A stretch of 64,000 nucleotides of DNA from Tetraselmis striata. Taxonomy: Eukaryota > Chlorophyta > Chlorodendrophyceae > Chlorodendrales > Chlorodendraceae. Below, in pieces: positions 1-64,000 of this stretch. The DNA is taken from the NCBI GenBank assembly GCA_006384855.1, contig VCJN01002623.1, positions 29,664 to 93,663 on the forward strand. The letters are read 5' to 3'. Below the pieces are notes generated by a model, which worked only from the letters and a program-made list of their open reading frames with translations, was not told where the DNA came from and did no database searches. The stretch's first letter is position 1. The number at the start of each line of letters is the position of its first letter. The position numbers were made by a program, and so were the translations under genes.

Positions 1-3000
1 ATGAAGTCCATCGCGCCCGGCAAGGTGGTGACTGGGAAAGTGTGGAAGGTGCGCGGGGAGCCCAAGCCCTATACTCCCCACCAAACCCTGAATGCCCTTC
101 CCAACCCGCCAACACACGCCCACTTGGCGGATGGGTCACCCCTTCTCGCCTTCCTGCAATGCTTCCAGGATGCCCCCCCCCCCCCCCCCCCCTCCCCCTC
201 TGCCAAAGCGCCGACCATAGTTCGCCAACACTTCAATGTGCCGCCGCCAGCCCGCCCTAGCCTTGGCACCATACACCTGCGGGTACCCCACCTCGGTGTT
301 GTACACGGCAAGTCACGGGGCGTACTGCGGGGTGCTGCGAAGGGCGGTCCCCGCCGGCTGGTCCACGCGCTCCACGGCGACGGAGCGTCCCGCACGCCTC
401 TCACCCGCCCGCCGCGCCTGACCTGGGCGCCTGCGGTGCAGGTGATGCCGTTTGGCTGCATGGTGGGCATCGACAACACCAACCTGAGCGGCCTGCTGCA
501 CATCTCTGCCGTCTCGCACTCCCACCTCAGGGAAATGGAGGTCGGCACCCCCCCCCCCCCCCCCCCCCACCCACCCGGTGCTTCTCTGCCTTTGCATAAC
601 ATGCAGATGTGTGTGGCACTGCGGGATGGATAATCGGGTCAGTTCTCATCGCTAAAACTTCAAGTGAAAATAACCTGTCTCGCCTTGGCAAAACGAAACG
701 ACCGTAGCAGTGCCTGTAACCGCGGTTTGGGTTCTCTGTGCTTTGAAGTTTTTGAAATATGGAAGAACTGAATCCATCTGGAGGTATAGTAGAAACCACC
801 TCAAATGAGGCACGGAATTGGATGATCGGAATCCGATGTGACGGCGCGAAACAATTCGTTATTTCCGCAACCTGCGAACCCCATGAAAATGTTATCTGCA
901 TGATGATGTATTTGTATCTATTCATTCACGGAGGTTGATGCAACGTGATTTACATACTGTGGAAGCGATGTGTGGTTCATACGGCCAGAAGCAATGGCGA
1001 TTCCCGGAAATTCGTTCCATTCATTCCGCCGGTACATCCACTGGGAGGAAGTCCAGGATGGCGGGGCTCTACCGGCGACAGCAAGCCGCTCATCGGATCG
1101 CTGCTGCTGCGGCTGCTGCTGCAGGATGTGCTCCAGATTGGGGACGCCGTCACGGCGGTGGTGCACGACATGGAGAACGACTGGGGCCGCATCTCCCTGG
1201 CCTGCAAGGACCTGGAGCGCTTTGACGGGGAGATGCTGACGGATAAGGAGGCGTGCTTCCGGGACGCGGACAAGACGGTACGCCCCCCCCCCCCCCCCCC
1301 CCCCAAAAAAATACACACACACACACACACCTTCGCCCTTCTCCCTCCTCAGCTCTTCTTTGGCAAACCCACCGGCCGCCCAAGAATGGCGACGTCCGGC
1401 TGCATTTCTTGACAAGTCGCTGTCAGTGGCATGCCCGCGCGGAGGGGTGGAGCCCCAGAGTGTGCCTGCCATGGTGTGGAGTGACCGCCTTCCGTGTTTT
1501 AGGGTACATGCCAGAGGCGCACCAGAGACGGTGCATGCCGTATGTACATGTCGGGTGTGCACGTGATCATCGTTGTCATCCCACATCCCGCCCCCACTCT
1601 CCCCAGCTTCCACCCCTCCCCCTCGGCCCTCCCTCGCGCAGAGAGGAAACCCCAGAGTAGTCGAAATATATCATGATCCGCCACGGAACTCTCGGCGCAA
1701 TACATACCGACTATTGACACGGTGGCTTATCTTTGGGACCCGCGAATGCAATCAACTGGTATGGCATGGAATGTCATGGTATGGATGCCACAGTGTCTGT
1801 ACCGGGCAGATGGGCGTACATGTCAAACCCACGTCCGCGATACATTAGTGTATCATTCGCGTATGTAAGAAAAATAAAAAACTTTTCTGCCGACTCGTGT
1901 GGTTAAGGGTATTCACACGTTAAGTTCAAATACGCAGTTTACAACATCGTTCCCCCTTTCAATTTTCCAGGTTTAGCCTTCCCGCTCTGCATAGGGGCAG
2001 TTCGCATTGGTTTCGGATCCTTTAGTCTGTAAGCATGAAAAGTATGCCTGTATGCCGATTCCGTACGCTGTGGTCATGTTGTTTCCCGCAAGGAAGTTCC
2101 GCGCTGCTTTTGGCGGATAATAAGTACGGTGTCCAGAGCGCCTCCGGTATATCCGTCTTCGCATGAAGTATCCCGCTATAAGCATCTCATCTGTGTATGA
2201 ATGCTGCTCTAGATACTGTGAAGTTAATCATGATGTGTTGAGATGTGTTTCACGGCGTACTTGCACAGCATTGATATCATTGATGAGTGCTTCGGGTACT
2301 CGTAGCGAGTATTTTCGGAAATTAAATACACTGTATAAATTACTTGAAATCGAAATTATTCGCTGCACCAGTACTACCGGTGGCCTCCCGCAGTTTTGTC
2401 GACTCTACCGGGCACCTCTCGGCCGGAACAGAGTGTGTACTAATAGAGATACTGATTTGGGGCACAGAAGATGGGGAACAGATACTAATTTGGGGTACCC
2501 AAAGACGTCCTCCGAGCCCGAATTTCCACTTTCGCGTCCGCCAATGCTCTGTCCAATGCACTAACGTCTCAGAATACCGTTGGAACGGCTACTCGGTCTT
2601 CTCGGACGTGGCGATATGCGGCCGTACTGCATTGCAATGCCGTGCTGGTAGCGAGTATCGTAACATACGAGTTGGCGCGAGAGGTCAAGTGCTGGGGCGG
2701 CTTCGGCCGATGTCCCGGGGCGAACTTTACTTTTACTTTTAACGAGTAGCCGTACCGGCACTGCTTCTCGCTACGACAAAGCACCGCGAAAATAAGCGAT
2801 ATTGCACTACAGGTACGTGACTACGCTGTGTCTGAACCGTTACTCCGTCGGCCGTTCTGCTGATGCCAGCATCCGCCATCACAATGACGAGCATGGCGCG
2901 TTGGCCCAGCCATGCAAATCAAAGGGTGCAGCCATGTGCCACAACAAGCCAGCCGCCCATTTGCCCCCCCCCCCCCCCCCCCCCCTTGGCTGCCCGCTGA

Positions 3001-3094
3001 GATGTGCGAGGCTGCTGCGCAGATGGCGGAGCTGTTGCAGAAATTAAATTCGGCCACCGGAGGGACGTTTGACGAGGATGACGGCTACTACTGA
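1..3094 (+). CDS. Ribosomal protein S1-like (plastid type), 3' part of gene
   Basis: RNA-binding protein of the small ribosomal subunit that helps mRNA binding; the plastid form is nuclear-encoded. Four exons can be joined in frame: 1-48, 442-540, 1125-1277 and 3002-3094, giving 130 residues to the stop. They encode one S1 domain, with GKVVTGKVWKVMPFGCMVGI leading into GLLHISAVSHSHLREMEDVL and then GRISLACKDLE, followed by a helical tail (KEACFRDADKT, MCEAAAQMAELLQKLN) and an acidic end DEDDGYY. This tail is typical of plastid S1, as is the GEMLTDKEACF stretch. The ATG at base 1 is probably internal, because S1 proteins have further domains upstream, so the gene should start outside the window. 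All junctions are phase 0 with GT-AG ends. Introns 2 and 3 begin with long C-runs, and intron 3 (1.7 kb) holds a SINE fragment. Plastid rather than mitochondrial S1 is an inference from the tail. Confidence 0.82.
2672..2745 (+). repeat. tRNA-derived SINE, 3' fragment
   Basis: This piece has the common 3' end of the SINE family (GCGAGAGGTCAAGTGCTGGG, then CTTCGGCCGATGTCCCGGGG and CGAACTTTAC), followed by a TTTTAC-type tail. It lies inside the long third intron of the S1 gene. Related copies lie near 5.7, 34.7, 46.8, 57.8 and 61.3 kb. Confidence 0.75.
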
Positions 3095-5128
3095 GCGCGG
3101 CCGCGGCGAGGGGAAAGCTGGCGGGGGTGGGGGGGATGCTCCGCCACCGATGGGGAATGAGAGACTGCAGGGCGCTTGCAAGCCCGGAAGCGTATTTTAA
3201 TCCAAGCTGCCAATCACCGGTAGTGCTGTGCTGCCGGCCAGGGACACCACGCATGCGGCGGGTCCCAACACCGCGCAACGCAACAACGCCATTTAGTTAG
3301 GCCCTTCTCGGCAGGGGGCAACGGGGCTACGGGACACCGACGCGCGGAACAGTATTGGCCGTTGATGCGCTATGTGCCTGTACGCACCGCACGATGTGCT
3401 GCCGGGCCGGGCATTCTGTATAAAGGCTGAGCGCACACAGCTGTTGCGTCATCACCGCCCAATTCTGTGGTGTGCAACAAAAGGCGCCATCCCAACACTC
3501 AAGCGCGTACCATAACTGACCTGATGAACTTTTCGACCGGCATTTCATTGCGCCATCAAACAGCGTGGTCAACCAGCACCGCGCCCGCCATACCACCGCC
3601 CCCGCCCCTCCTCCCCACCGCATATCGACCCTACTGGCACTGCTGTTTGTGGTTTGTTGGGGAGGGGGGGGGAGGTAATTCTAGGACAGGCTGAACTGTG
3701 TGGTGTTATGCTATGGAACGCTGAGCAAAACAGAGGTATACCAGTAGCGATTACCATGCGCTGTGTTTTGGGCACTGCAGCCTGTGCCGACTGCTCCTCT
3801 ATTGAGCAGTGCGGCGGCTGCAGCGCGCTGATGTGTCTCAGTTGTTCTGTAAATAATGTGCCGATAATTGCAGGTTGGCTGTTGTATGTCGAGATGTCGT
3901 CAACGCGTGCCGTGGCAGGTTTTGCGGATGATGCCACAGTCATACAGGACAGGGAGAGGGAGGGAGAGAGAAACCTTGCACGGAGCCGTAGGTGGTTTGA
4001 GGGGGTGCCGGTCATTGTAGGAGGCGTCAGAGCGAAGAAACATCATTAGTGCAATATTTCGTGGCTCAGTATATCAGGAGAGAGGAGTAACTACTTGCTG
4101 CTGCTGCTGCTGCTGGTGCATCACATATGTATACCGGTAGTCGCTGCCAGTAGTATGCCTGTAGACCAGCAGTATTATATCAGGAGCCAGCAGTAGACAA
4201 TACTGAGGTCACTGAGTAAAATACATAATCATCCTTTCACATCAGCATGGCACCACCTGCCACGCTAAGAGCATGGGGCAAACAATAATGCATGGTGAAT
4301 CAGGAAGTCAGGGGGGAGGGCATGTCCAGAGCGTAGCACCATGTGATATGGATGGCCCTTGCAAAGCATAGCAAAGGGTTTCGTAGTGTTGATGTGTTTG
4401 GCGATATGAGCGTAACAACAGCAGTCGTCTCTGTGATTCATCCGTCCATACGCTTATGAACCCGCGAGGTTTTAAGTGCATTATTTATATTTAGACAGCA
4501 AGAAATGAAGTGAAGATGTTAGTCGGTGCCTTTGTTCCAGGTATCTCATACCATCCTTGCCGTAGATGATGGGCACCCTCAAACCACTTGATACCTGTGG
4601 ATGAATTTACACCTCCCATGCTGGTGGTACTGAAGTCTCTTCCCGTTTCCCCAGCAGTTGGCTGAAGGGAGAGGGGAGGAAGGGGCTGCAAGGAGCAAAG
4701 GAAGAAGCATAGGAAGACAGTGTGAATGCATCTACTCCCGCCCGGGCCCCAAGACAAAGCAACTCGGCTGGAGGGCTGCCGGAGAGCATCAACCCAGAAC
4801 GTTCCAATCCAATTTGGCCTTTCAATTCACCAGTGGGGTGTTAATCATCTCATGGGATATATGGCGGGAAGTTGCACTACGGGTGCTGACACGATAGTAG
4901 CAACAACCCAACCTACAAGAACACGCCATGATGTTCACATATAGGCGAAACAATCACGGATTCATCACGAAGTTACCATCATGTTGCCGGCATCCCCTCT
5001 GGGAGCAAAAACGAGGCTTCTTGCTATCGCATCGGCACCTGTACATGACTGTGCGCAAAGCTGTATGGCTTTGAGCGGTAGGGCCTCAGGGCTTGGCTAG
5101 GTTGGCAGCGGCTCGCCCTTTGGGAGCC
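3095..5128. other. Intergenic stretch, no gene seen
   Basis: Between the stop codon of the S1 gene and the stop codon of the CSTPP1 homologue I see no open frame with coding character. The stretch holds short G-runs, a (CTG)n stretch near 4,096-4,113 and unremarkable unique sequence. Confidence 0.5.
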
Positions 5129-8100
5129 CTACGACGCAGACGAGTCCTCCGCTGCCGGCGCCGTCACCTGGGGCTGCGCCGCTGCGGGCGCCCCGGGCCG
5201 CTTGCTGCTGCTCCGCTTGCGCGGGGCCGGCTTTGTGAGGAAGTAGCTCGGCACCGGCGGCGCCGCGGGCTGGCGGACACCCGGCGGCAGCGGCTCGGGC
5301 GGCGACGCCCGCGCCTCAGCCGCCGCCGCCACCATGGTGGCTGCGAGCCTGCCGGCGCCCGCCAGCCGCTCCCCCTCGGCACCGATGGACGCCCACAGCT
5401 CGTCGCTGCCGCACATTGCCCTGCGCGCAGTGGCATCCAGCAGGCCAACATGGAGCTGAGCTACACGCCAAATGAGGCCCATGTCAACGGCGGGGGGGGG
5501 GGGGGGGGGGGGGGTCCTAGGAGGAACATGACCGCCGGGCATATGAGGATGCAAGCGCGGCAGTTAAATAGAGTACACAATGGAAAAGAAAAAGAACACA
5601 ATCGAAATGCATTGATGATTTGCCTTTTCTTGAAAGAAACCTAACATTCAGTCGTGTTTAGTCCATTTAGTCGTTTTGCGAATCGATTTGGAAAGCACTG
5701 AGTACATTTTATTAGATTTGCGAATCGATTTGGAAGCAAAGTCCGCCCCGGGACATCGGCCGAAGCCGCCCCAGCACTGGACCTCTTGCGCCAACTGCAG
5801 TCGTAGGTAGGCCTGGCGTAGCCCGTAGACCATTGCCTCATTCGAACCCCGAGGGGCTAATGCATCAACCGGGTAAACCCAGGACACGCCGGGACGATAT
5901 TGCCGAAAATACATCGGCCAGGAATCGATACCCGGACCTCTCGCGTACGAGACGACCGCTCAACCGAGCGGACAAGGGATGTACCTTCTAAGTTCGATTA
6001 ATACAAGGACAGGTACCTTTTGATTTCGTATTATTCCCCATTTTCAGGAAAAAGGTTACGTACATCGTTTTAAATTAGACAGAATTACAGGAATGCGGAC
6101 CGACGCACTACGATAAGATTACGTCAAGAATTTCTTTGAGTAATTTCTCGTCTTAGTCCTTCCTCCCGTCGGTATGTTAGTAAAATACCGGTAAATAACC
6201 GGGTACCCCGGTAACTACATTACCGGCTAAAATAACTCGTATTTATTACTAGCGCGTAGGTCGCGGAAATTTCAAACGCCGATGCCTGGCCGCCGTGTTT
6301 AATTTGCCACTCCTCTAGCGTTTTTCCCATTGTTATTGTATTCCGCTTATCTTTATTCTTGTCACTCTTATTATGGCCTTATTGATGAAGTTATAATTCC
6401 ATCGTAGTTTATTGTTTGACGCGGTACTGAGCATTACGCATGTGACGCATGATCATTGACGATGTCTAGAAGTACAGCAGCACTGTTTTATTAAATAAGA
6501 CTGTCGGAAATGATAACCTGCCCGCCCTGCCTGGGGCCAAAGATAAGCGGAAATATAGCGGACCTACAGCGGGATCACAGCGGGCCTTGTTATAGATTGC
6601 TGGAAACCCCAATTTGTGGATTATTAAAACGATTTCTACAGGGTGAGTCCGCACCCGTACCCACCCTCTTTTCCCGGGGCCTGACCCACCTGACCAGCAT
6701 GTCGAAGGAGACGCACTGCTTGGCGTCGTCGGCGGCGTCCAGCAGCGGCAGCATGATGGCGCCCGGTGGGCTGGTCCAACCCGCCTCCTCCACCAGCAGC
6801 CGCACCTCCGCCATCACCTCCTTCACGGCGCTCAGGTGCACGTCTGATGGGGCCATCGGGCGACATTCAACCGGGGTCGCGGGTCGAAGACAGACATGAG
6901 CTGTTTTGCACCGCCGACTCGGGCATTATGCGCTATATTTGCGGTGTGCCGTAACCACGCTTTGGGTGCGCGGTACATTTTCACCCCCCCCCCCCCCCCC
7001 CCCCCCCACCGTGTGAAGAGAGAAAATCGCATGCATCTTTAAAAATGTAAGTATAAACCATGAACACCACACGGATCGTCCGACTCAGTGCAGCAATAGA
7101 ATCGTTATTTTATTGGACCCGCAATCTCACTAAAAATTGTACAGCGGGTATTCTCATGTACAGTAAGTCAGTCAGCGCTACACACGCTCAGTGTTAATCA
7201 CGGATGCTATTCACGGACGATGATGGGCCACCTCCGGTTTTCCCACATATATAATCGTAGAGGCTGAATCCTCCTAAACCTTTGGCCTATTCATCCAAAC
7301 AAAACCAGCAATTCTTACTGTTTGAAGCCGCCGTGACATCGAATCCGGCGGCCGTCACCCGTCACCCGTGAAACTTATCAGTGAGACGCTCACAAACGCA
7401 GTAGTTTAAGTAGAGCAGTCGTCCTATGTCCTGTCCGCGCATCAGTGGTACCTCACTGCTGCCCTGCGACTCGTGGGTGTCTTGCGGCCCGGGCGATGGA
7501 GTTTTCAAGTCTTGTCATGGACGACCAGCCAGGCCGGCCGAGCTTTCCCGCAGCGACTAGTGCTGCATACAGACTCATACGAAGGGGTCCATGACAACGC
7601 CGGTGAGGTGACACGGCGGGTCACCACACTGGCTGACTAACCGCGCTTGGTGGCGAAATCTCCGTCCTCGCCCACCCCAACCACTTTGTTCTGATACACT
7701 TCCAGAGGAGCACAGTTTTCCTCCCTCCGCGAGGGGTTCATACACGCTTATATGTACTAGCTAGCGCGTGGGTGGCAATCCTTTTTTTCCAGGCGGTGAC
7801 GGCGAGCCGTAGCGTGTTCTCACCCTTCTAGCGCATTGCGTGTCACCGCTACAACACGCATAGGAAACGCGTAGCATCGAAACCGCGTAAAAGCGGGGAT
7901 TGCCGCCTAACCAGTATGACAATGGGTCGTCGCTAATTCGTGATATTCTCGTCAATCCATCCTAAGGATGACCTGACGTAAATAACGTATGCGAAGAATT
8001 CCATAATCACTGGACAATACCAGCTCAGACAATGTACTTCGCGACTTCCGAAATTGATCCGGAATCGACAATACGGCTAAGACGTAAATATCATTTTTCT

Positions 8101-10333
8101 TTTGAAATAATCCAAGCTATCAAGACATTTTCTATTTCTATTCCTTTTCTAATTGCCAAACTTCCACCGTAATTGACTGTCTAGTGCGGAGCCAAAGTCA
8201 CGATGGTCGCGGTAAACGCGCCGTCCGGTCGACAATCAGTCCAGTCCAGGGCCGGGGATGGAACTGAAGGGAGCCAGGAGGAGGGCGAGGGCGCACGCAC
8301 GGTACTTGCTGCGCGCGTCAAACGCGTCGTGGCGCATCTCCACGAGAAAGCGCTCGTAGACAAAGGTGATGCCGAGGCACTTGAGAAAGTCGAGTACCGG
8401 CACGCTGGTTTCCACGTCCTCGAGGTGCGTCAGGCCTGCGCAGGTGCGCCGCGCTCAGCTCCCATCGCAGCACTCAGGATGGCGGTATCGCTCAATCCGT
8501 TTCGCGGGTCGCGCAAACGCCATGCAGTGGTTTGCGACATTATTGAGTCTTATACTCTCTGTGCTTCAATCTTGGTGCACTCTGTGGGATTTCCATGCAT
8601 ATGCCTATTATTTATATATGGTACAGTTACAGATTATACATAATGATGTATATGTTTAACTTATCTACTTAAAAATAATATATATTTCTATATACACACA
8701 CATATATCTTATTTCCTCAATCTATGCATTTTACATTTCATCTAAATAGAACTCCGTCGTTTGGAATTCAAATAGAAATAGATTAGTTCCAGGGATATAG
8801 GTACATGTGCTTTTCGCGAGCGGTCACAAAAATGGTGTATATCGAACAACAAACCCAATGCAAGGAAACATTACCTGCATGCCAAGGGCGCAGGGAAGCG
8901 GGGGGGGGGGAGGGGGTGGGGCGGGGGCTTCGCACCCTGGGAGAGAAACGCCGCCGGCTTGAATGCGGAGCGCACCACGTTGAGCGGGAAGTCGGGGCAG
9001 AGCATCAACATCAGGCTGTGGCAGTCCATCAGCTTGACGCCCTGCCCGTGAGGAGGTGGGGGCACCGTGAGCGGCAGTGGCGCCCAGGGGTGGGGGCAGT
9101 AGAGGGTGAGGGGGGGGGGCGTGGCAAAGGGAGGAGGGGGGGCGGAGGGGGGGTGCCCACCCGGATGAGCGCGTCCATGTGCTCAAAGGCGGAGACAGCG
9201 TTCCTCACAAAGTGCAACCGGTTGAACAGCGAACCTGGTTGGGGGCGGAGGGGGGGGGGGGGGGGGAGGGAGGGGTCGAGCTGCGCTGCATGCCTCTGTG
9301 CAGATCGTAACCACACTTTGAATTCGCGTTGTATTAGTTGGTTTTGACCCCTCCCGAGGAAGGTAAAACTGGATTCATTCGGAAATATATCAGAACATAC
9401 AACGAAAACACCACAAAATCCCTGTCTGGCTGGTGCAGAACAGTTAATTACTTCTGGGACCTGCCAACCCAATCATATTCTACGTACGTGTGTGTGTTCG
9501 TGCCTGTATGTGCATGCATACGTTGGAAAGGGGGGAGGGGGGTCTTTGCGGCGGGGTTGCGGATGAGGAGAAGTTGTCCCCGCTTTGAGAGCGGGGGGGG
9601 GGAAGGGGGGGGAGAAGGGGTGGGGGGGGGGGGGGGGGGGACCTGACACAAAGGCGTAGCTTCGCCCGGTGACGTGCATGCCAGCGCACGCGCTCGCAAA
9701 GTAACCCGCGAAGAAGTCCACGGGCGCGGCCTGCTGCTCCTCGCTGGACGCCATCAGCAGCCTGCGCGGGCCGGGCAGGGGGGGGGGGGGGGGGCAGCGT
9801 CAGCGCTTCTTGCTCCAGGGGGTGTGAGCGGGGTGGGGGTGGCGGTGGCGAAAGGGGATGAAAGGAGGGGAAGGGAGGGGGGGGGGGGGGGGGGGGCTCC
9901 CAGCGTCCATTATGTACGGGTGACGGCGGCACCTATAATAGCATGAGCCCTGATTTAAAGCCTCAAACTGGGCATTGCATGCAACCTATGGAACATTCGC
10001 TGTAGTTGCGCACTAATTTTGCGAGCCCTTGACGTCTGGAAGGCAGGGCGGGGCTCTTATGGTTCTTAATATTGTGCCAGCACGCGGATGTTTTATTCAT
10101 GCTACCATTACTATATTGAGTTACTTACACGGGTTATATATACTTGCTTGATGCCCTTCAGTTGTCTACCCCTGGTGTAATGGAATCTGTTGCTCTGCGA
10201 TGTATTTGCCGGTTCCTTCCGATATCACAGTATGTGCGGCGGTGATGTTGCCAGGGGAGACGGGCACACACACTAGGGCGTCCTTCATGTAGAGCGGGAT
10301 GCTGTGCTTGCGGAGGTACTCCTCGTGGCTCAT
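5129..10333 (-). CDS. CSTPP1: CSTPP1 (C11orf49) homologue, tubulin polyglutamylase complex regulator
   Basis: The human protein is a centriolar-satellite factor that regulates the tubulin polyglutamylase complex; in an alga it would act at the basal body or flagellum. Seven exons on the minus strand join with matching phases: 10333-10272, 9761-9643, 9234-9161, 9041-8936, 8435-8301, 6843-6690 and 5420-5129. They give 313 residues against about 330 in human. Landmarks line up in order: MSHEEYLRKHSIPLYMKDAL (human YEYLAQRHVLTYMEDAV), FFAGYFASACAGMHVTGRSY (FFTEYFNSVCQGTHILFREF), NRLHFVRNAVSAF, CHSLMLMLCPDFPLNVV (YHCLLQLLCPDFPLEL), VLDFLKCLGITFVYERFLVE, and CVSFDMLVR. The C terminus is Pro/Ala-rich and basic, and looks disordered. 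I chose the ATG at 10,333 because similarity begins there; an upstream ATG at 10,396 is possible. Several introns carry C-runs next to the donor. Confidence 0.88.
5610..6135. repeat. Dispersed repeat family D, split by a SINE
   Basis: The left part (from TTTGCCTTTTCTTGAAAGAA at about 5,619) and the right part (CCCCATTTTCAGGAAAAAGG at about 6,037, then GGAATGCGGACCGACGCAC) match the two halves of repeats at 43,858-44,035 and 61,708-61,880. The SINE at 5,728-5,993 sits between them. The element therefore predates the SINE insertion. Confidence 0.65.
5728..5993 (-). repeat. tRNA-derived SINE, near full length
   Basis: On the minus strand this copy starts with AAGGTACATCCCTTGTCCGC, passes through a tRNA-like head with a B-box-like sequence (GGGTATCGATTCC), and runs through the family body (GTTGATGCATTAGCCC, GGGTTCGAATGAGGC) to the shared end CGGCCGATGTCCCGGGGCGG. 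It is inserted in a family D repeat, downstream of the CSTPP1 homologue. Confidence 0.8.
6844..8300. other. Long intron of the CSTPP1 homologue
   Basis: Nothing coding is seen here. The stretch contains a C-run near 6,985-7,007 and otherwise unique sequence of moderate AT content. The flanking exons join in phase 1 across it. Confidence 0.6.
8640..8760. repeat. AT-rich low-complexity patch
   Basis: TATATA- and ACACAC-type sequence within the intron between exons 4 and 5 of the CSTPP1 homologue. No coding potential is visible. Confidence 0.6.
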
Positions 10334-10399
10334 CACCCTCGAGCAGGCGCTGCTGCAGACGGCGGGGCTGTACGCAAACGGCGGGCGGCACTGCACCGG

Positions 10400-13300
10400 C
10401 GCGCCCCGCCGTCAGTCCGGGACATTACTGAGGATGAGGGCCAGGCACGCCCTCGCCCATGGGCAACTTCTGCCGGGGACACTACAATGCCGCAGATGAT
10501 AATGATACCGCTGCTTGGTCATCATCATCATGATGGCATTAGTGCTGATCCCACGGTGTTCCAGGTCCGGGGCAGCGCTACCGGGCCGGTCCTATGAGGC
10601 TAGGACCAGTCTAGGTCCTTAATGGAGGCATCCGCGCATAAATAAGAATGGGCCACCTGTATACTTAGGCATTGCCGGACAACACGGGGGGCTGCGCACA
10701 GACGTTACCCTCACCAATGATACATCAGACTGGCCAGGCCGCATCTCAGCGCAGGCGCACCACCCAGGTACTGTCCGTCATCCAGTTGGGCCGACACCTC
10801 TTCTGCACCCCGTCCCATTGACCACACCTCCCCCCTGGCAGCCCTACCCACACCCCTCTCACACTTCCTGGGGGCCGCTGCTACTCAAGGTGCCCCATGC
10901 TCATGGGCAGGGCGTCAGGCTGATGGAATGCCAGAGCCTGATTGACGGTCTGTCCCCACTTCTCGCTCAATCTGTTGTGCTCCGCTTTAATGACGGTCGC
11001 GTTCCCCTCTCGCCCCCCCCCCCCCCCCCCTCCCCCTTCGCCGCCGCCGACAGCCCGCTGAGCTGCAGTGGCCACCAAATATGCCGTCCCAGACCACCAC
11101 CCGGCGTTCGTCGTGCCCAGTTCACAGCCCACAGCCCGCCGTGCCGCCGCGCAGCCTGGGTCCCACCTCGGCCGCGCCGTCCGCCTCGCTTTGATTTGGG
11201 TGGCTGGCCGCCATGCGTGCTTCGGAAAACTTGGGAAGCCTGGTTCCACGTGATTGTGATAACGACGACGGATGGCGAATAGACCCCGAGCCGATGTGAG
11301 GGATATAGTTGGCCGGAAAGAACTGGTGCTAAGGAAGGGGGGGTGTGCATCGTCAACGTGCTGGGACGCGCAGGCGGCATGCAAAGAGGTCGTATCTTAT
11401 ATAACCTAGGGCACGGTGATGACCTGCAGAGGCGGGGTTTGGACGGGTGGCGCGGGTTGGTCGCCAATATTGAATGTGGGTTGCTGCAGATGAACGGACG
11501 AACGACAAGATATTTTGTGAGTCTGGGGTTATAATACACGGGCAGCTTGATACAGCGACCATTTATATCGATAAAATACGCTAATGGGAACCACGCATTT
11601 ATTACTACGCGCGCCCACAATCTCCTATCACGCGCGCACCGCGCGGTGTTGCGTATGTATACACCTTCTCACAAAAGTCTTGCCCCACTTGTCAAGCATC
11701 AATTGTACATTGGCCCATTATGAGCCCTCACCTTCGTTTCCGGCCGCGCCCTTCCACGTGTCATACATACGTGAACACGACATCATGCGTGGGGGGAGCC
11801 ATAAGTGGCGTGTGGTGTGCTCTCGTTGTAAAAGCCATACGTGTGCGTGTCATCATTGTTCAAAGTTGGTGATGAATTTGATAACCCAATGTCACCAGGG
11901 CACGAATTTGTATATCGCACCTATATGCATTCTATCTGTACGGATGCACGCCAAGAGTTAGCTCTACCATCGTAGAGCACATTCACAAAGGCGCGCTGTG
12001 CCCACCGTCGGCATGCAAGCAAGTGAGCAGTTCCCGCAAAACGGCCAATACTGCGATTAGGGCTCAAAAGCCAGCCCATCTACAACTGTTGTCCGCATTC
12101 AATGCGCCCTTGTTAGAGCCGGGGTTCAGCCCATACTGCGCAGGGGTGCAGCCCCCGAGTCAGCGGGTGGGTCCATATATATGGTCACCTGCTAGGGAAT
12201 CGTACAGGGTATGTGGTAGGGCTGGCCATCGATACGCTCCCATATTCTGCTATTGGGCTGCGCCTAGCGGGCCCCTAAGCGGGAAAAATGCGCCCGTGCG
12301 GGGCGAGTAAATCGCCTTTTTATCGGGATGTGGCCCGCGTGGTAAGCCACTGTACTAGGGTTTGTAGGAGAACCTATACCTATTTGCATCGCCCCCCCCC
12401 CCCCCCCCCCCTACTTCCCCTCGGTGATATTTCCACCGAGGGCCCCGGTAGGGTTCGAACCTCCGCAGAGCGGAATCACGAGCGTAACAGGCAGCCCCCC
12501 CCCCCCCCCCCCCCCCCCCATCCGCCACCTATCACATATCAAGCCGTTGATAAATATTCGAAGTTAATCATATCATATAAGTGCGCCACTGTACCACTGT
12601 CTCGGCGGTCGGCGGCGCCGGTGCTGACGTGGCGATATACACAGATACGTACATGTCAAGACTTACGAGGGGGGACTATATCTATGCAAAATAAACGCGT
12701 TTAATTTACCTCTTGCTTCGCAAACGCCAACTCGGCGACCTCGCTCGCTAGCACCCCGAGGCCACAACGAAAGCAGGTGTACAGAAAATCTCTACTTGGA
12801 GATACGCAAGTCGCTAGATAGTTAAAGCAGAATATATTAGGCCCCGTCAGAATTGTAAGTATGTTTCGGGAACCCCCCCCCCCCCCCCTTCGATTTGCGC
12901 CCTCCCCCCTTTCCATATGTTTTGTAGATGCATGATGTACTGCTCAATGTACCGTCCCCAACATTGTGAGGAAACTCCCACAATTGCGCATCAACATGTC
13001 CCTATTGTGCATAGATGTGTCTATGCGCAACCATGGCAGCAACGTTAAGAGCACAAACCACATTATTACAATGGTTTGTGCCTTGACCCCCACCCTTCCG
13101 GCTTGCGCAATTGTGGCTTGCGAAATGATCGGGCTGCGCCTACCATACAAAGCCGGTACGTTTATGTGGATGATGGCTAGCTGATGTCTGCTATTGGCCG
13201 CTTCATTGTTGCTCCCGAGGCCGGCTGTTGATGTTGTGCAGGCTGCACGCACGATGGTTGTGGTTGTAGCGCGCCTCTTACCAATCTCTAGTATGCGTGC

Positions 13301-13630
13301 ATGCGGCTTTTGCTCCCGTTAGCCTTGAAGCCTCTGACATGGTACATATCGTCATCGCCGTCCATGCATACATCGATCTCTGGCACACGGGCACAACGTC
13401 TTGAATAACATACAATTGTTGATAAATAAAGGCCCCATTTGGGTCATGGGATGTGCATGCACGCCCATTGCACATAGCATCGGATCCAACACATCGATCT
13501 CTTGTGCTCATCATAGGTCATGTGCCTCTTGTTGCCCCTGATGTATAGAACCCTGACTCCGGTATGTCGCAACAATATTTGTTAGGTGTACTCGTACCGA
13601 TACTCGGCTGCTGTGATCAATACTCGTACA
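10400..13630. other. Intergenic stretch with a decayed exon copy and C-runs
   Basis: Apart from the inverted exon copy at 10,905-11,020 I find no gene here. C-runs occur at about 11,010-11,030, 12,391-12,410, 12,494-12,519 and 12,872-12,888. The promoter of the minus-strand CSTPP1 homologue should lie at the left end. Confidence 0.5.
10905..11020 (+). pseudogene. Inverted, decayed copy of CSTPP1-homologue exon 4
   Basis: The plus strand here reads GGGCAGGGCGTCAGGCTGAT and continues GGAATGCCAGAGCCTGATTG. The minus-strand exon 4 of the CSTPP1 homologue (9041-8936), with its acceptor, reads GGGCAGGGCGTCAAGCTGAT and GGACTGCCACAGCCTGATGT. Similarity continues with small gaps through CTCGCTCAATCTGTTGTGCT and CCGCTTTAATGACGG to a C-run that also follows the true exon's donor region. 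The copy lies about 0.6 kb upstream of the gene's start, in opposite orientation, and none of the other exons accompany it. It is most likely a dead partial duplication. Confidence 0.75.
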
Positions 13631-13637
13631 ACGCGAT

Positions 13638-15096
13638 TTACCGGCACTCGGCTGCCCGTGTACCGGATATATGGCTAAATATGCGGCTGCCCGCATGTAT
13701 ATGACATGCCCGGATATTTTGTATTGCTTGCATCAGCTCCGGCATTGCCCTTGGGTCGCCCATGCCTCTTTTGTCTGAGCATGCTGTCAGAAACTCCTCG
13801 TGCTCTACCACCGTCATCGTCACATGATGGACGAGCTCAAAGGTTAGGGTCGGGTCTAGGTCGGGCACCAAAAGCTCCCGCATTTCGTAGCAGTTGTGGT
13901 CCCGCAACCAATTCTCGAGTAGCGGATACAACGGGGGCATGCCGCCTCCCGGCGGCCTGCCGTCCCATGCGACGACGTTGGCGGAGCGCTCGTGCTCGGC
14001 GGGGTCGAAGACGCGGGATTAAAAGAGGCGCTCCGCGACTTGCTCTTCGCTGGTGAGTGCCTTGTTGGCCTTGAAGCGGCGTATGTGGGTGACCCGGGCC
14101 TCGTGCAAGTCGCCCACTGCCGCAAACGTGCGAAGCGTGGTGTCGAGTAGGTCGAGGGCGTCCTTCTTGGTGCGGGTAGTGGCGTAGGGCGCCCGAAGCG
14201 TTGCCATAGTTGTTGCTGCCGCGGACTCTGCGGCCTCGTGGAAAAGGCCATAGCACAGGACGAGTCGGTACTCGTCCTAGGATGCCGTCTTGTTCGCCTC
14301 CTCGAGTAGAAGTTCGCCTCGTCGCGCCGGGGCTTGAAGAGGGTGGGGCGTCGTACGCTCAAAGGGGGGAGGGGGGTCGTGGTAGGCGCAGAGTAGTAGG
14401 TCGATAGGTTGTTGACCTGCAGTTTCAACACTTGCAAAATCGTAAGCGTTGCCTCCGTGATTGTCTGCTCCACAGGTCTTGCCGTCGGGAGTTTTTTTCT
14501 GTGGGTTTATGGTCGTTCGAGGAACCGCCTGCCTTCTTACCGCCCACCATCGTCCTAGCTGGGTGGTGTAGGGAGTGGGTGAGTCGGTCAGTAGCGTATA
14601 CTCGCGAGTAGTCACACCTTGCGCCCCTACGAGAGGGGCGATGCCGTCGCGCAAGTTAAGCTGGCGCGAAGGCAGAAGGTGGACTCCCGTCGTTGCTCCG
14701 GAGCGCCATATAGCAGGGCTGACTGGGGTTGGCGCGTGCGCTTGCTAAACCTAGCGGCGTTGCTAGCGCGGAATACGAAGCGGCCGTATGCCCGGTGTAA
14801 TTCGATCCTCTCCATTACCAATATGACCAATACGTAACTACAACGGACCGTCGCGGCCGCGTACGAACGACAGCACGGCCGGCCTGGTCAACCCGCCATC
14901 GGCACTCCTGCGGCCAAGAGTAGTGTGCAGCCGCGTCGGCTCGACGGAAGCTGGCGTTCCGTCTCTCGTGGTTTAGGTCGTCGGGATGGGCTCGACCACA
15001 CACGGCGCGTTGTCCAGATGGCGACCCAGATGCTGAAGGTCTCGGAAGACGCTGAAACGGCTCCCCCCGAATGTCAGAATTCAAATCGGCATTCAC
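13638..15096 (-). pseudogene. Coding relic of unknown type, perhaps from a mobile element
   Basis: Several minus-strand frames carry protein-like sequence with balanced composition, for example ALDLLDTTLRTFAAVGDLHE at about 14.1 kb and PLLENWLRDHNCYEMRELLV at about 13.9 kb. They resemble the helical, charged style of retroelement gag proteins, but I recognise no motif and cannot assign a family. The region looks broken, with a few interruptions, and is treated here as a fossil. It borders the cyclase exon at 15,158. Function is unknown; an element origin is a guess. Confidence 0.35.
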
Positions 15097-15157
15097 TCTG
15101 GGCCAATCTATTCAGGCGTGGTTGGGCGCAAGAATCCGCGATTCTTTTTCTTCGCAG

Positions 15158-15582
15158 ATACCGTCAACACGGCCAGCCACCTGGAGAGCTCTGACTTTGA
15201 GCAGTGCATTCAGGGAGCGAGGCCGCGTATCTGGCTTCCAAGGCGCAGGCCAACGACACCCGTGGCAAGGCGAGCCACGTTGGGTGATTCAGGAGGCGAC
15301 TGCGACTTCAAGGGCAAGGGGCAGATGTGCTGCTGGCTGGCATGCGTCGGGGAATGGCAGCATGGGTTCGACCAGAGTCTTGCCGAAGGTGGCAGTATGA
15401 CGGCGGGGGAGAGCCAAGCGGCCAAGCGCGCCGCTGCAAACCGCCTCCTTCTCCGCCATTCTTCGCTCACCGGCACCACGGAAAGGCTGGGCCCTGCTCG
15501 CGAGAAACTGGCCAAGCTCACAAGGTCGTTACGATTGTCGTTGGAAGCCGCTGTGTCCCCCCAACGCGCTGCACAGCCTTAA
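15158..15582 (+). CDS. Isolated exon of a class III nucleotide cyclase
   Basis: Class III cyclases make cAMP or cGMP. After a pyrimidine-rich acceptor (TTCTTTTTCTTCGCAG) the frame reads (G)[16 protein letters not shown], which is the signature that follows the catalytic FGD. The splice falls in the Asp codon in phase 1. About 45 residues on comes [18 protein letters not shown], matching the VKGKG-x-M-x-x-(Y/W)WL end of cyclase domains. The reading frame runs to a stop at 15,580, and a TGTAA poly(A) signal lies at 15,740. No upstream cyclase exons are visible: the next 1.5 kb to the left is the relic described above. It may be a truncated gene, a dead fragment, or the last exon of a gene with a very long intron. 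The central part is unusually divergent. Confidence 0.55.
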
Positions 15583-16033
15583 AGCGCCGCCGAGGGATTT
15601 GGCGGAAGCTTGACTGACAGGCTTGACATCAAGCTTGCTGAGGCATTGCAGCCCCTTTGGCGCCCTCAGTTGCAGCCACCGCTGAGATGCAGTGGTTGTG
15701 ACGCTTATTTGCCATGGGGCGACCATTGTTTTTTTTTCTTGTAACAGGTTTTCAGCAGGACGACCCCGCGCTGGGCCAGCAATGACGTGCGGAGTGAGAG
15801 CATATCCGCGCGTCGCTCTACGCGCACAATGCCGAAAGCGGGCCGAGGAAAGTGAGGAATGGGTGTGCGCTTGATTCGGTGGGGGTGATGGGGGTATTGT
15901 TGGGGTTTCGATGGCATAGATACAGCGCACAGTGGCAGTGCGCAGTCTTGCAAGGTGTGAAGCTACTACTAATATGGGTACAGCTGCGTCTTGGTTGAGG
16001 TCATGGGGCTGCGAGCATAGCCGTCATCACGTT

Positions 16034-16343
16034 CTACTCGGACTTGTCAGTGAGCCGCACTTTGGTGGGCAGGGGGATGCCCAGGCGCTGCACGCCCTCG
16101 GCAAACTCCTCCAGGCTGATCTGCCCGTTGCCGTCCGAGTCGAGGCGGTTGAAAAAGTCCTTGATGAGGCCCCACGTCGATCGTCTGCATGTCCACCTTG
16201 TTGTCGACCAGCGTGGGGCGGAGGAACTTGTAGCCGACCGCCTCGCGCGGGAACTCCTTGCTGGCCTTCTCGGGGTTGGCGGCGTACGCGGCGCGCTCCA
16301 CCTCCCATGCCTTCCAGCGGTCCAGGCGCTCCGCCACCTGCAT
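16034..16343 (-). CDS. Small EF-hand protein, with an apparent frameshift
   Basis: A calcium-binding protein. From an ATG at 16,343 the frame reads MQVAERLDRWKAWEVERAAY and continues through FPREAVGYKFLRPTLVDNKV. The second part, in another frame, reads WGLIKDFFNRLDSDGNGQIS followed by LEEFAEGVQRLG, a complete EF-hand loop (D-S-D-G-N-G-Q-I-S-L-E-E), and ends TKVRLTDKSE. The frame changes at about 16,170-16,185 with no plausible intron there, so either a one-base indel (real or in assembly) or a recent inactivation is present. A CAG acceptor at 16,338 allows the alternative that this is the last exon of a longer gene. The order of parts resembles flagellar EF-hand proteins, but I cannot name a family. 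It lies just downstream of the isocitrate dehydrogenase gene, on the same strand. Confidence 0.6.
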
Positions 16344-16517
16344 TGCATCCGGGGCACAGAGCAAGGTCTCAGGTCTGCTGGCGTGATACAGCTGCCGTAT
16401 CGAGGCGTCCGCGGTTGCTGATGAATGTTAGTAGGGATACTACAGGTTCCAGGACAACCCCACAATGTAAAAAAGGGACTTTGCATTAGCTAGCTAGAGC
16501 GCTCAGCTAAGGCTTCG

Positions 16518-16835
16518 GGATGGGGGCTTGCCCCGACTCGCATGGCTCAAATGGGCCGATGCCCAAACGGGTAGGGCGGACCTTTCGTTGTGGTGAGTGC
16601 CGGGTATTTTGATGGCGCAGTGTTTTCGGCGGTGATCCAACAGTGTTGGAAAGTCAGTCACTGGCCTCCACTTAGTATTGTGGAATGCTTCAGCAATTTG
16701 CTTGTTGACTATAACGAACCGTCGCCTACCCAGGGCTCTCCGTAACTGGATATCTGCCTAAACTGCGCCGTCGTAGAGACACTGCAAGGGTTTCACTGTT
16801 GCCAGTCCTGTCCCCGGGGGGCAGGGGGGGGGGGG
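16518..16835 (+). repeat. A-tailed SINE-like repeat family B, long copy
   Basis: It starts at GGGCTTGCCCCGACTCGCAT and runs through GGTAGGGCGGACCTTTCGTT, TTGCTTGTTGACTATAACGA and CGCCTACCCAGGGCTCTCCG to TTGCCAGTCCTGTCCCCGGG, where a G-run replaces the usual A-tail. It matches the copy at 60,373-60,685 over its whole length. It lies between the EF-hand gene and the isocitrate dehydrogenase gene. Confidence 0.8.
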
Positions 16836-16974
16836 GGGGGGGGGAGAAGGAGAAAAGGGTAGGCTTTCCTGTTTGTCCCAGGCGCGAAAAAAAGGCCTCG
16901 ACTAAACGCTAAATCCAAATAGCACTGGGAAGCCTCATCAGACCGGGCATGTGGGTATGTCTTGGTCACACTGG

Positions 16975-19900
16975 TCAAATAGCAGGGGCCGGTCTGAGGC
17001 TGGCAGAACCCACCGCGTCAATGAACTCCTCGGTGGTGAGGCCCTCCGGGCCGCAGAGGTCTTTGGTGCCGCGGCCGGTGGCCATCAGGTGGTGGCAGAT
17101 CTTGCGCATGACGCTGGTGAACTGCACAAGCTCGCTGTCGGGACGGCCCTGGGTTGGGATCCAGGGAGGCGGGGTCAGCGTCCCATCATGCTTCACGTCG
17201 GCCGGCATACAGCGCTTGCGATTGTGGTTTGAGGGGCGCGCATTGATGGAGATCCTCGCAGGATAATACGTGCGCCACACCTCATGCGAGGCCAGGCAAG
17301 AGGGTTCCAGGGGTGCGATACCGCGAGGCTCTCGGCGTGCTGCATGGCGCCAATCATGGCCTCCACCATGCCCAGAGGGTTCAGGCTGGTCTTCTCGCCG
17401 CGCAGGTGAGCCTCCCACATGTCTGCATGAAAGAGGCAGGGTGCGGGGCACGACCGACTCAGCGCAGGGCTCCAACAGCTCCGTGGGCATGCGCCGCCTG
17501 CCCAGGTCCAACCGCCCGCACGTACCTTTGCCCTATGTAGGGCAAAGCTATGTATCAGGGTGGCCAGGGTGGGGGGGTTGGGGGGGGCACCTGCGACGGT
17601 GCCGTGGCTGGCCTCAAACTCCTTGATCATGGTGCCGTCCTTTGCCTTGCCGATGAGGTTGCTGGTGATGAAGCCGGGCGAGCGGTGCACCTGCGCAGGG
17701 TGGGCGCAGGGGGGTGTACACGTCTGAGGGCGGCTACTAGAACACAGTCTGCCCACACATGCAGCAGTGACCCAGCAGCGCAAGTCCAGAACCCTCCCTG
17801 CTCCCGCCACTTTGATGCGGCCGTCAAGTTGCAATTGTATGGGTACCAGAAAACTGCAGCACAGCTGGCTGAGGTCTTAGCTCTCATGGTGAACGCCCAG
17901 CACGGTGCATCTTGCCAAATCTTTACTCAATATAACGGTGTTGGGGCGCCGGGGGGTCTAAAGGCAATCGAGCAGCAAACCTTAGCCTAAACCAAACCGT
18001 TAATTGAAATGGGGCAAGTATTGTGCCCAGGGTCTCATATACCCTATCTGCCTAGCATGAACCCTGCGTGACTTGATGCCTCCAGCCCAGGCTAATGACC
18101 CCCCCCCCCCCCTCTCCCCTTCCTCCAAACCCGGTTACAAGTTCGCAAAAGCGGCACAAAACAGGCAACAGCCTGGCCTGGTCCCAGGCAGGTGGCGGGA
18201 GGGCTGGGGCAGAGAGGGGTGGGGCTTGCAGCCACTGGCGCCTCACCTGGGCAACCTGGTCAGTGAGCATGTCGCCATCGTAGTTGTGGGCCTGCGGAGC
18301 GCAGCCGGTACGCAAGGTAAAGCCTACGCCTGGATGCCACAGTTGCGAACAGCACGCACTGCAGGACCAGCACGCGGCGAGCCGGTTGTCGCGCGTACCG
18401 CCATCCCGAAGCCGCCGTCCGTCCAACGGATGATCTGCATTGTCGCGGCGTCGCTGATGAGATGCTGCAGGGTGCCGCCGCTGCGCTCCAGCAGGCCGGC
18501 AGCCTGCACGCAGGGCGAGGAGGAGGGGTGGGGTTGGGGGGGGGGGGGGGGACTTCAGCGCAAGGGACCTGTGAAAACTGCTCTGCTGCGCGGCTTCAGT
18601 GCGGCGTGCTGGGGGAGAGGGGGCCACCTCAAACTTGGACTTGTAGTGGCGGTCAAAGACCTCCTTCATGGCGACCCAGAAGGTCTCCTGCCACTTGAAC
18701 ACCGTCTTCTTGGTCACCACGTAGGGCGTGACACCCACCTCCAGGCAGCGCTGTGCATGGCGGGGCGGCCGTGAGGGGCAACCACGCAAAAAAAAGTAGG
18801 CAGGCAGGCATGCAGGGCAGAATGCGGGCGATGTAGCTCGGAGCTCGTGGCGGCTGCATTAACTATGCTGAGGCGAACACAGATAAGAGAGGGGGGGGGG
18901 GGGGGGGGTGCTGAGGACAGGGGGCTCACAGTGAAGAAGTGGTGCGCGAGGTCGGGCACGTTGTCGAGCGGGTTGTGGTAGGTGACAGCCACAGACTGGT
19001 TGTCGCCCATGTAGCGGTCGTCCACAACGACGATCTCCGCCTACCGCAGCCACAAAGCGCAGCCCTCGTGAGCCACATGAGACGGCTGCTGGGGCTGCAA
19101 CCAACCGGGCGGCAGGCTGGGAGGGGGGGGGGGGGGGGGGGTTAGCGGCCCACCTTGGGGTCCTTGGGAGTGAACACTGTCGCCAGACGGCCCTCGCCCA
19201 CTGCCTTCCAGCCCGCGCCATACTCGCCGCCGACAGCGTGGCGCTCAAAGAGGACGGGCTGCCGGTGCGGGCACGCAAGCAGGGGGCGGGAGACCTCAGC
19301 TAGTAGGCCCGCCCAATGGGGGGGGGGGGTTTGCCGGAGCTATGGCATGCACTTTGGGGCGTGAGGGTGGCCGCCTGGTAGAAAGCAGGAGGCCGGGGGG
19401 GGGTGGGGGGGGGGGGGGCAAGTGACGGGAGATCGTTATGGACTGCATGAGGGGAGCTGCTGCACGCTTTGTCGGCGCACCTTGTCAAAGCCGAGCTTGA
19501 TGCCCTCGATGTGGATGGTGTCGCGGCTGATGGTGATGCCGTTCCAGCCGCGGCGCATCGCGCCGTTGGGGCTGCCCCATGTCTGCAGGGGCACGACAAG
19601 GCGGCTCAGATGAGGGCCTGACCAAGCGTCAGTGCGACAGCAGCGTGCTCCCCCCCCCCCCCCCCCCCCCCCCCCCCGGGGGGCTGTGCCTCCATCGACG
19701 GGCGTGTGACGTAGTGGAGACGGCTGCTACGCCACTGGGTGCTCTACCCGCCCTTGCTGGCCCCCGTGTGGCATCATCCACCCAGTTTCCCAAGGGGGTC
19801 TTCCACTACGGATGCCGGCGCACCTATAAGAACCCGCTTTAATGCCTCAGTTTGTGCATGTCTACCACCTTCCGTTAGGAAGCTTTACTGTACTTTCGCC

Positions 19901-20377
19901 AGTGTTCCATCCAAATCGGGCCTCCTGACAGTTATGGCAGGTTACTATTCGCAGTGTTCTAATAGGCAGTGCTGTGTCAGCACACTTGGGACGGGATCAC
20001 GTTAGGCTCAGGACGGCTCGCCGGGCTGGCCCCACCTTCTTGAGGCCAAACTTCTTCTTCTGCTCGGCTGAGGGCGTAATGGTGGGCTCCTTGAAGATGG
20101 CCTTCAGCTTGGCGCCAGCCGCCACGGCGTCGCGCAGCACCTGGTCTTCCGTGTCGTCGCGCGACTTGCAGCTAAGGTCGAAGTACTCCCACTTGCTGGT
20201 GTCCACGTGCGGCTTGATCCACTTGTCCAAGATGAGGTTGGAGCAGTAGTGCGTCATCTCCTCGCCCGCGATGTACACCATCGGCGCCGCCACCATTTTC
20301 GTCTCGCTCGCAGCAGCCGAAGCGAAGCCCCGCGCCATCAGGCGCGGGGCCAGGCGGGACAGCGGTCCCACAGTCAT
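16975..20377 (-). CDS. IDH: Isocitrate dehydrogenase, homodimeric type, probably NAD-dependent, mitochondrial
   Basis: Converts isocitrate to 2-oxoglutarate in the TCA cycle. Ten exons join in phase: 20377-20036, 19582-19481, 19258-19154, 19040-18930, 18750-18628, 18503-18399, 18291-18247, 17690-17591, 17422-17322 and 17148-16975, giving 435 residues. The first 25-30 residues (MTVGPLSRLAPRLMARGFAS) look like a mitochondrial presequence. Family marks are GSPNGAMRRGWNGITISRDT, TPYVVTKKTVFKWQETFWVA, the IDH/IMDH signature HNYDGDMLTD, and IKEFEASHGTVADMWEAHLR. In NADP enzymes the cofactor loop reads GTVTRHYR; here it reads GTVADMWE, with Asp345-Met346 where Arg-His binds the NADP phosphate. This matches what I remember of the NAD-type enzyme of Ostreococcus. 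The start of the last exon is uncertain, since an upstream acceptor would add about 23 residues in frame. Confidence 0.9.
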
Positions 20378-20459
20378 CGTGCGTGCAGAGCGACCGTGCT
20401 CCCACAATCGGCACTGCGGGGGGACGGGGGGGGGGGGGGGGGGGGGGGGGGGGAGTGTA

Positions 20460-22900
20460 GGCAAGCCAAACGTTATCAGTTTTATTCCGATATCACCGCC
20501 TACTGCTCCCAGCGCTCCGCGGGCGGATCGGCAGAGCGGCGGCGTCGGCGGCTACTACGCAGCGAGAGCGGCGAGACGAAGTGTGTGTGGATGGCTGGGG
20601 AGGGGAAGAGCGCGCGCAGGGAAGGGGGTCCCCGCTCTCAACAGTGTCCCTGTCTGGGCAGCCCTGTCAACGGGCGGCGCATCAACCCTAATAATTCGCT
20701 TTGCCACTGCTACTACAGATACATACCCTGTACTAACGGCAGTGGTTCCGATTATTTAGGGGTTTGTCGGCGGGGTGTCGGAGGCGCGCGCGCGCCACGA
20801 GGCGTCCGCACCAAGCCTGCGAGACACGCCAGCGAATGGAAAGCGAGTCTACCTGCCGCGCGTCTAACACAGTGAATGGGGGATTGTAGGCACCTTCGAA
20901 AACGAGAAATGCCGTGGACTGCACCCTGCTCTGCTCTGCGCGGTGGGGCGGGACTGGACTGGACCTGATAGGTATGAGGTTTGGTTATGCTGGGAGTGCC
21001 GCCAGGAAAGCTGTTCCGGCCGGCGGCATGTAGTTATCTTTTTGGTACCTGTACAGGGAGAGCGTCAAGAGAATGCACGGAAAGTACCGGCGGCATGTAG
21101 TCGCTACCGTACCTGCAGGCATGTCGCTCGCCTTTCGGTCTGTCCATCTCCCACTACCTACTGAATCCCCCTTTAGTGAATCTACACCTATAGTGAACGC
21201 GAGGGGAGGGGGGCACAACGCGCATGTAAGTACTTTACTTCGTACCTCTATGTGTACCCACCCCTACAGTGAACAGGGGGGAGGGGCCCCGAATGTTCAT
21301 TATTTATAGAGGTAATGATGTCACTGTATGGGTTTTGACTGTATGATTTATTATACCCCCCATGTCGCGACCGCTGATAGCAGGTCGTGAAAATAGACGG
21401 AAAGCGTCTAGGAAATGCACGGAAAGTAACGGTACAAGTACTTAGGCAGGAAACACCCTGCATATCAAGCGGTAGAGCAAAGTTAACGCCGGGACGCCGG
21501 GCTCGACCAAGAGGCTGCTGACAATTCAGACCAGCCGGTCAAAGAACTTCCCGCGGATGACGCAACCGAGGGGGCCTACTGGCGGCGGGCGGAGAGAGAT
21601 ATTCGATGAAGAAAATGTGCAGCATGCAAAGGACGAGGCGTGAACGACAATGACTCCCACCGCCGCTAAGAACTAATATATGGATTATATGCAATAACCA
21701 TGGAAGCCACCAATCGTGCTATAGCTCTAGCCCGCTAGGCGAGGGGCAAGCCCTGTGGCGATCGAGATATGAACCAATTCGTATGGAAGATCTCGTCCGA
21801 GCGGGCGCAGTAAATAGCGTAGACGCTTGCGCTATAAGAAGGTGACGGTGAAGATGCCGACAGAGTGCATGCGGCCTTACGCGGCCGGCTAGATGCCTAG
21901 ATGGTAGTATGGCTGGTCACCAAAGAGTGGTCATGATATATGAAGGAGAAGAACAAGATAAACGCAACGAATATACCCTGGTGCAGCCACATGAAGAGGC
22001 TCTTGTTGAAGGCTTGGCACATAGCGCTAGTCTAGAAGAATTAGCGGATACCGTAACTACGGCGCGCATGGATTCCGCCGCCATGCATGATGATACCATC
22101 GGACGATCAAAATGCTTGATGGACGATAAGCACGATCATTGCAACGCATATGATTTTATATAAAAGGAAAAAGGTTCTGTGGCGCCCGCCGCCAGGTTGC
22201 GGCACACCTAGAGCGGAGGATTATTTGTGTGGCAGGCCATGCGGCGCCACCGCCCCTATCTACCTCCACGACGTGGTGGGCGCTGGTAGTCCCGAAGACC
22301 CGTGCCCGGCTGGATGCGGCAGGGGGGCTGAGCGGAGTGCCCGGCTGTGGCGGGTCCTCGGATCTTGCGACGACCGGGCAGCCATGATGGGGGCTTTTCA
22401 AATAATACTCGCAGTACCGGTAGTGCCTACGGGCGCATGTACGGGGGGCTGCCACGAAATATTCATGTGCGACCTCGGCCTTGCGTCGGCCTCTTCGCTC
22501 GACATCCGCCTAGGGGTGGGGACGGAGGAGGCTATGTACGACTCGGTCGGGGGGAGCCCACTCGCGGGGGCTGTTCGAAATAAAACTGTATTTTCGTACT
22601 TAAATAGTGCGACCTGCCCGGTACGGGGGGCGATACAATATTCGGCACAGCCTTGCACGGTGGCGAGTGTCATAAATCCAAATGTGCACGGGGCCCATGA
22701 AGACGTCCTCGGGCGGTGACCTCGGCTAGGAGCGTGGGCAGGTGGTTGCTGCGCGCGTCGGGCGATCCGGCACTTGTGTGCTGCACAATAAGACAAGCGA
22801 GCATACGACCAGCAGTGCAATTGTAATTGAAATTGATTACAACGTGCAAGTCTGCTGCTCTCCACCGCCCATACTGAGTTGCTCTTGGGGCTTGCCATCT
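20460..22900. other. Intergenic stretch, no gene seen
   Basis: Upstream of the isocitrate dehydrogenase start there is a G-run (20,425-20,453) and then about 2.4 kb in which no frame looks convincingly coding. The 84-residue plus-strand frame at 21,909-22,163 is acidic and of plausible composition, but I recognise nothing in it and it lacks support from neighbours. Confidence 0.45.
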
Positions 22901-22939
22901 CTAATCATAGTAAGGAACACATACATATAGGTACATGGA

Positions 22940-25900
22940 AGTGTTTTCCCCACCTTCACGAGCCGAGCCGGACGGCCGTCGTCGCGCTAGATCAGCCCCC
23001 GTCTCGAGCCACTACCGGCGGTGTTCCCGGACGTCCTCGGAGTTCGGAGGTGAAGGTGGGGAAAACAACGCAAGGCTTCTCGGATGACCCCATCAGGAAA
23101 GCGTGGAAATGAAGAAAGGTAGTCAGCGGCAGCGATTTAGCGAAGAAGTCGGCCAGGTGGGCCGGGGTAGGCGTGTAGTGCATGTAGAGGATGCCGTCTC
23201 AGTAGAGTTGGACCGCATACTGAAACCGGAGGTCAATGTGGCGTTGCGCACATGTAATTATACCATGTAGCACCTGAACGATGCATGCGCGGTTGTCCCC
23301 GCATACTTGTACCGGGGCAGCAGTGGGGTGGCTGAGCTTGGCGCAGAAGAACGCGAATAACCGCCATACATGTGCAGACCACGCAGAGCTCCACGAACTC
23401 CGCTGCGGCAGTAGACATGGCCACGCTGCCTCCGAACCTTGGATGCCTGCGGCAGGTCGTAGAGTGCCCCAACGGGATGCCAAGCCCGGTCCTTACGGCC
23501 ACAAACGAGGGGGAGGTAGTCATAGGCATAGGTATCGCCAGTGGTGAGTAGATTGCCGCGAACGATCACGCCGGCCTCGCGCTTGATGATGTTGCCATCC
23601 TCGTGCTGCGCCGCGAAGGCCCACGCCGTCCGTTGGATGACCGCTGACTCCTTGCCGCGTCGAAACTCAGGGACGTGGACCCAGATGAAAAATGCCATCG
23701 TGGTGATAGTGTTGATCTCATGGTTCATGGACTTCTTCCAGTCATCGGGGCGAGTGCTGGAGATATCCTCATGATAGTTGCGCGGCGCCGTGGACACGCA
23801 GACATTGGGTGCTGGTAGGGCGAGGGCTGTCAGTCGCGCTGAGCGGGGGCACACAACCGCCGCGATCGCGGATGCCACCAGTGTTGGGTGGTAGTCGCTG
23901 AGGTCGACATAATGGGAAGTCCATTGTGCATGTTTGCTGGTGTGAGGAGCCGACAGCGCCGTGGCGTCCCCCTCCTGATGGTGCGGAGCGTGCTGTTCGT
24001 TGTGATGTGGAGGCGGGGGCCCCTCTTGCGCCGAAGCAAGCGCCGCCGATGGCAGCATGGGTGGCGGTGCGTGGGGCCCCTCCTGCTGGCCCGAGGGTTG
24101 AAACGCGTCCATCAGGTAGTCAGCGTTGGAGAACTGAAAGGCCGGCATAGAGAGAGGCGGGGTCGTGCGCCCGGTAGCCGGGTTATGGTAGATGCGGCAG
24201 CCACTGAAGGGCCCGGGGTCGGCGAGCTTGATGGCGGCGACGTTGTTGCCGCAGTTCCGGATGTCTTGCGGTTGAGCGATAATGGTCCACAGATGGGTGT
24301 CGCGTTGAGCCGCCAAGCCGCAGGACGCCGCGCGCACGATGTTGCATGCTCCAAGTGAGGAGAGTACTTCATGTAAGGCCAACGCGTCTGGAAAATTTTG
24401 CACAATATAGCGCACTGGTGTGGGCTGAGAAGACAGGTAGAAGCGAGTGAAACCGATGACGGAGGCGAAGGCACGAGAGCGATGGTCCTGCCAATCAAGG
24501 CGTGAGCCCGTGCGTGACCATGGTTGACACGGTGTGCTTAACACGACGAGGGTGAACGGGCGCAGCCGCTCCAGCTCCGTGATGGTGATGTCGTTGATGT
24601 GCATGGGGTCCCGTCATGACAGTCCTGAAATGCTGATGGAGGCAGACGGCCCGGGCATTTGCTGCTGATGACATGTAGGTGATGTGGCCACATAGTGCGA
24701 GCCTCCGTTGATGGGTTGGCGCCGATGAACGCGTGGATGGAAAAGCCGTATTCCACCACAGCCTCCACCTCAAATGCCGATGGGCCATGGCAAGGCGAGA
24801 AGAGATGTTCGATTACCAAAGAAGAGCTTGGCATATGGAGGAGCGGGGCAGCGGTGAGTATCGCGAGCGGCGGTGGCAGGTCTCCACGTAGGGCGCCCTG
24901 CCCTGTTGAACGTCGTGGGCCGTCAGTGCCGCTGAGGTTGGGCACGCGGGTGAAGCGAGGCATAGAGGTTGAATTGGGGCGGAAATGGGCTGAGAGCGGA
25001 AGTGGCGGGCACGCCATGGGTGTGAGAACGGGAACTGGAAGTTGTCGTCAGAGTTGGAGTAGGGGACGTGCCAGGATTCATGAAATTCATCGTCTTCGTC
25101 GTCCTCGCCCTCCCCCTCCTGCGCTCCGGTGGCTGCCCCTCCTGGGGCGGTGGTGGTGGAGGTGAGCATGACGGGCAGGCCGCTGTGGTGTGGTGCCAAC
25201 GAGGACACACCCATTAACGGGTAGGCCTCATGGCATCCTCACGGCTGCTGGTCGGAGTCGTTTTTGGCCGGGTGATGTCCGTGGTGGTGATGTCCGGCCG
25301 GGGAGACGAAGCCGAATGGGTGGTGATGGCGCTACATGTCGTTGTTGTCGCTCAAGATGGGCCAATATTGCTGCCGCTGGGGCCTGTTTTGATGGTTGTA
25401 GTCGTGGCGCAGGTTGTAGGCATAGTTGTCGTTGATGTGACGCTCCGCAGGCGCGCGCTGACAGTGACCATAGCGAGGGTTGTTCATGGTGCTGGGTGGG
25501 GCGGTGTCACCCAGGAGACGCAGGCCGTTGGCATGGCGCCTGGCCAAACACTGCTGTTGAGCATGGCATGGACGGTCACACCTGATGCAGACGATGTTGG
25601 GCCTGGTGGCATATAGTTGGTCCATGGGGTCGCAGGAATTGAGGGTTGGCGTGCGGGAACGGGCGCGCTGCTGACGATGACGCGTGCGCGCCTCCATGTT
25701 ATGTCCGGCACTTTGATGGTTGCCAGCCTCTTGTTGACATTGGTTGCCGAGATGGTGGCGTCGACAATGTGATCGTATGCTGGGTGAAGTCCTGGGATGA
25801 GGTATGTAGTTGATGGCCACGTACTCGAATGTCCACCGGCCATGTGCCTTGCGCAACAAATTCCAGAGGTTCCGGCAGCGGCAAACGTACACCTGGACCG

Positions 25901-27000
25901 GCTCATTCGGGAGCTGGCCCGCTGTGATTTCTTCCTCCAAGCGCTTGCGCTCCTCTATGGCAGACCCCTACCTGGAGTTCAGTAAACAGGGCCGTCCAGG
26001 CCGCCTATCCACACTTCCTGGAGTCCATGCTGATGCTGTCGACGATGGCCAGTGCCATGGGATAATTCGCTGTCGCGTGGCGCAGGGCTGCCAGAAGAAT
26101 GAGCTGCTCATGGTGGGTGCTTTTGCCCTTGGTGGTGTCCAGGTAGCCGGCGCTGCCGAGGGAGATCTTGATGGCCTGAGCATTATCACGGGTAGAGATG
26201 CTCTGGTCCCACACGGGGACCGTCGCGAGGTCGAGTGTCGGCTTTATTGCAGACGGCTTGATCCACTGGATGTCACTGGAGTCACTGTAGTCTGACGCAT
26301 CACCGTGTAGGCTGAAAGCGTCTTCAGAACTGGTATCACTGTCACTAAAGTCAGGCGGCGGTGGGTCGCTCTTGGTGGTGGGTCGCCCCAGGGTCCTTCT
26401 TGACCGCACTCCTCCCAGCTAGATTAGGCAGAGGGGTGTTCATCATGCCGGTGGTGATGCTGGTAGACATGGTGGAAGGATGGCGCACTTATCCTGGAAG
26501 ATGTATATAATTGTAGGGGTGGGCGGGTGGCAAGAAAAGTCTCGTCGCACGTCGCCGTCGATCGTCGAAAGCTGTCGAGGGTCGAGATACAGTCACGCAG
26601 GTTGAAGCCTCTGGCAGGCGTCGAGCACGGGGAAAGACGTCGAACCAAAGGAGAGGGCCCAAAACCTGTCGGAGGGAGATTGTCGAAGTGATGGCTGAGT
26701 GGCACTGTTAGCACTGATGGAAAGAGAGTCGGCGAGAGTAGTCGGCGTGCATGCGTCGAATCGCGTCGAGTGCCAGCAAGCGAGATGCAAACTGGGAAGG
26801 CAAAGGGCTGCTATGAGCCGTGGGCGATGGACGATAGGTAGTCGCTGTCGCCGTGGTGATGGCTGAGTGGCACTGTCACGAGAGAGAAAGGGTGAGTCGG
26901 AATATTGCTAGAAAAGCAGTTGACTGAATTACAAGGAGCCAAGGCTGGCAATTTATACCAGCCGGCTAGGTGTCGATTAGGACGGGCACCTCTCCATCTA
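22940..27000 (-). mobile_element. Broken Ty1/copia-type retroelement carrying a DNA cytosine methyltransferase domain
   Basis: Parts read from right to left on the minus strand. A leader has a TATA-like box (TATAAATTGCC) near 26.95 kb. A gag-like region (about 26.4-25.3 kb) has a CX2CX4HX4C zinc knuckle, CIRCDRPCHAQQQC. A cytosine-5 DNA methyltransferase region (about 24.8-24.2 kb) has the motif IV Pro-Cys in LVVLSTPCQPWSRTG. A copia reverse-transcriptase region follows (DDWKKSMNHEINTITTMAFF, 23.7 kb). The RNase H end is at about 23.5-23.0 kb (GSVAMSTAAAEF, HIDLRFQYAV, PTPAHLADFFAKSL). I see no pair of matching LTRs. A 17-bp inverted repeat sits at its 3' edge. The element looks broken, with several breaks, and is old enough that no terminal repeats align. 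Copia is identified by the RNase H and reverse-transcriptase motifs; which methyltransferase subfamily was captured is not clear. Confidence 0.8.
22943..23066. repeat. 17-bp perfect inverted repeat
   Basis: GTTTTCCCCACCTTCAC at 22,943-22,959 is the exact reverse complement of 23,050-23,066, with a 90-base GC-rich spacer. It overlaps the 3' end of the copia-type element, where a polypurine tract would be expected on the minus strand (GAAGGTGGGGAAAAC). Confidence 0.8.
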
Positions 27001-27229
27001 AGAAGGCCAACTAGCAAAGATGCCTAGGTGCCATGCTTTGGTAACAACTGGGTGCCGTAATTCTGCCATACGGTCTAAATTAGGCACATGTACGGCAGCC
27101 AGCTGTTCACTGGAAAAAATGCGGATTTCACAGAGAGAAAAAGCGGATTCAGGGTACCGGGGTACCCTGGGTCCAACACACACATCAATATTTATATAAG
27201 AAATAAAAACATTGTACTGCCTGCACGCG

Positions 27230-27330
27230 CTGCTTTTTGTTTTTTCGCCCCCGGGACAGGACTGGCACCAGTGAAACCCGCCTTGCAGCGTCTACTCTAC
27301 GACGGCCGTTTGGGCGCGCTGCTAGGCGGA
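27230..27330 (-). repeat. Repeat family B, 3' fragment
   Basis: TTTTTTCGCCCCCGGGACAG followed by GACTGGCACCAGTGAAACCC and the CGACGGCCGTTTGGGC block is the reverse complement of the A-tailed 3' end of family B at 60,600-60,685. A near-identical fragment lies at 39,000-39,080. Confidence 0.8.
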
Positions 27331-27924
27331 TGACCGTCGCTACAGTGCCTGTTGTAGGATTGAGCCGGCCGGCGAGCAGCATCAACCACATCCACCTCCC
27401 ATCTGCGGCCGGTGCCCTCTCTTGTAGCGCCACTCGTAGGAGTAGCAACTAGCTGTACCGTGCAGATTCCAAGGGCAAGGAGTGACCGACTGCAGAGTGC
27501 GAACTGACCCCTGGTGTTCCGCTGTCGTAGCCTGCATAAGTTAACGCCTGCAGCCGTTTCTACTTGCCTGCCTCGTCGCACGTGGTTTAAGTCGAGAATC
27601 ACCCGGCGGCAGGTCGTCAAGGTCGTCAACAACACCACGGACCCGGAACAGGTGCGCGCTGCGGGCCACCTGCGCCCACACGGAAATCGCCCGCCGTGCC
27701 AGATTGGTATGGGGTTGGTGGTCAGGTCATCGTCTGCACCGGGTGCCCCCTGGCGAACCTTCCCTGAAGGGGCTCTCGGCCGGTCGCAGTGGTCCGGGTT
27801 AGAGCCCTGCTGGGGTCAACGCCGGTCAACGTCGGTCGCCGGGGATGGAAAGCCTGACACCCACCCACCCCACACCCGGCTCCCACCTTCTCGCAGGCAG
27901 CGGTCAGTGCGGCTCAGTGGCGGT

Positions 27925-30522
27925 ATGACTGTCCCATCGTCATCGTCGCTGCGGACGCCTAAGCTGTCCGGTGCCGCGGGCAGCCCGCACAGCGACAGCT
28001 CGGAGCGCCGCCTGAAGCACATCCTGGGCGGCGCAGCGGGTCCGTGGCCAGACCCACGTGGCGGCGGTGACTGAGCTAAGTGGCATCTGTCGGGCAGCTG
28101 GATGAGGCAGGTGCTGACTGCGAGCCGCTCCTGGTGCGCAGGGACCGCCGGCGGTCGGGTTTCCTCCTATGGAGCGGTGCGGCGCGGCGATGGGGAGGCG
28201 CGCGAAATAGAGTTAGAGAGTGAAACAGGGAGAAGATTGTGGGTGGGTGGTCGCACAGCATCCACCCTGCGCATGACGCCCTGACCTCCCCTTTGCTGCG
28301 CCGCAAGCAGGACACGGGCAGCTCGCTGCAGCTGGAGCCTTACGCCGGCGGCAGGCTGGTGCGGGCGCGGCGGGCTCATCTCATAGTCCCATGCCTCTCA
28401 TGTGACACGGCCCCAACAAACCTGACCCTAATTTAGGCCACCCGCCGACCGCGCAATGCCCCTCCTCATGGCCCGCCACGCTCTGAGCCCCACACACCCC
28501 GCGCCCTCCGTCCTCACCGCAGGGCGGCGCCAGCTTTGTGCGCGACTTTGAGAGCAGCCTGGAGATTCCCACCACGCCCTCCGCCCTCAGCAAGCTGCCG
28601 GCCGGCCGCGACGCGCAGGAGCTCAACACTGCGGTGTTTGAGGACCGTCTCGTGCGGCAGGTGCAGGAGATTGTGAGCGCACGCCAGCAAGGTGCGCCAC
28701 CCGGGGCAGAGGAGGGCGGGGGGGGGGGGGGACATCACTCTGCCAATTACCCGCCCGCCTTCTCGGCCCCTTCGCCATCAGCTGATCCTTGAAGTGGGGC
28801 CCTGGCAGAGATCCGCAAGACGGAGGAGAACCTCAACACGGCCCTGAAGGAGCTGCAGGTGGGGAGGGAGGGGAGGGACCGAGGGAGGGATTTCGAAGGG
28901 CGTTCCCGGGCATGGGATGGGAGCGGAGCTGCGAACTGATGCGCGATCACGTGGCGCCGCCTCAGAGTGTGAAGCGGGCGGAGGAGGCGCTGCTGCAGCG
29001 GCGCGTGGCGCACTTCACGCAGGAGTTCAAGGAGGGGATCTCGGAGCTGGAGCGTGGGTTCCTGGCGCAGGTGCGCTGTAGGCTGGCTGGGGAGCAAGGG
29101 GCAAGAGGCACGGAGAGGGAGAAGGGAAGGGAAGGGAGTGGGGGGGGGGGGGGGGCACTGCCGCAGATGAAGTGCAATATGATGCATGATGACCATTGCA
29201 CTGGCGGTGTGTTACTTCTTTCCAGTACTACGGATGCTGGCGCGGCACAAACAACGCGGCAAATGGGAACCTGCGCGCCCTGGCAGATGTCAAATAATAC
29301 AACGTATACGAAACAACGACGGAAGTATAGCGAATGTTCGTATGGGTGGCTAGCAAGCACAGCTTGAGGAGTGATAATAAGGGTTATTGTCGGTGCAGCG
29401 GCACGCGTACTCGACAGGAGGCAGGTGGAACGGAAAACGGGGGCACGCACATAGATACTGGCATAAAACATAGACACAAAAGACATAGATACTGGCAGCA
29501 TTTAGTTACGTACGTCACCGCCCATCACAGTATTTCCAATGGACTCATTTTTATGTCAATTGAGTTCGTACCGCTCGCCTGACCATGCTGTGTAATTGGT
29601 TGCCCAGTTACCTCCACAGTGTCACAAAATGCTGACACATCGACACCTCCCTAATGTGTGCGTGAGGTACTACGATGAGCTTTGCCTAACACGTGTTGTT
29701 TCCTCTTTGCGTGGGGTTTGCACAGGAGAGGGGGGGGGGAGGAGGGCCAAACAACACAACAACGCATTGCACGCACAGAAAGTGTGTCTACGGGTTCATT
29801 GCCGATGCCTTTCACCGAGTCTGATTTCGCCCCCGCATGACCCCCCCCCCCCCCCCCCCCCCCTCCCCCCAACCTCTTGCGGGAGCTCAGAAGGGAGAAT
29901 CGTAATTTTGTACGGACTTGTCGGAACTTACCACGGAATCCTCAACACGATGTGGCCAAATTGTTCAGCGCCACTTTGGAGACCCGCGTAGGGCATTGAG
30001 CGGTGCGGCACGCATTACATATTGGGCCTTAAAGGACCAGCCGTGCCGCGCACCCGGCATGGGAGCCGGGTTTTTGTCGGAAAGTCCGGACTTGTCGGAA
30101 CTTACCACGGGATCCTCGACACGATGTGGCCAAATGATTCAGCGCCACTTTGGAGACCCGCGTAGGGCATTGAGCGGTGCGGCACGCATTACATATTGGG
30201 CCTTCCGGGACCAGCCGTGCCGCTCAACCCCCCCCCCCCCCTTTCTCCCTCCACTGGGGATGCGCCCGCTGTGCCGCTCGCGCAGGCGGAGGAGCTGAAG
30301 CAGCAGATGGTGGCGAAGATCGAGGAGCAGAAGGGGCAGTGCGAGGCGGCGGTGGAGGCCAAGGTGCTGGCGCTGTCGCAGTCGCTGCAGCTGGTGCCCG
30401 GGGCGCTGGCCGCAGCAGTGCCCTTCACCCCCGCCAGCGAGGCGCCGCGGTACGCCGCACCACACGCAGGCGGCCGGCCCGGCCGCAACGTTGTTGCAGC
30501 ACCGTCAGCTCACGCCAGTTGA
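27925..30522 (+). CDS. Coiled-coil protein of unknown function
   Basis: I do not recognise the family. Well-supported exons are 28311-28358, 28523-28691, 28809-28858, 28966-29070 and 30286-30522, which join with matching phases (0, 1, 0, 0). A likely first exon starts at the ATG at 27,925 (MTVPSSSSLRTPKLSG, Ser/Pro-rich); its junction to 28,311 needs a very short exon near 28,110 and is unsure. The centre is strongly helical, with heptad-like Leu/Glu/Lys patterns: RLVRQVQEIVSARQQEIRKT, NLNTALKELQSVKRAEEALL, FTQEFKEGISELERG and LKQQMVAKIEEQKGQCEAAV. The end is Ala/Pro/Arg-rich. No membrane segment or signal is seen, so a cytoskeletal or centrosomal role is only a guess. The last intron (1.2 kb) carries a 174-base tandem duplication. 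A TGTAA poly(A) signal is at 30,885. Confidence 0.7.
29913..30223 (+). repeat. Tandem duplication, period 174 bases
   Basis: The block beginning CGGACTTGTCGGAACTTACC at 29,913 is repeated from 30,087 with few differences over about 136 bases (GATGTGGCCAAATNNTTCAG, CGCCACTTTGGAGACCCGCG, TGCGGCACGCATTACATATT). Both copies lie in the last intron of the coiled-coil gene, the second ending just before a C-run near the acceptor. Confidence 0.85.
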
Positions 30523-30899
30523 GACTGCTCAAGCCATGATTGCATTGGCCCGAACCTGCCACCAGTGGCTATAGGAGTGGGCCAGTGGCCTGCTATATCA
30601 TCTGCAGGAGGGTTGCCCGGAGGTCCATTGGAAGCCGACTTTACTTAGCCACGTGGACTGGAGGTCCGCGTGACAACGTAACCGTAGTCAAGTTCGGTTT
30701 GACACTTCGTAAGGAGGGTGAAGCAGCACTGCAGTGGCAAACGTGCGTGGGCTTCGGTCAATTTACGTCGACTTCTGCAGGTTTCCTGGTCATAACATCG
30801 ATATGTGGTAGCTTTCGGCATGTTTTTATTTGGGACCACCACCAGCCAAACTTTACGCTTACATTTGCGTACCCAGGCTCCACTTGTAAGTGAAGGGGG

Positions 30900-31067
30900 G
30901 GTCTCGCTGAACTCGGTATCACTACGCGACCCCCAAAAGTTTTGTTAACTCCCAGTGTCGCTCGACTTATTGAAGTCGGCTTTATTTAGTTGAATAACGG
31001 AACTGGGGATTAGCGACTACTTATGCACAACCCTCACCTTATCAACAGCGCATGGGCCATATATATG

Positions 31068-31125
<58 letters not shown>

Positions 31126-31250
31126 GTTATTTATTTATTTATATAATATAAATAATATTTATAAATATTTAATTTGTATATATATACATAAATGTATATA
31201 TCAGCCGCGTTGACATCGCAAGGGGGGCGGGGTTCCTCAACGTAGCGCTT
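30900..31250. repeat. AT microsatellite and low-complexity patch
   Basis: A (TA)n array spans about 31,060-31,123 and is followed by TTATTTATTTATATAATATA-like sequence to 31,205. It lies between the coiled-coil gene and the Ser/Arg-rich gene, and no gene is seen in it. Confidence 0.85.
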
Positions 31251-31559
31251 ACTCTCTGCATAAGGAACCGCCGTACTTGTCCGCCCACGCCCAGCACAGG
31301 GTAGGACCCATCGGCAGACTGGTGGAAGACCTCACGTTTATGAAGAGGATCTGGTCAAATGGACGCTCGCATTGGCGGGGATCGTCGAGAGTTGTAGGGA
31401 GGATGAAAACCACCCCTCTGGGAGCCAGCCCCTCCTTGAGAAGCGAGGATAGCTGCCAGAGCTGCATTTAGTATTGGGATAGCGTCATAACTTTAGCCGT
31501 AGGCCCGCAGCGGCATGCGGCCTGACCTCCTTCCGGTGCTCCTGTGCAGGGGGCAGCCC

Positions 31560-32260
31560 ATGTCCGCACCGCGCACCACAAGAGCCGAGCCGCTCGCTCC
31601 GCCCACCGCCGCGCCCCCCACGGTGGCGGTCTCCGAGTCCGAGGTGCGCCCAACCCCCCAAAATGTGGCTCTGAGCATGGACCATGCCTGGCCATTACCT
31701 GGGGATGCGCTGCCGTGGACATACTGACGCGGCCGCCATTCTGTTCCGCAGGAGGACAGCGATGGCAGCGATGCAGACCGGCGCCCGTCTGTCCCCACCA
31801 GCGGCAGCCACATGTGCGCGCCTGACCCCCTCCCCCCCCCCTCTTGCCACTGCGAAGTGGTGTGGATGACAGCAGCAACACCGCCTTCATGTGGCTTACT
31901 TTAACCCCCCCCCCCCCCCCCCCCCCCCCTCCACCCCCCCCATCCTCCCTCTGCCGCTCTTGCGGTGCGTTTCGCTTGGCAGGCGCTCGCCCTCGGCCCG
32001 GAAGGGCAGCTCGTGGCAGATGATGCCCGCCTCCCCGGGGCGCCGCAGCGGCCAGCACGCCCTCAAGCCAAGGTGCGCCCAAAGGAGATGCTCCCGCATG
32101 TCGGGGAAAACAGCGGCCATGGCACTGAAGGCGGCCTAGACTCCCAACACTACGTGAGGTGGCTTTTCAGCTGACCAGGCGGCTGTCTGGTGCACGTAGG
32201 CGAGCGGCGCCGCACCGGCCCGTCAAGGTGCTCGACCTGTTGGACTCTGACGACGACTGA
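31560..32260 (+). CDS. Small Ser/Arg-rich basic protein, possibly the C-terminal part of a larger gene
   Basis: Unknown family. Four exons join with consistent phases: 31560-31643, 31752-31813, 31983-32072 and 32179-32260, giving 105 residues from the ATG at 31,560. It begins MSAPRTTRAEPLAPPTAAPP, has an acidic patch SESEEDSDGSDADRR, then a basic Ser/Arg stretch (HMRSPSARKGSSWQMMPASP, GRRSGQHALKPRRLSGARRR), and ends VKVLDLLDSDDD. That end has the hydrophobic-then-acidic form of a SUMO-interaction or acidic-tail motif. It looks disordered and nuclear in style. A CAG acceptor (31,547-31,549) lies just before the ATG, so upstream exons may exist. The donor at 31,814 is followed by C-runs. Confidence 0.6.
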
Positions 32261-33634
32261 CCGCGCGAGGCGTGTACGGCGCGCCGGTGGCTGCCAGGGA
32301 CCGCGCCCGTGATAGAGTTGATGTCGACATTCGACGTGTCCCAGCGCTGTCGGGAGCTCACGTGTGAATTGCGCTGCTCAGGGTAGGTGCAGCGCCGCAT
32401 TTTGTGGATGTGTCGGTGTTTGTACACACAGCCGCTGCTCTCCATTGCCCTCATCCCCGTGGGAACGAATTGCACCGGGTGTGGAACTGGGGGGGAAATG
32501 CTGCTCCTCTTTTATACGGTTGCCGACGAAGGACTTCTGGCTCTTCGAAGAGCGCCAATATTTGCCACCCAGATCGGGGTGTCGGCAAAGGCCTCTTGCA
32601 AGTGTGACGGCGTTCGTTGGCATTTTTTACTAATTAGGAACGGTGCTGTACATTTCAAAACCAATACATTACGGGTGCCGCCGCACCTAAGGATATTAGT
32701 ACTCTTACTATAAGTAGCCTCAGGTTGGGGTCGCATGCCATCACCTACAAGAACAGTCGCTATGCTTCCGATATAGTTTCGTCCACCTTTGACCTCTGGC
32801 AGGCAGGCCGGTGCTCTTATTCGCGCAGTGTTCTTATAACCATATGCCGGCACCCGCCGTAAACCAGCATACGCGAATCAACCAATCATGAAACGGCACA
32901 TGTACAACCCGTACCGAGCAGTCACGTACGGCCTATATCCCGTGTATACACAGCCTTACAGGGCAGGGCAGACTCTTGTCATTGTTCTTGTAACTGCGTG
33001 CCAAGAGTAAAACGCAGAAGGGCAGGGGATGTCAGAGGTGCACGTTCGAAAAAATGCGTTCTTCAAAGTGCGACGGCACCTGTACTCCTGTAGCCACCCT
33101 CCCCAAAAAGGCAGCTCGAGTGGGACATAATTTCAACACCTGCAGACTTTGTCATGGAGCCAGTGCATGGCGGACGGACGATGCGCGGAAGGGATGCGAG
33201 TTCATTGGGGCTTGGATCCACAGTTGTCACCTCAAATGAAGCGCCCGCGCGCGTTTTCGCTGTGTATGTGCAGCAGGGGAGGGCGGGGGGTCGAGATATT
33301 TTATTATTTTGCCATGGTGGTCATGGCCTCAGTTTTCCGTCGGGCCCAATATTTAAAAGTCGATAACCAGCACCCTCTGACCGCCCCCCCCCCCCCCCCC
33401 CCCCCCTCCTCCTCTCGACTGCCCAACAAATAACTTACTGCAATGGTGTGACCACGGAAGACGCCACAAATTTATATATCGTTGTCGCTACGACTCGCTG
33501 CTCTTTTCGGTGCATATTAATTTTCAAATCAGCAGCAGCGACGGAGCAAGTGGCGATGCATCACTATCTGCTACTAGGGGTGCCGACGCGGTTATAAAAA
33601 CACTGCGAACTATAAAAACACTGATTCTCAGATG

Positions 33635-33890
33635 AGTAGGGCGGACCTTTTGTGGTGAGCAGTGCCGGGTATTTTGATGGCGCTGTGTTTTAGACGGTGA
33701 TCCAACAGTGCTGGAAATTTTGTCACTGGCCTCCAATTAGTCTGGTGGAATGCTTCGGCAATTTGCTTGTTGACTTTGACGGAGCGTCGCCTACCCAGGG
33801 GTCTCCGTAACTGGATCGCCGGCCGTCGTAGAGACGCTGCGAGGCGTTGCCATCCCTGTTCCCAGGACGAGCGGAGAAAAGCTTACTATA
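33635..33890 (+). repeat. Repeat family B copy
   Basis: GTAGGGCGGACCTTTTGTGG, then GACGGTGATCCAACAGTGCT, TTTGCTTGTTGACTTTGACG and GCGTCGCCTACCCAGGGGTC follow the family in order and end at CCTGTTCCCAGGACGAGCGG. The 5' head of the long copies is absent. Confidence 0.8.
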
Positions 33891-34463
33891 CCTGCTAGAG
33901 GCCAAAAGTAGACGAAGCTGTAGCGGGACTATAGCGAATGTTGTTAAAGCTTCATGTAAGCCCAGTTTAAGGCCTACAAGGGTTCTTATAGGTGTGTCGG
34001 CACCGTATGCAGCTTATTTCTGCTTTCATGACAATATATGCAGCTATGATTACGAAGCATCATTAACTGAGCCATATGGACAGTGGACACCTTTACTGTA
34101 CGTTCAAGCAGCGCATCAACAATGTGCATGGCCTGTAACCCTGTACACCTTCTCGGCAGTGCTGCTGCATCGCGGCGGCAAGCCGCATGCATGTCCCCTG
34201 CGGAGACCGAATAAACCTCAAGTGCACTGTTGAAATTACTTGGTCGGTTCTTTCCAAACAATGTCGGCGACTTTTCGATCCGACCGCGGATGGGGCCTTC
34301 CGCTGACCCCCCCCCCCCACCCCCCCCCCGGGCTTGGAAATTTCGGCAAAATCCCAATTAACATCAAATGAAGCCTATTCGGACCCAATCATATGCGGGT
34401 TCATGCAGCCGGGCCATAAGGCGATTGGCCTGTTGAGATGGAAAACTGGCAGAAAGTTTAATA

Positions 34464-34504
34464 AATTCCAATTTGAATTTGGACTTCAAATTCAAATTGG
34501 AATT
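34464..34504. repeat. 18-bp perfect hairpin
   Basis: AATTCCAATTTGAATTTG at 34,464-34,481, a loop of five bases, and its exact reverse complement at 34,487-34,504. It is AT-rich, outside genes, and has no U-run that would mark a terminator; it could extrude as a cruciform. Confidence 0.9.
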
Positions 34505-34709
34505 GGGTGAGACAGAATTCAATAGGGTATGTCAGAAAGATGCAGTCGCTATATTGCCCCCCCCCCCCCCCCCCAGCAGAGTGTTATTCTGTATTGCACA
34601 TGTACTACCAGTTCTACTACTAGAATTGCGCCCTCCCCCCCCCCCCACCCCCCCGGGGGGCTTAACTATTCTGCAGTTACAATGCCCCGTCGCGACCTGC
34701 ACCTTGTAA

Positions 34710-34952
34710 AGTAAAGTTCGCCCAGGTCATCGACCGAAGCCGCCGCAGCAGCACTTGACCTCTTGCGCCAACCGCAGCCGTAGGCATGGCATAGCCATTA
34801 GAACGTTGCCTCATTCGAACCCGGAAGGGCTAATGCATCAACCGGGTCAACCCGGGACACGCCGGACCGGCCGATGTTGCTCTGAAAAGACGAAGCCGGG
34901 AATCGAACCCAAGACCTCTTGGATAAGAGACCACCGCTCGACCAGAATGTAC
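34710..34952 (-). repeat. tRNA-derived SINE copy
   Basis: The reverse complement shows the tRNA-like head with GGGTTCGATTCCCGGC (B box), the body with GTTGATGCATTAGCCC and the tail ending CGAACTTTACTTTAC. It is more diverged in the middle than the copies at 5.7 and 61.3 kb. Confidence 0.8.
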
Positions 34953-35324
34953 CTTGCGTAATGGGATCTCTGTGCAAGTTTGCTCCCTGTAATAGCATGT
35001 CTCCAGTCTTCGTCATGGGGCTTACGCAGTGCCGCACGGGTCATTGAGCCTTGGGAGAGTACATGGTCATTTTGTCTTCGCCACTCGGGGGGCTAGCAGT
35101 ACTGCAGAGCTCCCGTGGCCTGGCATAAACCAGTCAACCCACTGTCAAGGGGATCTGTTCGGCCTCGTGGTTGACGATTCGGCTCATAGTCATCGCCGGT
35201 TTATGAAGCGTTTTTACATGCTGAATCGCTGCATCGACGCGTTGGTCGTCGATTGATCTCGCGGGAGTATATCCGGGTTGGCGATCTGCTATGGTGCCGA
35301 CCCTTCCTTCCCGCAACGGCGGTG

Positions 35325-38082
35325 TCATTCGTACTTGATGCCCTTGCCGAGGAACAGCGCGCTGGTGAAGCCGGTGAGGCCCACCACGGCCGCGCCCGCC
35401 ATGCCGACCGCAAAGGGTTTGAGCCCCACGCCCTTGAAGACGGAAAAGCTGGTGCTGAGCCCCACCGCCGCCATGGCGGTCGCCAGCAGCTGGCCGGAGG
35501 CGTCGGCGCCGACGGCGGCCGTGGCGGCCTTCCACTGCGCCTCCGACATCTGCCCAAACCCGGCGGTGGCGTCGCCCGCGGAGCGGAGGCCCGCCATGGC
35601 GAGGAAGCCGAAGATGAAGGGCGGGAAGAGCGTGGTGAGGGGGGTGCGCGCGGTGGCGCCCGCGGAGGCGTGCATGTAGGTGAGCGCGGGGATGACGGCG
35701 GCGAGGCACACGTTGCGCATGAGCTTGGTGACGGCCGCCACCTTGAGCGCGGTCTCGTCCTGGTACATCTGCGCGTACGTCAGGCCGGCGCCCATGACCT
35801 GCGAGGTGTCGTGGATGGCGGTGCCGAGGAACAGGCCGACCTGCTCCGAGGTGTCCAGCAGGTGGTGCGCGGCCACGGGGTAGGCCAGCATGCCAAACAG
35901 GCCAAACGCCACCACGTTGGCCACCGCGTACGCCACCTCCTGCTGATTGGCCTGCGCCGGAGGGACACACCCGCGAATCAGCCGCCCGGTGCCCACGGCA
36001 ACCGGAGGGGCCCAACCATATCAACGTCAACGTATTAAATACCTACAAACGACAGGCCTGTTGCTTTAGACGGTGTTCCAACAGCGACGGAAATTCTGTC
36101 ACTGGCCTTTAATTAGTCTTGCAGAATAGAATGCTTCGGCGGTTTGCTTGTTGACTATAACGGAGCGTCGCCTACCCAGGGCTTTCCCTAACTAGATCGC
36201 TGCCTAAACGGTCGCCGTAGAGACGCTGCAAGGGTTTCATTGGTGCCATTAGTCCTGTCCCGGGACGGAAAAAAAGCAGGCGTGTCGCCGGGGTTGTGCG
36301 TAAGTACTGTTACACTGCACTGCTGAACTTAATTACGCCGACCCAGTTCAGCGACTCTGAGGAATCACAGAATCCTTGGCGGGGGTAATTATATTTACAA
36401 GTATAATTACAATCACAATTATAATTAAACTCATACAAATTATGACTGTAACTATAGCTATAATTATGATTATAATTATACTAAGGAGGGAAGAGAGCCC
36501 CCCTCCCTGAGCGTAACTCAAGAATGCAACGGAAGTACCCCAGTTAAGCTGAGTTTGACATGTAAACGCAGCCCAAGCTGCCACACACAGATGTCATGGC
36601 CAAAGTTGCCGTAAACTGCCGGAAGTCCATGTGAGTTTGCCACTCAGATCCCTAGGTGGCTAAAAGGCATCACCCGGCCCCGATTGGGCGCCTGGCTGTA
36701 GGTTTGTCTTAACTTATAAACGTAATAATTTATTGAAGTTGGTTTGGCTCCAAATGGACTTCCGCACACCCTGGCATATAACCACACAAGAGCCTCATAG
36801 CGGGGGGGGGGGGGGGGGGGCACTTGGATGGCGGGGGCGAGCGCGGTGATGGCGGTGACGCCGCAGATGCTGGTGCCCGCGGCTGTGAGGGAGCCCAGGC
36901 GGGCGGGCAGCCCCAGGCGGGCGTTGAGCCAGAGCACGGAGCCCAGGCCGGCGGCGATGGAGGCCGCCACCACCGGCACGCCCGCGGCCCCCAGCTTCAT
37001 CACCTCCACCGCGCTCAGCTTGGCGCCCACGCACACGATGCCGGCCTGCAGCACCGCCTTGGAGCAGAAGCGCAGGCCGGGCTGCAGCACAGGCAGCGCG
37101 GAGACGGGGAGTGCCAGGTTGTTGATGCCGAGGCCCAGCAGGATGGCCACCGGGACCGCGGAGATTGGGCTCGGGCCGTCTGCGCAGGGCGGTGACGCGC
37201 CGCGTCGTCAGGTGGCTCGCAGATGGCGGCATGCACCACAGCGGGGCGAAGGCCATGGTATGGTGGGTGCTGCCAGCGCCGTGCCAAAGCATGGCAGACG
37301 GCGCCATACATATAATATATAATGGTCATGTGCAAGTATGAATTTCTTTGTTTCTGTATTCATTATGATTAATATAGAGAGCACAGTCATGAAGTCTGGA
37401 TGGCCAAATGTAGAGGTATATAATACATCCCCGTCGATACAGGGTGTACATATATTGCGATTATAGACGGATATAGGGTAATGATGGTAATAATAGGCTA
37501 GCTACATATAGCTACATATAAGAACGGTATATGTTAGCTTTGGTGGTGGTGCGCTTTCCCTGCCTAACACAGTTGGCCTGGCGGCAGTCCGGCGTTTACG
37601 GTAGCTCTCGTAGTGCCCTCTCCGTCCCCGTGTCCCATACATGAGCCGGGCGGGGCGGGGCGGCGCGCACCTCCCAGGCCCTGCGCCGCCATCATCGCCC
37701 CGCCCAGCCACTCCGCACCGACAGCGCCCACCTGCGCCACGGCGCCCGCCAACGCCAGACCCGGCAGGATCTTCGCCGCCCGGGTAAGAAACCCGCTGTT
37801 GTCTCCCGCCGGTGGAGGTTTTGGGGGCACCCCGCCGCTGGGTGCCGCCGATGGCGCGGAGGAGGGAGAGGAGGGCTGCTTGGCCGAGGACCCCGTGGCA
37901 TGCCGCCGACCCACCGAAATCGGGACGCCGCCCGGCCTACGCCCGTGAGCGGCGACCTTCCGGCACGTCGATGGGGCCGCCAGGGGAGGCGTCGGCAGCA
38001 GCGCGACGGGCCCGCCGTGGGCGGTGGGGCGAGGCGCGCGGGCAAGGCCGGACAGCCCGCGGCGGAGCGCGGCGGCGGACAT
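35325..38082 (-). CDS. YeiH/UPF0324 family membrane protein (putative sulfate exporter family)
   Basis: A polytopic inner-membrane transporter family, best known from bacteria, that is thought to export an anion such as sulfate. Three exons join in phase: 38082-37671, 37179-36824 and 35951-35325, giving 464 residues. Residues 1-95 are Ala/Arg/Ser/Pro-rich with few acids, as in organelle transit peptides. Membrane segments follow: ILPGLALAGAVAQVGAVGAE, VAILLGLGINNLALPV, LQAGIVCVGAKLS, GVPVVAASIAAGLGSVLWLN, the conserved GTSICGVTAITALAPAI, then VAYAVANVVAFGLFGMLAYP, GLFLGTAIHDTSQVMGAGLT and, at the end, GLTGFTSALFLGKGIKYE. GTSICG and AIHDTSQV are hallmarks of the family. An upstream in-frame ATG at 38,118 would add 12 residues. 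The second intron holds a family B repeat. A TGTAA poly(A) signal (minus strand, 35,214-35,218) lies about 110 bases after the stop. Confidence 0.88.
36055..36275 (+). repeat. Repeat family B copy with A-tail
   Basis: GACGGTGTTCCAACAGCGAC, TTTGCTTGTTGACTATAACG, GAGCGTCGCCTACCCAGGGC and TCCTGTCCCGGGACGGAAAA follow the family in order and end in an A-run. It is inserted in the second intron of the exporter gene, antisense to it. Confidence 0.85.
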
Positions 38083-38673
38083 AGTAGCCGCGCCCCTACT
38101 GGCGAGGCGGTCCGGCAAGACAGCCTGCCCGAACGGCAGTGCTGGCGACGATGCTGGCTGGCCGGACGCCGCAAGTCCGACACGACTCGGCCGCCTCCAC
38201 CACGTGTCGGGAATCCGCTGCTACGATAGAGGGGTGTTTGGGTTGCTTCTCCTCTTTCGCAACCCTAGGTGGCGAGTCGAGCGAAGCTGCTGCCCTGAGC
38301 AAGTCCGTGCCGTGCAATCCATAAGGCGGTCGGTTGCTTTGTTAAGCGAGCAAGGGGAATGGGGCCGGGCGCCGCGGGGATCGAGTAGTACAGGTACCGC
38401 TGTTAAAATAGTACTGGTACCCGGAACCCGTACGGGTACCATTACCCCTGCTTTTAGCTGAGTTTTTCTTACCGGCCTTCTGGTAATTGACAGTACCGCC
38501 TGGTACGGCGGTACGAATGGCCGCCGGGGTAGTACCGGGATAGGATGTATGCACTGTTATTACCGGTATCATCTGTGTTTTACTGTGGCGGGAGACGACA
38601 TAGATGAAATGGTAGCATCGTAGTAGTAGCGTGTGTGTTTGTGTGTGTGGCGCACAAGCTATTAATGCGGTGG

Positions 38674-38675
<2 letters not shown>

Positions 38676-38728
<53 letters not shown>
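38676..38728. repeat. (AC)n microsatellite
   Basis: About 26 uninterrupted AC units, preceded at 38,632-38,649 by a short GT run of opposite sense. Confidence 0.95.
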
Positions 38729-38729
<1 letters not shown>

Positions 38730-38999
38730 GGCACCTAGCGCTCACACTTGCTAGTTTACATTCTCCAGCGGGAATTCGAAAATCAGCCGTGTGCGCCTTG
38801 CAACCCCACTGGATGGCGCGGAACCAGATGGTGCCACATGGTGGACACTTGGATTTTCTTTGGGCTCTCTGGTGGTAGTGCCGGTGGTGCGCTTTGCCAT
38901 CGACACCCACGTCTAGGAGATGCCCCAAAATGATGTAAGCGTAATCGAGGCAACATCCGCATCAAAAGCAAAACTACTTTCGAATTGCGGTAGCGTGAT

Positions 39000-39080
39000 T
39001 TTTTTTCGCCCCCGGGACAGGACTGGCACCAGTGAAACCCTTGCAGCGTCTCTACGACGGCCGTTTAGGCAGCAATCCAG
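39000..39080 (-). repeat. Repeat family B, 3' fragment
   Basis: TTTTTTTTCGCCCCCGGGAC, AGGACTGGCACCAGTGAAAC and GCAGCGTCTCTACGACGGCC form the reverse complement of the family's A-tailed end. Confidence 0.8.
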
Positions 39081-40244
39081 TAGCGTAGCGTGATGTTATC
39101 GCGATGATATTATATATATATATATATATATGCTCATAGCTAGTGGCCTCGGGTACAGTGGTACACCTCGTACATCACGTAGTACTCATAGCAAATATAT
39201 ACATCGTAATTGTCACACTGTGTCCCTCATCTCAAGTGAGACCAACTCTCAGGTTGAGTTGGGAAACAACGCCCTCCTCTAGCTCCGGAATCGGGAACAC
39301 ATGCTCCGAAACCAATGTAACAATTGTGGCAACATCCGTCTCAACAACATCACGCTCGCCATGCGGGCAACCTGATATCGCAAATACACTCGTAGTCACC
39401 TCATATATGTACCCATCGTAGTTACACTTTCACGCTACTAGTAACATGTGTATGGACATCGTAATTTACACATAATAAGAGCCGTCCACATGGGGTTGCC
39501 AGATCCCGCGAGCGTCGTCCTCGCCGGCAACCGCACCCGCAGTTGGCTGAAAGCCTCGAACACTGGTTGCGTATGGCTGACGGGATGTGCACTATACGGG
39601 GGTCTGGGGCTGCAACTTTGTGCAGCTTATTCTGCACGACACCGGCATGGTTGTTATTAGCGTCTCGCATGTACAAATGGCGCTGTGGTTGCGCGGTATA
39701 TGACTGTTTTCACACCCGCCTACATGCGAACACATAACAAATATTTTTTGTGACCTGTGGATTCAAATAATTAAATGATATGGACACAGCGCTTTTGAGC
39801 CCCAAGTATTTCCGCCAGCAACCCCACATCATGCCCTGACATGAACCCTTCCAAGGGGTATATGCGGATTTTCTGTAATCCTATAAACATGTAACACAAA
39901 ATATCATTGTTTCATAGAACCTCTAGAAATGATGAAAGCATGTACATGGGTATGTTTTCTCGAAAGCATACCCTGGAACATGTTGGTTTCCCTGCAAAGC
40001 TAGCGAGCAAGAGGATCGCGAGGTGGTTGAATGAGTGCGATCATGTCCACAAGGAGGATGATTATGGGCGTGAGGACCCTCGGGTGAATGAGCTAGGGTT
40101 GGAGGTTCACGTGGGCGGCGAGCGGCCGCTACCTTTGCCTCTACCTTTTCGACGTTGTGGTATGCTGCCTGTGAACGCTTACAATTGGGTAATTACATGT
40201 TCTGCGCCCGCAGTTTCCGGTGGGGCCGGCCAAGCAGCGGCGGG

Positions 40245-42118
40245 GGCTTTATTTCGGTATTTCGGAACGCGGAGTGCGGTACGCGTAAGCACGGGAAGTG
40301 TTACGAGGTTCCTTTCTGAAAAGATCATTCGACAATGTGTTGATAATCTCACAGGGGGGCGCTTACATGGGTGTGTAGGAGAAGTCCTATCACTGAGTAA
40401 AAGCGGCGAAGACGCCGCTGCGCTCCCCGGAGCGGGCGGGCGGGAGATGCTGAAAATACTAGGTGATGTGAACAACAACCTCGGCTGTCCCCCTAGTTTC
40501 TACCGAACGCAATGCGTTTCTAGACAGCCCCGGGAGCACCCCCAGGTCTGCTGACAATTGGCCCTCCTCACGGATCCAATTACCATTTACTATTCATTAT
40601 AACTGTTCTTTTCTAATAATTCTTGATCTTGAGCTTTGTTCACCTTATTCTTCATCTCTGCAGAAAACCGCTGTGGCCCTGGCCCACAGGCCACCACCAA
40701 ACATGCCTTTCTGAGTAGATAATGAGGCAATGTGGTGGTAACCTCACAAGGGGCCGCTTACATGGGTGTGTAGGAGAAGTCCTGCCACTGAGTAACAATG
40801 GTGTCTGTGAAGACGCCGCTGCACTCCCATTGGTACAGTGAAGAGGCAGTTTAGAGGGCGGCAATGAGCCGAAGAATCTCGGTGGCATGTGCATTGAAGT
40901 GGCGAAGACGCCGCTGCACTCCCCGGAGCGGGCGGGCGGGAGATGCTGAAAATACTAGGTGATGTGAACAACAACCCCGGCTGCTCCCCTAGTTTCTAAC
41001 GAACGCAATGCGTTTCTAGACAACCCCGAGAGCACCCCCAGGTCTGCTGACAATTGGCCCCCTCACGGATCCAACTACCACTTACTAATCATTACAACTT
41101 TATTTTTGCTAATAATTCTTGGTCGTGAGCTTCTTTTGCCCCATCCTTCATCTGCAGAAAACCGGTGTGGCCAGGCCACCACCAAACATGCCTTTCTGAG
41201 GGGATCATGAGGCAATGTGTTGGTAACCTCACAAGGGGGGGCCTTACATGGGTGTGTAGGAGAAGTCCTGCCACTAAGTAACATCGGTGTCTGTGAAGAC
41301 GCCGCTGCACTCCCATTGGTCCAGTGAAGAGGCAGTTTAGAGGCGGGTGGCGATGAGCCGAAAAATCTCGGTGGCATCTGTATTGAAGTAGGCGTCCGGT
41401 GCATACTGGCGGCACGCCCAGTGCCCGACGCGTGGACGATGACCCGTGCGGACCTGTAGCGGTCCCAAAGCCACTGCGCGAGGGACTTGCGCCCGGAGTG
41501 ACTGCCGACACGGTCCAGGACAGTCGTCCGGGTGGCGGGGTCGCGGAAGGCGCGCGCGTAAGCGGCCTTGAACGCCGAGTTGAAGCCCGAGTAGGGGGTA
41601 GTGTGGAAGGTCTGGGGCCCGACGCGGGAGGACTTGGGGGCGGCCAGCAGGCGGCTTCACGCGGAGGTAGTCTTCGAGCATGTCGACCGGGCGGACAGCC
41701 AGGCAAGGCACGTGGTTGGGGATGTAGGCGAAGCACTCGTGCCGGGCGTCGACGTTCTTGTTGTCGTCCACGCGCAAGCGGATGTAGCGGTAGCCCAGCT
41801 CCCCGCGTTGAAGAGCACGCGGACAGCGCTGAGTTCCGAGTAGAACACGGCGCCGGAGCCGGACACGCGGTAGTCGCCGGTGAGCGCCGCGACGGGCTTC
41901 ATTGCGACGGAGGCACCCCAAGTTCAGGAAGGAGATGCACAGGCGCTGGTGCCTGCGGAAAGTCGACGACCGTGAGAAGCCGCGATGCAACACAGTGTGG
42001 ACTCCGGGATCCGCAGAGGGAGAATATCGGCCCTTGGCGGTGGCGCGACATTTCGGTATTTTCTAGCGCAAAGTGCGGTACGCGTAAGCGCGGGAAGTGT
42101 TTTGAGGTTCCATGCGGG
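40245..42118 (-). mobile_element. Small broken mobile element with repeated end, perhaps tyrosine-recombinase type
   Basis: A minus-strand coding relic at about 42.0-41.35 kb includes GELGYRYIRLRVDDNKNVDA and HECFAYIPNHVPCLAVRPVD, and ends near HWACRQYAPDAYFNTDATEI. The style recalls tyrosine-recombinase proteins of DIRS or Crypton elements, but I cannot confirm it. The element's end is present three times in tandem (from about 40,320, 40,716 and 41,199). A block of about 65 bases (GTGCGGTACGCGTAAGC then GGGAAGTGTT) occurs at both outer edges, near 40,247-40,312 and 42,045-42,110. It looks broken, with a few interruptions; the tandem copies differ by several percent, which suggests moderate age. 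Confidence 0.5.
40320..41390 (+). repeat. Three tandem copies of an element end (unit about 400-480 bases)
   Basis: Each copy begins with AATGTG(T/G)TGGTAACCTCACA or a close variant, followed by TTACATGGGTGTGTAGGAGA and GAAGTCCT. Copies 1 and 2 also share GAGATGCTGAAAATACTAGG, GAACGCAATGCGTTTCTAGA and CCACCACCAAACATGCCTTT. Copy 3 continues into the coding relic. Confidence 0.85.
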
Positions 42119-42119
42119 G

Positions 42120-43021
42120 GGCGAGGGGCATGACACAGCAGCGTAGACATATAGCACCCCGAGCAACATTATTGACTATCGTGCTGCATACAATCCACAT
42201 ACCGTACCTAACATAAATAGCTGTGTCACACTATACATTTTAACGTGTCGAAAACCAACACTGCAAACGTTCAATGCAACACCGCTGAATGTGTGTCGCT
42301 GGAGTACTTTTCCGGCAACGTGCCGTACCTTGATACATAAATAAAACATTGTCGTAGCGTCGGAACACTGTCGACTATTTCACAAATGCAAAGAGAATGC
42401 TGTGTGCGGAAAATCAGCATCCTGCTCTGAGATGCTTTGGAAAACTATACGCCAATTACACATGCATAATTTAGGGGAGGGTCCACATGTGTGTCAAATC
42501 CCATATGCCCAGACACCCAAAACCCAACCCCTAACCCCCAAACAACCCTAAACAATCCGACCCTAAAACCCCAACATATGGATCCTTGCATATTTTATAT
42601 GGATGATTGTGGTAAATTTGTGGTAAACAACGCTGGAAGGGTGGCAACACACGGCTAGGGCAGGCCCCGTCATTCAAGTTGTTGTCACCTACGCGCTAGT
42701 ATGGATGCGTGTGGTAAATACGCCAAAGACCAAGTCCATGCAGAGCTGTATTAAATGAGCGCTGCTGCGGCGCTGCGCCAATGGGTACTACTGGTACCCC
42801 GTCCAGCATGATGCTGCAAGGCTGCAGCGCGTGCGACGGAGCGCTACGTGTGCCTGTATGATGTAGATCTGTATTATCCCCGTGTGATGGTGCCATTCAT
42901 CGTGTGGCGGCCATCAGGGCAGAAGGACCCAGCGTGGCTGCCTACTACCTTTCCAGGCTTATACCCCCTTCTGTCCTGGCTTGAGCCACGAATGCGTATT
43001 CCAGCACCGTGGGGCTCCTGC
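42120..43021. other. Intergenic stretch, no gene seen
   Basis: Apart from the telomere-like array and a family C repeat near 42,630-42,705 I see no coding or structured feature. Confidence 0.5.
42515..42577. repeat. Degenerate telomere-like array (CCCTAAA type)
   Basis: CCCAACCCCTAACCCCCAAA, ACAACCCTAAACAATCCGAC and CCTAAAACCCC are variants of the plant/green-algal telomere unit, in an interior position. Single units also occur at 48,588-48,604, 60,780-60,800 and 63,960. Confidence 0.6.
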
Positions 43022-43402
43022 TCAAGGCTCCGCAGCCCGCTCGATGCCGGTGGGGATGCCCGACGATGGTGTCGAGGGGCCAGCCTGCGCCTCCCCAGCC
43101 GCCGCCTCCTCCTCCTCCTCCTCCTCCTCCTGGATCTGCGAGAACTTGGAGGGGAACTTCGACTTGCGCAGCATGTCCTGCAGCCGCTCCTCCGCGACGT
43201 CCTCCAGCTTGGTGCGGACCTGGGGAAAGTCGGTGAGCACCTCCTCCAGGGCGGTCTTCGTCAGCACATACACCTCGCAGTCGCTGATGGCGGCGACGGT
43301 CGCAGAGCGCGGCGCGTGCAGCAGCAGCCCGATCTCGCCAAAGTAGTTGCCCTTGTTCAGCGTCACAATCTCGATGCCATTCTTAGAGATGCGAACCGAG
43401 CC
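43022..43402 (-). CDS. Last exon of a cyclic-nucleotide-binding-domain protein
   Basis: After a CAG acceptor the minus-strand frame reads GSVRISKNGIEIVTLNKGNY, then FGEIGLLLHAPRSATVAAIS, the phosphate-binding cassette (GEIGLL-x(3)-PRSATV). It continues DCEVYVLTKTALEEVLTDFP and a helix that ends in eight Glu residues and a Ser/Pro tail. The domain's first beta strands must lie on upstream exons, further right. Intact FGE and RSA residues suggest real cAMP or cGMP binding. The C-terminal position of the domain and the DFPQVRTKLEDVAEERL helix fit an ion channel or a cyclic-nucleotide effector more than a PKA regulatory subunit. No upstream exon is visible in the next 6 kb; the 5' exons at 49.4-49.7 kb on the same strand are a speculative partner. 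Confidence 0.75.
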   Translation of the reverse strand, partial: GSVRISKNGIEIVTLNKGNYFGEIGLLLHAPRSATVAAISDCEVYVLTKTALEEVLTDFPQVRTKLEDVAEERLQDMLRKSKFPSKFSQIQEEEEEEEEAAAGEAQAGPSTPSSGIPTGIERAAEP

Positions 43403-43557
43403 CTGCAGGGGACAGGGTGGGAGGATGGGTGGCAGAAGAGGAGGGGGGGAGAGGAGAAGGGGGGGGGGGGTGTTTAGTCGATTGAGGAAGGGTACATGAG
43501 ACTGGCTGGTACACACGCAGCGGCAGGTATACTCACCAGTCTATCAGGATGGAAGCT

Positions 43558-43850
43558 CGGCAATACGAATACGAATACGAATACGAATAGGAATACGGAT
43601 ACGAATACAAATACGAAACGAAACGAATAGAAACGAAACGAATAGAAACGAATAGAAACGAAACGAATAGAAACGAATAGAATAGAATAGAAACGAATAG
43701 AAACGAAACTAATAGAAACGAAACGAATAGAATGGAAACAAATAGAAACGAATAGAAACGAATAGAAACGAATAGAAACGAATAGAAACGAATAGAAACG
43801 AATAGAATAGAATAGAATAGAATAGAATAGAATAGAATAGAATAGAATAT
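43558..43850. repeat. Pentanucleotide/decanucleotide satellite
   Basis: The array passes from GAATAC units through mixed GAAACGAATA units to pure GAATA units. The change in unit along the array suggests repeated local expansion. It lies just upstream of the cyclic-nucleotide-binding exon. Confidence 0.95.
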
Positions 43851-43854
43851 CTGT

Positions 43855-44040
43855 TGATGATTTGCCTTTTCTTAAAGAAAATTGACAGATACATATAGTC
43901 GTATTGTGGATTGATCTCGGATGGCGCCAAGGTCATTTTTGGATTGTGTATTGCCCACGTACTCAGGAAAATTTTACGTACATTCTTTGAAATATATACG
44001 GGTAGCGAGAGGAATGCGGACCGATGCACGGTACGTCGAT
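43855..44040 (+). repeat. Dispersed repeat family D copy
   Basis: GATTTGCCTTTTCTTAAAGA, TGTATTGCCCACGTACTCAG and GGAATGCGGACCGATGCAC follow the order seen in the copies at 5.6-6.1 and 61.7 kb. Confidence 0.7.
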
Positions 44041-44524
44041 GCGACTACGCTCACCAGCACTACATACGCGGTAAATCTCATCCTGGTACTACCAGTACCG
44101 CCAGTACCGCCAGTACTCGAACAATCAGGATTATTGTTATAGTACATTAGTACTAGCGCAGCGACAGCAGTATCCTGGGCGCCCGCCAGGTGCGCGCGCT
44201 GCTACATGGCGGCGCGGGCGCTGCGGGCGCCACACACTTCCTTTAACCTCACCGCATCCTCCTGCCCCTCCCACTCGGCTGCCCCTCGTCGTCAGGGGCC
44301 CACGCCCGTGCCCTGCACAAGGGCTATAAGAATTATTGCATACGCCGTGAAGTACGAGTACCCGTACCGGATTATTGCAAACGCCGTTAAGTACGAGTAC
44401 CCGTACCGGTAATCACTAATCGGCAGGTGTAATCACGACATAATCCTTAGTACTGCGCCAAAACAGTCTATTGCCATGGAACTTCAGCAACGACAATAAG
44501 TATTTGTATTAGGCAAAAGGAAAC

Positions 44525-44660
44525 TGTAGTTTGAGAAAGCTGGAAGGGTCATGGCAAAACACGGCGAGGGACCGCCGTTTTAAAAAATGCCATCTACGCG
44601 CTAGTATTAATTTGAATGTTGCGGGGCTTGTCATGTAACGGCGGGTAATATGTGGCGGGT
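44525..44660. repeat. Repeat family C, copy 1
   Basis: AAAACACGGCGAGGGACCGC, CCATCTACGCGCTAGTATTA and GCGGGGCTTGTCATGTAACG occur here and, identically over about 100 bases, at 45,757-45,860. Diverged relatives are at 42,630-42,705 and 62,170-62,245. Confidence 0.8.
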
Positions 44661-45756
44661 AATATGCTGCTTTGAGTGTTCACGGCGCTTCTCGGTGGCT
44701 GATGTGGTGTTGCAGCTGCGTAACGTGGGCATTTGTTTCTGAGGATCCGCCCAACACCCAATACATGCTTTCGCGGGTCACATTTTCCTCCCTGGCAACA
44801 GTAATGGGCGGATGTGTTTTCCGCTCCCGTGTCGCTGTTTCTGGTATCCACCCGACCGGGGGAGGTCTAGTTCCTCCTCCACAGACCCGCCCGTCAATCT
44901 GTATGCTTGCAACGGGGCGCTGCAGGTAAAAGGCAATGGGTGAAGTGCGGTGCTTGCTTGAGGATGGCAAAGAATGTGCTTTTTCTTGCCTAGCTGGCAA
45001 CGCATTATGGGATTACAACAGACTGATCCATATGCGGCAGCTATCCAACTCCATAATACCCGATTGCTATGCTCTGGTAGCTCTGCTATCTACGAGCCCG
45101 CCCAATGCATGGCGCCCTGGATCATTATGTAAGCTGCTCACGCGAGGAAGTGGTTGCTCGGCATTCCTTGGGCACCTGTATGTGGCATGGCATCAGTGGT
45201 AGTCAGAGCACGCCCCGCAGTGTCTTCCTGAATTGTGGGTTCAAAGGGTGTGGGGTTTAGGTATTGTGTTGTGGGCTTATGGTAGGAGGGTTCAGGTGTT
45301 TTATTTTGGGTTCTGCGCCAAAAAAATTACGTCTGTATGGGGGAAGGGGGGTGCTTTCCCGGACTCGAGGGCGCTGGGGCGGCCGGGCGGGGGTATACCA
45401 GGGTATACTCGTGGATTCAGGTATGTTCGTATCAGGTATAGTCGTACGCGGGTCGTACGAGAACTAGAGGGCGGGAGCTCCTCTGCGTAATCCTTACGTA
45501 CCGTACCGCAAGGAGCAAGGCGGGAGTGGCCGGCGGGACGCGGACGGTACCCACGTGCGCCAAACCCGTGCTACACCCATCACATCCCCGTGGTGCGCCA
45601 TGTGCTGCTCAGTTCTGGTCGCTGGGAGTATATACGATGACGATACTAAATTAATAATGATGGATTCATGCAGTAAGGGTTAGTCACCGCAACAGGTAAT
45701 CCTTACAGGCAGTCGCCGGGCCCGCCGGAAATATGTAACAGTCCATGTGGAATGTG

Positions 45757-45862
45757 CAAAACACGGCGAGGGACCGCCGTTTTAAAAAATGCCATCTACG
45801 CGCTAGTATTAATTTGAATGTTGCGGGGCTTGTCATGTAACGGCGGGTAATATGTGGTGGGG
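45757..45862. repeat. Repeat family C, copy 2
   Basis: It is identical to copy 1 over the block from AAAACACGGCGAGGG to GGCGGGTAATATGTGG, pointing to a recent duplication about 1.2 kb apart. Confidence 0.85.
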
Positions 45863-46475
45863 CCACATAGACTTATAGACACATATTCCCGTTACATAGA
45901 AATATTCATGAAATATTGTCATGGACTGTGGGTATTACATACAGACATCCGGCGGAAGCCACTACGGGTACTACGTCTTAAATATTGCCGGAAAAATGGT
46001 AAACTGATTGTATGTGTGTATGTATGAGTATTTTAAAGCTGGTATTAATAATATGTATGGGTATGCAACGATCCGTGTCCGTAAATTCAGACCAGATGCA
46101 AGTGTTTATATTGCGTTTACTCATGGGTGTAGTGTAGAAAACCACAACACTCGCGGGCGACGGGCGCTATTCAGCAGCAACCGATCATAAATCAAATTAG
46201 CGACTACAACTGCGGTAGAACATAGCGACTAAAAGAAAATCGCATGCATGTTGATCGTTTACACATCAAGTCGTAATATCGCAATACAATATAATATCGC
46301 AATACAAAGTAACAAGTTTGTGCCCTACAATGTACGTGCAAATGTAATCAAAAGAAAAACTGCAACTAGATCCCCCCCCCCCCCCCCGCCTTGTTCGGCC
46401 TTTACGCACAAGTCAGGCGGCCAGTACAAGCACCGCAAAGCCCAAACATGCCCGGCAGCGCAGCTCGCACCAGAC

Positions 46476-46649
46476 AGCCTGCCCGTGTCGGCGGCAAAAT
46501 TGTACGCGTCTACGCAGCGGCGTGCTGAGTCGGTGTAGTACAAGGTGGCGCCGTCCGGGCTCCAGCCCAGGCCATTGGACACGGTGACGGGGCCGACCTC
46601 CTCCACCTCGCGCACTGCAAAGTCCAGCTTCGCCGGGCCGCTGCCTGTG
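46476..46649 (-). pseudogene. Isolated SMP-30/gluconolactonase-type exon
   Basis: SMP-30 (regucalcin) proteins are six-bladed beta-propeller lactonases. The minus-strand frame reads LDFAVREVEEVGPVTVSNGL then GWSPDGATLYYTDSARRCVD and AYNFAADTGRLSG, which matches the blade with the conserved SNGL-x-WSPDG-x-T-LY-x-TD metal-binding region. Acceptor (GCCACAG) and donor (GTGCGAG) signals flank it. The neighbouring blades, which should carry GEGP and PDGLCVD-like motifs, are not visible on either side. It is therefore either a fragment or part of a gene with introns too long to recognise. Both boundaries are estimates. Confidence 0.6.
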
Positions 46650-46794
46650 GCACGCCAGCCAGAGGTCACTGGTCACGGTGGCTAGGTCCTCGCGAAAAAT
46701 AGGGCAACAACAGTGGTACCGATTGTATACATAATATCACACACGTCAAGAAGTACATGTAATATTGTCGTGTCCCGCCGTTACATGTAATATT

Positions 46795-46965
46795 GTCTGG
46801 ACCCGTGTCCCGGGTTTGCCCGGTTGATGCATTAGCCCTTCCGGGTTCGAATGAGGCAACGGTCTAATGGCTATGCCAGGCCTACGACGGCAGATGGTGC
46901 ACCATGTCAAGTGATGGGGCAGCTTCGGCCGATGATCCGGGGCGAATTATTACTTCATAATGTTC
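46795..46965 (+). repeat. tRNA-derived SINE, body and tail
   Basis: GTTTGCCCGGTTGATGCATT, AGCCCTTCCGGGTTCGAATG and CAGCTTCGGCCGATGATCCG match the SINE body; the tRNA-like head is missing. Confidence 0.75.
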
Positions 46966-46969
46966 AGAT

Positions 46970-48660
46970 GCCAATAGTGTGCTGAGTCGGCCGGCATTTT
47001 ACCGCCCACGTCACAAAGAGTTGAAATTACTGAAGCACGGGTACTCAATAGACAAGGCGGTGCTGCCGGTACGAGTACAGTGACAAGTTCCGCCTCTCAA
47101 GGAATAAAGCTACGCAGTTTCAAAGATCACACACCCGGCGCGCTGATTGATGCTCATCTCTCCTTGCAAAGGAAGACGGTTCTGCCTGTATGTAGGGTAT
47201 GTATCCATCGGGGTGCCCAGCCGCTCGGTCGCCGCGTGATGATAATGTCGGAGCAGCAGCTGTCGCCGCCTAGCAGGCCAGAGCAAGTATGCGGACAAAG
47301 CGCACCACTTAGCGAGCATATGGGCAGGGGGCAAACCAGTAGCGCACGACCTCTAGGGCACCTAGAGGGCAATGCACGAGTTGCCGGGCGCAGTGTCATA
47401 TAATTTGCTAGAGGTGTAGCAAGCCGTAATATTCCATGCCTTGATGTTTTTTGCCCTTGTTGCGATCAAACTGATAATGTGGTCCTTCATTCTTGACTCT
47501 GCATTTATTCCGCTAGACATCAAACACTCGTCGCTGCTATCCTGGCTTCATATGCCCGTTTCACAGTATTTCATAGTTTAAGGATTATATGCATTGCGTC
47601 ATTTTTTAGATGGGGCGCTCAGAAACACTGGGGGGGATCTGAAACAACATAATAAAATCCGATGGCCTAAATACGAGCACCTGTACGGATACGGGATCAA
47701 CAGCACACCTCTGCTGGTCTCTCAACTACACCACTCGATGACCTCTCAACACCACCTCTCAGCATGCGGTACGGTTAGTAGATCTCAACACCATACCGTA
47801 CTCGGATCGCCCTCGTGCCATTACCTGCTGCAGCGCTATCATCGAGGCGCTAGTCACTACCTGTATAGCGACCATGTACCTTCTATGTACCCCTGTAGGG
47901 GCAGCTGTAGGGGTAGGGGTAGGGGCAGCTGTAGGGCAAAAACAGTAGCAGGTACGAGGACAGTACGAGTATGGCGTGTCTCGATCTGGATCTCCTACCC
48001 GTACCCGTAGTAGCGGGTGGATGTATAGTCGTTACATAGAAATATTACATGGACTATGTGGAATATGTGGTGGGGCGGATCGATGATGGGGCGCACCGAT
48101 AGTATTCCCAGATATAGGCGCTATGAACACTCGTCGGCAGCCTCTCGATCGGTCAAAGCCACGGGCCGGTCGCACCCTGTTGTGCAATTGTCCAAGTAGA
48201 GTGGCGAAGTTGGGAACGCCCTGTTTTGCAAGTTGTCATTGCACCCTGTTTTGCAAGAAAAACTGGTTTGGCCCTGTTGTGCTACTACGGTCACAGTTGT
48301 ACCCTGTTTTGCAATTTCCTCAACATATGCACAAGCGCAAACAGTACTTGTTTACAGGTGTGCGCAGTGTAGCAGCAGCAGCACCAAGCAAATACTGCCG
48401 CATCAGCAGGAGTGTAGAATGGCAGACGGCTGTGGCCCACCCCATGTAGCCGCTGATGCAGCCATGCACAACACACGAGAGGGATCCGATTTACCCGCCG
48501 CCTGGCCTAGTTTCTTTTGGTGTAGTGAAGCGACTATGTTGAGATGATTAGTACATGGCTTATGATTATTCACTGTTTACAAACCCTAAACCTGAAACCC
48601 TAAAATCAACGCACAGCGATACCAGACGAATTAACCCGCGGCATCTCTGTCTTTTGCCCT
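46970..48660. other. Intergenic stretch, no gene seen
   Basis: It holds small internal repeats such as GGGGCAGCTGTAGGGGTAGG at 47,896-47,936 and several CCCTGTTTTGCAA-type units at 48,175-48,315 (GCACCCTGTTTTGCAAG, ACCCTGTTTTGCAATTT). Nothing coding is recognised. Confidence 0.5.
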
Positions 48661-48669
48661 GTCACGCAG

Positions 48670-49146
48670 AGATCCAGCAGCCCCACCGGTGCCCCCGTGG
48701 GCAAGGCGCCCAGCAGGGGCACGCTGGTGGCCGCCACCATCGCCGCCGCAGAAGCCGCGGCGGAGGCGGAGACGGCCGCAAACGCCGCGGCGGCGGCGGC
48801 ACAGAATGCGGCCTCGAAGGCGAGGATGGCGGCCGCCGTGGCAGCCGCGGCGCAGGGCAGCCTCCCTGCCATCGACATCAGCGCAAAGTCCTCTAACCGG
48901 ATTCCGGTGACTGACGCCAGCGAATCCGCCGCGCCCCTCACCGCCAGCACCACCCCGGCGCCGATGCAGCTGCCAGCCATCAGCCCGTCCCCCAAATCGC
49001 GCCCCTCCAGCCCCCCGGGGGCGCTCCTCTCTGCGGCCCCTGCCACCCCTGCCGGCAAGATCGTAGATGTTGAGAACTGTTGCACTCACTTTGGCAAGTC
49101 TATCAGCGGTCAAGGAGCCGCCCTTCATGCCGAGGATGAGTCATGA
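48670..49146 (+). CDS. Ala/Ser/Pro-rich exon, unknown protein
   Basis: I do not recognise the family. After a CAG acceptor (48,667-48,669) the frame reads RSSSPTGAPVGKAPSRGTLV and then a long Ala-rich helix (AATIAAAEAAAEAETAANAA, AAAAQNAASKARMAAAVAAA). A Ser/Pro-rich low-complexity region (PAISPSPKSRPSSPPGALLS) follows, and a short end stops at 49,144. Third codon positions are strongly GC-biased up to about 49,060, as in the true genes of this window, and less so after it, so the exon may end at a donor before the stop. No upstream exon is evident. A disordered linker of a larger protein is likely. Confidence 0.45.
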   Translation, partial: RSSSPTGAPVGKAPSRGTLVAATIAAAEAAAEAETAANAAAAAAQNAASKARMAAAVAAAAQGSLPAIDISAKSSNRIPVTDASESAAPLTASTTPAPMQLPAISPSPKSRPSSPPGALLSAAPATPAGKIVDVENCCTHFGKSISGQGAALHAEDES

Positions 49147-49389
49147 ATGGCTCGTTAGGCCAAGCCCGCGGACGGTTGAGGCAATATAAGGCACGTATGT
49201 ACTGACAATCCTGACATACGGTGGTAGTCCATCCTTCTTTTCCACAACCTCAATCGCCTATTTATGTCACCCATGGATGAGATTGCATGGGCGCTAGCGC
49301 TAACTGGGGCGGCGAACATACAGTATCACATGAGCGCACGCGCGCACGGAGGCGGCGGCCGGGGGGGGGGGGGGGGGGGGGGGGGGGAC

Positions 49390-49722
49390 GTGCTGCTGCC
49401 GACAATACGCGCGCCCTGTTGATCCGGGGTTGCACCGCCGCCAAGTAAGTAGACGAGTGTGCGTGTAACGCGAAACGGCGACGCTAAACGTGGGCGAGCC
49501 AGGACCGCGAGCGCAAGCGATTGTTATGCACATGTGTGAATATATGTGAGAAAACGGGAAGGGGGTTGAGGGACGGGGACTGTGTGTTTGAGGGGAGGGG
49601 CGGCGCAGCCAGCGCACCTGCTGAGTGGTTGTTGTCGCCTCTTCCTTAAGCACCGACTCGGCCACGCCGCGGTGCATCGGGGCTGCTACCGCCGACTCGT
49701 CCTTAGAGGTGCCGCAACCCAT
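49390..49722 (-). CDS. 5' exons of a protein with an N-myristoylation signal
   Basis: From the ATG at 49,722 the frame reads MGCGTSKDESAVAAPMHRGV then AESVLKEEATTTTQQ and ends at a GTGCGC donor (49,617) in phase 0. MGCGTSK is a classic start for N-myristoylation with a nearby Cys for palmitoylation, so the product is probably membrane-anchored. A second tiny exon, 49415-49390 (GARIVGSS), fits the phase and ends at GTCCCCC, followed by a long C-run like other donors in this window. Later exons would lie further left; the cyclic-nucleotide-binding exon at 43.0-43.4 kb is the only same-strand candidate besides the SMP-30 exon. That link is speculation. Confidence 0.5.
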
Positions 49723-50071
49723 AGTACGTACGGATGCTACGTCGAGGGGGAAGGCTACAGCTGCCTGTAGAGCGTGAGACCTCGGCCAAATCGGCGTCGG
49801 CTCAGCGCTGGTGGTCTTCCTGTAATATGGCACGGACAGGTTGGAGTTGATGTGTTTCTGTGGTGCATCACGTGGCTGGCGCGGGTTGGATGGGTCGATG
49901 ATGAGGGTTATTTGCTGCTCGGCGCGGGCTTCCATGTGTCAAAACAATATTCGCAGGACGTCCCCTCACTACTCCCTCTGTGGCGCAGAATCAGTAGTAG
50001 TCAGTACGTACCTGTACCCCGCTGCTCTTCGTAAGGATTAGTCGCTACGAGTACCAAAAACGTGTTTAGGG

Positions 50072-50290
50072 TTTTCTAATTCTGGGGAACTGCCCTTTTT
50101 GTAATTCACACCAATACGTTGAATGTTATTGCATGCGGTTTTGTAATCCAAACCAGTACGTCAAATATTATTCGCTAGTTTTTTTCTTTTCGTTTTTATT
50201 CGCTTGTATGTAAGGATTGCTGTAGCGGTCACGGCATACGTCCGGTACCGGTGTGAATTACAAAAAGGGCAGTTCTACAAAATTAGAAAA
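50072..50290. mobile_element. MITE-like element with 41-base terminal inverted repeats
   Basis: TTTTCTAATTCTGGGGAACT...TTCACACC at 50,072-50,112 is the reverse complement, with four mismatches, of 50,250-50,290. The 137-base interior holds a direct repeat (GTAATTCACACCAATACGTT at 50,101 and GTAATCCAAACCAGTACGTC at 50,145). There is no coding capacity. The form is that of a small non-autonomous DNA transposon; I could not identify a target-site duplication with confidence. Confidence 0.75.
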
Positions 50291-50299
50291 TTAACACAG

Positions 50300-53200
50300 T
50301 AAGCTGCCTAAAAGCGGCCCGCATCCTGCTTGAGGCGGGATGGATGAGTGCTGCGCACACAGTTCAGAGTCCGGGCCACGTGTGCACGTGTGTGTGTGGG
50401 TGATCCTCGGACGTGCTGTGCAGCTTCAGCAACGGGATGGCAGACGAATCTGCGCCGTCTGATGAGGCAGCGAGCGCGCTCTCGAGCGGCCACCAAGGTC
50501 AGGACCCCGAGGAAATCTCTTGCGAGCAAGGCCTCCTGGTGAGCCCAGGTAATGCACCGAGTGCCCCGCGATGAGATGGCACTCCGATCCGCAGCCAAGC
50601 ATGCGATACCACACACTGTGCGGCGCACCCCCTTGCTCACCTCACCCATTGTGCCGAAGACCATGCCCGTGTTCTCCGACATATCCAGGATGCCTCGAAG
50701 AGGACCCTTCTGTCCGGGCTCCGTGTTGTGCCACGCCGCATCCCGCGCAGCCAACCCCCGTTGTATGTCGCCCAACAGGGAGCGCTCAAACCGATCCACA
50801 GCCGTAGCCCGGGGCACTGCAATGTACTTGACCCCGTACCGCATAGTCTTGAACTCAAGCAGCGTGGACTTCAAGCTCCGGGGATCATAACTCCCGGTCA
50901 CGACGTTGAACGCCGGAAGGGAGAGCTCTGCGTCTGGCACTAGGTCCTTGAGTTCATCCCTGGGTACGGTGTTGCCGAGAGGCACTGCTTGCTGGAACAA
51001 GTTATCCACCTCCCGCCGTAGAGCGATACCTAGGTCGTGAACACAGTGATCGCGGAAGGCATATGCGATAGCGTCGTGTTGTACACGCCAGTGAGCGTCT
51101 CCAGGCGCCGGGAGGTTCATGAGCGCGTCGCCGTATAGGTCAAGAGTGACGGGGTTATGCTCCGTCGAGGGCAGAATGATCTGGCTCCCAACCACCGGGG
51201 CCAAGCACGGGCTAGGCAGAAAGAAGTACCCGGCAGCGACCTCCCGCAGCTCATGCGGAGTCATGGCTGTCCGCGCGGTGGCGATGGCCACTGTCCACAT
51301 GCTTGACGCCGAGTCGAGCTGGTTGAACAAGATCCGTTCCCTACAGGTGGCAGGGAGAGCGCACACCTCATTTCGAAGCCGAGAGTTGTTGGCCTGGTCT
51401 AGAAATGCCGTCAGCTCCTTTTGCGAGCCCGACGCAGCCTCCACTTCCCGCTCCATCTGGTGCGCATCTGCGTCGCCGAGATGGCCAGCAGTAGCCGCTT
51501 GGAGGCGGCCCCACGCCTCGCGCATCTCCGCGGCGTAGCTGTCCGACCCATGAGCATCGTTGAGGAAGTGGTCATACTAGCGGGCGGAAGAAGTTGCGTT
51601 GAAGCTGCCTCGGCCAAGTACGGACCCGAGGTGTGGGTCAAGAAACCAGGGGTGGGGGTGTTGGTGCCGGAGTTCCTAGTCATGAACCTTGGGAGGATGG
51701 CATTTCTGCAGCCGATGAAGGCGGCATCACGAACGGTAGCCATGCGGCGGATCCCAGCTCCCTTCAACCGAGTGGGGAGGTGAAGCCTGCTGCGCGCCCT
51801 GGCCACTGCATCCTCGCTCAGGGTAGCCACCTCCGCTGCCATGGGGTCGGGGTCGTGCAAAAGCTCCGCCAAGAAATCGGTGACCACCGGATTGGTGTCG
51901 GTGCTGTACGTGGAGGGGTCAAAAGAGACCCCTAGCACCCGTTCGATCGCCGCGAGGACGGTGGCATCCACCGCCTCCGCAAAGGCCTCCACCTCGGACG
52001 GAATACAATTGCGGAGCCAATACCCCGCCTTGTGTTGCATGCAATGCTTGAGCAGGGCCCATGCGTGGTGATGAAAGGCGTAGGTGTACCTACCGACGGC
52101 TGGGCTTGGCAGATAGAAGCTTGCTCAGGCTAGCGTCCACCTCCTCTCGTAGCTCCTCCGCCTTGCCGCGCATGTACGCATGCACATACTATGGCGATCC
52201 GAGCGGCACGTTGAGGACCGCGATGCCGTGATGGCCATCTAGCTCGGGCCACTCGATGTCGGCCGGAGCCTCACGCTGCGCGGCCTCCATGTCTGCGCTA
52301 TACGCCTGCATCTTGTCGAAGCGCACCTCAAGCCCCACGGACGCCTTGATAGATGTGCGGAAGGCGTGAAGAGCCGGCCAAACATGCTCCGGAAGGCCCA
52401 CCAAAAATCCATCGTCGGCGTTGAAGCGCGCCGCCCCGTCATCGACCTCCAACGTGCTATCACACTGCTGCACCTCGGGGTGAATCGCGACGCAAAAGGA
52501 AGTCGTGGCCAAAGGTGCGCCCTGTTGCAGGCCGTCCTCCGACCGCAGAGGGGCGGACCGGTCGTCCACGACAAGATACGGATCCGTGGAGAGGGAGACT
52601 CGCGGGGATGACACGGTGTAGTGGAGAGCAATCGATGTGGCGTTGGATGATGGTGCGGCGCCATGCCTCGTTCCAAGCGTTGCGAAGGTTTGTGTGGACG
52701 ATGACGGCACGTGGGCCAAGCTTCTCGGCGATGAGCCGGACGCCGTGGATGAGCATAGAGTCGCCCGCGGGAATACCAACGCCGAGCTGAGATGGAGCGA
52801 GCACCGACACGTATGCCTCCTTCATGTTGTCGACCACTGCCCGCTCCGCTGCGCGCCGCCCCGCCTCCCCGACTGCCTCAGGCCGCACGTCCGGGGCCCT
52901 CCCCTCGCCTAGCTTCTTGACAGGTGCCACGAGCCTAGCAGAGGCGAAGAGCCGGTTGAACCACCCGGGCAGGCGACCTTGGAGGTGCATGGAGGCAACC
53001 TCCGACATGGCGCGGACTGCCGTAGGCCCGGACGCCGTGGCGTATTCGCCCACCAAGCAGCGGAGATACTCGGTGCGCATGCCTGAGAGCCCCGCCGCCA
53101 CGTGCTGCTTGAGCTGCTGGTACGGCACGCGCATGTCCACCGTCAGGGCGGCCTCGTCGACCGGAATGTCATACGCGGCGTCTGGGATCGGGTGGCTACG

Positions 53201-56200
53201 GGACGGGTGCTTGTCGCGCAGCTGGGCGAGGATAGCAAGATCGGATAGGTCGCCCATACCCTTAGAAGATAGTCGGCCCGCCGCTCGGGAGAGCTCTTCG
53301 TCCTCCACCAACGCCACAACGGTGTCCGCGGTGCCCACGAGCAGCGCCGCAAAGAGATCGGCGTCCGTTCGACGCTGGCGGGCATGTCCGGCGTAGAACG
53401 CCTCAGTGCGCGCGTCGTCCCATGAGCGCACGAGTTCGGGCATGCGCCTCTCCGCAAAAGCGCGGAAGGAGGCCCCTTTCGTTGTGGTGACCTCCCCGTG
53501 GCTTCAACTACATACCAGGCGCTGCTAATTATGGAATCGTGCGCGGACATCCTTTTCGTGCAAGTGCCCATCTTCTACATCGCGCAGAGACCCTCCCCGC
53601 GCATGCAGTGGCTGCGGCGTCTAGCCGACTGTGGGCGGCTCCGCATCATCGCCGGCGATATGCCGCGCAACCGCACCACGCGCCGATCAACCTTGTTGCT
53701 GGCAATCTTCGCGACAACGAGCTGCGAGAACGAGAACTCCGAGCTTAATGGCGTCACTCCGTCGCGTCGATTCACTGTCTTTCACACCGAGGAGGGCGCA
53801 GGCAACAAGCATCATTGAGCGCCGAGTGGAGCCCAGCGGCAATTCACCCTTTTGGCGACCAACTGTTTAGGGGGGAGGGGAGGTAAGCCGCCCATTGAGC
53901 TGGTGACAACGCCCCATGGGGGAATGCGATCATGCGACGGCAGCTGCCGTAGCATCTGTCATATCTGCGGGCGCACGACGAAAGGGACAGCAAGACATAC
54001 CTGGTCGGCTAGGGTTAAGGCTAGGGTTCCACACCCTGGTTGCGACCCCAGACAGGGCACCAGATTGATTCGGGTTCCATACCCTAGCCATAGCCATGAA
54101 CAAGGCGCAAGGAGACCATAACCGAGACCAGAGATCCGCCCAAGCGCACCTAGGCGGGACCTCTAAGGGAACTCAGGCAATACCTGATTTAAGTGGGACC
54201 TCGAACTGGGACCCCAAGGGGGCGGAGTACCTGCAAAAGACAAAGTATTGCACGGCGCGGCGGTGCCCTGCGGCGAAAAGCGTTACTACCACTGGTATTC
54301 ACCCCCCGTGAGTACGGGCAAGACCGGCAACGCTGGTCTGAACTAAAGCCATGTAGGCGTTTGAGAGGTGCCTACAGTGACTTAGGTACGCCCTCAGAAT
54401 TGGAGAACCTCCACAACTAGTTTAAATCAATGAAAAAGGAGAGTCCAGCTAGTTTTACCATCGGCGGAACAACGAACTACTAAGAGGGCGGTAGATCAAC
54501 GTAGCATTTGCAGCGCCAGTTCAGGTAGATGCAGTATGAAGGGTCTCAGCGGTAGACTCATGTTTTGACTTGGAAGTGACGTGGAGCGGTGCAAACAGCC
54601 GAAAACCCCCAAAGAAGAACCACGCACGCGCAAAGGTAGGAAGCACGTTGGGGTTTATGTAGTCGTTGGTTAAGCGCCCATGAATCTGCCTCAAAGCGGA
54701 TGTGGGAAAGCGGAACGCCGATGGAGTTGGGTTCGGAGGCGGGCCCCTTGCGTAGACTGTGCGAACTAAGTCCACTTAGTAAGTGCCGTGGGCGCGGCGG
54801 CACCGACGAAGTTGATTGACCGCCTAATTGAGGCAGCAGGGCATGGTCGCTGCTCGCAGCTGCGGCTTTGCTGTCGTGTTGATGTTGGTGGTTTTGCCCG
54901 CGGCTGCGGCGCGGCTGCGCTACAAGTTGGATTTGAATGCCTTGCCGGTGGCCTTGGCTGGCTTGGTCCGGGCAGCTGGCCTGCCGGAAGTTCCTCGAGC
55001 ATGACGAGTGTCTCGTCGTGTGAGGGGTGGCGGAGGCGGTGGGTCTCCGCCGCGAGTTAGACCAGGCAATCGGGATGCATTGGCGGGGCTACCGGTCGGG
55101 GATGACAGCTCGAAGAGTGCGGTGGCTTCTGTGGTCTCTATGTCCAACTCGACTAGACGTTCGGCTGTGCCGTCCGGGCCTCTGCAGTACCTTCGCGGTA
55201 TGTCCGCACCGAGAGGGGAGCATGCGACTCCGGCTTCATGCCGTACATACGCATGGTAATGTCGGCCGGCTTTGGGTGCTCGCCGTCGACCTCCATGCCG
55301 CCCGTTGCTTAGTGGTCGGGATGGAGCTCCTCGGATAGTCTTCTGCCCCATGGACCCGTGTTGCGGCCGCAATTGCCGGTGCGGAGGGGTGCCGCTAGAT
55401 CTGATACGGGAGTTTGTTGTGGATGCTCCACCATCGGCTGCCACCGCCGACGCCACTGCTCCTCGAGTCATCGGTGGATGACAATGTACTCGAAGCCTGG
55501 CAGAAGGCTCTCGGTCCTCGTGCATAGATGCATCATGTTGCCCCGCCGCTGTTGGGTGAGATTCAGCCGGGGCCTGGGGGTTGGGATCTTAGCGGCACCT
55601 GCGTGGTGCGTTGGATGTTGCGAGGCGCCGTATGTTTGGTTGTAGTTGTTGTCGGTTGGCGGTCCACGGGCGTTTGCTCCCGCCTTGGCTCGTACACTGC
55701 CGTTGAGTATGCCTTTGCCAGTGATGAGCGAACGGAGAGAGTGGTAGATTGACGAAGAAGGGGTAGCGCGAGGTCACGAAGGGGTCACCGGGAAAACTAC
55801 TTGTAGGGAGTCTGGTTGAACGTGTTAGTCACGAATGGGCGCGATATGACCGACGAAGAACCACGCGCCAGGTGAAGGGACGAGGACGTCAGGCTAGATG
55901 TAGTCCAGAACGACGGCGGAGTTCAAGGCCCAGCCGCCCGGGTGGCGAATGTGGCACAACGGAACTCGGATGCACGGGCAGCGATGAGCTTCGGGCCCGC
56001 CGTCTCTAATGTCATGCGCAACTGCCCCGCGTTGTCGTTCTCTCATGTGCCCCTTGTCTGGCCGTGGAGGTGTGCCGCAAGGCGGAGGGTAAGCGTGTAT
56101 AGAGGGTTGTCTGCTGGGCGAGAAGGGCGAGGGAGGCGGGCGAGGTCTTGCGCATGCGATGACTGTTTAGCTTGCGTTGGCTGCTCCGGTCGACGATCTC

Positions 56201-57610
56201 GCCCGCTTCCACAACGGCGAGGTGGATTGGATGAACGGGTGGACCTCCGAGGTCGACGGGTCGTCGGGTGTCGAGGTAAGGTAAAGCGTCATTGCGCGCA
56301 ACCGTATCCAGCGGAGCAAGACTAGTGTGGAGTTGAGCGCGAGCACATGGCGTCGGCGAACTCATCGTCCTCCTTACCTATCGTCATCGCGCTCAGCTGC
56401 TCTTGGCCCGCTCCAACTGCCTACATGCGTGGCTCCGAGTCGTAGGTGTCTGGCTGGGCATCAGCCTCCCGAAGGGTGCGGCTCCGCATCCATTCTGCGT
56501 GTGTGATCTCGGTTGACCCGTTGACGCGCTGACTGAGGGTGGCGGCGCTCGCATCCGCCAGCCTGGTGAGATCCGGCAGCACGAGGTGTGCGAAGGGCCT
56601 GGTATGGACCGCGCGGGCGGTCAACGAATGAACGAATTCCGGAAGAACTACTTGGCCAGCGCTAGCTGATAGACTCCGGCTTGTTGGAAGGCAAGCGGCT
56701 TTGTGCTGTCGTCCGGTTGCAGTACTACGACGCGAGTTGTGGCTCAGTGCGGGGTCTAGGGGAGGGAGATGACAATGCTCTGGCATACGTCACGGAATAT
56801 GCCCGCGGCCTCCACATCGAGAAGAGCGCTATCGGAGCTCTGGCGTTGCTTTCACACCTCGCATGGCTCCAGCAGAGTGCTCACCTGGTGCGTCGGGATG
56901 ATCGCGTCCTTGGCCTTGTAGTCGGCCCACGCCCGTAGGCCGGCGCGTGGCAGGTCCTCGGGAGTTGGTGCTGGCGGTGGCGCCAGGTCGGCGACGGATG
57001 TGGAGGGGTCAGGATTATAGGCCGGCAGGAGGCCCTCGGCTGGGCGTTGCCACTGGTTCGCCTCCGTCTGACTTCGCAATGATGCAGAGCAAATCAACAC
57101 CTGGTGAGCCGGGCGCTAGGTTTCGTCCATGTGAGGAGCGCCCAACATGCGTACGGCTATGCAGCGGCGCTGCTGGTCGGGGATGAATCGGCATGTGCCG
57201 GTCCACTGTGTGTAGAATGTCGACCGCGGTCTCATGACAAGCCAGGCGGACGATCACGGAGCCAGTGGTAGTGGGGAGACGGGAGACCGTAGCATCGGGA
57301 TCAGTTGCTGCTGGCTTGAGGAAGGGGGTGACGACGCGTATGTCCGCATATAACACGCGTTGGCCGGTTTTGTCGGTGAGCAGATGGGTAATGTTCAACA
57401 GTACACGTGCACGCTTCGTCGTCCAGTGCATGGTCTTCAGCGACCCGATCATTGAAGAGCAGCGCCACGTGCGGGGTCTCCTCGGCGATGGTGAGGTGGG
57501 GCAGGGTGCGGAGGACACGTAGCGGGCGGCAACCTATGGCGGAGAGTTGGGCAGGGTCCGCGAAATTCGCCGCCGGCGCGACGTTCCGGGTCTGTTGCGG
57601 TTGGATCACG
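50300..57610 (-). mobile_element. Large broken reverse-transcriptase element, probably non-LTR type
   Basis: Minus-strand coding blocks run from about 57.5 to 50.3 kb. The first part (57.5-54.9 kb) is Pro/Ala/Arg-rich and could be a gag-like or ORF1-like region. At 53.4-52.2 kb the sequence is a reverse transcriptase: AAGLSGMRTEYLRCLVGEYA, ARLVAPVKKLGEG, LGVGIPAGDSMLIHGVRLIA, EDGLQQGAPLATTSFCVAIH, and the catalytic-type box FNADDGFLVG. Downstream, at 52.0-51.5 kb, comes the LPTRLKGAGIRRMATVRDAA block typical of the region after the polymerase in many algal elements, and then a C-terminal domain I do not recognise (51.5-50.3 kb). I see no LTRs. A LINE-like class is most likely, but another retroelement class is not excluded. 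It looks broken, with a handful of breaks, and is moderately old. Confidence 0.7.
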
Positions 57611-57796
57611 CTGGCCTGGAGGGCAGCAAGGAAATTCCCGGCTTGTGCATGCTGCTACTCCTCGGGGGTGCGGTATCGACATCCATGGTAACGATGTTGT
57701 AGGCTTCCTGTGGAGCCTGCTCTCTGCGTGTCAGTGGGTGCTGGACGGCAGTCTGCTGGGTCGCCCAGCCGATCCCGCTTATCCGCAGGAGGGAGT

Positions 57797-57990
57797 AAAA
57801 GTTCGCCCCAGACGGTCGGCCGAAGCCGCCCCAGCACTTGACCTCTTGCGCCAACTGCAGTCGTAGGTCTGACATAGCCCGTAGACCATTGCCTCATTCG
57901 AACCCCGAAGGGCTAATGCATCAACCGAGGAAACCCAGGACACGCCGGGACGATAGTGCCAAAATACATCTGCCAGGAAGGGAGTAAACA
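57797..57990 (-). repeat. tRNA-derived SINE, body and tail
   Basis: AAAGTTCGCCCCAGACGGTC, GGCCGAAGCCGCCCCAGCAC and CTAATGCATCAACCGAGGAA give the reverse complement of the SINE body. It sits at the right-hand boundary of the large reverse-transcriptase element. Confidence 0.8.
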
Positions 57991-58089
57991 CCGACTAGCC
58001 GCGTCGAATCGCCCGGGTTTAATACATACGCAATATTGTACCCGGTGTCAAGGGTTGGCGGGAAAGTGAGAAATATCCACCACAGAGGC

Positions 58090-58895
58090 TGAATATGTAG
58101 TCGCACTAAACAGGGATGCTCAGAACACAGTGCACTTCAGACAGCTCATGGAGGACATCCATCAGCAGCATTCTGGTCACCCCACTGCCATCTGAGGACA
58201 ACCAAGGTGCAGTCAAGCTGGCTACCAACCCAATTACCCAATGGCGTCCAATCGTCCGACGAAACACAGATAGCAGACACCATTACACTGTGGAACTGGT
58301 CGATGTAGGGAGCATATCAGTGACGCCCGTTTCCACGACGCACATGCTAGCAGATGGCCAACGCACACTCTCTTGTTTTAGAAGTGCATGTGGGGATCAA
58401 ATCCCAGCACGGCCAATGATTGAGGGGCTGTTATAGTACGACACTGCCCGTATTGAATAAAGCATCTAGTCATATGGCACCAGCCTCCGCTGGCTGGTGC
58501 TTCGCTCCGTTGTCACCCACCAACCCAGCCGGCCCGCGCGCCGTTGGCTCACACTCGACGCCTGTCCTCACAGCATAGGGGCACCTCCTATAGGACATAC
58601 CCCGTGAATCCTTGTACCTTTACTGAGCGATGCGAGCGGAAATAGCATCATTTCCTAGCTGACATGGGCAGCCAGGAAGGTCATAGCTTCCAGAGTAGCG
58701 ATGGAGAGCATTTCAGACGCGTGGTGTAGCAGCACGACACCCGAATAAAGGGGCGGTGAACTGACACGCGAAGCGCCAATTTCCCTCAGCCGCCTTGGGT
58801 TCTCCCTGTGCCCCTACGGGTGCCTATATTGAGCCCCCGCCCTCGGCCCCCTCTCTCTCTGCCTGCTCTATTCGGACGTGTACTTCATCCACACG
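58090..58895 (+). mobile_element. Ty1/copia 3' end: RNase H fragment followed by an LTR
   Basis: The plus strand encodes an RNase H C-terminal region (SEDNQGAVKLATNPITQW then HHYTVELVDVGSISVTPVST and HMLADG), as in copia elements. A purine-rich tract (TGATTGAGGGGC) and TGTTATAGTACGACACTG, a typical copia LTR start, follow at 58,429. The LTR appears to run about 465 bases to TTCATCCACA near 58,894. It contains an AATAAAG-like signal, a 9-bp hairpin (GCACCAGCC/GGCTGGTGC) and CT-rich sequence. Only this end is present; the rest of the element and the other LTR are not in the window next to it. It is a fossil fragment. The right LTR boundary is approximate. Confidence 0.7.
58429..58894 (+). repeat. 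Copia LTR
   Basis: It starts TGTTATAGTACGACAC directly after a purine tract and ends about TTCATCCACA. Only one copy is seen in the window, so the ends are judged from the TG...CA form and the position after RNase H. Confidence 0.5.
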
Positions 58896-59114
58896 TCACC
58901 TCGATGGGCGTTAGCGCGCCGGTCTGGCCCGGCGCTACAACGCGCCGCCGCTGAAATTTCTTCCCACACTGACCAGGGCCACCCCACGTAGTCTGCTGTC
59001 TCAGGGGCCCGGCTTCGTGGACCCGAATAGGGTCGGCTAGGCCCGTCGCTTGTCGTGCTTTGAAGGCCAACTCGTCGTCGCTAATTATTCGCGCGGTATA
59101 GATTATGTTCATAT

Positions 59115-62100
59115 TTATTTCCGGCTGCTGCTGCCGCCGCTGTGGCCGCCGCTGCGCTGGTACTTGGCGCTCTGCTCGGCGATGGTCTGCCGCATCGTGT
59201 TGGTCCTCGCGATCGCCTCGCGCCGCGCCATCTCCTGGTCCACGATCTGCAGGACAACGCGCCGCGGCACCGCCACACCGCTCATGCCCACGCGCGCCGG
59301 GCAGATACGGGTACGGGGTGCCGGCTCACAGGGTTTACTTAGGGTTTGGGAGGCCCCGCACCAGCTGCTTCTCCCGCCGGTACTTGGATATGCGGTCCAT
59401 CGGCATGCTGCCAACCTTCTCAAACGCTGTCTGCATATCCACAACAAGGGCCGAAGGTCAACTTGTCAATCTAATCCCCCAACAATTCGATTTGTGCATA
59501 TATAAGTATTTAATATGTGTATACGTGGCCACATCAAGGTATATACATACATCATGACGTGAGATTCCGCAACCACGCTTTGGGTTGTATAGGAGAGACG
59601 AGATGCCATAAATATAGCAAAAAATCATCGGCGGGATGGCGCAAAACAATTCATTAATATTTTGTGACACGCAAAGCCAATCAATTGTTACGGCATCGGG
59701 GTGATAGCAGTAGGGCTTAGTTACCCACACGGGCCCACGCCTTCCTACCAGAAATCACACAGGCAAGAGAGATTTGTATTCTTCACTGTTGTTATGGAAG
59801 AATTCTGTTTCATGAAGCAACAAGTTAGTTCATTCATGGGAGACAATTTCCTTTTCTTCTCAACAATGGAGCACTGACGATAAGCCATCCAATTCAAAAC
59901 AAGAATTTTGTTTTGCGGCTCAACCATTTATTTTTTAGTTATTGAGTGTCAAACCAATGGATCCATTTATAAAATGACCAATAAAAAAACCAATTTGTTC
60001 GTCGACTAAACTCATAACAAATTCATAAATCATTTCAACAAAAGTCTGCCATTGTGTTGGAATTAAAAATCCCCCGTCAATAGTAACCATATAGAATAAT
60101 AAAAATACTAAAAAGTCGTAAGCATTAAAGAAAATGTAAATAAAAATTAGAAATTACCTATTTTAAAAGGAATTTAAGATATAGTTTGAAACTGTTCTAA
60201 AGGAGAAAAAATCATTCACCCTTACGGCTGTAGGGTTGAAGGAGGGGGACCCTGGATTTCACAGCGCACAGGATTTCAGTGGGAATGGGAATTTTTTCCA
60301 GCTATGGCGCCGGGCCCTCCCTCACATTGCCTTCTTTGTTGCACATGTATCGCACTCCCGAAATGCTTTGCTTCGCGGGTTGGGGCTTGCCCCAACTCGC
60401 ATTACTCGAATGGGCCGACGCCCAAACGGGTAGGGCGGACCTTTCGTGGTCACTGCCGGGTATTTTTCATGGCAGTGTTTGAGACGGTGATCCAACAGTG
60501 TTGGAAATTCCGTCAATGGCCTCTAATTAGTCTTGCAGAATGCTTCGGCAGTTTGCTTTTTGACTATAACGGAGCGTCGCCTACCCAGGGCTCTCCGTAA
60601 CCGGATCGCTGCCTAAACCGTGTCGTCAAAGAGACGCTGCAAGGGTTTCACTGGTGCCAGTCCTGTCCCGGGGGCGAAAAAAAAGGAGGAGGACAAGATA
60701 GAGGTGGGGGGGGGGGGGGGATAGCGAACGGAAGGGGGGGGGGGGGGGGGGGAGCAGTAGGGAGAATGATGGGTTATAGGGTTTATGATTTAGGGTTTAA
60801 GGAGGGAGGGGCATTGCAGGCTGAGGCAGCAGGAGGGGTCGGGTGCGGCGGGCGGCCCACCGTCATGAGGGTGTCCCGGTCAAAGCACGTCTGCACAATG
60901 CCCCGCATCGTGACGAGGAAGTCGCCCGGGTTGTCCGTCTTGAGCAGCTCGGGCGCCGCCATCTTGAACAGCGCCAGCGCCACGCGGTACAACACCTGCG
61001 CCGCATTGACAGGCGGAGATAAGCCCCCCCCCCCCCCCTGCCACTTGACTTTTTGCACACAAACACTGGGGCTGTACATCTCCGGACTAGCGCAGCCCCT
61101 TCGCGAGCTCCATCCATCCCTGCGTTTATAGGATTTAAGACGTAAGACACACCTTGCGCTGATTTGGTTTAGAGTTTCATACGCGCAAGACTTACATTGG
61201 ACCCCACCAGGGGCAGTCGGGCATATCATGAATACGTGTCTTATGTACATTCCAAGGTACATTCCTCGTCTGCTCGATTGAGCGGTCGTCTCGTACGCGA
61301 GAGGTCCCGGGTTCGATTCCTGATCGAAGTAATTCGACAATATCGTCCCGGCGTGTCCTGGGTTGACCCGGTTGATGCATTAGCCCTTCGGGGTTCGAAT
61401 CAGGCAATGGCCCAAGGGTTATGCCAGGCCTACGGCTGCACTTAGCGTAAGAGGTCAAGTGCTGAGGCGGCTTCGGCCGATGTCCCGGGGCGAGCTTTAC
61501 TGTACGTGTCCTCTGGTCCCATGATGATGATGGGCGTTCTTGGTCTGATCTGACAACATGTGGCAGCATGTGCAGACGGAGGGAGGGAGGGGGAGAGGGA
61601 GAGGGAGAGGGAGAGAGGAAGGCAGAGTTGGGCAGACAGCTCAGAACTCGCAGCGACTAATCCGCATATTAAGATGCAAGCTTGACAGTCAAAAATCGGA
61701 AATGTCTGTTTTTTGCCTTTTCCTGAAAGAAACCTGACAGGTCTATTTTAGTCATTTTCGGAAAATATTATGGACATTGCTTGATTGTGCATTGCCCATA
61801 TTTTCAGGAAAAGTTGAAGAACATCGTTTGAAATAAGATAGAAATTGAGAAATGCGGACTGATGCGCAACGCTAAGATTACGTGAACGATCACCACGCGT
61901 TATTTCGTACGAGTAGGTGGTTCGAGATGACAGGTAATGTCCTTTTCGCATCGTTACTGGCACCGCCAGATTATTTGATTTTTTTGCATATCACTTACCT
62001 GGCGTATCGGATATTCTGATCCTGGTACTCGTAGAACGGCATGAATGATATCACGATCACATCATGATCGTTAATGTGCGTTATGATGGAGCTTTAGCAA

Positions 62101-62991
62101 TAGTCACTTTACTATTAATCATTACAGGAAAACGCTAGTCTGCAGGTAAAGCAGCAGAACAAAATTGGAAAACACTCGAGGGGTGCCAAAACATGGCTAA
62201 GACAGGCACCGCAATTTATTTTTTGGCCACCTACGCACTGGTATGATATACCGTATCATTTCATCGGGTCCGCGGGTCCCAAAAACAATGGATTGCTTAA
62301 TTCGCAGAACTGAGTCGGAAGCTCTGTAGGGTATTTGCGGTGTACTCGGATATATTTTAAGATAAATCTAGTTGTTTTGTCTCTGCGCGCTCTGTTGGTG
62401 TGGGGGGGGAGGGGGGGGGGGGGGGGTAGTGTGCTGCGAGCCCTAAGCGTGGTCAATACGGTACACATCAGGAAATTTTACACTTGTCGCCTCCAGGAGG
62501 GGACAGAAGCACAGCCCCGACCCACCCACCACACACGCCCACACCCACACCCACACACCAGCACAACAGTCCGATGGTAGCCGGCGTCTCCCAGCACCAC
62601 CCATCCTCCGCTCACCTTTGGCCCTTCGAACAGTAGCGTGTCCCACACACGCGCTGCCGTCTGCGGGCAGGTCGCGCGCGGCGGGTCAGCAACAGCGAGG
62701 CGCTGCCAGGTGTCCATGCGGACAGCAAGCCCCCAGGGGTCAGAAGCACGAGGGGCAGGGGGATGGGGATGAGGGGGAGGGGGGGGGGGGGGGGGGGGGG
62801 GACCTCGATGGGCAGGGTGGTGCAGAAGAGGCATAAGAACCAGTCCGTGGCCACCAGGTTGACGTCGCAGCCCAGCTTGTCCATGTGCGCCGCCAGCGCC
62901 GGCTCCTTCTTGGCCAGCAGCTCTGCCAGCGACTTCATCTCCACGTGGCAGCCCTCCAGGTTGTTGGAGTAGGTACCCGGGTACAGCAGCC
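59115..62991 (-). CDS. TBC-domain (Rab GTPase-activating) protein, C-terminal part
   Basis: TBC proteins stimulate GTP hydrolysis by Rab GTPases in membrane traffic. Five exons join in phase: 62991-62804, 62660-62616, 60995-60861, 59430-59362 and 59246-59115 (189 codons). They cover the second half of the TBC domain: NLEGCHVEMKSLAELLAKKE, HMDKLGCDVNLVATDWFLCL, FCTTLPIETAARVWDTLLFE, GPKVLYRVALALFKMAAPEL and LVTMRGIVQTCFDRDT. They then give the usual tail FEKVGSMPMDRISKYRREKQ, a helix rich in Arg/Glu/Gln and a Ser/Gly end. The catalytic Arg (IxxDxxR) and Gln (YxQ) fingers lie in the first half, which must be upstream of 62,992 or beyond the window; I could not find it in the last kilobase. The intron at 59,431-60,860 contains an atp6-like mitochondrial insertion and a family B repeat. 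The last acceptor has an in-frame alternative. Confidence 0.88.
59745..60225 (-). pseudogene. atp6: Nuclear copy of mitochondrial DNA containing part of atp6
   Basis: This AT-rich island in otherwise GC-rich DNA reads on the minus strand, from about 60,140 to 59,945, NAYDFLVFLLFYMVTIDGGF then LIPTQWQTFVEMIYEFVMSL and VDEQIG. That is the N-terminal half of ATP synthase subunit a (GG-x(4)-P-x-x-WQ-x-x-VE-x-x-YEFV-x(3)-V-x-EQIG). Codons are AT-ending, as in organelle genes. The following HFINGSIGLTLNN does not continue atp6, so the fragment ends or rearranges there. It lies in an intron of the TBC gene. The rest of the island is equally AT-rich and may be more mitochondrial DNA, but I cannot name it. 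Confidence 0.8.
60373..60685 (+). repeat. Repeat family B, long copy with A-tail
   Basis: GCGGGTTGGGGCTTGCCCCA, ACGGGTAGGGCGGACCTTTC, GTGATCCAACAGTGTTGGAA, TATAACGGAGCGTCGCCTAC and GCCAGTCCTGTCCCGGGGGC, then eight A. This is the best reference for the family, about 310 bases long. It lies in an intron of the TBC gene, antisense to it. Confidence 0.85.
61253..61506 (+). repeat. tRNA-derived SINE, full-length copy
   Basis: From AAGGTACATTCCTCGTCTGC through a tRNA-like head (GCTCGATTGAGCGGTCGTCT, then CGGGTTCGATTCC as B box), the body (GGGTTGACCCGGTTGATGCA, TTCGGGGTTCGAATCAGGC) and the tail (GGCGGCTTCGGCCGATGTCC, then GGGGCGAGCTTTACTGTA). It is the best reference copy, about 255 bases. It lies in an intron of the TBC gene, antisense to it. 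Confidence 0.85.
61703..61885 (+). repeat. Dispersed repeat family D, uninterrupted copy
   Basis: TTTTTTGCCTTTTCCTGAAA, GCATTGCCCATATTTTCAGG and GAGAAATGCGGACTGATGCG match the copies near 5.6-6.1 and 43.9 kb. The repeated CCTGAAA/TTTCAGG blocks could pair as an inverted repeat. Confidence 0.7.
62170..62245. repeat. Repeat family C, diverged copy
   Basis: AAAACATGGCTAAGACAGGC and CCACCTACGCACTGGTATGA correspond to the family C core at 44.6 and 45.8 kb. Confidence 0.5.
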
Positions 62992-63009
62992 CTTCCAGTT
63001 TCACAACCC

Positions 63010-64000
63010 GAGCAGGAGGGGGGGGGGGGGGGGGGGGGGGGGGAAGGGGGGGGAGAGCACATGCTTACATCCCCGCTTGTGGCTGCGTGTGTGGTGTACT
63101 TGTACAGCGACGGCCCACTCGCCGCTGTCAGGTTTAGACAAACCCTAAATATATAGCTAGGGTAGTCAGGTCTGCATTCAGGTTTGCACAAGGAGGGGGT
63201 GACGGTGGGGGTCGCATCAATGAGTCATCTGGGGGTTCATACTCATGCGCATCCAAGGCGAGGGCGCCATTGCCATGAATTACTTAGGGCCTACTACTGG
63301 ACAGGGCATGGAAGTGGGCCCCAGAGGAACTATCGGCTGCTACGCGTCAAGCGGCGGGGTTCGGGGCCTGAGCGCGTAATGACCAGGGGCTGCGGCTTAT
63401 GCATCAGGGCAGATGGCTGCTGGGCAAGAGATGGGGAAAAGGCGCGAGGCGTAGGGCTTCCCGAAACAGGTTCCGCAATCGGATGTGTCAGGCGCAGACA
63501 CAATGGGAAACGGTGAATTGGTCTGCACCATTGACCTGGGCACTCCGTGCCACATTCGTAGGTTATTTCGGCGCATTTCCAGATCAACATGCATAGCTTT
63601 CCTTCTTGGGGGGGGGGGGGGGGGGGGGGTTCAAACCAACAACGAATGGCGAACCCAAAGCCTTCAGACACGGTATCTACTCGTGCAACCTCTGCATTGC
63701 CGTATTGACCACGTTTTGGGTTTGCGAAATGTCATTCTTTTCAGCGACTTTCAACCCCGCTCCCAAGAGAGAACGACAATATCCATCTTGATATGTATCG
63801 GAACATGCCGCAAATGCCCCGCGGACATTCCAACTTGATGCTACAAAACAAATCACCATTTCGGGGGACGAGCAAACCCAATTAAATGGCACGGTGTATT
63901 TATAATGCTACATATTGGTGGGCACTTATCATTATTATGAATGAAGGTCAAGCTTGATTTTAGGGTTTGCTTCTAGGGTGTTCGGGCTTTCCAGGCGGGC
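63010..64000. other. Terminal stretch, no gene recognised
   Basis: It contains long G-runs (63,018-63,043 and 63,608-63,629). The missing 5' exons of the minus-strand TBC gene should lie here or beyond the window; no frame shows the first half of a TBC domain. Confidence 0.4.

Follow-up and report, generated by a model that had tools for sequence, protein, structure and literature searches.

A methyltransferase fragment ahead of reverse transcriptase in a probable, decayed Ty1/copia relic of the green alga Tetraselmis striata

Methyltransferase-bearing retrotransposons and the Tetraselmis locus

DNA methyltransferases (DNMTs) borne by retrotransposons have been reported from two lineages (PMC5890265). 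In Symbiodinium, the SymbioDIRS-Dnmt3 and SymbioLINE-Dnmt elements hold a C5-methyltransferase inside their coding region, and in the DIRS elements, as in the LTR retrotransposon KnitGypsy-Dnmt3 of Klebsormidium nitens, the enzyme is located in the Pol ORF, in SymbioDIRS with the reverse transcriptase (RT) (PMC5890265). A sequence-only reading of the DNA described here had pointed to methyltransferase capture by retrotransposons of dinoflagellates and charophytes, and these LINE, DIRS and Gypsy cases bear it out in outline. Symbiodinium Copia elements, by the same account, have no DNMT domain (PMC5890265); section 5 of PMC12344493, citing the same work, lists LTR Copia and DIRS with DNMT3, which conflicts with the Gypsy assignment in PMC5890265. 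An algal mobile element of another kind, the Sola1 DNA transposon of Ectocarpus, is described in PMC12477816 as also having its own DNA methyltransferase, although there it is an accessory gene combining ParB with an N4-cytosine or N6-adenine methyltransferase, a different enzyme class.

The locus considered here lies in 64,000 nucleotides of Tetraselmis striata DNA (the window), where the minus strand at ~23.0–25.8 kb encodes first a CCHC zinc knuckle, next a C5-methyltransferase stretch and then the beginning of a Ty1/copia RT, followed by pieces of a copia RNase H (Table 1). The Symbiodinium elements differ from it in being DIRS or LINE rather than copia, in having an enzyme of the Dnmt3 family or of an orphan lineage, and in occurring as many copies with key residues conserved (PMC5890265). 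KnitGypsy-Dnmt3 differs in being a Gypsy element with a Dnmt3-family enzyme, conserved key residues and a streptophyte host (PMC5890265). We consider it somewhat probable that the locus is what remains of a Ty1/copia LTR retrotransposon in which Pol carried a C5-methyltransferase just before RT, captured when the element was active and now dead.

Table 1. Positions in the window of the parts of the element and of its methyltransferase fragment.
Feature	Position	Strand	Remarks
Uninterrupted 451-codon frame	23261..24613	-	methyltransferase fragment and copia RT start, proline-rich linker between
C5-methyltransferase fragment, motifs IV–VIII	24263..24604	-	PF00145, phage tblastn, HMM
Motif IV, TPCQPW	24518-24535	-	PCQ with catalytic Cys
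Motif VI as QNF	24386-24400	-	within QNFPD
Motif VIII region, CGLAAQRDTHLWT	24284-24322	-	degenerate
Copia RT start, before catalytic core	23546..23878	-	spans residues 246-356 of the 451-codon frame; E=0.0087 (copia HMM)
DDWKKSMN	23723-23746	-	in RT start
Apparent internal deletion junction	23420..23470	-	GALYDLPQAS (RT-like), then directly KVRRQRG (RNase H-like); by eye
Copia RNase H piece	23202..23492	-	another frame; copia HMM E=0.017
GDNRACI; HIDLRFQ	23280-23300; 23220-23240	-	in RNase H piece
Copia RNase H end	22995..23198	-	LADFFAK at 23136-23156; copia HMM E=0.38, co-linear with other pieces
Gag-like open stretch, 211 codons	25335..25967	-	holds the zinc knuckle
Zinc knuckle, CIRCDRPCHAQQQC	25548-25589	-	exact CX2CX4HX4C
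Acidic open stretch	26008..26418	-	upstream of zinc knuckle

A decayed, probable copia element

Copia pieces were identified with two HMMs, one built from 6 of 8 loci (L017 and L020, whose frames were broken or short, were omitted; L015 and L022 share a contig) and the other from 14 of the 16 loci L051–L066 (those with a longest ORF of 700 aa or more, duplicates removed); these 14 were drawn largely from the two bins that had also supplied the six. The 14-polyprotein model matched the RT start, RNase H and RNase H end co-linearly, through matches that are individually weak; with the six-polyprotein model the chain scored 13.8, a value reached in none of 120 whole-window shuffles (maximum 11.9). 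A tblastn search with the L022 copia sequence also matched at 23297-23127 (E=0.001). The six reference polyproteins themselves contained no methyltransferase (0/6). Viral contigs provided no copia references, as an RNase H motif retrieved four loci, none of them copia by eye, and an integrase motif retrieved none.

Much of the element is missing. The sequence-only reading had placed the methyltransferase between a gag-like part and copia RT/RNase H on one strand; that order and strand hold, but the RT amounts to its first ~110 aligned residues and the YxDD core is absent; nothing resembling YxDD was found anywhere on the window's minus strand. Pfam RVT_2 had no match in the element, nor any in 14 control genomes and one virus record. 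A YMDD on the plus strand (42596-42607), considered as a second RT, was ruled out by the lack of a copia HMM match there. At the junction between RT-like and RNase H-like sequence, the HMM advances by 377 residues (positions 1138 to 1515) over 231 nt of the window, and the interval from RT start to RNase H is ~900 nt short. Integrase was not detected: Pfam had no integrase hit (E<=0.01) in the 300 longest of the window's 363 stop-to-stop ORFs (80 aa or more), and in the region the copia HMM matches were confined to gag, RT and RNase H. There was no LTR pair between 20.5–23.15 and 25.9–29.5 kb, where the best flank match was 22 bp (E=0.21); PBS-like matches numbered 2 against 4.47 expected; and neither Rfam families nor tRNAs were detected in the window. 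With its pieces spread over three frames, this copy of the element is a dead, decayed relic, probably of Ty1/copia.

On the gag side, the exact zinc knuckle motif occurs once across the six frames of the window; it arose on the minus strand in 3/1000 shuffles of the 2.1 kb region, and anywhere in 13/100 whole-window shuffles. The gag-like stretch matched zf-CCHC_5 at E=0.015, below the family cut-off, and the six-polyprotein copia HMM weakly (positions 220-295, 1.2 bits). The acidic stretch upstream, which matched no Pfam family at E<=10, may, judging by position only, be the N-terminal part of gag. An element end at 27000, as first proposed, is unsupported because nothing recognisable was found beyond 25.97 kb.

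The central feature is the 451-codon frame, the longest stop-to-stop frame in the window, in which the methyltransferase fragment is in frame with the RT start, as in the DNMT-bearing retrotransposons (de Mendoza 2018), although a complete Pol is absent here. This length was reached in 0/200 whole-window shuffles and in 3/1000 shuffles of 22901-26500. The latter figure leaves some room for a chance neighbourhood, in which a methyltransferase pseudogene or retrocopy was inserted in, or joined by deletion to, a dying copia element and came to share its frame by accident. A single copy of the element was seen in the window, the window is rich in repeats, and the HMM spacing indicates that internal deletions do join distant parts here; a search of viral contigs with the 451-aa ORF gave three pattern matches, none of which was confirmed as another copy. 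Such an accident would nevertheless need several coincidences, as the fragment lies before RT, on the same strand, in the same frame and with a zinc knuckle upstream, and we regard it as unlikely, if still worth weighing, beside a methyltransferase captured into Pol.

The methyltransferase fragment and its relatives

Several profile searches agree on the identity of the fragment. The Pfam PF00145 match passes its cut-off (E=6.5e-5; 22.9 bits against 22; 53 residues), so that of the two profiles proposed earlier for checking the locus the methyltransferase model was matched whereas RVT_2 was not, and a PHROGs DNA methyltransferase family matched at E=3.6e-4. An initial custom methyltransferase HMM gave E=1e-5; a second, of 17 phage, plasmid and viral C5-methyltransferases, gave E=1.2e-6 for the fragment ORF against 0.95 for the next ORF of the window, and thus revealed no second methyltransferase. 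The viral members of the second model came from a scan of viral contigs for PCQPWSRxG, which returned 28 loci, eight of them with methyltransferase-like ORFs by eye; seven were used, L031 being dropped as it reads like L043. Given these results, the suggestion that there is no methyltransferase at all, just a short motif IV-like stretch arisen by chance in an open frame rich in GC, appears very improbable. In its favour, the Pfam alignment is short and clears the cut-off by 0.9 bits, and only one of the 20 phage records listed by tblastn falls below E=0.01, but that best phage match (E=5e-4) spans 84% of the 114-residue fragment and reaches motif VIII, and the custom HMMs align ~95–100 residues with no other window ORF below 0.9. 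The strands and helices of C5-methyltransferases follow an expected order in the second half of the enzyme. A structure model of the fragment with five viral relatives would fit this order, at a confidence too low to rely on (mean pLDDT 49.6, pTM 0.35), and the low pLDDT may equally be counted on the side of chance likeness.

The sequence-only reading had described a PCQ motif IV followed by later conserved blocks. TPCQPW is indeed present; the later blocks are degenerate forms of motifs VI and VIII. The place aligned with motif VI reads QNF instead of ENV, with loss of the catalytic Glu, and the HMM matches stop at positions 165 of 319 and 210 of 360, with no match in the fragment to motifs IX and X or the target recognition domain. 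An open stretch in another frame on the minus strand (24541..25047) looked like motif I by eye; it had no statistical support, with no Pfam family and no PDB methyltransferase at E<=10 and no HMM support. These losses, together with the distance of the fragment from all matched families, would suit a module that resembles a methyltransferase but is catalytically inactive, and that certain algal copia polyproteins carry as a regular component, perhaps to bind nucleic acid. However, the whole copy is decayed, so motif loss may be secondary, and five viral enzymes share the fragment's G..D.R block and, further on, its P and N columns; we consider such a module improbable. The agreement with the same five at PCQPWS is a selection effect, because they were fetched by that pattern.

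Judged by its sequence matches, the enzyme is not DNMT3-like, and its nearest relatives found, DNMT2 and phage enzymes, are distant. A PDB search at E<=10 returned five sequences, four of DNMT2 type, one unrelated and none of DNMT3. DNMT2, the tRNA cytosine-38 methyltransferase, is the best match of solved structure (E=0.001, taking in motif IV and the D-R block after it), although only ~50–70 residues align and motif VI differs. To our knowledge, DNMT2 has no retroelement partner. The best phage match is the Proteus phage vB_BPM-V3 enzyme, with 29.5% identity over 96 residues covering motifs IV–VIII; on the sequence alignment, this identity is too low for a claim of descent. Phage C5-methyltransferases are, by contrast with the fragment, free-standing; they have ENV, and their motif VIII mostly reads QNRxRYYWT. 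The best of the scanned viral loci (L050) ranks seventh overall against the fragment; the six above it come from phages (five) and a plasmid (one). The methyltransferase is not placeable in a family tree because it comprises ~100 decayed residues at <31% identity.

Surroundings, proposed origin and significance

The gene neighbouring the element encodes an NAD-isocitrate dehydrogenase (NAD-IDH) of the marine-algal type, a type that PMC7460673 describes as common to diatoms and prasinophyte green algae, so that the gene fits either group. An EF-hand ORF follows the last visible IDH exon at a distance of ~1 kb and, if part of the IDH gene, would hint at a stramenopile. This reading weakened on closer comparison: calmodulins are the first matches of the ORF, and the Phaeodactylum IDH is absent from the best 60 of its 165 matches. 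A second ORF, which overlaps the EF-hand ORF in the next frame, had no PDB match at E<=0.01.

If the methyltransferase was captured into a copia Pol, as we prefer, its site would be the stretch that follows integrase and precedes RT in copia elements, and the fusion would have arisen in a once-active lineage. By analogy with the proposal for Symbiodinium DIRS, the Pol-linked enzyme of a working element would methylate new element cDNA before or at integration. The copy may then have died through internal deletions, removing protease/integrase, the RT core and the C-terminal part of the methyltransferase, along with frameshifts. Without the RT core, the motif VI catalytic glutamate and motifs IX and X, it is unable to act. 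The earlier idea that the element methylated its own copies finds no echo in base composition, CpG observed/expected being 0.91 for the element against 0.92 for the whole window, with no depletion. More tentatively, an algal Ty1/copia lineage might have independently captured a non-DNMT3 C5-methyltransferase (DNMT2-like, phage-like or bacterial) into Pol before RT for use on its own cDNA, a broader proposal that we find plausible yet doubtful.

The evidence is one dead copy, and its value is therefore as a pointer toward intact relatives in the host genome. If the proposal is true, the locus would record one more independent capture, bring the host lineages of such retrotransposons to three and supply the first Copia case known in detail. 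In the two lineages reported so far, retrotransposons carry the very type of enzyme by which they are normally silenced (PMC5890265). Should a copia element have done the same with another kind of methyltransferase, captures of this sort would be seen to recur in several classes of retrotransposon and several families of enzyme, and the purpose of capture would become testable by comparison.

A methyltransferase fragment sharing a frame with the start of a copia reverse transcriptase

On the minus strand, where every piece of the finding lies, a stop-to-stop frame of 451 codons, longer than any other in the window, holds both a C5-methyltransferase fragment of 114 residues and the start of a copia reverse transcriptase (RT). 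A frame of this length arose in none of 200 whole-window shuffles (maximum 398 codons) and in 3 of 1000 when the 3.6 kb region alone was shuffled. The sequence-only reading proposed a profile search against C5 methyltransferase and RVT_2 models. Residues 4–56 of the frame matched the Pfam C-5 cytosine-specific DNA methylase model (PF00145; E = 6.5e-5, 22.9 bits, cut-off 22); RVT_2 matched none of the focal ORFs, nor any of the 300 longest of 363 window ORFs at E ≤ 0.01. An HMM built from 10 C5-methyltransferases scored the frame at E = 1e-5 (runner-up among the window ORFs, 7.6), and one built from 17 at 1.2e-6 (runner-up 0.95).

The methyltransferase alignment begins at motif IV (PCQPWS, followed by D.R) and continues as far as motif VIII, which is degenerate in the fragment; motif VI reads QNF, as opposed to ENV in the model, and motifs IX and X and the recognition domain were unmatched in the HMM alignments of the ORF. 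Motif names and standard residues are those conventional for C5-methyltransferases. An upstream stretch in another frame (24541-25047) resembled motif I by eye and was rejected, as Pfam, PDB and HMM searches gave it no support.

Among solved structures (E ≤ 10), the frame matched five distinct sequences, four of DNMT2 type (best E = 0.001) and one unrelated, with neither DNMT1 nor DNMT3 among the five. A tblastn search of 50,697 phage records with the fragment (E ≤ 10) returned 90, of which 25 had at least 80% coverage; the top match, Proteus phage vB_BPM-V3 (E = 5e-4, 29.5% identity), was alone below E = 0.01 among the 20 records listed. Plasmids gave 24 records, the lowest E (0.1) belonging to an unrelated gene. 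The PHROGs DNA methyltransferase profile matched fragment and whole ORF at E = 3.6e-4 and 0.0027, and NCBIfam dcm at 0.0081 and 0.057, far under the family cut-off.

Copia parts and decay of the focal copy

For a more sensitive model, copia references were obtained by searching a prokaryote genome collection with an integrase motif. Of the eight stretches this yielded, a Trichormus bin supplied seven and an archaeon bin the eighth. RVT_2 confirmed both bins as containing copia (best E = 1.7e-81 and 4.4e-77), and these sequences are probably eukaryotic contaminants, from Azolla in the Trichormus bin. With an HMM from six references, the focal strand gave a co-linear chain of zinc knuckle region, RT start and two RNase H pieces scoring 13.8; whole-64-kb shuffles reached 11.9 (best of 120) and, in another run of 40, 8.9. 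The window's top chain with this HMM, scoring 27.6, is the second copia remnant (see table). An HMM from 14 references matched three focal pol pieces in the correct order (E = 0.0087, 0.017 and 0.38), and one reference matched the RNase H end by tblastn (E = 0.001). None of the six reference polyproteins contained a methyltransferase match. The zinc knuckle is the sole exact CX2CX4HX4C in the window, a pattern arising in 3 of 1000 regional shuffles (same strand) and 13 of 100 whole-window shuffles (anywhere).

Between RT start and RNase H the model has 377 residues versus 231 nt in the window, such that ~900 nt, including the YxDD core, have been lost. From zinc knuckle to RT start, 770 model residues compare with 1742 nt, methyltransferase included, leaving no room for both protease and integrase whole. 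The focal pieces are spread over all three frames, no LTR pair was found around them, and PBS-like matches showed no excess over chance. The focal copy is a dead relic. The proposed placement of a methyltransferase between zinc knuckle and copia RT/RNase H is real for a methyltransferase fragment and copia pieces, with the order kept, but in a relic that has lost its RT core.

It had also been suggested that the element methylated its own copies. Over 22901-26500 the CpG observed/expected ratio is 0.91, against 0.92 across the window; by this measure the region carries no deamination footprint, which neither proves nor excludes self-methylation. In the cited portions of the 2018 study, CpG depletion was limited to SymbioLINE elements (PMC5890265).

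Neighbouring gene and repeats

Features of the window
Feature	Position	Strand	Remark
451-codon frame	23261-24613	-	
Methyltransferase fragment	24263-24604	-	
RT start	23546-23878	-	
Zinc knuckle	25548-25589	-	
NAD-isocitrate dehydrogenase gene	~16000-20310	-	many exons, adjoins element; runs downward from ~20.3 kb; span given includes the EF-hand below
EF-hand	16106-16141	-	~1 kb past last visible IDH exon
Second copia remnant	58073-58355	+	RNase H pieces in two frames
~300-bp repeat copies	16512-16819, 33623-33865, 36062-36280, 60370-60689		~79-91% identity
~300-bp repeat, inverted pieces	38999-39088, 27240-27325		one ~0.8 kb upstream of focal stretch
~250-bp repeat copies	5734-5987, 34697-34956, 46789-46967, 57794-58015, 61253-61505, 2670-2733		~78-94% identity, both orientations
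Local duplication	40311-41394		40401-40904 again at 40897-41394, 88.6% identity
Cyclic-nucleotide-binding motif exon	43334-43378	-	
Short imperfect repeats, extended	~43560-43880		translation alternates FYS/FVS or RNE/RIE

The first exon of the adjoining NAD-isocitrate dehydrogenase (IDH) gene matched two enzymes, 6lkz of Phaeodactylum (E = 2.6e-36) and 6ixl of Ostreococcus (5.7e-33) (PMC7460673), as did a later stretch, 18055-18858 (2.3e-23 and 1.3e-17); further exons are visible by eye to ~17 kb. Since both enzymes were matched, the gene is of a type common to diatoms and prasinophytes, and its core does not separate the two. IDH with a C-terminal EF-hand is described, in the portion of the source cited, from stramenopile algae only (PMC7460673); if the nearby EF-hand belonged to this gene, it would hint at a stramenopile rather than a chlorophyte, but the connection is only putative. 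For the EF-hand ORF here, calmodulins rank first in the PDB, 6lkz is not among the 60 of 165 matches listed, and an overlapping ORF one frame on matched nothing in the PDB at E ≤ 0.01.

The RNase H pieces of the second copia remnant scored E = 0.012 and 7.5e-5 (14-sequence HMM), and the methyltransferase HMM was unmatched nearby. Two dispersed repeat families are present, one SINE-sized (~300 bp); a copy of the other (~250 bp) stops 58 bp short of this remnant. Elsewhere in the window, Pfam identified guanylate cyclase, RabGAP-TBC, SGL and PF03601 (two ORFs).

A proposed fusion of methyltransferase and copia element

A methyltransferase-copia fusion is the best reading, preferred for the shared open frame and for the enzyme's position before RT within Pol, similar to that in SymbioDIRS-Dnmt3 of Symbiodinium and KnitGypsy-Dnmt3 of Klebsormidium, both described in the cited text as carrying the enzyme in the Pol ORF (PMC5890265). 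It is weakened in that one copy is seen, that this copy has decayed, and that the copia matches score low individually.

Searches of open-licence papers brought up no description of a Copia element carrying a C5-methyltransferase, an absence that is weak evidence. The one exception is a sentence in the portion of PMC12344493 cited, which names 'LTR Copia and DIRS' and credits the 2018 work. In the corresponding portion of that work itself, the Klebsormidium element is a Gypsy, and the Copia elements of Symbiodinium are without any DNMT (PMC5890265). Resting on one copy, the T. striata relic may add to the known DNMT-bearing retrotransposons a case in Copia, with an enzyme other than DNMT3.
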